Below are positions 1 to 64,000 of a stretch of 64,000 nucleotides of DNA, in pieces. The notes under the pieces are model-generated. The model was not told the origin of the DNA. It ran no database searches and worked only from the letters and a program-made list of their open reading frames with translations. Within the stretch, counting starts at the first letter, position 1; each line of letters begins with the position of its first letter. The stretch is from contig WIUZ02000009.1 in the NCBI GenBank assembly GCA_015956445.1, positions 62,001 to 126,000 of the forward strand. Reading direction: 5' to 3'. Source of the stretch: Thelephora terrestris. Lineage: Eukaryota > Basidiomycota > Agaricomycetes > Thelephorales > Thelephoraceae. The translations under genes and the position numbers were made by a program.

Positions 1-1129
1 CCGTCCGCCATGCTACTGCTTCCACTAGCCTTTTGTGGTCGCTCGTTCGGGAGGGAGAAAGCCGGGTAGGTTTTCTGTCTGAATATTCGAGTATGACTCT
101 CGACTAACCAGACTGCCTAGGTTGAACGATTGGAGCGGGAGGTAAAGGAAGCGAAGGCAGACGTCCTTCGTATATCAGCAGAGGGTCTTCAATTGAAGGA
201 GACCTTGGCTGCCTTCCAGCAGGGGACGAACGAGGCGTTGGAGGCAATGGTCGCCAACCATCAAGAGTTGATCGCCGGGTTGAAGGTTAGGGATAACAAC
301 ATCAAGGGAGCATTGGCCAGGAGGGACGAAAAGGTACTTTCAGCCTTTGCAGGTTTATGCAATGACTGAGAGGTTCTTCTAGACGGAAGAACTTGAGAAC
401 GTGGTGGCCGTGTTGACAGCGCAGGTCGAGTCCTTACAGGATAAGACTTGCAACTGTAAAGAAGGTCCCAAATTGGTTGGTCAGGGGACAGCCGATGTTC
501 CGTTCGAGTTGGAGTACGCCGACGAGGTGGTACTCCCATCTCCTATCCCGTCGTCCTATGCGACGCCTCCGATCGAGAATGCGGTTCCCGTTCCGACTCC
601 GGCTCCGGCTTCCACTCTGGCCGCCTCCGACAAGGAGAACTGTCCTCGCTGCCCTTTGCAGCCGATCAGTCGGCTGGTGAAGATCGAGGATGAAGTCATG
701 GAGGTCGACCGGGCCGAAGATGTTCCGAGGGCCATTGAGGTACATCCGGTGACAACAGGGCAGCGATGTAAACGCTCTCGACGCCGTGTTGCTCATCGCA
801 TGGCTCCATCGGCTAACCCTTATCTGCGTCCAGTTGAGTCAGATGGTGACCAGTCTGGTCGAGGTGGGGGACGAGAGTTCCGCTATCGGGTCAACCGTCC
901 CTACCGACAGGTCGAGTCGGAGATCCAGCTTTGCCACCAGCTACGACTCGCAAGACAGGATTCCGCCCAGGGGTCCGATGAGGGAGATGGAGGGTCGCTT
1001 GCCGACTACGTCGAAAGTACTGCCGAGCAGTCACCCGGTGATGGAGATGTGGGACCAGGTGTTCAGCAGTTCGGTGACATCTGGAAGGCTGATCGGTCCG
1101 CTCGAAGGTATCTCTTCCTATCGGCTTGA
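1..1129 (+). CDS. Unrecognised coiled-coil protein, copy 1 (5' end outside window)
   Basis: This is the 3' part of a gene whose full copy lies at 8541-10143. Exons read 1-65, 121-333 and 383-1129, joined by introns 66-120 and 334-382, all phase 0. Exon lengths 213 and 747 match copy 2 exactly. The first retained exon ends in GES-R. The middle exon is a strong predicted coiled coil (heptad-like VERLEREVKEAKADVLR). The last exon carries a second short coil, Pro/Ser-rich spacers and a basic KRSRRR stretch that could be a nuclear signal. No known domain is recognised. A second reading frame stays open past the stop, to 1265, and is conserved in copy 2, so the C-terminus may be wrong by a missed splice. 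Function unknown. Confidence 0.6.
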
Positions 1130-1463
1130 ACTAGTCGTTCAGCTGAGTGCCGAAGATGGTGACGCCATGTTCGGGGAGGTTCTTGCGAGGAGGGGCCAGC
1201 ACTACAATCTCCGGGATGGACAGTTGATGACCTTCAGGCCTGCCGTAGATAGAGTCGACTTTTGATGGGATTGGGATAGCACTTGTATAGCTCGTTGTGG
1301 ATTCGCTGGGAATAGTACGCGCGTGTGTGTGTTTCGAATGATTGATGTGAAGGATAAGGAGTGTGAAGCATTCAAAACATAAGAAGTGATAAGAAGAGTT
1401 CGGAGAAAGAGCGTGTTATAAAAAGTTTAAAAATACCATGTTCCTGACACCACATAACGCACA
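1..1463 (+). repeat. Segmental duplication, copy 1
   Basis: The block is nearly identical to 9012-10465 through the coding exons, both introns and about 330 bp of 3' flank (the stretch ending TACCATGTTCCTGACA). The two copies diverge immediately after that point. The shared flank and introns show duplication of genomic DNA, not of a spliced transcript. Confidence 0.8.
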
Positions 1464-2021
1464 GACCATGCAGTGCTGTGCACGGACCATGTTTGTCTGT
1501 GTTTGTATTATTAGTGTAGTTACATGTCACTGTCACGTCACAAATCTAAGTAGTATATATACTCAGAGTAGTTTAGCCTGTACTCCTTAGATTTGTTATC
1601 ATCAGACTCTCCGTGACCTCTACTGCTGTGTGCTTAGAGCAAGAGTGCCTGAAGACCCTTGTCTCCTTCTTTCTCCTCTTCTCCATCTAGTCTGTGAAGA
1701 GACTTCCGATATCCCTGGGTTTGCAACAGGGTTATAACTGTGTGTTTGACCCCCTGCGTGTGATAGGTTTGGATAGTAAGAGTGCTATTGAACTGTAGAG
1801 GTCGCGTCGGCCTGACACTACACTTATTGCCCTCAATCGGTGTATAACCCTTTCCACTTTGCTCATCGTTTTCCGATAGACCAGGATTGCGTTTGTAAGG
1901 TAGATCCTTTCCTCCTCGTTTAATCTCTCTCTTAGTTCCTTTTGTATTATTACTATGATTGCGAATAAGACCAATGTCTTGAATTACTTGTGTGATTTTC
2001 CTTAATATGTCACACGTTCGT
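1464..2021. other. Non-coding gap with LTR-like composition
   Basis: No gene is seen. The stretch has a TATA-like AGTATATATACTC near 1552, a pyrimidine-rich block near 1660, and a segment ending in GGGTTATAACTG near 1740. This could be an old solo LTR, but no second copy, target duplication or coding part is visible, so family and age are not assigned. Confidence 0.3.
1939..2021 (+). repeat. Dispersed repeat block ending in a perfect palindrome, copy 1
   Basis: The block shares a long run of matching sequence with 5786-5862, including GACCAATGTCTTGAATTA, and ends at an imperfect palindrome of the form TGTCAC..GTGACA. In the other copy it directly follows the stop codon region of a gene, so it may be a duplicated 3' region or the end of a repeat. 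Confidence 0.65.
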
Positions 2022-2158
2022 GACAGGATGTCCCGGTGTTCACGACCAGTGACTTGCTTCAGTGATGAGATCCCGGAGGAGAAATGGCAGTAACCGTTGC
2101 GTGGCTGAATGAGTGTAAAACGGAGGTCCAGTTTGAAGTCCCCGACAGCTCGGATGAC

Positions 2159-3223
2159 CTATTTGACATTGTGATCCCAGAATGACTTGTGAAGGTGATG
2201 GAGGATTTCAATGGGGAAGATCTGATGCGGATTGGGGAGGGTTCCATCTGGAAGGAACCAGTCGTGCCAAAATTGTAGATTGACTCCATTTAAGCGGAAG
2301 AGAGCCTTTGCATTACTTGTGTAGGTGGCAACTTGGGATGGATCAAACTCAGAGGCAAGGGTGTTGAGTGATGTAAGGATGCTAGCGGCAGTCCAGGGTT
2401 GATGTTGGATAGGGTCGCCGAACTCCCTGAATGTGGCCATTGTCAGATGAGAGGTCTTCCCGGCAACACCAGTGAGAGCAGTTGCTTCTGGAGTGTTGAC
2501 AATGTAGGCAACCAGCGGCGTAAAACAAAAGTGTGTATTGCCAGCGTAGTCAGAGAGCCAGGCCCTGTCTTGCGATGCGATCTTGAGGGGGTGAGTGATG
2601 AAGTCAAGACACGAGTGTGTAAGACGGTTTTCAACAACTCCGTGGAGGCCTTTCTTGATGCCGACAAACTTCGGGACAGGCAACAATGCCAGTAGTGAAA
2701 AAGCATGTGAGGTGATTGATGACCAAACTGAAGAATCAATGTTGGCAAGGGTGATGAGTAAAGGGTGGGCAACGCGATCCCCTGTCATGGCGCTGAGCCT
2801 GGTCTTATCTGAGGATAGGGTGATGCCTAGGAGGGTGGAGTGTGACGGAAGGTGGCACTGGGTCATTGACAATGAGAAAATTAATAAGGAGTACATAATG
2901 GTGTGGTGACGCACCTGCAAGTCCCATGCCCCATCACTAGTAATCCAGTCTCCGTACGTACAATCGCCTGAAACATTGAAGTCTTGACGAGGCTGGTACT
3001 GAATCTTGCCAGAAAAGAGAGGGTTCTTCATGAGGAATTCTATACATTCCATTGGGTCCTGATAGTACAACACAAGGGGGTCCTTTGTAGTGTAGCCGGG
3101 GATCGAGACTGTTGTAGACTTCCAAGGTGGCCTGCTGGGAAGCAACTCGACCTTTCCGCAGAGGGTTCGTGCACAATAAAAAGAGAGGGCGAGGCCAGTG
3201 ATCTGAAAAGGGATTAATGGCAT
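2159..3223 (-). mobile_element. Plavaka-type (KDZ superfamily) transposase fragment
   Basis: A 354-residue open frame shows the conserved Plavaka signatures in order: DPMECIEFLMKNPLF, then SDGAWDLQ, then LLGITLSSDKT followed by GDRVAHPLLITLANI, then SHAFSLLALLPVPKF, and CFTPLVAYIVNTPEA. KDZ transposases are large cut-and-paste enzymes abundant in Agaricomycetes. This piece covers only a central segment. It lacks the N-terminal zinc-binding part and the region beyond SFWDHNVK, where a stop ends the frame, so it is a remnant that cannot act alone. The start given is simply the first methionine; the upstream frame is not continuous with coding sequence. It sits next to a telomere-like array at 3248-3334. 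Identification as Plavaka is from remembered family sequence and is confident at family level. Confidence 0.85.
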
Positions 3224-3247
3224 GTCACTGAAGACATGGCATAAACG

Positions 3248-3334
3248 TGGTTAGGTTAGGTTGTATTAGGTTTAGGTTAGGTTTAGGTTAGGTTAGGTTT
3301 AGGTTGGGTTAGGTTTGGGTTAGGTTATGTTAGG
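3248..3334 (+). repeat. Degenerate telomere-like TTAGG/TTTAGG array
   Basis: About 87 bp is built from GGTTAG and GGTTTAG steps (for example TTAGGTTTAGGTTAGG), with a few GGGTTAG and GGTTGGG variants. The canonical fungal telomere unit is TTAGGG, so this is a variant or degenerated interstitial array. It lies just outside the start of the Plavaka fragment. Confidence 0.75.
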
Positions 3335-3483
3335 ACCCCAAATAGAAATATTCTATTGGGCATACAAACAGTGGATTACTCTCAAAGTTGACAGCCTGTT
3401 ATGTAACCCAGGAAACTTTCCTATTTTGGGGATCAATCAAAGATGAGCTTTCCTGGAATAGGCATATGTCCCATGCCCCAGGG

Positions 3484-3577
3484 AGAACAGAAACCCCTGT
3501 ACAACCCATGCTCTTGTACAACCCATGACCCATGGGGAATTAATAGTGTTGTACAATCCATGACCCATGTCAGGGTT
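3484..3577 (+). repeat. ACCCATGACCCATGG minisatellite, short array
   Basis: Three or so degenerate units contain ACAACCCATGACCCATGG or close variants. The same family forms a longer array at 5862-6080, on the other side of two unknown genes. Confidence 0.75.
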
Positions 3578-3587
3578 GTAGGCCTGC

Positions 3588-4211
3588 TTACTGTTTGTGG
3601 GGCGCTAGAGGATTAGCAGCGGGATGAGGGGTGTCGGGTCTGACTTTGAAAGGGGTTCCGGGTGTGGAGACGAGGGGAGGAGGAATATCAAGTAAAAGGG
3701 GTGACTTGGTTTGGTAGGGGTGGACGGGTGAGTGATAGTCTTGGCAAAACTGGTTTAATTGCTGGACGAACGGTTCGAAGTCTTGGCCGCTGAGTTGTTC
3801 GAAGTGAACAAGGTATTCTGTAATGGAGTAAGGTAAGTCAGTTGGAATGTCCCACCAGAGGACGATGAGAGCGGGGGAGTGAGTATGAACGTTGGTGGTT
3901 AGATGAACTTTGGGAGAAGGGAAGTAAAAGGCGGGGCTGACGCTAAAGTAGACGGTAGCTAGAACACTCTCAGTGAGGTCCGAGTTCCAAAGGAACTGGT
4001 GGTCCGCGCCTAGAAGGAAGGGGGGAGTGGTGACTCCGGCGTCGAGGGCAGCGAAAGGACGATAGTAAGGGAAGTGAGTCAGTAAACCGTTGGTACGATT
4101 TACTTGGAGGCTTCTGATGAGTTTATACTCCCAGATAGATCTCCTGGCGTCAGGGATATTTGGACGAGTGGTAGGACTAGTGGAGGGGAAAGGGTTGGGC
4201 GCGCTGAACAT
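3588..4211 (-). CDS. Hypothetical protein, single exon
   Basis: A 207-residue open frame starts with MFSAPNPFPSTSPT and ends in APHKQ. It has a low-complexity Pro/Ser/Thr N-terminus, a central region rich in aromatic and hydrophobic residues (IWEYKLIRSLQVNR, then LTHFPYYRPF), and a Pro-rich tail. No domain is recognised and no signal peptide or clear membrane helix is seen. It is divergently oriented to the gene at 4868, with about 650 bp of shared upstream DNA holding short GGGGATTTC repeats. Both genes together are bracketed by the same minisatellite. An overlapping minus-strand frame (4100-4480) could supply an upstream exon. Could be mobile-element cargo; function unknown. Confidence 0.45.
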   Translation of the reverse strand: MFSAPNPFPSTSPTTRPNIPDARRSIWEYKLIRSLQVNRTNGLLTHFPYYRPFAALDAGVTTPPFLLGADHQFLWNSDLTESVLATVYFSVSPAFYFPSPKVHLTTNVHTHSPALIVLWWDIPTDLPYSITEYLVHFEQLSGQDFEPFVQQLNQFCQDYHSPVHPYQTKSPLLLDIPPPLVSTPGTPFKVRPDTPHPAANPLAPHKQ

Positions 4212-4524
4212 ACACTGGCAGGAGGATTCCTGCTGAATGAGTTAGAAGGGGTAAGACGTGAGGAGGATTCCTCAGGCTTACTTTTTATATTCAGGTTGTA
4301 GGTAGAGGAGTACAGAAGAGATTGAGAATGGGGAAAAGAAAGAAGCGAACGCTCTTCCTTATATACCCAATCCTCTACAGGAGTCATTACTTTACAACGA
4401 GTCAAACAGGAATCAACATGGTCTGTGCGCAGTTTAGGGTAGGTTGGGCGAGTCAGGGGAATGGGACTTTGGAGCGACAAATAACAAGATAAAATAGGAG
4501 AACAATAGTAAAGGAGTCATTAGG

Positions 4525-4690
4525 GGCATAATGGGGATTTCTCGCGATCGATGGTGGTAATAGAAGACGGATGGGGATTTCTCATGATCGGTGGGATTTC
4601 TCTCGTTTCACGGTGGCAGTAGAGGACGAATGGGGATTTCCCATGATCGATGGGGATTTCTCTGAATTGATGGGATCGCGATTGGGGTTG
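4525..4690 (+). repeat. Short promoter-region repeats, GGGGATTTC type
   Basis: Four copies of a unit with ATGGGGATTTCTC or ATGGGGATTTCCC followed by ATGATCG or GATCGATGG, spaced 30-60 bp, lie in the intergenic region shared by two divergent genes. They could be binding sites or a decayed minisatellite. Confidence 0.6.
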
Positions 4691-4867
4691 AGGGTTTGTT
4701 TACCCTAATGAGGACGTTTAATGGATAATGGGTTTTGTTTTCCCCTTTTGGTTTCCTTTGAGTCAGGATGTATTTAAGTCAGGGGGATTAATGATCGTTT
4801 CCCTCATCGTCTCTTTTCCACTCCCACCAAACCCCAATACCATCTTCTCCAAATATCCACCACTACT

Positions 4868-5759
4868 ATGTCTTCTTTCGTTGCCAACAACGCTGCCGCC
4901 ACCCCTTTCACCCCGTCCTTCGAGACGGATGCTCCCTACGACGTGGAGCAACATTTGTATGACTCCCCTGCCAACATCGCCCACGACAACCAGGTTGCCA
5001 TTAACTTCCTCACCGCCCACAACGCCCCCACCGAGTTCTGGGAGCAAGCTGGGTACGAAGACCCCAGGCTTTCTGGGCCTGTGGTTCAGGCTCAACACCC
5101 TGGAGCCGTTCGTTTATTGGACGCCATGGAGAGGGAGAGGGAGGATCGGATTGCGAAATTGGAGAAGCGAGTGGACCTCATGTACGTCATCATGAACAGT
5201 TTGAATGATGACTTCTCTCACTTTGCTTTGGAACATTGGGGACCTTTCCAGGCATCTCTCTTCCGATATTTCGGACACCAATGTCGTGGGGCTTATTGCA
5301 CCGACCCCCCTTGCAAGTCCCCAGTCATCCCTTCGCCACCGCCAGGATCGGGGTGTTCCTCTCCCTCCATCCCCTCCCTGGAGTCCTGCCCCAGTTCGCC
5401 AGATGGTGGAGAGGTCCCAGAAGAAGAAGAACCGCAAGAGTCCGATGACTCGTTCTGGACAACGTTGTCGTCCCTCCGACAAGTCACGTCAGGTTCGGAT
5501 GAAGTTGAAGGTGGAAGTGGCGGGTCTCCAAGACCGTTATGGGTTCGCATTAGTGAGCGGGGCCTTGTCGGACGTGCGACGCGAGATGAATGATAGCTTG
5601 TATCATGATGTGTTGGGGTGCAGGGAGTGTTGGCAGGATCCGGTGTCGCGAGCGTATTCATATTGTCCTGAGAGTATTTACAACCCTCACCACTTCGCTC
5701 ATCGTTGTCCTTTTGCTCAGGAATGTGCTTGTGACGTAGACCCGTTTGTTCTTGTCTGA
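4868..5759 (+). CDS. Hypothetical protein, probably two exons
   Basis: The start MSSFVANNAAATPF follows a pyrimidine-rich leader with TATTTAAGT near 4770. The first frame is open to 5593 and includes a short coiled coil (MEREREDRIAKLEKRVDLMY) and a small cysteine cluster (CRGAYCTDPPCK). A different frame, open to 5759, continues with charged and then Cys/His-rich sequence (CRECWQDP, HRCPFAQECAC) that looks coding. The join is therefore probably an intron in the Pro/Ser-rich stretch near 5310-5400, where several GT...AG pairs are possible; I could not fix it. No known domain is recognised. The gene forms a divergent pair with 3588-4211, and its 3' end runs into the dispersed block at 5786 and the minisatellite at 5862. 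Confidence 0.5.
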
Positions 5760-5785
5760 GTTTGTAGTTTTTACTAGTCCCCTTT

Positions 5786-5862
5786 GTATTATCTTTACTA
5801 CGAATCAGACCAATGTCTTGAATTATTTGTGAGATCTTGATTACTATGTCACGCGTTCGTGA
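5786..5862 (+). repeat. Dispersed repeat block ending in a palindrome, copy 2
   Basis: This matches 1939-2021 and ends at TGTCACGCGTTCGTGACA, an 18-base near-perfect palindrome. It begins about 25 bp after the stop of the preceding gene. Confidence 0.65.
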
Positions 5863-6080
5863 CAACCCATGGGAAATCTATACCCTTGTACAACCCATGA
5901 CCCATGGGGATTCAATAGTGTTGTATAACCCATGACCCATGGAGAATCTATAGCGTTGTACAACCCATGACCCATGGGAAATCTATACCCTTGGGCAACC
6001 CAGCATAGGGAACCAATACCGTTGTACAACCCATGACCCATGGGTTGTACAACGTTGCACGCCCCATGACCCATGGAGAA
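5862..6080 (+). repeat. ACCCATGACCCATGG minisatellite, main array
   Basis: Five to six units of about 40 bp are seen. Each carries ACAACCCATGACCCATGG followed by a variable spacer such as GAAATCTATACCCTTG. Antisense open frames with repeated MGHG peptides across it are artefacts of the repeat. Confidence 0.85.
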
Positions 6081-6921
6081 AAAATCGCTGAAGGGGCTCC
6101 CATCAACTCAGGTTCTATGGGCAGGGACATTTGAGATTTACCTTGTCGGAAATTAACACGTTATTCTGGGCACCTTTTGTCAATAGCGGTTGATAGGACG
6201 TCGTCAAAGACTTACACATCGGACTGTATGAGGTGTCAGATTGTGTATGATCGTCAATTCTGTGTCAAACTTACCATTCCCATGTACAACTTTCATCGAG
6301 TGGAGATAGTTTAGCCCAGCCGTGGAACCATGTAACTAAACCGTGAAACATGAGTCCCAATTTCTTCTTGATTCGCAGTGGAGCCTACCAGGGGATATTT
6401 CTTTTTTTCAGGGTGATCCTTGACGTAGGCAAGTAGGTGTCCATTTTCTCTCCATGGGAAGACCTAAGAAAGTTGAATCTACACATGTTTTCTCCCACAG
6501 GATGGTCCACTTACCATGTAGAGTTGTTTTCCAACATTCACGCTCCCTATATAACCATGAAAACCATTGGGGTGACAACCTGGGCAAATACACACCATAG
6601 AACGGCAGGATATTTGGATGATGTAATTCTTGCCACCGCAGAATTTCATTCTTGAGTCCCTGGTGAGTGGGGAGCGAGTTAGCTAAGGAGTGTAGAGGAA
6701 GTCGGAAAAGATCAAACCTTACGCTGTTGAGTAGGCTGTGGTTGTAGTGTAGAGGTCTATAAGAACTCTTACTAGTCCTTCTTGGTTTACTTAGAAGCTA
6801 AGCATTAGCAACTAAGTAGGCTGGTTGAGAAGTCAGTCATCCTGACTATCAACTCCACAGGGTGGGCAGGGTTTTGTACTTTCCGGCTCCTTGTCCTGAT
6901 GAGTTCACTGAAGGAGGTTTT
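6081..6921. other. No gene recognised
   Basis: Only short unsupported open frames are present (both strands, around 6408-6655). No domain, convincing splice pattern or RNA gene is seen. Confidence 0.6.
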
Positions 6922-7357
6922 GTCAGGGCCACTCTACCCCAACAACTACCAGTACACTGAGCCGACTCCGCAGAGTACTCACTAGTCCAACTAGCTGTGA
7001 GAGAACAATCACGTCTCTATTCTTCCGGTAGGTTGTCCGAGGTCACTACAAGTCAGGTCGAAATCCTAAAGGAAAACCCAACCTAAACCATACTTCGTTC
7101 GGTTTATCAAACAAGGGTTTATTCCTACAGCAGGATTGTGTCAGGGCCACTCTACCCCAACTACTACCAGTGCACTGAGCCGACTCCGCAGAGTACTCAC
7201 TAGTCCAACTAGCTTGTGAGAGAACGTTCACGTCTCTATACTTCCGGTAGGTTGTCCGAGGTCACTACAAGTCAGGTCGAAATCCTAAAGAGAAACCCAA
7301 CCTAAACCGTACTTCGTTCGGTTTAACAAGCAAGGGTTTATCCCTACAACAGGATTG
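6922..7357 (+). repeat. Direct tandem duplication, 218-bp unit, two copies
   Basis: The unit starting GTCAGGGCCACTCTACCCC occurs at 6922 and again at 7140. The copies are about 95 percent alike over their whole length, and each ends near CAGGATTG. The second copy runs directly into the ~510-bp repeat at 7353. Confidence 0.85.
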
Positions 7358-7872
7358 ATGACTCCACCAGTTGATCGACTGGACGCTCGAGGTGTTCTAA
7401 TATGACTGCTGGGAGTCTATAGTTACGAGGCGCAGTTGACGCGCAGAGCGGGAGGGAGAGCAGATAGGGGTGTCTTGGATCAAACAAGAAACTCTGACTT
7501 GTCCTTAACTGCAACTGGGCTGAGAAGGGCAGAGGATTTCCTGAGGTAACAAAACTAAGGTACTACGATACAGCCACAGTTGCTACTTATACTAAAGGAG
7601 TGGCCATGGCGTCAATACCCTAATATACCCTTATCAAGTCCAGAACAAAGGGAGATAAGGAGTGTGAGAACGCTAAGTAAGGGAAGCGAACATATGTGAT
7701 GTGTGGGAGAATAAAGGACAAAGGGCTTTACTAGCGTGTGAAGGATTGCATAAAAAGATAACGCACGTCCGCATGAAACATAGGGGTAAAGATAACACTA
7801 GTCCTAAAAAAAAAGGGCATGGGTCATGAAAGTTCGTACCTGAATCTAGACCACACCCAAGGGTCAGGTGAG
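7353..7872 (+). repeat. About 510-bp dispersed repeat, upstream copy
   Basis: It starts GATTGATGACTCCACCAG and ends around CACCCAAGGGTCAGGTG. A closely matching direct copy lies at 10466-10978. The two bracket the complete coiled-coil gene at 8541-10143. They could be LTR-like ends or simply dispersed repeats; no target duplication was found. Confidence 0.75.
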
Positions 7873-8540
7873 CACCGTCTCTGAGCTTCTGTGATTGGCT
7901 AGAGATTGAAGGAACTCTACACATCCCTTGTTGTCGGTAGGTGGTATGATACCAACGGACAGGCAGTAACCTGGGAGTTGCAACCATAATCGCTTGATCA
8001 GACCCAGTCTTGATTAGGCATAGCACCTGGGAATATCGTTCTTCCTAAGTGGCACCAGGGATTATATTCTTCGGCTGCCGTTCTCGGCTCGGGCCTACTC
8101 TGCTTCCAAAGCACAACTAGATCAGATAGGGTTACTATCCGATTAGAAGAACAGTGTCCAAATGTTGATACCCCGTGCCCACATGTGTGTTCCAGGGTCC
8201 AGGGTTGATCGTAATCATGAAGTCATGAGGGGTCGTAAAAAAAGGGGTTCGTGATGTCATAAAGGGGTCATCAGGGTCTTGAGACCTATTTTTAGTGCGC
8301 GCGCATTCTAGGCGTTCCGGAACGAAGTTCTTCCAAGGCCGTCCCGCGGGCCGAGGTGTCAGCTTGATGTAGTAAGCCAACGATGATGGTACAGGGGCGG
8401 AAGTTGATGTGACCCGGACCAATGAGGTTCGTCGAGGTAGGTCACGTGAAGGATCACCGATCTAGGCTATAAGAAGGACGTCTTCTTGGAGCCATCCTTG
8501 ATCAGCAACACCAGCAACTTCCCCATCATCTTACCAAAAC

Positions 8541-10143
8541 ATGTCCTTCCCCAACAACCATACCTACAAAGTCGCCAACAGCATCTCCACCATCTCCCGT
8601 ATCGACCGTCGTGCCACCGCTCGCAAAACCTACGCCTGTGCGGCTGGGACTCCTTATACCACGGATGACCAGGTATGGGGGAGACCTAGAGCTTAGTATG
8701 TTTGCACTAACGCCTTCCTCTAGGTAGAGGTTCGTTCTTTCGGCATTGATGTCAAACTAACGGCTTCTAGATCTTGGAGGTTGTCACAGAAGTGGACGCC
8801 GAACGTCTCAGGGAGACGATGCCTCACTTGGTGGGGTTGACCTGGGACGATGAGCTCTGGGTCCGTACGATCATCGCCGAGAAGGTGGCCTTCCAGATGA
8901 GGGGTAGGTTTGGAGAGTTGGAGCATCCGATCAAGAAGGAGCTCTGGTACACCCTGCAGAGGGGAATCTACGATCAGGATCTATTGGAGCACGGAGCGAC
9001 TGTTCCTCGGGCTGTCCGCCACGCCACCGCTTCCACTAGCCTTTTGTGGTCGCTCGTTCGGGAGGGAGAAAGCCGGGTAGGTTTTCCGTCTGAATATTCG
9101 AGTATGACTCTCGACTAATCAGACTGCCTAGGTGGAACGATTGGAGCGTGAGGTGAAAGAGGCGAAGGCAGACGTCCTTCGTTTATCAGCGGAGGGTCTT
9201 CAAATGAAGGAGACCTTGGCAGCCTTCCAACAGGGAACGAACGAGGCGTTGGAGGCAATGGTCGCCAATCATCAGGAGTTGATCGCAGGGTTGAAGGTTC
9301 GGGACAACAACATCAAGGGGGCGTTGGCCAGGAGGGACGAAAAGGTCGTCTTTCAGCCTTTGCAGTTTGTGCAATAACTGAAAGACCTTCTTCTAGACGG
9401 AAGAGCTCGAGAACGTGGTGGCTGTGTTGACGGCGCAGGTTGAGTCCTTGCAGGACAAGACCTGCAACTGTAAGGAGGGTCCCCAATTGGTTGGTCAGGG
9501 GACCGCAGATGTTCTGTTTGAGTTGGAGTACACCGACGAGGTGGTACTCCCATCGCCTAACCCATCGTCCTATGCGACGCCTCCAATCGAGAACTTGGTT
9601 CCCGTCCCGACTCCGGCTCCGGCTTCTACTTTGGCCACTTCTGACAAGGAGAACTGTGGGCGCTGCGTCTTGCAGCCGATCCGTCAGTTGGTGAAGATCG
9701 AGGATGAGGTCATGGAGGTTGACCGAGCCGAAGAGGCTCTGAGGGTCGCCGAGGTACGTCCGGTGACTAAGGGGCAACGTTGCAAGCGCTCTCGACGCCG
9801 TCCTGCCCATCGTATGACCGCGTCGGCTAATCCTTACCCTCGACCAGTCGAGTCAGATGGTGACCAATCTGGTCGAGGTGAGGAGCGAGGATTCCGATAT
9901 CGGGTCCACCGTCCTTACCGACAGGTCGAGTCCGAGATCCAACTCCGACACCAGCTTCGCCTCGCCAGGCAGGATCCCACCCAGGGGTCCGATGAGGGAG
10001 ACGGAGGGTTGCTCGCCGACTACGTCGATAGTGTTGCCGAGCAATCACCCGGTGATGGAGATGTGGGACCAAGTGTTCCAGAGTTCGGTGACATCTGGGA
10101 GGCTGATCGGTCCGCTCGAAGGCATCTCTTCCTATCGGCTTGA
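8541..10143 (+). CDS. Unrecognised coiled-coil protein, copy 2 (complete)
   Basis: Four exons (8541-8672, 8771-9076, 9132-9344, 9397-10143) join with all introns in phase 0 and give 465 residues. The start MSFPNNHTYKVANS was chosen because it opens the frame and is followed by a clean GTATGG donor. A short charged N-terminal region leads into DDELWVRTIIAEKVAF. A coiled coil of about 100 residues spans exon 3 and the start of exon 4 and ends in a CNC motif. A long acidic and Pro/Ser-rich region and a basic KRSRRR stretch follow. No catalytic motif, signal peptide or membrane helix is seen. Exons and introns are almost identical to copy 1 at the window start. An overlapping frame stays open to 10279 with well-formed protein-like sequence (MFGEVLARRGQHYDLRDG), so a missed intron may give another C-terminus. 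Could be cargo of a repeat-bounded unit, since direct repeats flank it. Confidence 0.65.
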
Positions 10144-10465
10144 ACTAGTCGTTCAGCTGAGAGCCGAAGGCGGTGACACTATGTTCGGGGAGGTCCTAGC
10201 AAGGAGGGGCCAGCACTACGATCTCCGGGATGGACAGTTGATGACCTTCAGGCCTGCCATAGATAGAGTCGACTTTTGAGGACGTTGTATAAGCATTAGT
10301 ATAGCCATGTTGTTCCGTATTGCCGTGAATGTATGCGCGTTTGTGTGTTTTGAATGATCGGTGTGAAGGATAAGGAGTGTGAAGCATTCAAAACATAAGA
10401 AGTGGTAAGAAGAGTTCGAAGAAAGAGCGTGTTATAAAAAGTTTAAAAATACCATGTTCCTGACA
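9012..10465 (+). repeat. Segmental duplication, copy 2
   Basis: This matches 1-1463 through exons, introns and 3' flank. Similarity stops at TTCCTGACA, exactly where the ~510-bp repeat begins. Confidence 0.8.
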
Positions 10466-10978
10466 GATTGATGACTCCACCAGGTGATCAACTGGACGCT
10501 CAAGGTATTCTATGCTGTGAACGCTGGGGTTTGATAGTTATGAGGCACAGTTGACGTGGAGAGCAGGAGGGAGAGCAGATGGGGGATGTCTTGTGTTCAA
10601 ACAGAAAACTCTGACTTGTCCTTAACTGCAACTGGGCTGAGAAGGGCAGAGGATTTCCTGAGGTAACAAAACTAAGGTACTACGATACAGCCACAGTTGC
10701 TACTTATACTAAAGGAGTGGCCATGATGTCAATACCCTTATCAAGTCCGAACAAAGGGAGATAAGGAGTGTGAGAATGCTAAGTAAGGGAAGCGAACAAA
10801 TATGACGCGTGGGAGAATAAAGGACAAAGGGCCTTACTAGCGTGTGAAGGAATGCATAAGGGATAACAATAGTCCACATGAAACATAGGGATAAAGATAA
10901 CACTAGTCCTAAAAGAAATAGGGGCATGGGGTAATGAAAGTTCGTACCTGGGGATCACACCCAAGGGTCAGGTGGAGA
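10466..10978 (+). repeat. About 510-bp dispersed repeat, downstream copy
   Basis: This is the direct-orientation partner of 7353-7872, with the same start (GATTGATGACTCCACCAG) and end (CACCCAAGGGTCAGGTG) and a few small indels. Confidence 0.75.
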
Positions 10979-11319
10979 TGTCTCATCGCTTGACGATGTA
11001 GTACCTCTCGTTTTCGTTGGCAGGTATTTAGTTTAATATTGTACGCATTGTCAGGCTCCGCCTCTGTATAAAGCTCAGACGAAGGCTCACCTGCGCATGA
11101 TGCATGAGCAGAAGCTCTTCGCAATAATTTAACTGATCATCTCCCTCATCACACGAACCCGCCAACCTCATTTAGTCATCGGAAGCATGCAACCTATGTA
11201 ATGATGAGACTGGCTTGCGGAACTCATCCTGTGAAATATCACATTACAACCGTTCGTAAGATTAAGGCAGTCTCGGAAAGACGACGACCACCCGAAATTT
11301 TGAGTTGTGGCATCGCCCT

Positions 11320-11491
11320 GCATCGCCCGGTCATTCACGCGAGGATCAGCAAGAAACAGACTCCCCCTCGGCCAGAGAAGAACCGCGTCTCGGACGAGTT
11401 ATGGGACCTTATGAACCGCTGTTGGTCCATTGTGCCCGACCAGAGGCCCACGATGGAAGTTGTCCACCACTTTTTCTTGGATCTGCCTTGA
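11320..11491 (+). pseudogene. Protein kinase C-terminal lobe remnant
   Basis: About 55 residues read as kinase subdomains X-XI: PPRPEKNRVSDELWDLMNRC, then W and DQRPTM, which is the usual 'RCW..xPxxRPTM' end of fungal Ser/Thr (TKL-like) kinase domains. The upstream part of the same frame (from about 11201) is weakly kinase-like. No HRD or DFG region is found upstream to 10.98 kb, where a repeat begins. It is therefore a truncated remnant and not a working kinase. Confidence 0.65.
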
Positions 11492-13085
11492 CGCAACGAT
11501 GTATCTATAGTTTCCAAATGTGTAGTCTAGCATCAGGAGCTTTGCCAAGCCTACAAGCCCGGACGATGTCTTACCTACGTATGGTGTAGATGTGTTTCCT
11601 GAGGTCCTGGCCGGATACTAAACAAGGAAAACCGTTCGCGCCATATAACCGCCGCACTTCGCAACCCGCTGAGTGGCGCCGCGGAATCAATGTCTCGACA
11701 CTTTCACCACACAAGGGCATCCTTCGCGTTGCTTTTGGCAGTGGTCCCAAACGGGCTTGATGTGTTTAGACCGACTGTAGTACTCAAATTTTCCCCGCGA
11801 CGTTTGGGAAGCACAGAATAGATCTTCCGACGAAAGTACTTGATCCTGGGTAACTTTATACATTGGTGCTTTACTATGTTCGCCCAAAGCTCAATTCACA
11901 AGTACGGGGGGACTGAGAAATTTTCGACCTTCTCAGACTCAATTTCGACCCGTAGTGATCTGAAATGCACGGGGTGAGTGAAGGGGGGCAGAGGGGACTC
12001 TGCGAAGGTGTAAAAGGCAGGAGTCAAATTTGGTCCGAACAGTCGGATAACTCGATAGTCTTATTGATGGTATGTCGTGGACAAAAATTTCGAGCTGCGG
12101 ACCTCCGGAGTGCTGTGTGAAGGTTGGGCAAGTTTCCAGAAAGGTCGGCTCCCCCAGCCGGCGGCTCGTGAGATTGTGAGGATAATGGGAATCAAGAGGA
12201 ACCCTGGCCCCGCCGGCCACTGCAAGCACACAGAACCGACCTTGCCATAGCTCTACTCGAGGGAAGGGGGGTATTCAAATTCTCCGACGAAAGATATGGG
12301 ACTACTCGTGTAGGTGTGAGAGGATAGTCCCTGCTGAATCAGGCCTAGGTTTTGCGGGGAGTCCGGCAGTGGTATCAAGGCCCCATTTGCAAGGAGATCA
12401 AGGCCTCGAATAATTTTGAGGGTGGCGATCCTTTGTGTACACGGTTTCCGAGGATGGGGCACGGTCTGATTTCCTTGAGATCAAAATAAGATGTTAGGAA
12501 CGAGGGTTCGTACTTGCCTGTCAAAAAACACGTTCGGGTTGAGTCAAAAATGTCTCGCCGCTATTTCCACGTTAAGGATGTGCCAGAACCCATGGGAAAC
12601 AATAGCAACCTTCTCGCTGAGAGCGACTAGGAGCTAGCTTACCGCTGCCGCTGGTTTATGTGAACAACAGACCTTTTACTGGGATCCCAGGATGAGGCCG
12701 TGGGGCAATCGAACGCTGTCGTTCAACGTTCAGGCCCAGGGTCCATCGAATAGTTGAAGACCGCGCTTCCTGTCGCGTTCGGTAACGCGGTATGCCAAAA
12801 GTTGCGAACGATGTCCTTTTACAGAAGCGACTACCGACCGATATCGATAACGATAATCAGTGATCAGATAATGCGATTCTGGACGCGAAATACCGTGCCA
12901 GGGGTTTTCACTGTGGGAGGAATGGAGACACGGCCTTCACCGGACCGGTGTCGCTTGCACTAGCAGTCGATCACTCGAACCCCATTTCTTGATCGCCACG
13001 CTTTCCATTCACACCACCCGCGAGCGTTGGTTCGATTCGTATAAAATCCCAGACAAGGTAGGCACACTCCCTCACAATCTCCCAG
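11492..13085. other. No gene recognised
   Basis: This 1.6-kb stretch has scattered short open frames on both strands, none with a recognisable domain or a splice pattern. The last 100 bp upstream of the FunK1 start presumably hold its promoter. Confidence 0.6.
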
Positions 13086-15815
13086 ATGTCCTCTCACGAC
13101 ACACCGACCACTCCTCCCCAAGACTCCAAGAAGGTGCAGGCTCACCTCGAGTCTCAACAAGCCACAAATCCGAACAGAGGTTCCAGTGCCACCGGCCAAA
13201 ACCTCACGAGGGTACAGTGAGTTACGAAGCGCCCTCGATTCTCTGCGGGGTCTTGACTTTCTTTGTACAGAAAGGAAGGCGTCAAATCTGGAATATCGGT
13301 GGACATGAAACAAAAGAAGCAATGCGAGCTAAAGGACATGGTCCGGTTTCTCCTCGCCCTTTGCTGCCAGAGTGACTCCTCGACGACTCTCGATTCCGCT
13401 GATGGAACACTTTATAACGACTGTCTCAGAAGCGTAGAATCAATTGCAGGATCAAATGAGTTGAAGGAGAAATTGGAAAGCTAGTGCGTGGTCCACTTCC
13501 AAATGAACGTCTCCGCGTTTGTGACCGTGTTCCGTAGCAAACCTTCATCGTTCACGCATGAGCGCCAGATGTATAAACCATTCACGGAAGTCATGAACTA
13601 CGCGCTTGAACCCTTGTCCCGCATCGAAGTGGATGGGCTTCCTAAATTCAAGAGTCACATCGCATTCGTCCCGTGTGACAAGGGTGTAAAATCCGACTGC
13701 GACATATCGGGATCTTCCTTCAAGCCCGACGTTGCGGTCATGTCGATCCAGGATGCTTACAAACTTTACAAACTTGACGGGTCGGATGCGCCGGAACTCT
13801 CCAAACTCATCACCGAGATCTCAGTTAACGCACCCTCCGGCTCACCCAGCTGGAAGACCATACTTTCAGCGATCGAAATTAAACGGGGAAGGGGTTCATC
13901 TAAGCACCAAGACCGTGCCACGCAGGACGTTGATGTACAATTCGATGAGGAACTGGGCGACTCCCAGCCTGTTGTAGCTTGTAAGTATGATGCATTCCCC
14001 TGTGGCCATATGCTAACCACGCTGTACAGCAACGTCTTCAGTGTCCTATGTTTCATCTAAACGGTCTGCAAGCACCGCAGAGATGGACACCAGTGCAATG
14101 TCTTCAAGCAGCAAGCGACCGCGTGTGAAAAAGTCTTCCCCCAAGGTGCCGACGCAAACCCTCACAGATCAAAATGGCATATATTCCGCACACAAATTCT
14201 CCGATTCGTTTTGGATCAGCCATGTAATCAACTTACTTGTTCAAGGTGAGCATGCGCCTAACACACAAGGTACCTCTCATTGACTTGCTTTGCAGGTGAT
14301 TGCCTGTGGGTCTCTTGGATTGACAGGGAAGGCCCAATTGTCTCGTCGGGCTGTCGTTTCTCCGAGGATATCTCCCTCACGCTCGTCTTACTCCTCGTCC
14401 TTCAGCGATTCGGACGCCGTCAGTGGGGATACATCCCTGAGCTCACCACAGAAGACCATTGCGTTTCGTTGCGCTCCATGGAGGCTGATGAGGCATCCGG
14501 CGAGGGCGAAGTCACGATCAACTTCCACCCAGAGGATAAGGTTCATTCCACCTGGGCGCTTCTTGGAAGAGCCACAACCGTTATTGGTGCGAAGGTCGAA
14601 GGTGGTACCACCGGGGTTTCCCGGGGGCAAGATGCTCAAAAACTCAAGCCCAGTGTTGTGAGCAGCGAACAGCGCAACAAGTTGCGTGGCTACTACGAGG
14701 CCCGCGACGAGTATAGACGGGCTTACGCTGGGACTGTCAAATCGCACAACCTCGTCTTGAAAGTATCATGGCCAGAAACGACAAGGGTCACCGAATGGGA
14801 AACGCTCAAGCTTGCTCGGACCTTTGGAGAGAACGACAAGTTCATCAAGGGTCACATCCCTGAGGTCAGGGGTGGGCAGGATTTTGACCGCTATTCCACC
14901 CACCATATCCGGCGTTTCTTGTGCTTTGACGAGAAACCTGGGACGCGAACCCTACGACTGATTGCGATGGACCGTTTGTGGCCGATACACAACTTAGATG
15001 GGGAACAATTTTGGAAGGCATTTTGGGAGTGCGTTTTGTGTATGTGCTTTGTGCCATGTCTACGAACCTAAACTAACGCCTTCACCCCAGGCCATTACAG
15101 GCTGTGGGTGAACGGGATTCACCATGGCGATATCAGCCTTCACAACCTGATGTATGGCATCTCCAAGGCCGGAGACCCCTTAGGGATCATCATCGATTTT
15201 GACCTCGCCACCTGCGTCAACCACCCAACTACGAACAACGATCGCACCGGCACCATTCCATTCATGGCTATCGACCTCCTTGACGGTGGGCTGGATACTC
15301 GTATTCCCCGATTGTATCGACACGACCTAGAATCTCTAAGCTGGGTCCTTGTTTATGTCACTGTCTCCACGATACAGTACAAGGACAACACTATCGATGC
15401 CCCTGCACCCCAGCGTGCCCAGAAATGGTTCACAGGTGTTGATCGTCTTGCTCGCGAGGCACACGCTATGTCAAAGTTGCTTTTCCACTTGTACTATGGA
15501 AAAGAGGGTGCCCCCGTTTATGGCCCTTATAACCCTTACTCCGACTTCGTTCAAAATATCACTCAATACTGGAGCCACTTTCATATGTCTCTGAAGAAGG
15601 AGAATCCCAAGGTATTGTCTTGGGGGCCCAAATCTGAGCCGGTAGAAGCACAGGTTTCCAGGAAAGCAGAAGTTGATGACCCAGCGGGTTCATTGAAGTC
15701 GTTCGTCAACGAGGTGGAAAAATTGTTGGGGGAAGTTGATGTTGACTTCGCCCGGGTCAAAGGTGATCTTCTGGAAGCGATTGAAACACCTCCTTTCGAG
15801 GATAGCGCTGTGTAG
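13086..15815 (+). CDS. FunK1-type fungal protein kinase
   Basis: Six exons (13086-13216, 13271-13483, 13538-13980, 14030-14245, 14296-15039, 15091-15815) join in frame to 823 residues, a usual length for the family. The start MSSHDTPTTPPQ opens the only frame that splices through. FunK1 (Pkinase_fungal) proteins are an Agaricomycete-expanded kinase group of largely unknown role. Kinase features are present: a beta-3 lysine in LVLKVSW near residue 489, the catalytic loop IHHGDISLHNLMY with Asp near 595, and a metal-binding IIDFDLA (DFG-like) near 618. The first ~330 residues match the family's N-terminal domain (for example LPKFKSHIAFVPC and AIEIKRGRGSS). A Ser/Lys-rich linker lies in exon 4. 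No frameshift or premature stop is left once the introns are removed, so the gene looks intact. Intracellular; substrate unknown. Confidence 0.9.
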
Positions 15816-15936
15816 TCTCATACCTCGACTTGGATCACTCTACACATATACCGTATGTAGCCTTACATACGACGGAATAATTACTGAGCTAGGATAAGCC
15901 AGAAATCAAACGGGGCGAGTCATAGCGTTGTCAGCA

Positions 15937-16410
15937 TCAGAAGCCTCGCCGAACACCCCATGGAGGAGATCGATGTTCGTGAGTTGATGTGATTGCAATG
16001 ACCTCCTCCTCGACGCCAACAAAGAGGTCCTGAATGAGGGCGAGTACATCGTGAGGGAGGCGGTTGACCGGGGCCTGCCTGCTCCTCGTGGATCGAATGG
16101 AGGAGACAACCTCTCGATCGAGAGCATCTAGCTGAGATATGATAGTGAGCACCCAACAAAGCACTCGATCCATCAATTTGTCCAACTCGTCCAAGGTAGC
16201 CATAGCGCTGCAAATTCGCGTGTTAAAAGTTGGATATGAATTTCCCTCTCTCCCGTCGTTGGTCACCTCGTTCCGGAGAAGAATGTCGTATAGTATCCGC
16301 TTAGCATCACATAATTGGGGGAGCGCCGGAGAAGCTCTGCCGGGGTGGGACTCGCTGAGGAGGAGGTTGGACATGATAAGGCGGAGATGGCCCGGCGGTT
16401 TGCTATGCAT
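15937..16410 (-). pseudogene. F-box-like protein, N-terminal part only
   Basis: The minus-strand frame of up to 157 residues ends with VNRLPHDVLALIQDLF, the usual core of fungal F-box-like domains, preceded by a helical segment (LDALDREVVSSIRS). F-box proteins bridge substrates to SCF ubiquitin ligases. Normally several hundred residues of LRR or other sequence follow. Here the frame ends about 25 residues later, and no continuation is seen before the FunK1 stop at 15815. It is probably a truncated gene. The start codon is uncertain (MHSKPPG or MSNLLLSES). Confidence 0.5.
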
Positions 16411-17916
16411 TATACGGCTGATTCCCGGGGACTCCCTCTGGCGCGGTGAGGATACATTTGGAAGATTTTTCAGGGGAAGGCAAGCTGCATCGGCCTATTC
16501 GTTACGCGTTGGCAACTGCTGAACTCTTCCGTGAGCGGTCTTGGTCAAGGTTCCTTAACTTTTCTCTCTGGCGGGACGTCTTTCAATGGTATCATTCTTT
16601 TATTCAAGGCGGAGTCGGATACGCCGATGTTTGGTACACAGGAGTTTCGTAAGAAGATGCCTGTCGCCTGGCCACTTCCCCGAGTCACTGGACCGCTCTT
16701 GCAGGTCCCAATAATCCGCTATACTGGAACATCGGAGGAGCCACGGTGGATGGATGGCGAACCAGGTGTGCAACGCGGCCTATAGTCCTTGAGATTGAAG
16801 AGCAACCGGATCTGAGAAGCGAGAACAGGGAAGTTCGAAATTATATCCCATATTTCTGCAGACCTCTCGAAGGCGTCGTGTACTCCCGGAGTATCCCGAC
16901 TTGGCTTCCCGAGTTTCACTCGAGAGTGCGAGGTAATACTCCTTTGTAACAACACCAAGTTAATGGCACAGCTTGCCTGGAAGGAAGACGTAAGACTTTC
17001 AGAACCCCACCTTTGGCGTGGTGACTGACGTACCTCTTACATATGTACCTCCAGCCAGGGGGAGTGAAGCAGTACGCCCTCAATCTTTTTCTTGACGTGT
17101 CCTGCAAAGCAAACCCTTCACACAGTAGTGGTTTTGTCTTACTGTACGGTAATGGGGAGCATGTTCAGGAGGCGTAAGATTATGCAAAACCGCTGAAATT
17201 AGGGTTATCCACCTCCTGCTGTACATGGACTCCTTTTGCCCGTCGTGTCCATTTCTCGTGGTTCAAACGCGTTCTTCGTCCATCAGTACGAGAAAAGCAA
17301 ACTCGACGTTTGTTGCCGCATCGGACTTCCTTACGAGTTAAGCTCTCGACCTGTTTTGGTGCTGGTCCATCGTACTTTTGTTGGCCTTCCCACCATACCA
17401 CATTCTTTTGCCACCAAGCTAGCGCTCGAAGCTCGCATCATGTTCCTACACGACCTCGATCACCGCACGAGTATCTCCTAGGAGGGTTTTCCATATTCCC
17501 AAATAGGCGGTGAATGGCGTCCCTTGGTTACAACGCGATTACTGCATGGATCAGTGAGGAGTGGCTAATCCCGATACTGGTCTTGCGACTCGTTTCTCAC
17601 CCAGCAACAGTTCTTCGTATGGACTCGACGCTCGAGCGTCCATCGTAACCGCACATAGGACCCCGCCATTGTCCTCCACCGGCCGTGTTTTTCGACCCCA
17701 AAAGCGGTAGGATACTTCTGTCATTCCTCACACGAGGCCTATTGTTGTGTAGCTCCAAACCGAAGCAAATATGCGCCATGAGGGCGGACTCTGGATATCG
17801 GACCATCATATCTCCGACTTGAGCCCCAGTGGATTGAACAGATCCTGGGGGAAGAAAGTCTTTATCTAGGGACCAGTCCCTCCCACATTTCTCCCCGTCC
17901 TCACTTCTCCTCTTGC
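16411..17916. other. No gene recognised
   Basis: Short open frames occur on both strands. A minus-strand stretch at 16719-16958 (HDAFERSAEIWDIISNFP) looks faintly protein-like but has no recognised domain or partner exons. Confidence 0.55.
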
Positions 17917-18953
17917 ATGGTCTTCCCGCCGAGCCACCGACAATCCCCGGGCATCAACGCACCTACCCACGATACCAGCCCGACCGTTGCTTCCAAGAAA
18001 CAGGAGGAAACCGACCAGCCGAAGGATCTAATGGCCGCCTCCGACACCCGGGATCATCTGGAGGGTCTCCGGGCAATCTCCTCCGTCGCCTCAAGACTTT
18101 TCATCCTCCTCGGTCAACAAATCACGCTGTCTCTTATGCTATCCCTATTCGAAAGGGCAATGATATTGTGCGACGTCTCATCTCCCTTTCCGTCGCGTCA
18201 CTGATCGGGTTCTTTCTTCAGGTCGCTGACCTCAAGGCCCGTGCCAAATCCCAACGGGACGACCTCAAGATCTCGCTCGATCTCGCTCGGAAAGCGATCG
18301 AAGCGTCCAAGGCTGGCTTCTGGGCCAAACACGGCGTGACGTTGGAGGCCGGCCTCCGAACGTACGTCCAAAAGAAGATCAACGAAAGGGTCAAGGCTGA
18401 GGTAAATCGCGTCGCTAACACGATCCGTCGTCTGTGTGACGAAACTCGCGTGTAGATCGAAAAACAACTGGAGAGGTATGCCTCATACCTCAAAAATAAC
18501 GAGGCGAAGAAAAGGGAGCTAACAGAAGTCTCGGAACTCTCGTGAGTGCGAGCGAAAAGTTCATGTTGTGCTAGTCCCCTTGAATTCGCCCCGAACTGTA
18601 GCCACGCAAGACTGCAGAATTCTCTGCTGCGCCTCCAATACCCCACCGAGCCCGTCACCTGGATTGGCAACCTTCCGGAGGGATTAAACCAGGGGATAAC
18701 CTTTGGACAACTGATAAGCGCAGACGCAACCTCCGTCTTGAACCTTGCGAAAACCCTAGGCCTATCTCCGACTCCTGAAGACGATCGGCTTAGCATGCTC
18801 AACAGAGTCATGCAACATCTCGGGGTAAGTTGTAGGCATTCCACATGTTTTGCCAACAGTTCACAAAATGACCACCCACATACTCAGATAGGGTACAAAG
18901 GCATACCATCACATACGGGGATACTGCTCATGCCCATAAAAACAACGCCCTGA
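17917..18953 (+). CDS. Small coiled-coil protein, paralogue of 34652-35880
   Basis: Five exons (17917-18174, 18222-18401, 18456-18541, 18602-18824, 18888-18953) join to 270 residues. The structure is supported by its paralogue at 34652: exon 2 is 180 nt and exon 3 is 86 nt in both, with the same intron phases. Both proteins end in a small exon starting IGY. The N-terminus is Ser/Pro-rich. The centre is a charged amphipathic helix (VADLKARAKSQRDDLK) that probably forms a coiled coil. The C-terminal part has the shared core LLNLAKTLGL-like region followed by EDDRLSMLNRVMQHLG. No known domain, signal or membrane helix is seen. The first intron uses a weak donor (GTCTCA), so the exon 1 boundary is the least certain. 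Function unknown. Confidence 0.7.
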
Positions 18954-19192
18954 TGGCCATTTCAGAGCTTCCCCTGTATATGTTCCTTGCCTACCTTACG
19001 ATGTTTGTCTACTCCAATGTTGTCCTGTAGGTCCGAGTTGCTTGTTTTCTTGTTTTCGGCCGCTTCAAGATCCTTTTCCTGTTGTGCTTTTGACATAAAA
19101 TAATGTGCTTGATATGTGTACAATGATGAACGATAGAATGACGATATGATGTGCTTAGTTTTCCCCGATCACCCTGAAATATGTTACCTTAT

Positions 19193-21315
19193 CTACTTTG
19201 GAGCGGCATACCACCATAATGTCGTCACGCCGACAGGAAAAGAAAACGTCGTCTTAATATTTTCCACGGTGAGGGACAAATCTCCCATAAGGAAACAGAG
19301 GCCGCACCTGCTGTCCCCGGAACGAAATAGTCGCGGCAACATTCTGTGGGTTCCACGCCCCATTATTGTTATCGTTCCTGGTAAAAAAAAACAGTCACTC
19401 CACGTCGTGGGACAGCAAACACCGCGGGGGCGCACCAATTCAATACGACGATGCTATACCGCCACCAGTCCGACGGATTATTCCTCATCGTGACGAAAGC
19501 GGTGACTTGGAGGGTCCAGGCGTTGCTCCCTGCTACATTCACGCCGATCCTCTGACCCCAGGGTCCACCTGGATCTTTCGGAGTGATAGCGCGGGACGCT
19601 TGAGCCATGGTGTAGTCTATAAGCAAAACCGCCAATTAACCTACAGCGCAACCGACTAGTAGGTCCAAGCTCACATTCCTCATTGAGGGTGTAAGATCCG
19701 CCATTGATCGTGACTACACCGCGGCAAGATGGGTTCTTGCAGCTACTCGTACCGGGAAGTAGCGGTTGGCCGTTACCGTCGAGGGCGATGTTCCACATTA
19801 AAACAGCCTTTGCCCAATTATTTACCGAACCGGTGTAGCTGCAGATGCGATCAGTGGCTCACGTCCCGACTGACCCAAAGTTCCAAAACCAACCGACTCA
19901 CAGGTTGTTCATCCACCACTTGATGTTAGTCCACCAATCTGTGCCGAACAGTCCCGTACACTCGGTAAAGTAGACCTCTTTCGAAGGGAACGCGCTTTCG
20001 AATTGCCCCTGCTGACTGTAGTTTCCAGCGTAACAGTGGAAGCCGGCGCCAGCAAATTGGGAATTTGCCTGTTGCAGAACCTGGACTGGGTACTGGCCGC
20101 CGTCGACCCAGTTGTGCTCATATGCGATGATCTTCGTGCCCCCAAACCCATTGCTGTCCATCAAAGGTCTTAACGCCATTCCAACATTCGCCTCTTGAGT
20201 GGGAGTGAATATACAGGTGGGGTACGTAGAGTCGGAGTTCTCGGGTTCGTTCTGGATCCCGATCGCGTAGGCTGTGATTCCCTTGTTCTTGAACCCCTGC
20301 AGTGACTTCAAGAGGTACATCGCGTCTATGGAACGACTCGGTCAGGGATTAAAAGAAAATGAAGTGGTGCACGACCAACAGGTATTGGTAAAGCTGTCGA
20401 TGAATTCCCCACCGTTCATACTATTCGAGGTTTTCATCCACGGAGGCTGAACCACAAAGATAAACAACAGAGCATTTCGAACGGGGGGAAATACGTACAG
20501 GGGACCAGGGGAGTAAGTGGACCTTGATACCTGGGTTGACCGTCTGAATGTCCGCGATCGTAGAGAACAGGTACCCCGGCGCATTTTCGATGTTGAAACT
20601 TGCGAGGCCGTCATTTGTTGATGATGCGAATGTATAGACTATGTATAGACAACGATAAGCAACGGGAGCGACATTTGTAACAAATGCACGTACGCGAATC
20701 CGAAAAGTCAGATGACCCAAGTGGAACCCGGAGGTACGAGAGACCAGCTGAGTTGTGGCCGTCGGTGGCTATATAGACCGCCTAAGATTAGAGACGGGTT
20801 GCTCACGGAACCAAATAGGAGACGGCTTACGATCGAAAAGTGTTCCGATCAGCGCCCAGTAGCTTCCGGAGTTTTGCGACTGGGATGATGATCAGCACGG
20901 GCTCAAAATAACAAATTTGGAACAGAGCAGAACCTTAAGCTGGTTGAGGAGTTTAGCTGAAGAGTCCGCTGCGTGGTCGGTCAATCCCTTGGACAGGACG
21001 AAAGAAACGCCTAGAAACCCACTCAAGGAGGCTCCATGCCCCACCATGACCTGAAAGTAGGTACTATCGTTGATTTGGATATCGACGGAAGCAGGGGCCC
21101 CAGGGGCTTGAAAATTGACAGAAGTGTTTACACCGACGTTGGTAAACAGGCGACTCTTATCCCACGTCGTTTGCCACTTCGTTTACATCGTCAGCGAACG
21201 CAATAGACGAAACTGGAGGACGATGCAAAATGCGACATACTACATCCAGGATGGTTTGTGACATGACAGGCAGAACAAAGGTCAGGAGGGTACCAGCGAT
21301 AGGAGGGCATCGCAT
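19193..21315 (-). CDS. GH30 endo-beta-1,6-glucanase (secreted)
   Basis: About ten short introns separate exons that join without a break from 21315 down to the stop at 19193. GH30 enzymes of fungi cleave beta-1,6-glucan of fungal cell walls by a retaining mechanism. The first ~20 residues (MRCPPIAGTLLTFVLP...) are a signal peptide. Family marks follow in order: the TWDKSRLFTNVG start, DGHNSAGLSYLRVPLGSSDF, HLLPWSPPWMK with a missing glycine, AIGIQNEPENSD (acid/base Glu), HCYAGN, VYFTECTG (nucleophile Glu), WAKAVLMWNIALDG, and the C-terminal beta domain ending VTTLWWYAAPK. One oddity is that the usual GFGAS-LTDSSA region reads GHGAS and carries about 15 extra in-frame residues before ADSSAKLLN. 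Otherwise it appears complete. It probably acts in wall remodelling or attack on other fungi. Confidence 0.9.
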
Positions 21316-22446
21316 CGTGAAAGCCCGGGGATGAGTCGATGGACCCTCACCTGTTGTGTCTCCGCCTTATATCGTGCATTAGAGCCTACATTGCCAAGAA
21401 AGGATTTCTTCGTTACGTTTGGTAAAATGTCTTCAATGCCGTAGTTTTATGGGCCCGCCTATTAAGTGGTGGACAAACGGGAACGCCCTTTCGGCGTGTA
21501 GTGCCTTTGTATAGCCAACACGTCGTGGACATTCCGACGGGCACCCATACCCTGACGAGGCGTGCTTAATGCCGCTACCACGGGGCGCAGGTCACTGAAT
21601 CGTTCTAGATCTTAATTGAGCCCAGGGCACGGTTCAATAACGGCAGACCCTAAAAGTAGTATGAGACCCCGATGAACTTCGCCGAAGTTGAAGAACGGCG
21701 TGCCTGGACGAGTTGTGTCGCACAGCGGAGGTCCCTCATCGAACGGAGACCTCTAACCTGGCGAACGGGGGATCTCCGAACTAAGCGCCGCCTTTTCTCC
21801 TCGAGATTTGCGAATGGCATGTATACTTGTGAGGCGGATGGACGGACAACGTGTTCACCGTCAGGCCCTGGCTCCCTCGTGGACACCAGAAGCAGAGGCA
21901 AATCTTCATGCGGGCAATTTCACGTGAATCTGTTGTTCGGTGCCCATTGACGGGGGACGGCTGAAGCGAAGACTCAATTTTCGAGACCAATTGGGATTAG
22001 GCTTCAAGGATTCTCTCACCTTCAGATAGCGCTTTCAGTTGGGGGCGGGGGCTTGGAATGGACCCAGAGTTGTATCTTTAGAACGTGTCCACCGAGATAA
22101 GGGTCGTGCCGCGATACTGTCGGGGTAACTTGGCTTGGCATAGAGGGGAACGGGTCGAAAATGCGCCCGCGCTCCGATCAATGTGCGATCACCGGGTCCA
22201 AGCAAAGGTCACCGTAAATGGACAACTTGAACTTGGGTTTTTGCCTACTAGTATAAACTCGTGTACAAAAGGCGTATTGACGGCTTGATGGCCTAGGGCC
22301 TGTCCTGGCTAGTCTCCGGGAAAACGCATACGACCAGGCTCACGTCTTTCGCCAGCTGACCTATTATCCACACCCGTCTGGTAGAGGAACTTCCCCATCG
22401 ATTCGAACGAATTTATGGTACATCAAGATCATTTATTCAATACTCT
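21316..22446. other. No gene recognised
   Basis: Contains the GH30 promoter side and the 3' flank of the carboxypeptidase. A 92-residue frame at 21672-21950 has no recognisable features. Confidence 0.6.
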
Positions 22447-24725
22447 TCAGGGGTTCTCCCTGATTCCGAATAACCACTGCATACTCTGGAAAGCAGCCTA
22501 AGCAGAACCAGATCGCAAATCAATCTTCAAAGGAAAGGAAGCGAACTTCGAGGGAACCCCTCACCTGAGGAGCAAACTGAGGTACCATGTGACCGCTAAG
22601 CGAGACCTCGTAATAACTGAGGTTCCTTTCGCTCTGGACAGTGCCCATAGCACCCATGCCATCGATGATAAAGCTATCCGGTACCGGCGCATTTTGGAAT
22701 CCTTGCTTGCCGCCCCCTGAAAGGCCCGATAATTCAGAACACTCCCTCCGCGAAGGGCCAGATACATAAACTCACAAGTCATACTGTGAATAACAGAGTC
22801 AGCTTAAAGTACTAGCGTCGTTGGGTGTGACTCGCACTCACTTTTGCAATACGACCCTAGCTCCCTCAGCAATAAATCTAAAATCACCCAAGCCATGGAT
22901 AATAATGCTCCTGCTGCTCCGCTGGATGACATCCGGGAGCACAGTAAAAGCAGGCGGTAAACTAGCATCTCCGTTGGGAAAGACGTCAATTTCAGAGCAT
23001 TCGGCCCAGGTCTGGTTGACAGGGGCATGGATGGCTTGCTTCACATCTTCCCGGTCGAAATAAAGCGGGGTTTGCACGTCAGGGAACGACCCGCTGGAAA
23101 AAGCCCTATTGGTCAATGCACTCCATAAGAATCGAAAAATCTTACGGAAAACCCAGAACATCCCAGAGAACAGGATACTGGCCAGTGAATCAGTCGAGGC
23201 CTGCAACGCAGGGTTGGCGACGATAAGGCACTTACCATGTCAAAGATCCTGTATTCGTTGAACGCGGGGTTTATCAACAGCGCGGCTTCGAATATATCCG
23301 ACCAGAGATCACATCCTGGGTCGACCTCAACGCTGGGTCCAGGCAAAGGGAGCAACCCTTTGGGTGGATACTTGAGATGGTTCTCGAGATACCCAGCGTA
23401 CTTGCATTTCTTATTCTGCTCGTCGAGGTAGTTCGAGAACGTTTGGCTATCGCAGGACAGTTAGAAGATCGGCACGAACTCTCGGGGGTAGTAAACCGAC
23501 TTGAACGCAAAGACTTCTTCGTATTTGTGAACGAAGTCTACGGCGGGGATCTGGAGTTGGACAACGTCCCACCCTAACACAGCTAGAGGAAACGAAGGTT
23601 AAACATTTGACAGGGTGGAAAGGAAGACGCCACGTACGGTCAGCGATCCAAATTCCCTGCAGCGACAAATCAAGAGGCGCGTTCTTGTAAATATAGTCAG
23701 CGATATCTGTGGAGGGTTAATGAAAACTCGAGGCGCATTGGACTTGAGACTCACAGGGAACATACATCCCTGCATACTGCATATCATCCAGAAACATTCA
23801 GTATCGGCGTGCATAACCAAAGAGAAACATGATCCCAAACGTACACTTTCTCCGGTGATATAGGTCTTCTTCCCCTTCAACTCGGGAAACACCTTCAAGA
23901 ATTGCTGCAAGAAGCCAACGAACTGTCCAGCAAGATCGTCCTCGTTCTCGATGTTCGGTGTTCCCTGGGTAAAACCAGTTCCGACGGGTTGCTCGATATA
24001 CAGCATGCTAGACAGGTTGGTCCAACTATACTCGTTCACAGTGGGCTTGTATTGACCGTAACCCCAGGAAAAGGGCTACGGGAAACACGTAAAGTTTTGA
24101 CTCTCAGCACAACCATTCCTTTAGACTCGGAAGGAAAATTTCTCACCCCGTTCTCCTGAAGCAATCCCTCAAGTGACGAACACCCCGGACCTCCGTTCGT
24201 CCAAATCGTCAACGAATCTTCGCTCCCCGTAGGTCCAGGCGGGAAGAACCAAAAGAACAACTGTGCAGATTTCTTTAGCCCCCACAAGGAAACACTCACA
24301 ACCCTCACCCACCTGTCGGGTCTCCTTCTCGTCCCCGCTGATGGGCAACAACCCCGCCCAACTAGGCCCAATATCCCAATCGACATCCGGGATATTCGCC
24401 CCGTCAACATAAAACGCTTTCATGACCCCCCAGTCAACACGATCGCTCGACATTCGACTGGTTCTAGGAGACCCTCTCACACGGGGAGGTACGTACCAGA
24501 CGCAGCAGGATTCGAAAACGTGAGATTCTTTACGCCTTGACTCAATCTAACACCGCCCTCCGCGGACGGCACTGCAAGCCTGTTCTTGGTGAACCTGTCC
24601 GCGGCATGTCGTCGAAGAGCCTGGATGTGGTTTCTGTCGATCTTCCTCGCCGAAACAGTCCCCGCCGCGGGGTGGAGCGCTGTCCAAGCAAGCGCTGAGA
24701 GCAGGTAAGAAAGCAGAAGAACCAT
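22447..24725 (-). CDS. Serine carboxypeptidase, S10 family, copy A
   Basis: A multi-exon minus-strand gene starts [14 protein letters not shown] (signal peptide; the ATG at 24725 also exists in copy B) and ends GIRENP. S10 enzymes release C-terminal residues from peptides at acid pH, in the vacuole or outside the cell. Motifs in order: [38 protein letters not shown] (oxyanion site), [21 protein letters not shown] split by an intron before YAGMY (nucleophile Ser), FHDV-type middle region with [19 protein letters not shown], catalytic Asp in [18 protein letters not shown], and catalytic His in [11 protein letters not shown]. The last small exon, [11 protein letters not shown], follows the His exon. 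All three catalytic residues are kept. It is a tandem duplicate of 25715-27968 with the same intron positions and orientation. Some mid-gene exon borders were not fixed base by base. Confidence 0.88.
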
Positions 24726-25714
24726 GGCTCGCACAAGTTTGTGGGAGCCGGGAGGAAAGGGGAGGCAACACCTATTTTATACCTGGTCGCCTGAGCCGTT
24801 TATTGACCCCATTTGCACGCGATGAGGAGCAGGTCGGGAGCTCAGAACCCAGTTCAGTCCTGGTCGCGGATCGCCGCCCACCTAATAGTTCATGCGCACG
24901 CTTCGACGTTTTAGGGTTTTAACAGCCACCAGCACTTGTGGGAAGGTAAATCATGAATTCGAGCCACCTGCATCAAGTTTTCCCACTCTATAGTATGCCT
25001 TTCTTCAGGAGATGCGCCGGATATTGGTATATCGCAGAATAGAGACGGCGACACGTCGGAAGAAGGAGAAGAGGAAGCGCTGATTGTTTCCAGGTTGGAG
25101 ATCAGAGCTTTGAAACCCCGGGGAGTCTTTCATGGAGGTTGCAGCCGTGCGGTGCTTCGAGTGGGCGGAACTGTGTTAAACGTCCGAATTCCAAATTCGG
25201 TACGTGAGACACCCTCCGGTCATCCTCCTCCAACCCACTCCCGAGCCGCTTTGCCAAGGTCCCCTCAGTAGGTTCGCGCTTATAAATTACTTTGGCAGTG
25301 GATTTGGGTTGTAAGGTATAGATGCTGCAAACGTGAGATCTTACCACCAAGAGAGGGGGCGGAACATCCTTGTTAATTCACCTACACCTGTACTCGTAAG
25401 AAAACGCAACTCCTCGCACTCAAACTCCACTGCAGCACCCCCACCCCGCTCGGAATATCCCGGACGATTGGAAAGAGGGGCGGAATGCAAATCATTTACC
25501 GATCGCGAGTTTCTCCAAAATCCTGGGAGAGAGATGCAATCACTCAAAAGACACTTCAGCCAGTTACCGACCCTGCTGATATGGCTAGGTATCAGTGGGT
25601 ATCTGGTATGAACTATGATCAAGATGTTGCTGGTCCATTCCGGTCCCAATGCCAGTCTGACCCCCCACTGTCGGCTTCGGGTGGACGATATCAAGATTAT
25701 CTACGCATTACAGT
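24726..25714. other. Intergenic region between the tandem carboxypeptidases
   Basis: It holds the promoter of copy A on the left and the 3' flank of copy B on the right. Short open frames at 25102-25694 carry no recognised domain. Confidence 0.65.
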
Positions 25715-27968
25715 TCAAGGGCTCTCCCTAAGTCCAAAAAGCCATTGCATGCTCTGGAATGCAGCCTAAGTAGCACACATCACAGTTGAGCTTCGGAGGG
25801 GTGCAAGTAAACTTCGAGAAATCTCACCAGAGGAGCAAATTGAGGTACCATATGACCGCTAAGCGAGACCTCGTAATAACTAAGGTTTCTTTCGTTCTGG
25901 ACAGTGCCCATAGCGCCCACGCCGTCGATAATCAAGCTATCCGCTTTCGGAGCCTTCTGGAACCCTTGCTTGCCGCCCCCTGGGAGGCCGAAATCTCAGA
26001 AAACTCCATTTGTAGCCGACATGCAAACTTACAAGTCATACTACGACAAACAGAGTCAGCTTGGAGATATAGCGGTGTTGGGGGTCATCCCGGACTCACT
26101 TTTGCAAGACCACCCTGGCTCCCTCAGCGATCAATACAAAATCACTTAAACCGTGGATGATAACGCTCCTGCTACTCCGCTGAATGACATCCGGAAGGAC
26201 AGTTAAAGCGGGCGGTAAACTGGCATCTCCATTGGGAAAGACGTCAAAGTCAGCGCATTCGACCCAGGTCTGGTTGATAGGGGCGTGGATAGCTTGCTTC
26301 ACATCTTGGCGGTCAAAATAAATCGGAGATTGCACGTCAGGGAACGACCCGCTGAAAAGAGCCCGATTGGTCAATGCGCTCTAGAGGAATCGAACAATCT
26401 TACGGGAAACCCAGAACATCCCACAGAACAGGATACTGCCCAATGAATCAGTCGAGGCCTAAAATGCAGGGTCAACGATGATGAGATACTAACCATATCG
26501 AAAATCCTGTATTCATTGAACGCGGGGTTTATCAAGATCGCAGCTTCAAAGATATCCGACCAGAGATCACATCCTGGGGCAGTATCAAAGCTCCCTCCAG
26601 GAAAAGGAAGCCGCCCTTTGGGTGGATACTTGAGATGTTTCTTGAGATACCCAGCATATTTGCATTTCTTGTTCTGCTTGTCGAGGTATTTCAAGAATGT
26701 TTGGCTATTGCAGGGCAGTTAAAATTTCAAAGGGATCTCTTAGAAAGGATATACTGACTTGAACGCAAAGACGTGTTCGTATTTGTGAACGAAGTCTACG
26801 GCGGGGATCTGTACTTGGGCAACGTCCCACCCAAGCACAGCTAGAGGAAACGAAGGTTAAACACGTGACAGGACGGCTCGGAGGACGTCACGCACGGTCA
26901 GCAATCCAAATTCCCTGCAGCGACAGGTTTAGAGGAGCGTTCTGGTAAATATAATCAGCGATATCTGTGGAGGGTCAATGAAAACTCGAAACCATCGGAC
27001 GTGGGACTCACAGGGAACGTACATCCCTGCATACTGCATATCATCCAGAAATATTCAGTATCGGTGTGCATAACCAAAGAGAAACATGCTCCCAAACGTA
27101 CACTCTCTCCGGTGATATAGGTCTTCTTCCCCTCCAGCTCAGGGAACACCTTGAAGAATTGCTGCAAGAAGCCAACAAATTGTTCAGCGAGATCGTTTTC
27201 GTTCTCGATGTTCGGCGTTCCCTGGGTGAAACCAGTTCCGACGGGTTGCTCGATGTACAACATGCTTGACAGGTTTGTCCAACTGTACTCGTTCACGGTG
27301 GGTTTGTATTGACCCCAGGCCCAGGAAAAGGGCTACGAACAAAGAAGCAGAAAGCTTGATTCTCAGCAGGGCCGTTCGTTTAGACCCAAAAGCAGGACCT
27401 CTCACCCCATTCTCTTGAAGCAATCCTTCAAGTGATGAACACCCGGGACCTCCGTTCATCCAAATCGTCAACGAATCTTGGCTCCCCGCAGGTCCAGGCG
27501 GGAAGAACCAAAAGAACAACTGAGCGGTCATTTAGCGCCCACAAGGAATACTTGGCGCTTTACTCACCTGTCTAGTCTCGTTCCCGTTCCCGCTGATGGG
27601 CAACAACCCCGCCCAACTAGGTCCAATATCCCAATCGACATCCGGTATACTCGTCCCGTTAACATAAAACGCTACCGTGACCCAAAATCAACACAATCGT
27701 TCAAGATTCCACCGGGATAAGAAACCTTCTCGCACGAGAGGTACGTACCAGACGCAGCAGGATTCGAAAACGTGAAGTTCTTTACACCTTGACTCAATTC
27801 AACACTGGATGACACTGCAAGCCTGTTCTTGGTGAGCCTGTCCGCGGCGTGTTGTCGAAGGGCTTGGATGTGGGTTTTATCGATCTTTCTTGCCGAGGCG
27901 GTCCCGACCGCTGGGTAGAGTGTCGTCCAAGCGAGCGCCGAGAGCAGGCAAGAAAGCAGAAGAACCAT
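25715..27968 (-). CDS. Serine carboxypeptidase, S10 family, copy B
   Basis: This tandem paralogue of copy A starts [14 protein letters not shown] with a signal peptide and ends GLRESP. It shows [57 protein letters not shown] plus YAGMY across an intron, [19 protein letters not shown], the Asp region [18 protein letters not shown], and [12 protein letters not shown], so Ser, Asp and His are all present. Introns fall in the same places as in copy A, including the one splitting the nucleophile motif. N-glycosylation-type NFT and NLS sites fit a secreted or vacuolar enzyme. Differences from copy A are spread over exons and introns, which suggests an older duplication under selection. In copy B the exon around 26450-26380 is less clear than the rest. 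Confidence 0.87.
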
Positions 27969-28815
27969 AGTTCGCACGAGTTGGTGGGAGTTGGAAGGGA
28001 AAGGGGCGACGACAGCTATTATGTACTTAGTCGCCCGAGCGGTTTCTCCACCTCATCTGCACGCGGCGGGGAACAGGGAAGTTCAGAATCCCAGTTCAGT
28101 TGTGGTCGTTGGTGGCTGCGCACCTGGTAGTTCTTGGGCACGCTTCGACATTTCAATCATCACGAGCACCTGCATCAAGTTCTCCCCCCCCCTCCTCTAG
28201 ATGCCTTTCTTCAGACTGCGGAATAGAGACGGCGATGGCACATCGGAAGCAAGTTCTGCTTGTTTCCAGAGCTGCCGCATTCCTGGTCCGGGGAGCTCAT
28301 CCGCAGTCACGAGCGTCTAAGAGGGGATTTGTTGGTCGACAGTTGTGATGGGAGGGAGAGTTGGCTTCCCCGAAAACCGTGATTGGCGCTCATCCCAAGC
28401 CCACTTAGCACAGTACTACTGTACGCGAGACATCTTGGAGACACCGCCGCTTTCGAAAAAAATATTCATGACCGGATCAAAGTCGACAACATGAGGCTGG
28501 CCCCTAGCGAGGTTCCGAGGTATGTACTGCTGCAGGGAGGTGTTTGATCTGGCATCGCTGGGCACGGTTGTGGGTACTAAGACGAAAAGTGTATTGTAAA
28601 CGGACGCTAACGTTACACAATTGGTGTATCTGTTGTTTATGCCGCCTGAATCATTCGCTCGTGGAGCAGAAGTGAGGATAATGTGAGGGTGGAACACAAG
28701 TCCACCCAGGACAGCGGTCCATACCACACTACCATTTTCCTTTCGATAAGTTCCATAGGAGCACCTCGGGCCCTATTTCCTTATCCTTCGCCTTCCAAGT
28801 CGATTATAACGTCGT
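27969..28815. other. No gene recognised
   Basis: The left part is the promoter side of carboxypeptidase B. Open frames around 28100-28727 show no domain. The NAD kinase stop lies at 28816. Confidence 0.6.
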
Positions 28816-30212
28816 TCAAATCCTAGAGTGTCTCAACAGCGCCTTGCTCCTAAACGTCGCGTTGTACTGTAACAGGTTGTTGATGTCCCTGACCCAATCG
28901 TCTTCCTTTCCAGGGCCAACGCCTTCCGATTTCCGATCTTGCGTATCGTCACTGATCGAGGACCGGTTGATGCACGGAATGGGATACCGCGACGCCTGGA
29001 CTCGCACGGCTTCTCCCGGGTTCAAGATTCGAGAGGATTGTCCGTCCATAGAAACACCGGAAGAGGATCGGCTTTTCTCGCCAACCTACGAAAAGCGCGT
29101 CAGACCAGAGAATGATACATCTTCGAGGGTGTTCCGTACACGCAAGGTTATCGCAGAAGAGGATGGAAACACCAGAGGGCGGAATGACAAGCTTCGCGGG
29201 CAGATTGGAGTGAGAACAATCGCGCTCAGCGAAGGATGTACAATTGGTCCCCCGGCAGAGAGCGAGTATGCCGTTGAACCCGTCGGTGTGGAGACGATGA
29301 GACCATCACAAACGGCCTCCGTTAGGTGCTGCCCATCAACGAATACGTCGATCGTGTTCAGATGCGGACTCGGTCCTCGGTGGAGTGTAACTTCGTTCAT
29401 TACCTGCCAACCTGTAGTAATGTCAGCCACAGTTTTGGAGGCGGTGAAAACGTGGTATGTGGAAAGGGTAGACCATACATTCACAAACCTTGATGGGCGC
29501 CACCAATTTGTACTCCAGACGTGTCGTAAAACGAGCACGACAACCTCATACGGTATAGGATCGTAGTCTTTCCCTCAAACACGCTTTCAAGTGCTCGAGC
29601 GAAGTCATCGGCATCTATGGGCCTATGTTCAGAGCGAATCTAACGTCGATCCACAAAGGAGATGCCCATACGGAACGGTAGGAGGAAACCAAGTGTTCCC
29701 ATGGAAAAACTCAACACCGGCGGCACAGCACCTGATTTGAACAAGGAAGACGCGTGTAGGATTGTTCCGTCGCCACCAAGTGTTATCACCAGATCAATCT
29801 TCTCGGACTCCGGTCCTGGGGTGGGTTACGTTCAGCAGAAGGCCACGCGGTAGGATCGGCACGACGCACCGGGTGACCAGATGTTGACACCGCTGGGTAA
29901 GTCTGGCTTATCTTCTGCAAAGATCTTGACGGTAGGATGTTGTTCGTGAATATGTCTAATAAGTCACAAGATCAACCATCTTGCTCCTGAGTAAGGGCGG
30001 AACCTTGCTGACCGTAAGAATGCGTCCAATGCTTCGAGAACTGGCGGCGTCCGTAGTTTGTTTACTAGTAAAATGTTTTTCGGGGGCTCAATGACCCTTG
30101 GTTGTCTGTGCGTCGTTCGTAAGCTGAAGTCGCCATTACCAAAGACCGAGGGGAATGAACTACGCACGCAGCTGCGGGTGTCCCACCCAAGTATCCGGGC
30201 GACGCCTTCCAT
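28816..30212 (-). CDS. NAD(H) kinase
   Basis: A multi-exon gene for ATP-NAD kinase, which phosphorylates NAD to NADP. Motifs in order: [20 protein letters not shown] (first beta strand), [36 protein letters not shown] with the GGDGT signature, [69 protein letters not shown] followed by [14 protein letters not shown], and [13 protein letters not shown]. The last exon joins through an intron at about 29095-29150 and ends with [20 protein letters not shown], typical of fungal enzymes. All exons from GGDGT on join cleanly. The start [11 protein letters not shown] gives one open exon into the kinase fold. An upstream ATG at 30349 in another frame could belong to a leader exon, so a mitochondrial or cytosolic location is not decided. 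Confidence 0.88.
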
Positions 30213-30589
30213 ACCCGACTAGATGAGATCTGTCTGAAGGTGCATCGAGGAAGGCATCCGAGAGAGGGATGGGAATGGACGTGTTGGGCGGCAAGCCGTT
30301 GAAGATGGGGAGTTACGGCTCGTGTGCAGGTTCGCACTGAAGCGAGCATTGCTGGTCAAATTCTGAATAGACCTCCTGGGCCAGATCTTGAAACGATTTC
30401 AAAGGATTGCCGTGCGTAGATAGTATGTAGAAATCTCAAGAGAGAACGGCGCGGGTGGCTGTTGTCGATCAAGATGTGCAACTCCAGTAATTTTGTCGCC
30501 ATTTCGGTGGAATCGTCCGCAAGTGCCTCCGCGCATTGAATTTGCTTTAGCATTTCCTCTTTCCCTCTCAACTGCCACCCGCTCCTGCC
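30213..30589. promoter_or_regulatory. Shared divergent promoter region, NAD kinase and mitochondrial carrier
   Basis: The two start codons point away from each other across about 377 bp. The right half is pyrimidine-rich just before the carrier ATG. No clear TATA box is seen. Confidence 0.5.
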
Positions 30590-32099
30590 ATGGCCGACCT
30601 CAGAACGGTCAACGAGTTACTCGCTGGGAGCGTCGGAGGTGCCGCGCAAGTCCTTGTGGGACAGCCGCTCGACACGATAAAGACGAGAGCCCAGGTCGCT
30701 CCCCGTGAGTGTTCCCGAATGAATTCGTCATCGAGGCAGACCCTGATTGTATGCGACTCTTACCCTCGCAGGGGACATGTTTGTGCGCCTTCGCGTGCTG
30801 TTTTGCGATATGAAGCTCATTGGGTAGCGCAGAAAGGTCCCATGGATGTTTTCATTCAAACAGTGAGGAAGGAGGGCGCCTTTGCTTTATACAAAGGTAT
30901 CGTGGTATGCGTCTACTCTGTACGTGTATCTAACCCTCCTTTCTTCTTTTAGGGATGCTTTCCCCGCTCCTAGGAATCGCAGGCGTAAACTCCCTCCTCT
31001 TCGCCTCCTACGGCTTAGCAAAGCGAGTCGTAACTCCGTTCGGAGAGCTATCTCTTCCACAAACAGCCCTCGCTGGTGCCATGGCCGGCGCCTCGAACGC
31101 GGTGCTCGCTAGTCCCGGTCAGATTCCATATCCCCCGTTATACACACGGGGCGCAGGGGGGGGAAGGGCACGCCGGTTGACTCCGATTCTATACAGTTGA
31201 AATGTTCAAGGTCCGGATGCAAGGTCAATATGGGTCTCCGTCAGATAAGCGCCTGACCGTCGTCTTCCGCGAGATGTGGTCGGAGTGGGGATTCCGGAAG
31301 GGCGTGATGAGAGGGTATTGGGTAGAGTCCAGCCTCCGCCACAGACTCTCTCACACACGACCTGAACTCGACTCGTTAGGTGACCGTCGCACGTGAAATC
31401 CCCGCGTATGCCGGGTGAGTACTGTCGCCGCCTTAGAGCCCTGTGCCGTGCCCATTCAATTGTCTAGGTTTTACACCGCATATGAGTATAGCAAGCGCAA
31501 ATTCGCCAAGAAATACGGCGATCAGCTGCCCATCTGGGCGCTGCTTGCGAGTGGTTCCACTGGAGGCGTACGTTTCTCGCGAATAACCCCTCCCGGCTGG
31601 AGACTGACGCAAGGATCCCAGATTGCTTACTGGCTCGCATGCTACCCACTCGGTAAATCTCTGAGCCAACCCTCTCAGCCGCACTCGCCGACTGATGTAC
31701 GGTGTAGACGTAGTCAAATCACGGGTGCAACTTCGCAAGACGCCCCCGGTTGGGACTCCCGTACAATATATCGCACACGAACTCAAGGAAATCGTCGTCG
31801 AATCCCGGTCGTGGGTAGCTCTCAGCCGCGACGGTTTCCGATTTGTTGACCCCTTGTTTGCAGATTATCTGGTTTATTCAGGGGGCTCAGTCCATCATGT
31901 AAGTTCAACGGCGCATTTCACTTTGCGATTTTGGCTTATTTTTTTTTTCCGCCGCTAGTATTAAGAAGCATCCCAGCTGCAGCGAGTACCTTTGCCGCTT
32001 TCGAGATTACTCGAGGTACGATTAGTTTGATCTAGCCTGTAGCCACTGAACTGACCCAAGACACCGCTAGAATACCTGAAGGACTATACAGGCGTGTAA
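30590..32099 (+). CDS. Mitochondrial carrier (SLC25 family, acylcarnitine/YMC-like)
   Basis: About nine exons splice in frame to a carrier of roughly 300 residues with three repeats, each with the PX(D/E)XX(K/R) signature: GQPLDTIKTRAQ, then SPVEMFKVRMQGQYG, then YPLDVVKSRVQL. Conserved repeat ends are visible (FALYKGMLSPLLG, REIPAYAGFYTAYEYSKR, GLFRGLSPSLLRSIPAAAST). The protein starts MADLRTVNELLAGSVGG and ends EYLKDYTGV. Such carriers sit in the inner mitochondrial membrane. Motifs place it near the carnitine/acylcarnitine and basic amino-acid branch, but the substrate cannot be set from these alone. Every intron examined restores frame, including those before RSIPAAAS and before EYLKDY, so the gene looks intact. 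It shares a promoter region with NAD kinase. Confidence 0.9.
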
Positions 32100-32247
32100 G
32101 CCCACCATATGGAGTTGGTATTACTCGTAGGTGCTCGCATTAGGCTTCATGGCGAACGGCATAACATTGCAACTTCAAAGGTTTGTATCCTACTAAAACT
32201 AACTACGCGTACCCTCAATCCAACTCCCAACCCCCTAAAAAGCGTGA

Positions 32248-33886
32248 TCATACATCAAACTGGAATTCCTCGATTTCGTCCTGGACATCAAACTTCAAAA
32301 TCAGCTCATCTTCCTTCCCCTTCGATGTTGCACCGGTGGGTTTCTTTCCCACAAGAGCGCTGGCTGTGGTCCCAACTTTCCTTGTCGTTGCGCTGGACGG
32401 AGGCCTGGATACCACCCGACTCCTGGTGGTCGATAAACTTACTGTATTGTTCGATTTTTGTACGGGAACCAGTGGTTTCATGGGCCGAACTTGCGATCCC
32501 GCCGTCCTCGAAACAGCTTGCTTCCTGGGAGAGATCGCCTTTGTAGTCGCGCTGGATTTGACCGGACGAGCGGTCAAGGTAGGTTTCATGACAGCGGTCG
32601 AGCGAGATGCAGTAGGCGGGCGACTCGTCGTCGCTGTTCTCGTTGTGTCCGCGGGTCGGCTTGGCTTGGCGGTCGAGGTGGTCTTATTGCGGGAGGCGGA
32701 GGCTACTATGGGTCGTGTCTTGGTAGCAATAAGCCTCTGAGAGGAAGTGGTCGCTGTCAGGGGTTTCTTCGTTGGGATCTTTGAAGAGGCGGCACTAGGT
32801 TTCACAGTTCCTGAGGCTGGCTTTGATTTCAGCTTTGATTCTGGTGGTCCAAGGAACGGATTATCACCACCCTCGTCGGAGGAGGGTACTGAATGAACTG
32901 AGTGAATGGGTGTGATCGTGAAGGAAGGCAAGTGACGTACCCAAGTCGATGGGATTAAGCAATTCGAGTTCGGCCGGGGAGATATCGAAGACGTAATCAA
33001 AGTCATCGAGAACGGGATCCTCCTCATATTTATACGAGCGCGCCATCTCTCTCAACTTTGTTCCCAATACCTTGTAGTTCGGCATCTCAAAGTCAAAGGG
33101 AGGTTGATACGGAACCTCTGCAGCATTGAATTCAACATTTAAAAAAAAAATACTTGAAGGGGAACGACAGACTGACCAACTTTAGGCGGCATATACTCAA
33201 TCTCATCATCGTCTTCCTGCTCCTCTGCGATTGGTTCAACCTCAGCAGAAGCCTCAAGATCCAAATCCCCGAAATCCCAATGCCTATTCTTCGGATTCAT
33301 CGGGGTCTGGAGTTGCAATCCCTTCAAACCAAGGGGACCGAACCGTTCCTCTTCCTTCCCCTTATCGCCATCTCCTCCGCTCAATCGGCCTCGTATACTC
33401 TTTCGCGTCGAAGAAGGCCGCAAGAAAGTTGAAGTGGGGGCAGTGGAGGACAGCCAAGGTAGTTCAGGCTCATCATCCTCCAAAGCGAACTTGACGATCT
33501 TGAAAGTTTGAGGAGCGGGAGTGAAAAGAGGGTCCTGTCGATTGTGGTGGAACGGGGTCTTCTCACCCAAAACTTTACTCGTGCTCTGTTCTATAGCATA
33601 CGACCACGAGTAAGTCCCAAAAGAGAACATAAGCCGACGCGTCGGTTAGTTGACGGAATTCGGAGGAGGCGGGTTAGTGGTGGTGGTGGGAAAGAAGCAA
33701 AACGGACGCACGGGCTTTACCCTGAAATGGCGTCTGCTTTCCACCCAAAACGATCTTGTGGACCGACTGCGCGTTCTCTCGCAGCGCAGCGCTCTTCAAC
33801 TGTCTACCAGGCGTCTTGGGAGCGCCTTTCAACTGGTGGTGATGACCGGTCGCGTTCTCGAGGTGACCGGGGCGTATGGAAAACAT
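32248..33886 (-). CDS. Low-complexity acidic/basic protein, possibly securin-like
   Basis: Four exons join in frame. The protein starts MFSIRPGHLENATG at 33886 and ends DEIEEFQFDV. The N-terminal ~60 residues are basic with KTPGRQLKSAALRENAQ and TPFQ/KTPFHH motifs. The middle is acidic (EEQEDDDEIEY), followed by EMPNYKVLGTKLREMARSY and DDFDYVFDISPAELELLNP. The last ~230 residues are a Ser/Thr/Lys/Pro-rich disordered tail with many TAR/TSR steps and an acidic end. A basic N-terminus with KTP sites, a disordered middle and an acidic C-terminus recall fungal securins (Pds1/Cut2 type), but I see no certain destruction box: the RQLKSAAL spacing is off by one. The call is tentative; nuclear location is inferred from composition. 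Confidence 0.6.
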
Positions 33887-34651
33887 ATTGATTTAACTTG
33901 TAAAAACGATTGGATTTGAGTTCAACAACGGAATCGCGTGTGTCGGGACTGCGGGTCTACTGGAGGTGTCGCGCGGGTTTGAAGGGTGGTGGTGGTGGTT
34001 TCTCAACAGGTGACGGAATGTTCAACAAGAAGTCACGCTTCCAACCTGGGAGCCCATTCGATCGCGACGCGTCTTGTAGATGAGCGTGACAGAGGCAAGG
34101 CCCTGAAAAGTTGGCCGCCCACCCGGATTCCTGAAAGGGCTTCGGGCTTTTCCCAGCACTTCCTCCTGTACACTTTGATAGTTCACATTTATCAAACAGC
34201 TACGGAGAAGTACAGTAGGCGCGAAGCCGTACCTTATTGCCTAAATTTCGAAATGCCTTGAACTCGGGGCGGACCAACCGAGAAGCGCCGAAACTTGTGG
34301 CGTTCGCTCCAGACTCATTCCTAGCTGTTCCCTCGCCTCCCTGATACCTCGTGTCGGCGACCGGGACGATCCCGGGGTTCTAATATTGTGTGGCGGGTCT
34401 ACTCCTCGGCGATTTCCGTTCTAGGTTTCATTTCCGAATATCTGGACAATGGCGACTGCAGGTTGCCGCGTTGCTGAATAAATTCAGCATCGCCCATCGT
34501 CTGCTATAAATCTCCCATCGTCCTCGAGGACGTCCAACTTTCATTCCGGCACTAGCCACACTTTCTGCGTGTTCTCCCCCCCTCCTGGACTCCCCCTCCC
34601 TACAGTTCACCTTCATAACCGCCTCCTTCTTCCATATTTCACGATCAAGCA
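33887..34651. other. Intergenic region
   Basis: Divergent upstream DNA of the genes at 32248 and 34652. No gene is recognised. The last 100 bp before 34652 are strongly pyrimidine-rich, as is common before fungal start codons. Confidence 0.6.
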
Positions 34652-35880
34652 ATGGGCAAAGGCAAGCGTGGTAACCCACCTGTGACCTCCGCCGTCGCTG
34701 CCGCAATCAAGGGTATCAAAACCCCCTCGAATTTCAGCAGTGCCGTCCAGAGTGCCGTCCAAACTCCGACAACGGAGACACCACCGCCCAAGGATCTCAA
34801 GGTTGACACGAACGTTGCGAGCGCAGTCCCAAATCTTGCACAATTCAATCAGCTTTCCCCAAGTGTGCGGGACGTTGCTGAACATGCCGCCGTCTTGAAA
34901 TCGGTCCTTGCCCGATTGGGTCCGATTTACGATCTGGTGGAGAGAGAAGCGTCGAGGATGGCAGAGGTATCCCCGCTACTAGCCGCGAAAGATCAGGTGC
35001 GCCACGCGAGCTTTGTTGCTATCTCCGATATTAATGATCTCTGCCGCGGCCCAGGTGGACGAGGCGAGAAATCGCTTGGTCGCGGATGCGGGGAGACGAG
35101 AGGAAAAGATAAACGCAATCAAACAAATGGTCGAGGCGGAGAAACATAAGTTTGTGGCGCATCTGAACCAGCGCCTGGAGACCATGATCAAGGAGGTCGT
35201 CGTGGCAAAAGTCAAGGAAAGGGTCAAGGCACAGGCAAGTTTCTGCATCGAAAACATCCTAGAGATGTCTGTTTACACTGTTCCAAAAGCTGGCGGAACT
35301 CGTCGAGCCTTATCGGAAGGTTCTACTGGGAAGCAAAGGTCGCGGTATGCGAAACCAGATGTTCCTCGAAAATATGTGAGCCAACCCTATCCACGGTGGC
35401 CTGTCCCCAATACCACCCTCATTCGTTCTTTAGCGAGGCGAAAAACCGGAACGCCACAATCCGGTCTAGGTTTCCCCGCGAACACATCACACCAATCCAC
35501 CGCCCGATTAGTGTCGAATTCCAAATCCAGAAATCTCCCACGGATTCACCAAGGGTTGGCCCCGTCGGTGGCTACAATCCTTCGCCATCCCCCAAGTTCC
35601 CGGAATCGTTTGGAGCTCTCATCAACCTTTCGCTGGCCGATTCTGTGACGCTCTTGAAGGATTACGGGCTAGAAGCGGCTTCAAACGGCAAGAAGGTCCA
35701 AGAGGAGGACCGCTTGGACAACTTGAACAAGCTGATGTCGTATTTCGGCGTAAGTTTTCGAACTCCCCCAATGCTTTCTGTGTTTATTCATCCAATTGTG
35801 TCGAACAGATTGGCTATCGCCTGCATCCTGGGCCAGCGAGGAAAGGGCCAATAATTACTAGTTTATGGGACCGCCGATGA
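34652..35880 (+). CDS. Coiled-coil protein, paralogue of 17917-18953
   Basis: Five exons (34652-34996, 35055-35234, 35290-35375, 35434-35749, 35809-35880) give 332 residues. The N-terminus (MGKGKRGNPPVTSAVAAAIK) is basic and Pro/Thr-rich. Residues ~75-115 form a helix, and exon 2 is a long charged helix (VDEARNRLVADAGRREEK) typical of a coiled coil. The C-terminal core LADSVTLLKDYGL followed by EEDRLDNLNKLMSYFG and IGYRLHPGP is shared with the 17.9-kb gene. Exons 2 and 3 have the same lengths (180 and 86 nt) and phases as there. The second intron starts with GC (GCAAGT, 35235-35289), a GC-AG intron. No known domain is recognised; unknown function, probably a lineage-specific family. Confidence 0.78.
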
Positions 35881-36257
35881 GTACTCGAGTACTGTGCTTG
35901 TTGTACGATTACGTTCTTGGTTGTGTTGTATCATTACATGTATTGCCTAGCCCCTTTATCGGCGCGTTGTTTCGAACCGCTACTGTGAAACCAGTCCCAC
36001 TCTATGGGCGATAAGAGATCCGTTTCGATGCTACTCATCAGTGAGGCTCATCACGGTACTATGTCCATGAGCTCTAAGTCCGACATGTCGACTCTAGTCG
36101 TTCTTGTTGGAAACTCTGCGCAGCACTATGCACACGATCAGTCATCCTTATCTAAAAAGTGCCGGGCGCTACGCTTGGAGCGTTCTGGGTATGAATCATT
36201 GAATGTGAATACCTGGAGGTGGCTACTATGTGCATGGCACCGTATTATCTACTACTT

Positions 36258-37204
36258 CTACTCTTCCGCCCGCCGGTTGATTGCCCCTCCAAGAATCATC
36301 ACCATTTGCTCAGGGGTGAGGTCCGCGGCACCATAGCACACAGTATCGACAAAGTCCTGCAGATAACTCGGTCAAGTCGTTCTCTGCTGGAGTGGCGAGT
36401 GAATTCAGGCTTACAAGCTCCTCAAACTCACCGTCGAGTCCCTTCGAAGAATTTGTCGCAAGACGATCATTTCCTATCCGAATGAACTGTATTCCAAGCT
36501 AGGGTGTTTGCGTTAGATCACAGGAAGAGTCACAAGGAGATCTCAACACGACCGGACTTGAGCAATCCAAACGCCGCGCGCCGGATCGTGGAGTGAACTT
36601 GGGAATACGTCGTCTGCAACACCGCGACGTTAAGATGCATTCTTGCCCCATAGAGGGAGAGCGGATTGATTCGTGATCTACTCACCCGCTACACCGTCTG
36701 TAATCGCGATGATCAAGCAACGCTTCGGTGGCTTGAAAAACGGCTTTAACAGCTTCCCTTGACTCATCTTCAATTTACGGGGGTAAACCCTACAGATATC
36801 GTCCAGACGTTTGCCAAGCGGACTTGCGCGGTTTGGCTCTACTTTTTCGAATAGCGATCTGACGTCCGCCTTCGACTACCTTCGAGATCAGCCTGCATCT
36901 TTGCGAATCTCACAGTCCCTGGGCGCACCTTGACATTCCTTCCTTTGTTGCTGTTCAGAAACTGTATTTCGATGCCATCTGTAAGTTACTTCATCACTAC
37001 CCCAGGCACTCTCTCCGCAACGTCCATCGCCTGACAGGTATGTATGTTATCAGCTCGAGCAGTGGTTGAGACCGTCACGGCGCCACATACCTGGTCCCAC
37101 CAATTACTCATACTCACGGAATCATCCATGAGAATGATAAAGTCATAGTTCACCAGATATTGCAAGATTGGCAGTCTTGGCGCAGTGAGGGATGATCGGA
37201 GCAA
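36258..37204 (-). pseudogene. von Willebrand A-like domain protein, damaged
   Basis: The minus-strand exons carry a vWA core: YDFIILMDDSVSMSNWW (MIDAS-like DxSxS), DGIEIQFLNS, SLFEKVEPNRASPLGKRLDD, KRCLIIAITDGVA, then the C-terminal DFVDTVCYGAADLTPEQM and GGAINRRAEE. This order matches basidiomycete vWA proteins that bind divalent metal and partners. Introns at about 36700-36640 and 36400 splice normally. Between VPGVVMK and DGIEIQF, near 36985, the frame shifts across an 11-base GTAACTTACAG relic too short to be an intron. No good ATG or upstream exon is found before 37204. It is probably a pseudogene or N-terminally truncated. Confidence 0.6.
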
Positions 37205-37487
37205 AAAGACTTATGTCTTTGCGAATCGAGTGTGATGCCGCACGTGCGTCTCTCTCGAGAACACCACAACCTCCTCACACTCGGTCGCCCTTCCGTCTCC
37301 CTCTTTTTCTTTTCTTTCTTTTCTCTCTGCCTCCTAAAGCCTCATGATAAATCCTCATTTACAATACGGCACAACTGCATTATTTACAAACATCTTCTTC
37401 ACACTATCCTTTCTCCGTCGAACACCCGCCTCGCTCACTCATCACGACCTCTCTTGCACCTCACACCACCGGAACCTCATCTGAGGC

Positions 37488-37925
37488 ATGCCAGACCAAG
37501 ACCCCCCGGAAATAAATATCCTCGTGCGCATCAGGGAACGACTCATGACACAACATCAGTACTCCGAAGAACAGGCAGAGGCCAGGCTCATGGCAACCCT
37601 CCAAACCCTATTAGAGGAGCCCGATCCCCAACCGGGAGCTCTTCCGCCGCCTCGCGCTCCTCCCACACCCCCACTCGGCGACATCCAGAGACCTCCTAAG
37701 AAAAAAGCTACCTATGTAGACTTTGATCAAGATGCCACCATCGCAAGTCAAATTCCACACTATCCGAGCGAGTACGCCGTAGAGAAGATACAGGACATCG
37801 AATATGTGGAACTTTGGTACTTTACCACCGAAGGTTGTAGGGAAGCCAGTAAAACAACACCCACGGTGGCCGACGAAGCCTTCGGTATGAAGGGGTTTCC
37901 TGGACAGAATTATGTGTATACCTGA
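37488..37925 (+). CDS. Hypothetical protein with ELWYFT motif
   Basis: A 145-residue single-exon frame begins MPDQDPPEINILVRIRER after a long C/T-rich leader. It has an amphipathic N-terminal helix, a Pro-rich linker, and a compact region VDFDQDATIASQIPHYPSEY then IEYVELWYFTTEGCREA. I associate this last signature with small proteins scattered in Agaricomycete genomes near mobile elements, but cannot name a family. The C-terminus looks short and the frame ends directly before the ATCACT-type repeat, so the gene may be truncated. Function unknown. Confidence 0.5.
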   Translation: MPDQDPPEINILVRIRERLMTQHQYSEEQAEARLMATLQTLLEEPDPQPGALPPPRAPPTPPLGDIQRPPKKKATYVDFDQDATIASQIPHYPSEYAVEKIQDIEYVELWYFTTEGCREASKTTPTVADEAFGMKGFPGQNYVYT

Positions 37926-38282
37926 TTTTTGTTGTTCTTCACTAGTGATCACTCATGATCATCACTGATCATGCATTGCCACGGGTGACAAGTGGTGATC
38001 ATTCATGGTCATGACCGATCATTGGTGATCACGAGTGGTCTTGCATGAAGGCAAGTGATGACAGATTTTGTTCAATTTTCATCACCCGGTGTCACTCATT
38101 ATCACTTATGACCACTAGTTATCATGGGCATTTGAAGATTATAACCCACCACTCACAATCATTTTGTATCACCTCATGTAGTTCAGTATCACTTTGTACC
38201 ACTCACTGTCACTCGGTGTCACTCAGTGTTTTGTTCTCGACTTTGTCACTAGTAATCATTATCTATAATTTACCATCACTCT
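37926..38282 (+). repeat. Degenerate GTGATCA/ATCACT simple repeat
   Basis: About 350 bp is dominated by TGATCAT, GTGATC and TCACT words in both orientations (for example ACTAGTGATCACTCATGATC). It changes gradually to TATCACTTTGTACCACTCAC. It looks like an old minisatellite rich in short palindromes. Confidence 0.7.
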
Positions 38283-38398
38283 ACACCTGAGTGCGCTAGA
38301 CAATCAGAGCTCTCTCCTGGCTGGCGCAGTCCTTGGCACTCTGTCCCCATCATAACGAGACAACGAAAAGACTGAAGATTAATTGCTGGGACTATTTT

Positions 38399-41300
38399 TT
38401 ACAAGACGTTATACTCAGATACATTTACATTCTGAAACAATTGTAAGTGGACCCATTTCTCAAAACCACTCTTACGCCCTTCCATTGCCTTGATGACAGC
38501 AGTATGAAGCCACGGGGTGTACGGCACAGTAGTCTCTCGACTGCATGTCGAGATACTGAGTGCCGGCGCACCTGCATCAGAGAGGAACAAATGCTTCACT
38601 TCCAGAGTAATCTAACCAAAGTTTTGTGATTGTGTTAATGCCTTAGACCAGCTGCGTCCCACCTTGATTTCACTCCCAGGGCCATTTCCCACTGGCAACA
38701 GCCAGGAATCCGTGAGCTGCTGCAGGGCAATCCTTGCTCTGAACAGTGAGTCTGATTGGCGGAGATTATACTCTTCTGCGGTTATGTGATCTGGCATTGT
38801 TCCCAACACGTGCCCAACGCCATTGAGATAGACAAAGAAAACCTGCTTGAACGCGGATACAATGGCATCAGCCTGCCCCCGTCGGAGTTGGCCATTGCCA
38901 CCGTTGGTCTTGAAGGTAAAAAGCTGTTCTACATCGGAAACAGCATTCACCTTTCGGTTGTAGGCAGAAAGGGTGAGTGCCAATGGAGATAGATTTGTCA
39001 GGCGCAAGAGCTAGTTTTGCACCTGTTAGTTCGCACTAGAGGCATGCAAAAAAAAACTACCTGAGTGATTGTCAAGTCGCCAAAGCCTCCCAATGGCACC
39101 ATGAAACCCTCCAGCAGGCATTTAAACTGCGGCTTCTCCCACGGCTCTTGACATCCGAGGAAGGCAGTGGCCACAAGGGCCGAAGTCCAACACTCGTGGT
39201 CACCCTTGCACCGATGTGGGTTCACAGCATTCAACTTCGTTCTCATTGATCAGGCCGCCTGATCAAAGAAAATGCAGAACAGAGCATACCTGGAACTCGC
39301 ACAGACTCAGAACGCTCTGAACCAACAGCACTGGCTGAGGGACAGGTCCATCATCGAACCCCGTTAGCTTATCTGTCTCCTTCAGCACCATCCATGGCTG
39401 TAATATTCCAGCTGTCCCAGGGTCAAGCTGGTAGAGGGATCCTAGGTCGATCAAGACATCTTGAGCTTGAAGCGATCGCTCTCCTGCAAGTGAAGCAGCG
39501 GTAAGGAGGAGATAGAGCAGGAAAGGCGAGATGGGCTCTGGCCCATTTCCTAATGTGAGCAGATGCAACAGGGCGAGCGTTCCAATTGTCTTCCAACGAG
39601 TTTGATGTTCGACTGAGAGAGCTGGAGTGAATGCTGGCCTGACCCAACCGCACCCATCTACAGAGGCAACCCATAATGTTTGGTCCCCCACTATGGTTTG
39701 GATAGCTTGCTGGAGGGTCGCTCGTTCTGGTCCCTCGCCGGTGCTGACTTCTGGTATAAGTCCACCCCGAAATTCACTTCGGTGTGTCAGATAGGGGACA
39801 GAGGCAAAATGCAGTGGACTCACACAACATAGCAGCGCAGGGGCTGAAAAAATGCACCGAGAGAGGCTACTGCTTTCCAGTCCACTCCGTTGGGTACCTC
39901 AAGTTCAGAATCAAGAAGTTCAGAAGCCAGCACTGTCCCTTCATTACGATGGAATATATCCATCATCAAGACCAACGCCTCTGAAAGACTTTTGATCGAC
40001 CTAGCCCGAATCTGGAGGTCGGAAACTTGAACTGGTGTGCCCAAGTGGTGTGCACTTCCGCCAGGACGAACTTTCTCATGCCATTGGAGATAGCCTGGGA
40101 TATTGGGGGATGCCTTGATGCGCATGGGCCACAGCTCTGCAGAGGTCTCAATGGCCATAGGTCTTGTCACCTCTATACGACGGAACGTCTCAGCAAGTGG
40201 ACCGTCGTATATAGCCCGCAGTTCCGTCGATTGGAGTCGAGAAGGCTCTCCTATGGACTCGGGAACAGCAGCCTTGACAAGCAACACGAAATTGGTTTCA
40301 TTCACATCATCAGCAACTTCTCAAAAACAAACAGACATTGGGTTACCTCCGCTGTTTCCATCCTTTCAGCACGGGGCCTATTTACAGCTGGGAGGATTGA
40401 CCTCTCCTGGTGATAAATCTCAGCAAAAGAACATTAGCCAATGAATGTACCACTCACAGCCTGTAACAAAGGTGCTCTTGGGCCCAGTGGTTGGAGGGGA
40501 TGATAGGAAGGGACCTAGTGGAGAGGACTACGTCAGGTTGTGGGAGAAATAGAGTACATCTTATTCCACAAACTTCCTCTGACTCGGAAGAGTCAACAAT
40601 GATGACTGAGTCCCCTGCCCTAAGAGAGGCTCGGCGACTGACTCGCTCGGCTGGGTCTTCATCCATGCTCTACTCCAGGTGCCTGAGTTGACCTGGTACA
40701 AGCTACCCACTGAAACGTACTTACCTCATCGTCATCGATGTCCGGCAGCACAGGGCAGATTGGAGTATTTTTGCCATTGTGGCAGCGCTTGAGAAGTTTA
40801 GCAAACGTTGTCTGGGTGTCCTCTCCACATATTTTCAGGCCATGAAGAAGGCGATAGACGTAACACCCGTGAGGGTAGAACAGGTCACCGTTACCCTCGT
40901 CAAAATCATCATGGTAGACACCTTTTATTGCAGCAGAACAGTTGCCCGGAAACCTTGGACCTGTTGCACAGAGGTGACTGAACGAACAGATATGCAGGAG
41001 TTTGGTTCACGTACAAATTACGGCAATCTTCTCTGGCTCTGTTGCCACCTCTCGAAGTGTGTCCTTGAATCCAAACCCTTTGGCAATCTGGCTCATAGTG
41101 TACTCCACCGGTGCCAACCTCACCGAAGATCTCTTGATCTCAACGACCTCAACTTTTCGATGCTGCGCTCCTGCCCGTCTCGGTTGACCTTGGAGATCAC
41201 TTTCCTTTACTTTTGTCCTTTTGCACATCAGCAACTCCCAGCGTGGTTGCCCGTTGTTGTCCCCATTTGTCTGTAACTCTGGCAGCTTCGGCCCGCCTCT

Positions 41301-41845
41301 TGAAGTCAGGTCCGTCAGCCCTTGATCAATCAAGCCAGACACGATGCGGCTATCGTTGTCTTCGTGAGATACCTCCACAGTAAATATCAGGTTGTTTGAC
41401 TTGCAACGTGACAGGAACCTGTCAAATGAATCCTCCGGGTCCAGCCAGAACTTCTGCAAGAAGTCTCTGGGTACGCCAGATTCCGGTGGCATCTGCAACT
41501 CCTTCATCTGGAGAACCCATGAGTCGTTGGGCCAGTGGCAGCAGCATCACATACGTAGAGAGGGAGAAACAGGATGCTCAGCCGCAAGGGAGCCTTTGCT
41601 CGTGGACGTGCCAGAACAGGGGGGCGTCCTAACATGTGACGGGTTGGGGTGGATGCCGGAGATGGTATTCCACCCCGGTTACGAGTTGCAGCCCTGTTGG
41701 CACTGATCATCCGCCGTTCGTTTGCAGCAACACCTGGCTGTTGTGGTAACGAAAATACGTGAGTAATCGGGCTTGCACTGACAGCTGGCCGACTGGGTCC
41801 TGGAATGGGTGCAAGTGAGGTGATCGTGGATGGGATTGACAACAT
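38399..41845 (-). CDS. HECT-like E3 ubiquitin ligase with SUMO-interacting motif, element-associated
   Basis: A long multi-exon minus-strand gene. Exons recognised from the 5' side: a Ser/Pro-rich start MLSIPSTITSLAPIPGPSRP; KELQMPPESGVPRDFLQKF with a mixed alpha/beta region; FPGNCSAAIKGVYHDDFDEG with HGLKICGEDTQTTFAKLLK; an acidic exon with DSVIIVDSSESEE, a textbook SUMO-interacting motif; and VNETNFVLLVKAAVPES. Next come a helical region with STGEGPERATLQQAI, a stretch VEQLFTFKTNGGNGQLRRGQ, and a last exon with SISTCSRETTVPYTPWL then KAMEGRKSGFEKW. The last part resembles the HECT C-lobe end with its catalytic Cys in a TC motif. Assignment to HECT is by weak motif similarity and order, not a clear match. 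It neighbours the integrase gene, divergently. N-terminus and some exon borders are uncertain. Confidence 0.5.
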
Positions 41846-42788
41846 GTGCGGAGGACCATCAGGTCCGTGGGCATCTTGAAGACCGCCACACACACATGTG
41901 TTAGGGTTTTGCTACGGGGCCATTAGCAAGAGAGAGGATGGCACTGGGGCACCAACGAACCTGTACTGGAATGAAACCACCGCAATGATGAGGTGGATAC
42001 ACTTCAGTGCCGTCACCCTTGACGTGCATGAGTGCTGTGTGAGAACAATCACAGAGTGTGTAGGGTTCCTATTGACTGATGATTAGTGTAGGTTACCTAA
42101 AAACCACCCTGAGACGCGTACCGGGATGCTGCCTGAATAGAGAAATTTTGGACATGCGCACCCCTGAATGTAGCACCGACCTCGAGAAGCGAGCTGACGG
42201 GGGAGATCCATGGTGGAGAACGGTGATGCCGGATTCAAGAGCCGGTGATGTCCACTGAGAGGAGTTCGTACGGATTGAGGATGAGAGAAAGGTGCAAGGG
42301 GAACAGAAGGGTCTGTGCGAGAAGGGCTAGGGGTCTGACTGGTACTATGATGCTATATCCCTTGTGACATTGTTGGTGATTTTCGGTCGTTATATTTGGT
42401 CTGCCTGAGGAGACTTAGGCTCGATGAAAGCCCGGCCCGGCAGAGCCAGAGCCCCCATGCGGCAGATCAGTCACAGGCTGAAGCTCGCCAAGGGAAATGG
42501 GTTTGGAACAAACCGAGAGGAGACTAGACTGGTGGGGGAGCAATGGGGGAGGCTCAGGGGACGGAGCGCTGTTCCGATCACCTCCTCCTCTGCAACCGGC
42601 ATGGATCAAGTGTCCAATCTGCGCGTTTGCTACAGAATCCTCGAAGACAGAACCATCACAGCTCTTCAGACACAGGCCGGAGATAGCCAGAGGCTCAGAT
42701 CCCTTCGAGATGATGCAATTGTTTTCATGGTGGCAGTAAATGATGTAAGTGTTTGTGATGTACAACTGCGGTACCGGTTAGATCTGAT
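41846..42788. other. Divergent upstream region of the HECT-like and integrase genes
   Basis: A plus-strand frame at 42424-42846 with GTAAGT at its end might be a 5' exon of the integrase, but its frame does not join cleanly to the next exon, so it is not called. No other gene is seen. Confidence 0.45.
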
Positions 42789-44317
42789 GTGTGTGCCACC
42801 TGCACCAAGCGCAAAGATATGTTTCCTGCAGAAGAGCTGGAGTTGATTACATTGAACATAAAGGCGATGGTTGAGTCGTTGGACAGAGCTGAGGACCAAT
42901 CCATTGATCCGCCAAGCTCACCTCCGCATTCCATTTCGCACCTCAACTACTCTGGGACACCCGGCAGACCAAGGATAGAGATTGATGCCGAGGTTCTATC
43001 AAATGTTCTTTCTATCGAACCAAAGACCACCCTTGCAACTGTGCTTGGGTGCTCAGCCCGGACCATTCGCAGGCGCCAACAGGACATTGAGCTCCAGACT
43101 GGTATGCCCCTGGTCCCCCAACGGTCGGTTCTGTCAGAGAACGAGCTCGATACAATTGTGGGTGAAATATTAAAGGAGTTCCCGCACTATGGACGAAATA
43201 TGCTCATGGGTGCAATGACCTTCCGAGGTCACAACATCCCAGAGCGGCGTGTCAGAGAATCTCTGGATCGAGTCCGCGGCGCCCCAGGCCGCTTTTTTGG
43301 TTCTCGACCGATACACCGACGAAAATACTACGTCCCTGGTGCCAACTCACTTTGGCATCACGATGGCCAGCACGGTATGTCATAGGCTGTCTTACGATAG
43401 CAAGGCTTAGGTCTCAACCCAAATCAGGTCTAATCCGCTGGAAGATTGTCATCCACGGCTTCATTGATGGGAAGACAAGATTTATCGTTGGGCTTAGAGC
43501 CCACAACAACAACAGAGCAGCCACTGTGTTGAGCTTTTTCCTCGATATCATCTCAGTCCACGGCTGCCCCAGTAGAGTCCGAGGCGACCACGGAGTGGAG
43601 AATGTGAGGGTGGCCGACTATATGGAGGAGAAGATGGGACCTGACAGAGGTTCATACATTTGGGGGAGGTGAGCAATGCCTTCCAAATGTTTCTGGTTTC
43701 TCTCACCTTGCTGCAGGAGTGTCCACAACTCCAGGATTGAGAGGCTCTGGTACGATATGACTGAGGGGTTTGGTCGTAAGTGGAAGGAGTTCTTCTACAC
43801 CCTAGAAGATTGTCACGGCCTTGAACCATCGGACCCATCCCACGTTTGGTTACTCCATCTACTCTTCCTGCCCACAATTAACGAAGATGCTCTTGCCTGG
43901 GCTGAGACATGGAACTCTCACAAGATCCAATTAGAGGGAGAACGAAGGAGCTCCCCGCAGCAACTTTTCACCCGAAGCAGCTTGTTGGACGGTGTACACG
44001 GTCTACCCCCTCAAGGCGAAGAGCCTGAAGACTTCAGTTTGTATGGTGTCGACTGGGAGGCTATGGAAGGCCTTGGTCTCACCGACCATCCTGAGGATAC
44101 AGCAGAATTGGGGGACAGACAGGACCGTCCAGAGTGGATGAACGAGGTTGTCTGTGAGCCACCTGACTGTCCGCTGACGGATGAGCAGGTCAAAGGACTA
44201 GGGGACGAGCTTGCTGCAGTTGTGGATACACGGTCCAGAGACATGGACGTTCGAAGGGCGGTCTGGATCAAGGCTTTCGGGATTTTTTCACAGATGATTC
44301 AGGAAGCAGAGGACTAG
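42789..44317 (+). CDS. DDE integrase-core transposase
   Basis: Three exons (42789-43374, 43428-43668, 43717-44317) join in frame to 475 residues. An N-terminal segment has a helix-turn-helix-like LATVLGCSARTIRRRQ. The catalytic core of the retroviral-integrase fold follows: first Asp in WHHDGQHG (residue ~192), then RWKIVIHGFIDGKTRFIVGL, second Asp in VRGDHGVEN (~249), and Glu in RIERLWYD (~284), giving a D-57-D-34-E arrangement close to D,D35E. This is the integrase-core type with HNxRIERLW found in animal and fungal DNA elements. After the core is an acidic C-terminal extension (HPEDTAELGDRQ). All three catalytic residues are kept, so it may be active. It lies head-to-head with the HECT-like gene and tail-to-tail with 44393-45501. 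Start chosen at MCATCTKRKD, whose CxxC could bind zinc. Confidence 0.82.
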
Positions 44318-44392
44318 AACAATACATTGCTCATGTAGTACATTTTTACTGGAGGCAACTTGTTCCCAAAAGCTACAGGCGCCGACCGAAGT

Positions 44393-45501
44393 CTAGTTTC
44401 GGCTTCGGGTGTACTGATGAATCATGTCACGAAGAGGTTTGAGCAAGTACGATGCCCTAGTGTCTCCGTTTGGCAGGCAACGCTCCCATGGCCCTGGGTG
44501 CACCCCCCAGCTCTCCATTGCCTGGCGAGCCTTGTAGAGCGATCCTCCAAGGTCTTCCTCCTCAAGATGCTCAGTGTCAACCAGGAAGTGATAGACCGTG
44601 ATGAAGAACGTGAGTTTGTTGGACCACGTGCCTGGCGACTGCCCGTTCATGTACGAACCAAGGAGCGGAAATGAGATGGTCCTTTCGATCCTATCCCTGT
44701 CCAGGTATCGACCGGCTGACACACTGTGGAGAGCCATGTTGATGACCAGACCGTACGTTCCTCCAATTTGGAGTAGAAGCTGAACCTCTGCAATGGTCCG
44801 GTATGCCGTTCCCCAGCCCCTTTGACTGAATGTTTGAAGCTGGGATAGCTTGTCTTGCGCTAAGTCCCTGGTCCACTCTCGAACCTCTGCATCAGTCATG
44901 GGCCGTTTTAGCTCCTCAGAAGGAGGTTGATTGGGCTCAGGGGTTCTCCTGACGGTAGAGAGTCCGCTGGCTGAGTTGTCCTCCAAGGGAGGTGAGTTCA
45001 TCAGGTCGACCTCTTGAAGCAATGGATTACCCGACTCATGCTCCAGGATGAAGGTGTCAGTTGCATTCTCCTCGGCAAGGGATGTACCGGCTGAGCCACT
45101 TTCCGGAAGAAACAGGGGGATGGCGGCGGAGATGGCATGACTGACGAGAGCAACCCCCGACGAAGTACCTTGCACTGGCAAGAGGATAAGCTAAGCAGTC
45201 GGCAGCGCAGTAAGATGTTGGGGGGAGACTCACATTGATCGGCCTCGTCCTCAGAGGGTTCTTCGTGATCATGGGCCGCCTGGGTGTTGGGGATGGATTT
45301 TAGAATCGTGAGGATGGACGGTCCCTGTTCTCCAGAGTCGGTGGAAGCAGGTAAATCTTCGTCAGATGTCGGGTACTCCTCTCCTGAGGACTCAGCAACC
45401 GCCTCTCCAGGCTGCTGGCGAAGCGCTGCCGCCTCGTCCAGGGTGTGAGGTTCTGGAGGGAGAGGTGGATTGATTTGTCTACCAGACCGTGTGGTTTGCA
45501 T
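44393..45501 (-). CDS. Hypothetical charged protein in the integrase cluster
   Basis: Two exons join through a GTGAGT...CCAG intron near 45181-45235. The start MQTTRSGRQINPPLPPEP at 45501 is preferred over an upstream GTG. The first ~100 residues are acidic and disordered (EEYPTSDEDLPAS, EEPSEDEADQ). The second exon has a folded, helical region: EVREWTRDLAQDKLSQLQTF, RTIAEVQLLLQIGGTYGLV, and WSNKLTFFITVYHFLVDTEH. No domain is recognised. Its position tail-to-tail with the integrase, and a TRSGRQ-type start that recurs at 50068 (TRSRTR), suggest it is part of the same mobile unit. Function unknown. Confidence 0.6.
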
Positions 45502-45639
45502 AGGGGAGGAGGTTGGCTTAGGAATAAGTAGTCTGGAGGGAAGAGGGTGGGCTGTCACATGCTTGATAGCATGTGTTTTAACACCAAGAAATTAGATTAA
45601 AGTTGCCTGTCCGGCACAAAATTCGATCGAAGTTGCGCA

Positions 45640-47100
45640 CGGTTCAATTAAAATAGACAACTGGCTGTCGCCTGGGTGTCCACGGCCAATGTTCTGGTTC
45701 GCCTTTCTCTTCTGCTTGAAGTGCATGTCAAGGTGAGAGCTTCCAACTTTCCCTTACCGGTCGCATCATCTGAGAAGCGATGCCCACACCGTTTACACTG
45801 AACTGTTTGTTTCAGGAAAAGTTCATCAAAATTCGGCTTATATCTGGAGAGTAGATCAGAAATCAACGAGGCAGCTCTGCAGAAATGGTGTTCGGTACTT
45901 ACCCAGCGATTCATGCTGTCGAGAGCTCGATCCTCTGGGAAAGAAGCTTTTGCGCGTGCACTGACATATTCTTACTCGAGGAGTCTGTTGACTCCGACTT
46001 CGGTTCATTCACAATGTTCAAAGTCACAGGAGGGGCACCAGGAGCACCAAGTATGCCTGCCTTTACGAGGGCACTATACAAGCTCGCAATACCGCTTACT
46101 GCAGGCAAAGCAGGCACACCAGCCTGGTTAGTGGGTGCAGAAGGTATAGCAGATACGGGTTGCACAGGAGGATCAGAGGGGAAAGACGGCTTCACATCAA
46201 GAGTATCTTGAGGGTACGCACGTTGAGGTGGAGCAGATGAAGGGCCAGCATGATTGTAGCTATACTGCGAGTAAGTAGTAGAAGGCAGCAGAGCTGACAT
46301 GTTGGGGGCAACAGGGTATGACAGGGGAGGTGGTTGGACAGGAGGGCGGGTGATGTTTCTAAGTTGACTCAGCATTTGGCGCGGTTCATCCTGGGGTAGC
46401 CCGTTTTCACGAATTGGCGAAGCTAAAAGATAACATCACTTGCCCGATCACGAGGAAATGGCAACAAGATGTAGCTCACCTGATGTAAGACTGGAAGCTG
46501 GGTCCTCACGGTGTTATTATACGGATTAGACTGCACCTCACGTTCCGCCTGACCGACGGCAAATTGCAACTCGCCTAGGGCCTGCGTTGGGGATATGTGA
46601 CCGGCGTCCTGAATTCCGAGCGTTACGAGCAGTAAAGACAGTCAGGGACCGAAGGTACTTACTGACGAAGCGTTGGTGCCAAACAGCTCTTGTTCGATGG
46701 CCACTTGCGGCACAGCGCCGAAAAGCTCTTTGCCGTTGGGAGCACCGGCTTGCCAGGTAGCAAGGATCTTGATCATCTTGGCCTTGGTCGACTCATCCAC
46801 CTGGGAATATGTAGGTTCTTGGAAATCGCGTACAGGAGGTAGAATGCGGTAAGCTTGAAGGGCGGTGGAATCTGTATACAAATTAGGCAATGCAGATGCC
46901 TTCATCGCGGAACTGGCTCTTCCCACCACATTTTGTGAGCTGCTGGAATGGACGGCCAGCACGAAAGAGCGTAGGCATCAGGCATCAGCGGACAAACAGT
47001 GGACGCCAGCACGGAACGTACCTGAGAACTGCTTTGCATCTGTGAGCTCTCGTGCGAAAGACTCTAACGCGTGAACACGAACAGAATTTCTCATTGAGAA
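45640..47100 (-). pseudogene. PCF11: Pcf11-like cleavage/polyadenylation factor, decayed
   Basis: Minus-strand pieces follow the order of Pcf11, the CID-domain factor that binds RNA polymerase II and acts in 3' end processing. They are a CID end (ESTKAKMIKILATWQAG then KELFGAVPQVAIEQELFG), a helical exon AQALGELQFAVGQAEREVQS-like, LRQFVKTG, QMLSQLRNITRPPVQPPP, a Pro-rich linker, and the zinc finger VQCKRCGHRFSDD with LDMHFKQKRKANQNIGRGH. The reading frame is broken at least twice: between FVKTG and GLPQDE near 46400, and inside the zinc finger near 45745. No C-terminal end beyond the zinc finger is present. The 5' part above 47100 is not recognisable. A pseudogene of a normally essential gene implies that an intact copy exists elsewhere. 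Confidence 0.75.
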
Positions 47101-47771
47101 GTAAATTCATTAGCCTAGTGACATAGATCAGTGAAAGACAACGGTGCGTCGGTAGGGTTCCAGCAGCTATATGTCACTTACCGGCATGTGGAGGCCCATA
47201 AAACTGTGCCGTACTAACAGCGGCATGCCGTCAACGGGAATCAATGTGGGCATGACAAGGCGAGAGATTTAGCAAAGACGACGGCGCCCTTGAAGTATGT
47301 TGGCCGCCAGTGGTGTCGACTCGGTGGTAGATGCGTTTTGGGGCGCGGTCAATGGAGAGGTGTCCGCAGTTGTTATGACTCCCCCAGATCTATGAAATGG
47401 GGACCTGGCGAGCCAAACGTTTGAACGCGGCTGGCAGGAAGAGCAGTTGGCGGGTGGAACCGTTGTAGACCTTGGGGTGAGCTGAGACTCCAAGTGAGCT
47501 GAGGAGCGCGACGTCGCAGACGACGGCAACAATGGTGGAGGAATGGCAGGCAGGGAGCATCGAAAGTGTTTGCTGCCCAGAACCTCCTTTGCCACGGCCC
47601 GGAGCCTACCACTTTCACTACTAGCAACAAGCCTGTCGACGGTGAACTCCCTCGTCTCGAAACGAGAACGTACGTATGCCCTATTCTGTGGTCCAATATA
47701 TGTGGTCTATTGAATATTCTACTTTGGTAGCTGATCGCAAAGTACGGTGATGCCACAAGTTGGATCGACCC

Positions 47772-47952
47772 TGCCTGGTCCGTTTGGCGAGACTGCAAGA
47801 CTCATGTCGTGAATCTGCGGAGATTGTTCAAATGATCTCCTTTTCCAGCGAATGCAAAGCAATGGGCATCGTGTTTTGTCTCCGTCCCAGCTGCTATCGC
47901 TTCTTCCTAAAAGGCGCCTTGGAGATCCTCATCTTTTGCAGAGTTCCACTTG
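47772..47952 (+). pseudogene. P2B Ca2+-ATPase fragment (nucleotide-binding domain)
   Basis: About 60 codons read CRESAEIVQMISFSSECKAM and then CYRFFLKGALEIL. This matches the VEIVQMIPFSSERKAM...YRLFLKGASENL part of the ATPase remnant at 57889-58885, which holds the KGAS ATP-binding site. It is an isolated, truncated piece. The plus strand continues without ATPase similarity. Confidence 0.8.
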
Positions 47953-48328
47953 TCTCTCCTTTCACTTTGTATCTCCCATCATTTTGTATCTCAAGTTGAA
48001 ACATAGTTGTTGTGCATGTTCAGTATTCTTATTGGATGACTACATTGTACAAAACAGGCGCACACCGTGACAAAGTGCTCGGTTGAAATGCAGCAGAGCA
48101 AGGTGTCAAATCATAAATATAGTTCATCTCTGAGCCGGAAACGAAAGTCTTTACATTGTATGTAGGATGGGAGAAGCCAAAGAAACGATTTGTGAAAGCA
48201 GAAGTTGGCGAGAACGGAGAAATGACTACAGATAACGGAAAGGGGGGTGGGGATTGAGATTGCTGGTGCCACCGCTTGTGCAATGGTGCAATGGTGCAAT
48301 GTCCTGGAACGAACCCAAATACACCTCC
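47953..48328. other. No gene recognised
   Basis: AT-rich spacer between the ATPase fragment and the next minus-strand gene. It contains short CAATGGTGCAATGG direct repeats near 48280. Confidence 0.6.
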
Positions 48329-50068
48329 TTACTTATCACCAACATCTGCTGCAGCATTACCAACAGATGCAATCAAGTCAGCATCGACGTGGGCAGCTTC
48401 AGCGTCAGGGTCCTCATTGTCACCAACATCATCGTCAGTGCCATCAATGTTGCCAGCATTACCACCAACTCCGGGTTCTTCACCGTGGCTGAGGTCACCT
48501 TCGATTGTACTGGGCACGCCTGAGGGGGGACGTGAAAGCAGCATTCCATCGTCCTCAATTTCAGAACTCTCTTCTTCCGTGCTTGAAATTCCCGGAGAGG
48601 TTCGCCTGCGCTTGGAAGGGCCAGCAATCTGCCTAGAAATGTGGTCACCGCTGGTTTCGTCATTGTTGTCGTATTCGTTATCGGAGGTGCGCGATGAACG
48701 AGTCACAGGCATGACATAGGCATGGTTGAACTCGTGCGTGGACTGCACGGGATCATCTGTGTGGTTCTGTCGCAGCTCCAAAGCCCACGAGCGAAGATTA
48801 GGCTACAGCAGATGAATAAATCAACGATGAGGCATAAATGCAGAGGTGGTGCTTACCACCCACCCCAGCTCAGTATCAAACCACTCGTCCAATTCTTCCT
48901 CAACAACTGCAGAAACCTCTACATCGTTCCACCGGGGGAACCCCCCACCCGTTGGCCTTGAGGACCTTTGCATGTTATTTTGGATAAGGTCGTGGTGACT
49001 CAATGTGATCGTGAAGTCCTCTTGGCTTTTCCCATCGATCTTCCCAAGAACGACGGCCAAATGCCACCGGGCCTCTCGAATATAGACAAGATTATGTCGG
49101 TAGGAAGGGATGTACTTTGGATCCAGTGGGTCCATCCCGAGGTAAAACGCCGTTACCCTGGCAATCGTAGGTTTGCTGTTTTGGGGATCCAGCGCTCTGC
49201 GAATCGCTGGACCATGTACATCGGGAATTCCATTGAGTTGACGTTGGAGAATTGGTGTGAGGACTTTGGAGCGAAACTGGTGTTCTGCACCTCGGAACCT
49301 GTTGAGCTCCAGGCCGAATTCATCAAGGACTTTCTGTGCGTATGTCTGCCGGCGGAGTATTTCATGAGCCTTGTTCTTTTTTGCCAGTTCGATCTCGAGT
49401 ATGAATTGGTGGAGGAGACGTGCGTATTGGACGGGAATGCGCTTTGTGACCATGTTCCATTTCCTCCGATCCCCCGATTGTTTCTTGCGTTTCCCGTAGG
49501 AGATATCATGCAGCTGGCCTTCTTTCCATGTCATGAACGAATCCCCAGTTACCTCGGCGTCGAAACGGTACTTTGAGCTAAGTGATGCCGCATAGATAAA
49601 CAGGATGCACCTCTTAGATCAGGAAAATCAGACGTACACATAATACACTGGCTTGTATTGCTGAAGTGTCCCCTCATAATCTGACTCTGTGACCTCGGCA
49701 ATCTTCCGGGGGTTGTAATCAGGAAAGGGATTGGTGTCATCCTCGTTGAAGGTGGTACCAAGTTTGAACTTGCGAAGGGGATTAACAGCATCGAACAGGA
49801 TGCACATCTGGAAGTTCTGTGTAATCGCCCAGGTTCCGACCATGGATGGGGCAATCCATTTAGCGACTGGCCTATTGACCCGCGAACGATCTGTGGTGGC
49901 CTCGTCTGGTTCTGCCTCCGGGTCAGATAGGACATCGGCGGCCTTGCGCTTCTTAGTCTTCTTTGAGGAAGTTGCTGGCTTGCCACCACGCGAACGGCTG
50001 GGTCGACCTCGGTTGGGCGCAGGAGGTGCCTCCTCAGCACGAGTGCGACTTCTCGTCATTGGAGGCAT
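48329..50068 (-). CDS. Hypothetical nuclear-type protein in the integrase cluster
   Basis: Three exons are inferred. Exon 1 starts MPPMTRSRTRAEEAP at 50068 and carries a basic SKKTKKRKAADVL nuclear-signal-like stretch, then a folded-looking part (WAITQNFQMCILFDAVNPLR). Exon 2 (about 49560-48830) is a helical region including KWNMVTKRIPVQYARLLHQF, YAQKVLDEFGLELNRFR and FPRWNDVEVSAVVEEELDEW. Exon 3 is acidic and disordered (TSDNEYDNNDETSGDHISRQ, EEESSEIEDD) and ends DVGDK. No domain or catalytic motif is recognised. The layout (basic start, helical middle, acidic end) suggests a DNA- or chromatin-associated protein. Likely belongs with the other element-associated genes; function unknown. Confidence 0.6.
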
Positions 50069-50745
50069 GGTATCGCAGGAAGGGGGAGGGATGCGGCTCT
50101 GCAATCGATGGGATATCGATGAGAGAGACAGATGCAGTCCTACAATCAATACAGGATTGATAGGCAAAAGATCAAAAAGAGGGGCGATTGTCTAGCCCTG
50201 TTGGACGCCGGTGCTGATTGCAAACTCCCAGCACTGTGTCTAAAAATAATATGATCGTAGTGGCGCCCTTGGCGCCTTGGCCCTTCTCTCTGATGAAGGG
50301 GGTAGAAGAGGCTGATCGGAGATTTCATGGCCAAAACTCCTCCTTCAGAACTGCCTCGATAAGCTGGCAGCGCAATGTTTCGGGGGTGGAGGTGTAAAAG
50401 GAGGGAAGAGACTGGACTGTGGAGTCAGAAGTCCTCTCGCATTATAGGTTACAGGTACTCTATGCAGCCCTTCCATCCATGCAACTTATGGGTACATCGG
50501 GTTGGTCGGGATGGAGCGAAGCTGGTTGTTGGCAGAGAGACCGACATGTTTCAACACGGACAAGTTAACCCCCCTCCTTAGGTTTTCGGGGACACCAGTA
50601 GACCGGAAAGACCCGTTACCGGCCAACGGATGAAGGCCAGATGTGCCGATCGGCATATCATGAGCCCACGCGGCTAAATATATACAAATAACGTGTCTCA
50701 GACACGACGCGTGACCGCGATCGGCGTTCAAACACGACCTCCGTA
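50069..50745. other. No gene recognised
   Basis: Spacer upstream of the minus-strand gene, grading into the satellite. No RNA gene or domain is seen. Confidence 0.6.
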
Positions 50746-51600
50746 CCAACCCAACCAGGAACTCCTGGAAGGGCCCACCAACCTGGAATTCCAGGACGGT
50801 CTTCTCGCTGCGGCGAGTAGGGATGGCGTGTATTGGTTTTCCCAGCCCAACCAGGAATTCCTGGAAGGGCTGACCAACCTGGAATTCCAGGAAGGTCCAG
50901 CTCGTTTTTTTCGAGTGGGGAACACCTGCCCACCTTTGCGACAACCCCAGCCCAACCAGGAATTCCTGGAAGGGTTGGCCAACCTGGAATTCCAGGAAGG
51001 CTTTGTAGGGGCGACATCCACAGCAATCCCAACCCAACCAGGAATTCCTGGAAGGGCTGACCAACCTGGAATTCCAGGAAGGTCCAGCTCGTTTTTTTCG
51101 AGTGGGGAACACCTGCCCACCTTTGCGACAACCCCAGCCCAACCAGGAATTCCTGGAAGGGTTGGCCAACCTGGAATTCCAGGAAGGCTTTGTAGGGGCG
51201 ACATCCACAGCAATCCCAACCCAACCAGGAATTCCTGGAAGGGCTGACCAACCTGGAATTCCAGGAAGGTCCAGCTCGTTTTTTTTCGAGTGGGGAACAC
51301 CTGCCCACCTTTGCAACAACCCCAGCCCAACCAGGAATTCCTGGAAGGGTTGGCCAACCTGGAATTCCAGGAAGGGTTGGCCAACCTGGAATTCCAGGAA
51401 GGCTTTGTAGGGGCGACATCCACAGCAACCCCAACCCAACCAGGAATTCCTGGAAGGGCTGACCAACCTGGAATTCCAGGAAGGTCCAACTCGTTTTTTC
51501 GAGTGGAGATTGCCCTCTGTCGCTCATTTTGGCAACCCCAAGCCCAACCAGAAATTCCTGGAAGGGTTGGCCAACCTGGAATTCCAGGGAGGTTCACTTT
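50746..51600 (+). repeat. Palindromic EcoRI-site satellite, 187-bp higher-order unit
   Basis: The array is built from alternating short palindromes, CCAGGAATTCCTGG and CCTGGAATTCCAGG, set 10-25 bp apart. They are embedded in a 187-bp unit that also contains CTTTGTAGGGGCGACATCC (at 51001, 51188 and, after one extra subunit, 51403). Outer units are more diverged. It is open in several frames on both strands (NQEFLEGLANLEFQEG peptide on the plus strand, and frames up to 326 codons on the minus strand) because the unit length and lack of stops allow it, so these are not genes. Confidence 0.92.
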
Positions 51601-51880
51601 GTTTGCTGAGTGGGGAATGTTTAATGCCCTTCGGCGATCCCATATAGAAGAGGGGTCTTGTGTGATCCCTCAAGCCAGAGTATGACATGACACGAGACCG
51701 GGTATTCTACCTTGTGAGATGTAACATCAATAATATTGCTTATATACTTGTAGCTAGGTTCTGTAATCATCTTGTATCATAAGTGAGAGACATCTTACAA
51801 GAAAACGAAATCTGATTGTGGCCGATTAGGAAGCGCAGCAACGATTGATCTTGATATAAATAACAGATCTGTATCTGATC

Positions 51881-54138
51881 ATGCGAATTGATAAGACCTC
51901 TTCACTCTGGAACCCTCAAGACATGAGCGACGACCAGTGTGTAGATATTGTTTACGTTGGATTGGCCTGGGAAGCATCGCAAGGCTTCACACTGGAACAA
52001 GGCTTTGAGGCTATGTCAAGGGATGGAACGATCAGAGCCTCGAACAAAGAATGGGACAATCGATGTATGTTGCGGCCACGAATATGTTCAGGATACTGAC
52101 AGATTGGTTTACACAGTAAGCCGGGCCAACGTCACCCAGATTAAGGTGCTCTCAGATGCGGCAAAGGCGAAGATTTGCAGAGACACTGGAAATGGAAAGT
52201 ACAGCGATAGAGGGGATGCTAAGGAGCCACCTCTTATGGCCCCAGTCACTGATGCAACTCAGTATTCACGGGTGCGGTGTTAGTCCCTCCGAGCTAAAGA
52301 CTGTTGCTGACGTCAAACAGTGGTGTTCCTTCTGCAATGACTTTCGTGATCTCCTGTTGCTCTGTGCAGGGTGCAGGGTCGCTCTGTGTTCTTCGGACGT
52401 GAACTCGATGAGGGGCTGTGTCCCATGGAACATCTCCATGGATAGGAAAGACTTCATCTTCCTTTGCCCATACTGTGCAGGGTCCAATGCGGATGGAGGC
52501 CCATCTACAGTATGTCATGCAATCCACTTCATCACGTATATTGCTGATGTCTATTTCTAGCTAGTGTTTAGAGTGACAGGGACACTCCGGAAAAAATGGG
52601 ACATTCCATTTCGCCATGATCCAGCCGTCCTGATAGTATCCATACGCTATTCCAAAAAGTCGCACAGCTTTGGAAAGCTCCTTCGAGATCACCTGAATCT
52701 CTCCTACGGGAACAATGAGGAATCTGTACGTCATCGCCGCATGTTTGCCAAGTGACACAACTGACATATATTCAGGTTATGCTCGTAGAGCGAGCTGTAG
52801 ACAGCACCGTCAGACACGATGACAACGGTCGCTTTACGTGGTCCAATGACACGTCACTTGCGGAGGAATTCCTAAATGCCCACAAGTCCGCGAAGATAGT
52901 GGTCGCCATTGATACTCACTCTGCAGACAATGGGTATTTTATTTGGACGGGGTCTACCGCTGAGACATACCGTGCATGTTCGCTACTTGAGGTAACTATG
53001 CTCACTGGAATCTCCGTACAAATCCTGATCTAATCAACAGATACTCCGGGATTGTAGCCCAAAGGGAATATTCAAGTATCTGTCAAATGCTGAAGACACT
53101 CCAATTCATAGTCACAAGTCTCTGATCATAAACCTTGCATGTGGACAATCCATCTCTCAAGATCGCACACGGAGTGAGCTACTCAATGGGTATGTTTCCA
53201 TTCATTCAGGATTTCTGTATCACACTTCACTCATGGTTTGCAGACATTGTGCTGATGCGGTCCTCTCCCTGGCGAAAGATGCAAACCTTGTGGGCGATAT
53301 CTCTGGAACACTCCTCGATTTGACCGCTGGCTGGGTTCAAACCCTGTCCGACTACAATGTCCTTATGGCCAGATTTATCAAAATGTCGTGGGCCTCCAAC
53401 CACCTTCCCATCCTATCTCGGCATGGTCATGACACGACCCGGTTCACCACCTTCTTCATTGACAATGTACCACAGCCGGTCCCTGATGCCGCCAGACCCG
53501 ATTCCAACGACCATGTTCTCTTCACTGGCTTCAGCATGGGTTCTCCTGGAGGCATGGTGGTTCGCTGCCCTATTGTTGATCATCAAGGGATAGGCATCAA
53601 GCAGACGAAGGGCGCAGTCCGAATCACATGTGAAGAGTGCCTCTCCAAGTGCACCGTTCCCCAATTCAGGTCTGATCCTACCTCACCATTGAAAACCCAA
53701 GGGCTTGTAGCCATCAACTACCCCCCAGCCCAGTACCCAATACAATGGGAGCTGTCTCCGAAGGCCCTCCAAACGAATGCCAAGATCTCTTGGGCAGAAA
53801 CACCGATGCCAGATACTCCCCCGCCCCTGCAGGGACCAAGGGAGCAACCGACTATTCGCATCTCATGTTTAGATACAGTGATCAGATCAGCATCCCTCCC
53901 ATCCTCAACCACTGTCACCCCAAGACCATCGTCATCAAACTTGCGCATTCGAATCCCTGCAAGGCAGTCAACCCCAAACCTTCGTTTGCCGCAGTCAACA
54001 AGGGACAATGGATCACATAGCAATAACTCGACTCCCCCTCTCCAATCCCCACAGGAGTCAGTGGAAGCCCGGAAAAGGGCATTTGAGGAGTCAACAAGTG
54101 GGATATGGGTGAGGCGGCGCAGGTCAAAAAACCAGTAG
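51881..54138 (+). CDS. Zinc-finger protein with possible caspase-like core, element-associated
   Basis: About seven exons join in frame. It starts MRIDKTSSLWNPQDMSDD at 51881. A PHD/RING-like cysteine module follows: WCSFCNDFRDLLLLCAGC, then RVALCSSDV and FLCPYC. Next is an alpha/beta domain with alternating hydrophobic strands: AVLIVSIRYSKK, SAKIVVAIDTHSADNGYF with a His, and KSLIINLACGQSIS with a Cys at a strand end. That His...Cys order and spacing recalls the caspase/CHAT fold. After it are a helical region (GTLLDLTAGWVQTLSDYNVL), a Cys-pair ITCEECLSKC, and a Ser/Pro-rich basic tail ending RRRRSKNQ. Frames join at every intron examined (for example the GTATGT intron before HCADAVLSLAK), so it looks intact. 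Same neighbourhood as the integrase. Caspase-like assignment is an inference only. Confidence 0.55.
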
Positions 54139-54765
54139 ACGTATAAGCAATAGTGCTGACGGGTAGTACTATGGCGCATGACAGTGTGTAAGTGGTGAAA
54201 TTGACCTTTGCTCACGATGGTTTCACACCTTGGCCCAACTTGGTTTCCAATGCTTCTGGGCAGACACTTTGATGGATCCTAGTCGATATAATGATGCTAC
54301 GATTGTTTTCTACAGAAAAGGGATACTCGCATCCCAATGTGTTACACATCTCAATGAATTATGCCCTCGGAGATGCTGAGCTTGTTCCCAAGCCTTCGTT
54401 GTTTGATGCCAACTCAAGCCCGGGCTCTGTCATCGCGATTGGTCTGGTTGAAGATCTGAGAAAAGGCGAAGGTGATGAACGCGAGGGCTGTGGCAAACAT
54501 GTTGGTGGTGAAGGCGGACTCGTTGGGGTCGAGAGATGTCGGGTGGGAGGTACACGCAGCGTAGGCATGCAGACTGAGTCAGGGTGATACGGGGTGGCAC
54601 TGTCCCCGGAGCGCAAACCGTTCACGAATTGCATTCGCGCGCGTTCTGAGACTTAGGTTGGCCAAGGCATTGACGGCCGCTACTTAATAACCGCTCAGGA
54701 TCGATCAACTCCCACCCTTTCTCTCGCCAGCAGCCATCCCCTCCGTGTTTCCCTTTTTTCTTCTA
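54139..54765. other. No gene recognised
   Basis: A 98-residue frame at 54291-54587 lacks any recognisable feature. No inverted match to the 38.3-kb edge was found by eye. Confidence 0.55.
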
Positions 54766-54945
54766 ACCTCCTGGCGGCCTAGCCGAAGGGAGTCTTTCAT
54801 TCTACCCTTTCATCTTCCAACCTCCTGGCGGCCTAGCCGAAGGGAGCCCTTCACTTGACCCTTTCATCTTCCTCCCGGCGGCCGAGCCGAAGGGAGCTTT
54901 TTGACCAGCTGCTTCCTCTTACTTCTGGCAACCAAGCCAAATGGA
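54766..54945 (+). repeat. GCGGCCTAGCCGAAGGGAG tandem repeat, four decaying copies
   Basis: Copies begin near 54766, 54820, 54870 and 54922, separated by TTTCATCTTCC-type spacers. The last is the most diverged (CAACCAAGCCAAATGGA). Confidence 0.8.
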
Positions 54946-55773
54946 TTTTCTTGAGTTAACGCCTTTCCTTTCCTTTGGTTACTGCACCCTTTGCCTTTTC
55001 TCCAGTCTTCCGCTCCTCCGATGCCTGCTAAGCAAACTCGTCGACCGGCGTGTCAGCCCTCTCCCCCCGCACTTCCCGCCCAGGCTGAGGCTCCACCACC
55101 CCTTGGTACTACTGGTTACTACTGGTGGCTACTACGGCGTCGCGACCACCGTCTAAGGTCAAAGCCATTATCATCCGGCCACCAAAATACAACGTGGACC
55201 TTTACCCTCACCATATAGCCACCTATCTCCCTCCCTACCTCCCACTCAAGAAGTGGTTATGCTCACGGTCACGTTTAACGGGAATTTGAAGGCGACGTTG
55301 GACCACGTTGTGAACGGCACCTTCCGCCCCGAAGTTCAGAGCTTGCTTTGGGTACCTGAAGGTGCGTTATCCATTCTTTGTCAGCGCTGGTTATGCCAAA
55401 GCGTTCCAGTATTCCGCTTTTTCTTTGTACTCCCTGCGCCCGAGCTGTTGGCCTTTGAACCCTCAGAATCGTCGTGAGTACCCTATTTCAATGTTTCGCA
55501 TCTTTCTGACGCCCTGACAGCCAACAACCCCCCACACCCTCACCAATCACTCCATCTTGAAAGCCTGCAACCCGTCGTCTGCATTGTGTCGCCCGCATCC
55601 CATCATCTCTATCACACGGGCCATCCCCAGCCATTCGCAAACACCATCATGCCCCTTCGGTTCGACCCGACAATGGCTTCCGAACGAACGCCTCCGTCTC
55701 TCGGTGGAAATACCCCACCCGCTTCCTTCCACAATCTTCCCAATGTCTTCCAGTGCCCGCAACCCTCCCAATC
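54946..55773. other. Low-confidence coding remnants
   Basis: Plus-strand frames starting MPAKQTRRPACQPSPP (55021) and MLTVTFNGNLKATLDH (55259) look protein-like and could be exons of one unrecognised gene, with a GT donor at about 55362. A second frame between them has RPPKYNVDLYPHHIATYLPP. Stops and frame changes prevent a firm model. Confidence 0.3.
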
Positions 55774-55892
55774 TAACCAGGATCTCCTGGAAAGATTAGC
55801 CAACCCGGAATTCCGGGAAGGCATTCTCGCCCTTCGCCACGCAGCCCAACCAGGATTCCCTGGGTAGGGTAGCCAACCTGGAATTCCAGGAA
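55774..55892 (+). repeat. Diverged members of the GGAATTCC palindromic repeat
   Basis: Two adjacent units contain CCAACCCGGAATTCCGGG and CCAACCTGGAATTCCAGG, each preceded by a matching AACCAGGATxxCCTGG element. They are the same family as the satellite at 50746-51600 and have the same order of palindromes. Confidence 0.8.
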
Positions 55893-56313
55893 GGCTTGCT
55901 CGCGTTTTCTCCCCACACCCCTGACCGCCCTCTCCAACCACGGCATGGTGTAGGCGATGGTCTACGAACGCCGGAATGTATCCCCTGCTCCTCAACCGCC
56001 ACCATTCACCCATCACCAACAAACTCTCCTACTCCTCGCCCATCCGTCCTTGTTCTCCCACAACCATCTCCTCCTGACCATCTCAGTCTACATTGCGCCC
56101 GCTTATCGCCTTTCACACCGTTTAGGGAATACAGTGATCCCTCCATGCTAGGTCCCGGGATTCTGAAGCCCAGTAGACAGATTTTCGACGGCACCACCGA
56201 CGGGACCGGTCAAGTCCGGTGTCTCCTTCTCCCATCCTTTCTACCCAACGGTCCTCAGCCCACTTTACAAACATCGCAGCTCTCCGAGAGACACGCCTGG
56301 TGACGGCACTAAC

Positions 56314-57038
56314 GTCTCTGTAACCTTCGTCGTTGTCGCTGTTCCGGAAGGCCTTCTGCTCCCGGTAATCCTCACACTCGCTTTCGCTACAAAGCGGATG
56401 ACCATCAAAAAGCTCCTGATTTGTATCCCCAGCTCTTGCGAAACAACAGCGAACGATTCCGTTGTCTGCACTGACAAGACTGGAACACTTAATAGGAGCA
56501 TCATGAGTGTTGTTGCCGGGTCGATCGGTATCTATGGCAAGTTCCTTATTTACTGCCCTGATGATCCGTTTCTTCGTACAATTAGGAACGGAGAACCCGC
56601 TCGGTTAGCGTTCATCATCTCACCACCTCCATTTTCCGCTCACATGTCCTCATAGTACTGCGAACGAGAAAGGCATCGCCTTCACTCAGATTTTGATCAT
56701 CTCTGTATCCCTAGTCGTTGTGGCTGTTCCCGAAGGCCTTCCGCTTGCAGTAACCCTCGCGCTCGCTTTCACTACGAAGCGGATGACCGCCGAAAAGCTC
56801 CTCGTTCGCATCCTCAGCTCTTGCGAAACAATGGCGAACGCTTCTGTTGTCTGTACCGACAAGACTGGAACATTGGCTCAGAACGTCATGACTGTCGTTG
56901 CTGGTTCCATCGGTATCCATGGCAAGTTCGTTCGGAACCTCAAAGACAATCAGGCTCGCACGAACGCCCCGGATCAGGATGAAGATCGTGACCCCTCTCC
57001 CGAACGAGACATCGTGGATGAGCCCCGGGTAAATCGCA
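56314..57038 (+). pseudogene. P2B Ca2+-ATPase remnant, left part, with internal duplication
   Basis: This carries the TM4 and phosphorylation region of a plasma-membrane/vacuolar type Ca2+ pump: VVVAVPEGLPLAVTLALAF (the PEGL calcium-site motif), then TKRMTAEKLLVR, and SVVCTDKTGTLAQNVMTVVA with the phosphorylated Asp. The same exon is present twice, offset by 385 bp. The first copy (56314-56555) has changes such as PEGLLLPV, and the second (from about 56699) is closer to consensus. Between them lies FFVQLGTEN, a TM3-like piece. The N-terminal half of the pump (actuator domain, TM1-2) is missing upstream. The right part resumes at 57892, on the other side of an inserted transposon. Confidence 0.88.
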
Positions 57039-57888
57039 AGCACACAGACACTGGGGGCAAGGAGTCACTTACCCAGCGATTACATTGTGATTACATTGTG
57101 ATTTTTTAGACAATGTATCCAGCCTGTGGCCAGGAGTTACATGTTGAGTTCTTTTACAAAGTACCCATCAATGCAACCACAATGTGGCCAGTGGGTCCAT
57201 CTTGATCACTTTCACAAAGTACTCATCAATTCGATCACAATGTGCCCTGTGGGTCCATGCAGGATACATTGTAAAAGTATCCATCAAAGTGGCCACTGGG
57301 CACTTTGTGAAAGGAACCCCTGTGTTCTTTCACAATTTTGCTTACAATGTGTCCAGCATACACCTGAGCCACTCATTGAGAGTTCTTTCATAAAGTATCC
57401 AGCAATGTGTCCACAAAGTTTTCAACCAGATACTCAATGGTTTCTTTGAAAGTTTGTTGTGAAATCCAACCACATTGAGAGTTCATTGTGAAAACATTAA
57501 GAAGAACCCCCTGGGGACATTGTGGTTGCATTGCTGGGCACTTTTTGAAAGAACTCTCAATGAGTGGCTCAGGCACCCAGTAGGATACATTGTGAACAAA
57601 ATTGTGAAAGAAATCAGGGGTTTCTTTCACAAAGTGCCCAGTGGCCACTTTGATGGATACTTTTACAATGTATCCTGCATGGACCCACAGGGCAAATTGT
57701 GATCGAACTGATGGGTACTTTGTGAAAGTGATCAAGATGGACCCACTGGCCACATTGTGGTCACATTGATGGGTACTTTGTAAAAGAACTCAACATGTAA
57801 CTCCTGGCCACAGGCTGGACACATTGTCTAAAAAATCACAATGTAATCACAATGTAATCGCTGGGTAAGTGACCCCTTGCCCCCAGTG
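57039..57888 (+). mobile_element. Foldback DNA transposon, CACTG ends, 3-bp target duplication
   Basis: An 850-bp element is almost entirely one long inverted repeat (arms of about 400 bp; left 57039-57460, right 57480-57888). It begins CACTGGGGGCAAGG and ends CCTTGCCCCCAGTG. It is flanked by AGA on both sides (57036-57038 and 57889-57891). CACTG-type ends with a 3-bp duplication fit the CMC/CACTA (EnSpm) group. There is no transposase frame, so it is non-autonomous, MITE- or foldback-like. It sits inside an exon of the Ca2+-ATPase remnant, and precise removal with one AGA restores the frame. The arms differ at only a few percent of positions, so insertion is probably recent on an evolutionary scale. 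Confidence 0.9.
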
Positions 57889-58885
57889 AGATGACTTCTC
57901 GATCGACCAGAGCGAGATCAGCTCTATCCTATCCCCTCAGCTCAGACGTCTTTTCAACCAGTCGATCACGGTCAATTCCACCGCCTTTGAGGACATCGAC
58001 CTGGAAACCAAGGAGGTGGTCTTCGTCGGAACCAAGACCGAGACAGCGCTTCTCCAGTTCGCCAAGGACATCGGCCGGGAAAACTGGAAGCAAACCCGTG
58101 AATCGGTGGAGATTGTCCAAATGATCCCTTTTTCCAGCGAGCGGAAAGCCATGGGCGTTGTGATTTGCCTTCGCTCCGGCCGCTATCGTCTGTTTCTCAA
58201 AGGCGCCTCGGAGAACCTCACCAAGATGTGCACCCGGCATGTCGTCGTCTCTAAGCACACAGATCAATCACAAGACCCCAACGCCAGGATCGAGACTAGG
58301 GACATCGACGAGACGATGAAGGACAACATCTCGAGAACGATCATCTTCTATGCCAACCAGATGTTGAGGACGATCGCGTTGTGCTATCGGGATCTCAGTT
58401 CCTGGCCCCCTCGTGGTGCCCAGTTCCAATCTGCAGATGAGGTTTCTTATGACGACCTCGCCTATGACAGGATCCTGGTGGCCATCACCGGTATCGAGGA
58501 CCCCCTTCGTGATGGTGTCCCGGATGCTGTCGCTTCCTGCTGCCGCGCTGGAGTCACCGTCAAGATGTGCACGGGGGATAACGTCCTCACCACTCGCTCG
58601 ATCGCTACTCAGTGTGGAATTTACACTGCGGGAGGTATAATCATGGAAGGTCCTGTTTTCCGCGCCCTCGATCCGAAAGACCGCACAGAGGTTGTCCCTC
58701 GTCTCCAGGTCCTGGCCTGCTCTTCCCCTGAGGACAAGAAGATACTCGTCGAGACCCTGCGCTCCCTTGGTGACATCGTCAGCGTTACTGGCGATGGTAC
58801 GAACGACGGCCCTGCTCTCAAGACGGCGAACGTCGGGGTTTCGATGGGTATTGCCGGAACCGAGGTTGCCAAGGAGGCTGGCTAA
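57889..58885 (+). pseudogene. P2B Ca2+-ATPase remnant, right part
   Basis: This continues the left part in the same frame: DDFSIDQSEISSILSPQLRR, then FVGTKTETALLQFAKDIGRE, EIVQMIPFSSERKAMGVV, YRLFLKGASENL (ATP site KGAS), YRDLSSWP, GIEDPLRDGVPDAVASC, and VKMCTGDNVLTTRSIATQCG. The conserved hinge TGDGTNDGPALKTANVGVSM, IAGTEVAKEAG follow, and then a stop. TM5-TM10 and the C-terminus are absent. After the stop the sequence is unrelated. The pump normally exports or stores Ca2+ and needs those helices, so this copy cannot transport. A fragment of the same gene family lies at 47772. Confidence 0.9.
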
Positions 58886-59480
58886 CGTTAGCCCTCAAGT
58901 GCTCCTCTTCCACCTTCACCGTCACTATCGCTACATCGCCGGACCCATCCTTCTCCTTCGGTTTTATGGCCATTGGTCATTGTTCGGATTGCCTACTCTT
59001 TGCTTTCCGTCGTTCGCAGCCTGTTTTCCCGGTCGCTCTCGGTCACGGTTCCCTCGCACAGGACATCTTGAGTCACAATCATGCCTCCTCACTCCAAACA
59101 TCGCTCTGCAATCTTTCTAGGGCTTTATGCATCACGCTCGTTGTCCCAGAGATGAGAAAATTGACCGGCAAGTCGTTGCAAGACAGTTCGAGGTTTCAAC
59201 CCGCCTCTCCTCGCATATCATACTATGCATTCAACTCGCCTACGTCCTGTGGGATTCTTTTGTACCTTTCATGTATGACCTCATCTATCCGCTTTTCCAC
59301 AAGCCATTCATTGGCTTTTCTTTGGTCCCAGTGAGTAGAAAGTACGGATAGATCCATACTGTACACTTCAGGATATGTCAAAAAAAATTAATTTGCTCGT
59401 TGTGCCTACAATACAATACATCGCAGCTGCAAGGTCAAGATTCTGGTCGTGTGGCTCACGGAATCTAGACCAGTCTTAAG
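58886..59480. other. No gene recognised
   Basis: Open frames at 58966-59351 include a hydrophobic stretch (LAYVLWDSFVPFMYDLIYPL) but no recognised domain. It might be the end of another membrane protein remnant. Confidence 0.5.
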
Positions 59481-60165
59481 TTTTTTATTTGGTGCACCCG
59501 ACTATCTACCCAGGTCTTCATGAGACATATGTCAAGTTGACGATCGGGTCGTCTACTCAACATCGAACACAAACCACGATATTTACCTTTTGTGTAGACA
59601 TGGATTGGATACAGAACTATGTATACCGGTCATCGAAAATATGACTACATTTATATAGTTAATACCCTAGTCGTATACCGTACGAAACATACACAAGTCC
59701 CACGGAAATTTTTCAGTACACCTGACTATCTAACCGTGTCCTCATGAGGTGCGTGTCAGGCTGATGACCAGTATATAATGTGACATTTACTTTTTCAAGG
59801 CAATGTAGACAAAATACTAACCTGTATATAGTGACCATTAACTACATGACGTCCACATAAGACCCAAGGAAGATTTTCAGTGCGCCCAACTATCTAACCG
59901 GGTCTTCACAATGCCCATGTCAGGTTGACAATGGGATCATCTACCTGACAGGATATTGTAAATAATACATTTATCAGACCGCGCGATACATACTGACAAT
60001 TGATCATATGACCACGCTATACAGTCAACGCCCAAGTGGTTTGTTGTACAATATCTACATAAACTCCAAGCCTGGTTTTCGATACGCTCAATTATCGAAC
60101 CAAGACCTTACAAGGCCGGCGTCGAGTCGACAAACGGATCGCCTACTCAACGTCAAGCACATGAC
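59481..60165 (+). repeat. Degenerate tandem repeat, about 165-225 bp spacing, four copies
   Basis: Related blocks start near 59484, 59708, 59874 and 60076. The first three have CACCCGACTATCTACC, CACCTGACTATCTAACC and CGCCCAACTATCTAACC with GTCTTCA and GTCAGGTTGAC downstream. The fourth is more diverged (GCTCAATTATCGAACC). AT-rich and non-coding; satellite-like. Confidence 0.65.
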
Positions 60166-60636
60166 GCGGTGTCAGCATTTCAAAGTCAACATAAATAAAT
60201 CATAGTCTGTATGTACCCTGTACAAAATAGACGCAACCCTAGTTAAATATACACCGCCTGTATAAACCTCTCTTCGTAGCAACACGACACTCACAAGACC
60301 CTCGTTAAATCAATAAGACATTGTTCAGTAATTGAGGGTTTATAACCCCTGTTCCGTGTCATAAGTGTTTCCCCTTTTTCCCGATGTTCGCCGTCGACGT
60401 TGGTACCAGTAACCAAATGTGTTCCAGTTGGGAGCGACGAGGATCGGTTGTTTCATCTACTCATTAGGGCTTCAGCTTCAGCACTTTCCTGGCGACTATT
60501 TTTGGATACTAGTATTCCTCCCAGTGTGGAACCAGTCACGGAATCACCATCAATTCATTGGTGAAACAAGGTTCGCCATAAATGCATCGAGTCCTCAACT
60601 CTCCTCATCTCGGAGCCCCCCATCTCTCCTACCACA

Positions 60637-62310
60637 ATGTCCTCACACAATCGAAAGACAGTACTGTTCCTCACCGTCTCCGAAGCTGGTCAATCCAACT
60701 CCATCTTAGCGCTCGCCCTCGAACTTCTCACCCACCCGAACATCGACTCCCACATCGCCTCGTTCCCCATTCTACGAAAACGCGTGGAGCAGTTGTCTAG
60801 CACTGCGAAGGTTGCAGACAGTAAACATCCTGGCTCGAGTTTCACGATATCGATGGCATGAGCCTCGGAGAATCCATTTGGTCGAAGGGATTGACTGGGG
60901 AGTCAATTCTCCATCCGCCATTGGCCAAAAGCCAAGAACAGGGTATGAAAAACCTCATGCATATGCTAGCGGGTTGGAGTGGAAAAGGTGAGGGGCCCAT
61001 TACTGTCATCTTCCTTGCCGCTTATGCGACTTGAAGCTTGAATGCCGATCGCACGCTGAAAATGTTGACCGTATAGCATACGTCAGAATCGTCGACAGCT
61101 GCAAAAACATCATCAATGCGGTCGATCCAAATATTGTGGTCGTCGACTCGTTCTTTGGCGCGGGCTGCGAAGCGTGCTGGTCCCTGAGCAAGAGGTACAT
61201 CATTAACTCTCCCATGGCACCCTTGGACGTCGCAAGGCCCCTTCAGCCGATGTGGAAGACTTTTTTTACTACCCCTTGTGAGTCCTTCAACACTCCCCTT
61301 CATCACCAGCGCCGCCTTACACCTTGTCTTACGGGCTTCCGGTATTGGGAGCGGCATACCATTCCCGATTCCATGGTCTTACGTCCTCAAAAACGTGACG
61401 ATACTCCTCGCTTTCATGTGGCGTGTACTCACCGACCCAGACGTCAAAGAACTGACAAACTACCGTCACGAGCATGGTCTTCCGGGGAGGCTCCCATTGC
61501 CAGGAGATTTCTCAATCATCCGATCCGTTCACGCATTCTGCTTCGGTCTACCCGAACTCGACCTCCCCCTAATCCTTCCGCCAAACTTCGGTCTTTACAG
61601 ACTGGTCACTCTCGATTCCATCCAGCTTCCAAGAGGAGACGAGTTGAGCGAATGGTTGGACAGGGGAAGGACGATCGTGATGTGTATGGGGTCCCACTTC
61701 CACTACTCCGAAGCTTAAATCCGGAGCATCACCAGAGCGTTCAGGGCAGGGACTTCACCTATGGACCAGGTGTTGTGGAAGGTACGGAATATGGTCAAGT
61801 TCCAACATATCCTCGACGAGGAGTTGGAGAATGAGAGGGTGAAGGAGAGGTTCAGGATCGTGGAGTGGATCGATGTGGATCCAGGTGAGGTTATCAGGAA
61901 CGAGAATGTTGTGGCTTGTGTCCACCATGGAGGGGCGAGCTCATATTTTTAGACAGCGCGGTAAGCGTGCAAACCTTCCTCCTTCTCTCCTAATGCAAGC
62001 TCGTTAGCCCAGGTTACCAACGGTATCTTCCCAGAGCTGGCATCCCTCAAATCATCCTCGCACAATGGTTTGACCTCTACGACATGGCGGTCCGCGCAGA
62101 GTACGTTGGTATAGGGATATACGATACGGTAACCAAAGCGTCGCGATATCGATGCTGTAGAGTTCGGAGCTGCGATCTCTCGATTACTCTCCAAGTGAGG
62201 AAGCGGGAAAGTTTGCGCGAGAGGCGAGAGAGATTGGGGAACTGTGTAAGGCGGCTCCTGGGAAGAAAGGTGTGGCCGCTAAGATTCTGGAGTTGGCTGA
62301 GGATGAGAAC
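60637..62310 (+). pseudogene. UDP-glycosyltransferase, inactivated
   Basis: The frame starts MSSHNRKTVLFLTVSEAGQS and follows the GT1 plan: an N-terminal acceptor half with GQSNSILALALELLTHPN, DPNIVVVDSFFGAGCEACWS, YIINSPMAPLDVARPLQP, and LPEELDLPL-like FCFGLPELDLPLILPPN. A linker GDELSEWLDRGRTIVMCMGS and a donor half follow with FRIVEWIDVDPGEVIRNENV, ACVHHGGASSYF (PSPG-like His/Gly motif) and GIPQIILAQWFDLYDMAVRA. The frame shifts near 60840 (between HPGSS and FHDIDG), a TAA follows HYSEA near 61716, TAG follows ASSYF near 61950, and there is another frameshift near 62185 before KFAREARE. These four lesions make it a pseudogene of an enzyme that would add sugar to sterols or small molecules. 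Confidence 0.82.
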
Positions 62311-62632
62311 CTTCAGTGAGACCGCACATATTCATGAATTTGACGTGTTTGGACCAATCCTCAATAAACTCCCTGCCGAGAGCTTCACCAGCGATGACTA
62401 CTGTCTCCAGGGTTGGGTAGTTTCAAAGAGGAACGACGGCGAGAATGCTCAGAGTGCAGTGGACGACATCAATCTGAAGGGCCTGAACAGCCCTTCCGAT
62501 ACCACTGAGTACGAGCTCCTTGCATCCGGCGAAAGATAGGGCACTGGAAAAGCTTCTTATAGCACCTGTCTTCGCAGTTCTGCTAGGCGGAGCCGAGTTG
62601 CAGCTCATTGTCTTGTGGGAGACACTGTCCAA
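62311..62632 (-). pseudogene. AMP-binding (adenylation) domain fragment
   Basis: The minus strand reads VLSGIGRAVQALQIDVVHCT, then NYPTLETVVIAGEALGREFI, and DWSKHVKFMNMCGLTEG. This is the A4-A5 region of adenylate-forming enzymes (the GEALG and N.CGLTE motifs), as in NRPS or NRPS-like synthetases. A TGA interrupts it near 62423, and nothing recognisable continues on either side, so it is a remnant. It meets the end of the UDP-glycosyltransferase pseudogene at about 62300 in the opposite orientation. Confidence 0.7.
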
Positions 62633-64000
62633 AACATCGCTAATGGCGCAAAGGCGGTGTGGTATTCATTCAAAGCCAGTGGCAGGTTCGGAAACAACCG
62701 ACGAAAAGCTGTCCAAGGCTAGGTGGTAATGAATTGACGGTATGGTTGGGAGCAGTGGGCCGATGTTATGGATTTAGACGCAAGCACCGTTCAACGAAGA
62801 TCGCTGTCTGCGACTTCCTCCTCGGAGACTACCTTCAGATCGTCAATACTACCTTCTTCCAATCAGTTTCTACCTCTGGGTTCTTTGGGTTGTGCTGACG
62901 TTCTTCCGACTCCTGCAAGTCTCTTGTTCAAAAAGTCGGCGTCAGGCAGACGGGTCGTTCGTGTCTTGGATCAGGGTTCACCAACCATTTCCCACCCCCC
63001 TGCTGCATCCGAAAATGAAATATTCAGCGAGGTACTGTGTTATATCTTGATGTCTGCCATGCGCCAGCTCAAGTTATTCCACCACACAGGTCCACCAGTC
63101 ACTCTGCCTAGTACATCGCTTTTTCTGACTTTCGCTCAGACTCTACTATATCTCTTGCCTTCTAGAGCTGATATAGGCACATCTGTAGTATCACAATAGC
63201 TGTAACACATGTATTGCGTCTCCAATTGGACATTATTTTGTAAGAGGAGCGATCGTGGGAATCCTCGGACTACAACATAAGAATTTTTTCAACAACATAT
63301 TGCTCCTCCCTTCGTCCTTCCCCATCGGTGCCGCGCAGAGTCAGGAAGCTGAGTGCCATGCTCCATCCCATTCCCCAGCGGTGTTTACTGGTTGCCAATT
63401 TGCCACGATGTTGAGTTTGGCCTTGCCGGGGCGGGGTGGGGTCAAGAGATTGGTGCGTAATCCGAGTGTCTCATATCTGGGTTCACCTGTTCTTCCCCCA
63501 AGATCGACAAGGAGTATTCCATGCATCGAAAGAACAGCTCCTCTTTTTGAAGTTGGCGCAAGGGTTCAAGGTTGCTCGATTCCAAGCCAGTGCAGTTCCT
63601 GATGGGTGTGCGAGCGATTTGTCAGTTGAGTATCTTTTCGTTATCTTGCGATTGACCAAGTGCACCTCACTGTAGATAGTGTTGACCCCCTTGACCACCA
63701 CCCCGTCCGAAAATCCATCATGCACAAAACTCTTCCTGTGCAAACCAATAAGCTCTGGCGTCGAGAGTTTCATCAACACCAAGGCTCATTGATTTGCACA
63801 GGCAGAATACTCCTCCATCCTCCCCATTGGCGCAATGGGGCTGCGTTCCTCTCTTCCTCTTGTTTTCCAGCAACATCTGGCGAAGCAGATTGACCGCGAT
63901 GACAAGTTTGACCTCTCGAAGCAATCGGGGGTATCTGTTCCAGCTTCCTGAAGCCATCCTCAAGTTCGTCCCATTCCTTCTCGACCAACATTGATGTACT
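62633..64000. other. No gene recognised
   Basis: Several overlapping open frames of 70-143 codons (for example 62768-63199 and 63255-63602 plus, 63483-63782 minus) have no recognised domain. The minus frames near 63700-63990 might be further adenylation or condensation domain decay, but this is not supported by a motif. Confidence 0.5.

What the first reader, a model, noticed from the sequence alone, without database searches (positions are those of the whole stretch)
38399..54138. Possible multi-gene mobile unit: DDE integrase with HECT-like ligase, zinc-finger/caspase-like protein and two charged proteins
Five genes without recognised host roles lie together: a catalytically complete integrase (D-57-D-34-E), a HECT-like E3 with a SUMO-interacting motif, a zinc-finger protein with a His/Cys pair in a strand-rich domain, and two proteins that start TRSGRQ or TRSRTR and mix acidic, basic and helical regions. 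All keep open, spliceable frames, while host genes around them (Pcf11, ATPase, vWA) are decayed. That contrast suggests these genes move and are selected together. An element carrying ubiquitin/SUMO-linked functions beside a transposase would be a notable system.
Basis: inference. Interest (0 to 1): 0.85.

Follow-up and report, generated by a model that had tools for sequence, protein, structure and literature searches.

The report
Giant multi-gene jumping element in fungus
The five odd genes lie inside one 28-kilobase piece of jumping DNA in what looks like a fungal genome, one of a small group of very large transposons that carry their own accessory genes.

Summary
The five genes lie inside one inserted unit, window 37886 to C60:128295 (28,410 bp; right end 2.3 kb beyond the window). 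It has imperfect 21-bp inverted ends (17 of 21 identical) and a 6-bp target duplication, CTTCGG; removing it plus one CTTCGG restores a continuous reading frame. A copy 99.4% identical in aligned parts sits on C11 in unrelated flanks. A second family has seven copies (23-55 kb) with similar ends: four have exact 6-bp duplications, C1 and C59 carry each other's, C4 does not match. It also encodes the integrase, a TRSGRQ relative, the HECT-like protein, a zinc-finger relative (weak) and a TET/JBP-like ORF (weak). A third set of integrase loci is linked to TRSRTR and zinc-finger/His-Cys genes, without recognised ends. Ends, duplication length and integrase fit the IS3EU superfamily; size and recurrent accessory genes are unusual. 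HECT and caspase labels rest on motifs only. In the stretches compared, most substitutions between copies are CpG transitions, as expected of methylated DNA.

The parts
37880..37885 (.). Target-site duplication CTTCGG, left copy (right copy is C60:128296-128301, beyond the window)
   Evidence: joining the flanks less one copy gives a continuous ORF
37886..37906 (+). Left terminal inverted repeat TATGAAGGGGTTTCCTGGACA; partner is C60:128275-128295 (-)
   Evidence: 17 of 21 identical
37886..64000 (.). Part of the 28,410-bp transposon that lies in the window (element = C60:99886-128295)
   Evidence: copy on C11 at 99.4% over 26,262 aligned bases
37886..38285 (.). Subterminal 400 bp rich in GATCA (11, against a mean of 1.13 per 400 bp inside, maximum 5; last 400 bp of the element 7). 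The second family shows no such enrichment (1 and 2; mean 0.74)
38399..42211 (-). HECT-like protein gene: Cys-rich N-terminus, VIIVDSSESEE, putative N-lobe (39290-39776), C-terminal STC (38399-38569); several introns
   Evidence: no Pfam/PDB support
42819..44317 (+). DDE integrase/transposase (rva_4), three exons, D-56-D-34-E
44393..45501 (-). TRSGRQ-type acidic/helical protein gene, convergent with the integrase
   Evidence: relative beside the integrase at all seven second-family loci; 29% identity
48329..50068 (-). TRSRTR-type protein gene (MPPMTRSRTR...)
50744..51604 (.). Minisatellite of GGAATTCC-containing units between the TRSRTR and zinc-finger genes
51923..54138 (+). Zinc-finger gene (QWCSFC...CPYC) with His (VVAIDTHSADNGYF) and Cys (INLACGQS) strands; start codon inferred
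   Evidence: comparable His and Cys strands in the C34 copy by eye
56167..58882 (+). Broken P-type cation ATPase, probable captured cargo (Cation_ATPase E 3.3e-20 on 57890-58879; E1-E2_ATPase below cut-off on 56609-57103)
57049..57888 (.). Foldback insertion (306-nt arms, 96%) inside the ATPase cargo, absent from the same site of the C11 copy

Best explanation
A giant DNA transposon of the IS3EU kind. Shown: a 28.4-kb unit with short inverted ends, a rva_4-type DDE integrase and a 6-bp target duplication, inserted in a retroelement gag-like ORF; a sister copy in other flanks on C11; a related family of seven copies inserted elsewhere by the same rule. Inferred: the integrase recognises the TGAA...CTGGACA ends and inserts the unit with cuts staggered by 6 bp; cut-and-paste or copying is open. 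Inferred: the recurrent accessory proteins (HECT-like, zinc-finger/His-Cys, TRSGRQ, TRSRTR, and in the second family a TET/JBP-like oxygenase) are element genes that act on host chromatin or protein turnover to keep the element expressed, while pieces such as the ATPase are passive cargo.
For: Discrete homology block with unrelated flanks. TIR pattern: 26 hits, 18 of them the ends of the nine mapped copies and 8 lone, against 1 for the reversed-pattern control. Exact 6-bp duplications at 5 of 8 loci with both ends on one contig, a sixth across the C27/C11 pair, and swapped hexamers at C1/C59. Continuous ORFs after removing element plus one duplication at 2 of 2 sites tested. Integrase by Pfam. 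Genes shared by the two families. A 6.5-kb internal stretch present in all seven second-family copies, C59 lacking about 70 bp of it. Copies 97.5-99.9% identical over the 1.9-3.5 kb compared in 6 of 7. CpG transitions 53 of 72 and 42 of 77 mismatches, CpG bases being 9-10%. Published IS3EU hallmarks TA..TA and usually 6 bp.
Against: C4's flanks do not match. The second family starts TT, not TA. The third set of integrase loci has no recognisable ends. The GATCA enrichment is not shared by the second family. No tree with IS3EU references was possible. HECT and caspase labels lack profile support; the TET/JBP match is below cut-off; both structure models were useless. Accessory functions are untested and selection on them is not shown.
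Confidence: 0.85

Rival explanations
1. The accessory genes are passengers: an ordinary integrase element whose ends happen to enclose captured genes, none needed for movement or persistence.
For: The element carries dead cargo (ATPase pieces, 67, 94); gene sets differ between the groups; TRSRTR and zinc-finger genes also occur away from integrase hits (15 of 23 and 6 of 14 loci); pN/pS between C60 and C11 is near neutral.
Against: The HECT-like family was found, at this sensitivity, only at loci with an integrase (9 of 9), and it has been kept while the two families' integrases diverged to 41-71% identity exon by exon (16, 19, 46). TRSGRQ likewise (9 of 10).
Confidence: 0.3
2. Subtelomeric segmental duplication, not transposition.
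For: Copies on C4, C34, C59, C1 and C60 lie roughly 40-110 kb from a contig end, and the C34 flank is shared with other contig ends.
Against: Exact ends, 6-bp duplications, restored target ORFs; interior sites on C12 and C58; unrelated C60/C11 flanks.
Confidence: 0.03
3. A Maverick/Polinton or other virus-like giant element.
For: Giant size, integrase, 6-bp duplications.
Against: No DNA polymerase, packaging-ATPase, protease or capsid family among about 38 ORFs or gene pieces scanned, out of 140 ORFs of at least 100 aa in the two elements (many are out-of-frame); inverted similarity obvious only over about 21 bp. The PolB genome search was uninformative because its controls were silent.
Confidence: 0.03
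4. A pile of unrelated nested transposons.
For: Nested insertions do occur, notably in C11 (27).
Against: One pair of ends and one duplication bracket the unit (45), and the 6.5-kb stretch tested is collinear in the seven second-family copies.
Confidence: 0.02

Closest known systems
IS3EU (IS3EU/GingerRoot) superfamily DNA transposons
   Same: DDE core without HHCC, first catalytic Asp 100-300 residues in (184th residue here, start inferred), 6-bp duplications, TA..TA ends in the window family (PMC10045372: passages and section 3.3 read)
   Different: 23-31 kb (the C4 and C11 copies are longer; C11 by nested insertions) with several accessory genes; the second family starts TT. Typical IS3EU lengths were not looked up
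TET+ IS3EU of rusts and Tuber (PMC12730594: abstract, results parts 1 and 2 of 3, passages read)
   Same: IS3EU-type ends, 6-bp duplications, and a TET/JBP-like gene (second family here, weak match)
   Different: Its Agaricomycotina section lists no TET+ IS3EU, and its main text holds no HECT, ubiquitin or caspase; results part 3 and the supplements were not seen
Starships (giant elements of Pezizomycotina)
   Same: Giant fungal element with cargo
   Different: Starships are classified by a tyrosine recombinase (abstract in the listing); here a DDE integrase with inverted ends
Maverick/Polinton
   Same: Large (recalled), integrase, 6-bp duplications (PMC10045372)
   Different: No polymerase or capsid family among the ORFs scanned; short ends
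Burro giant Gypsy-like elements of planarians (PMC6431247, passages)
   Same: Giant element with ubiquitin/SUMO-related accessory domains
   Different: LTR retrotransposon, other domains

Membership tests
IS3EU/GingerRoot | IS3/IS481-like DDE core without HHCC | tested here: met
   rva_4 E 2.6e-26 / 1.6e-21, rve 0.003; the 183 residues before the first Asp hold one Cys, by eye, start inferred (sequence). That rva_4 and IS3EU are the same group was not tested
IS3EU/GingerRoot | 6-bp target duplication | tested here: met
   5 of 8 loci with both ends on one contig, plus C27/C11; C1/C59 swapped; C4 not
IS3EU/GingerRoot | TA..TA termini | tested here: met
   Window family TATGAA..TTCATA; the second family, TTTGAA..TTCATA, departs at its 5' end
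IS3EU/GingerRoot | Transposase groups with IS3EU in a tree | not tested
   No reference sequences were at hand
Maverick/Polinton | PolB, packaging ATPase, protease, capsid genes | tested here: inconclusive
   None among about 38 ORFs or pieces scanned; PF03175 genome search silent also in its controls
Starship | Tyrosine recombinase captain | tested here: inconclusive
   None among the ORFs scanned; a DDE integrase and inverted ends are present
HECT E3 ligase (accessory gene) | HECT profile match | tested here: not met
   No Pfam hit up to E 1 (67) or 10 (99), no HECT chain in PDB searches up to E 10
HECT E3 ligase (accessory gene) | Thr-Cys near the C-terminus | tested here: met
   Aligned in both families (C34 exons picked by eye); motif recalled
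Caspase/CHAT-like peptidase (accessory gene) | His and Cys after successive strands | tested here: inconclusive
   Motifs in the window and, by eye, in C34; no Pfam/PDB hit; BLAST joins only the zinc finger convincingly

The most novel reading that the evidence does not exclude
Basidiomycete-type fungi carry a lineage of giant (23-31 kb) IS3EU-type transposons, a counterpart of the ascomycete Starships, whose integrase travels with a recurrent accessory module (E3-ligase-like, zinc-finger/His-Cys peptidase-like, TRS proteins, TET-like oxygenase) that counters host silencing of CpG-methylated copies.
Probability: 0.35. Interest if true: 0.88.

Novelty: new variant of a known kind. Interest (0 to 1): 0.74.

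Why it matters
Giant cargo-carrying elements in fungi are best known as the Starships of ascomycetes. A DDE-type giant element with nine mapped copies, signs of recent movement, and its own ligase-like, peptidase-like and demethylase-like genes would be a second, unrelated route by which large gene blocks move in fungi. The swapped duplications at C1 and C59 suggest that copies also exchange chromosome arms. Methylation-type decay together with a TET-like gene makes a contest between element and silencing directly testable.

Tried and rejected
Considered and rejected: segmental duplication, Polinton, nested pile (see rivals). Allelic haplotypes for C60/C11: flanks differ. The left edge first looked like 37961 because the C11 copy is split there; its first 78 bases are on C27:3397-3474 beside the same CCAAAC flank.

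Led nowhere: structure prediction of the HECT-like exon (pLDDT 37) and of the TRSGRQ frame, so no fold search was made. A relaxed TIR pattern found no ends for the third integrase group and was close to its control, 47 against 33 (69). The PolB genome search was silent in its controls. Papers: ten searches (open papers only, listings read). No paper holds IS3EU, transposase and HECT together, nor 'HECT domain', 'transposable element' and 'integrase core domain'. Of 35 papers with IS3EU (30 listed) I opened four; PMC12411881 and PMC8955403 only list IS3EU in fungal genomes (one passage each, 96, 97). Passages of PMC6431247 and PMC10799480 named no such element. One search misframed two exons; one search corrects it.
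Full report
Setting. The window is C60:62001-126000 of a 40.6-Mb genome in 60 contigs.

The unit and its ends. A 2-kb query round the integrase matched C11 at about 100%, seven places at 67% over 432-612 bases, and seven more over short stretches only. Comparing C60 with C11 gave one discrete block, window about 37961 to 66296, with unrelated flanks on both sides; C11 carries large nested insertions in it. Over 26,262 aligned bases the two are 99.4% identical, gaps left out. The left edge at 37961 was misleading: bases 37886-37963 occur once more, on C27:3397-3474, preceded by CCAAAC, and the C11 copy is followed by CCAAAC. The true left end is 37886. The right end is 66295, that is C60:128295. 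The ends are TATGAAGGGGTTTCCTGGACA and, inverted, TATGAATGGTTTGGCTGGACA, 17 of 21 identical, flanked by CTTCGG on both sides.

Empty sites. Joining the flanks less one CTTCGG gives a continuous gag-like frame...TVADEAFGLLNTTSGLTLQPIKATKASPNA..., matching an uninterrupted relative at C60:261767 (...TAADNVFNLLGTGTGPVSLQPMKATKASPNA...). The C34 copy of the second family likewise interrupts a DEAD-helicase ORF, which becomes continuous when the element and one GTACTT are removed. Two of two sites tested behave this way.

The second family. In the C34 flank query the other six copies match from the same base, C34:2450768, onward. A TIR pattern with at most one mismatch found 26 places, against 1 for the control. 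Eighteen are the ends of the nine mapped copies; eight are lone. The second-family pairs are C1 4460910-4487622, C4 37833-92517, C12 709767-736374, C20 101095-126230, C34 2450768-2473956, C58 481887-512030 and C59 42454-73597. Exact 6-bp duplications flank C12, C20, C34 and C58. C1 and C59 carry each other's hexamers (GAAAAC and CTCGTG), best read as exchange between the two copies. C4 does not match. Six of the seven copies, compared over 1.9-3.5 kb, are 97.5-99.9% identical (C1 was not in that comparison).

Genes that recur. Protein searches of the whole genome (hits of one locus merged before counting; the tool scores only its best candidates) put the HECT-like family only at C60, C11 and the seven second-family loci, and TRSGRQ at the same nine plus C4:1077957. 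TRSRTR and the zinc-finger/His-Cys gene lie at C60, C11 and beside a third, more distant set of integrase genes on C3, C5, C12, C23 and C58 (TRSRTR also at C24), and at places without an integrase hit. One search counts linkage within 45 kb: HECT-like 9 of 9 (8 of 9 within 25 kb), TRSGRQ 9 of 10, TRSRTR 8 of 23, zinc-finger 8 of 14. Besides, 12 of 14 zinc-finger loci lie within 12 kb of a TRSRTR locus. TRSRTR was not found in the second family, and HECT-like and TRSGRQ were not found at the third set. The zinc-finger gene of the second family rests on one 58-residue match (E 6.6e-4 in the ORF comparison; 2e-5 with exons picked by eye) plus His and Cys strands read by eye. For the HECT-like gene the whole-genome search gives E 2e-7 to 2e-5 at the seven loci and the ORF comparison 1.4e-7; with C34 exons picked by eye the C-terminal parts align at E 2e-13 with the Thr-Cys in register.

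Second-family extras. A 6.5-kb stretch of C34 holding a 775-residue ORF without Pfam match and a TET/JBP-like ORF is found at all seven loci, split by insertions in some; C59 lacks about 70 bp within the TET-like ORF. The TET/JBP match is weak (E 0.077, below Pfam's cut-off), so that label is tentative; the ORF has HRD and a downstream FSHSVEGW, fitting the recalled 2OG-oxygenase pattern.

Decay and methylation. Between C60 and C11, 53 of 72 mismatches in the four blocks examined (15.4 kb) are CpG transitions, and between C34 and C4, 42 of 77 (3.4 kb), while CpG bases make up 9-10%. This is what deamination of 5-methylcytosine at CpG would give. The C11 integrase has three in-frame stops, the window copy none in the exons read. 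pN/pS is 0.81 from 8 synonymous and 21 nonsynonymous changes, which says little about selection.

What it is. IS3EU families have TA..TA ends and usually 6-bp duplications, and their transposases lack HHCC (PMC10045372). The window element meets these; the second family's 5' end is TT. No tree could be built. Kojima 2025 (PMC12730594; abstract, results parts 1 and 2 of 3, passages) describes TET+ IS3EU in rusts and Tuber; its Agaricomycotina section names Kyakuja, Zisupton, EnSpm, Plavaka and Helitron2, and its main text holds no HECT, ubiquitin or caspase. Supplements were not seen. So the kind is known; the giant multi-gene form was not found in the paper searches listed under Tried and rejected, which cover open papers only, and repeat databases were not searched.

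How it works. Shown: insertion as a unit with 6-bp duplications. Inferred: the integrase recognises the ends and staggers its cuts by 6 bp; whether it cuts and pastes or copies is open. The accessory proteins most likely serve persistence in a methylating host: a TET-like enzyme could remove methyl marks, a HECT-like ligase with a SUMO-interacting-like motif could remove a silencing protein, and a zinc-finger/His-Cys protein could cut one. These steps are inference only, and the passenger reading keeps about 0.3.

Noticed in passing
C1:4460910-4487622 and C59:42454-73597: The two copies carry each other's 6-bp flanking hexamers, which suggests a reciprocal exchange between chromosomes through the giant elements.
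   Followed up: partly
window 57049-57888; C11:459455-460295: An 840-bp foldback element (306-nt arms, 96%) interrupts the captured ATPase in the window copy, is absent at that site in C11, and occurs inside a C11 insertion instead.
   Followed up: partly
window 50744-51604 and 55766-55906: Minisatellite units with GGAATTCCTGGAAGG resemble the second family's end (GAAGGGAATTCCTGGACA); possible transposase-binding or end-derived repeats.
   Followed up: no
C54:5331, C16:555447, C38:11975: Lone element ends: a window-type left end on the 11.9-kb contig C54 with TRSRTR hits 1.3 and 6.2 kb away, a second-family right end on C16, and a one-mismatch end on C38, 8.6 kb from a TRSRTR hit.
   Followed up: no
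window about 41860-42211 (HECT-like N-terminus): The Cys-rich N-terminus gives a sub-threshold match to FAM221A/B (E 2.6e-4, 21.2 bits against a cut-off of 25).
   Followed up: no
C11:447300 / C27:3397: The C11 copy is broken 75-78 bp from its left end, with the pieces on two contigs sharing ATC at the break: a later large insertion or rearrangement, or an assembly break.
   Followed up: partly
C34:2443001-2450767, C59, C25, C6, C1 ends: Repeats beside the C34 copy are shared among several contig ends and include a DEAD-helicase ORF; they look subtelomeric.
   Followed up: no
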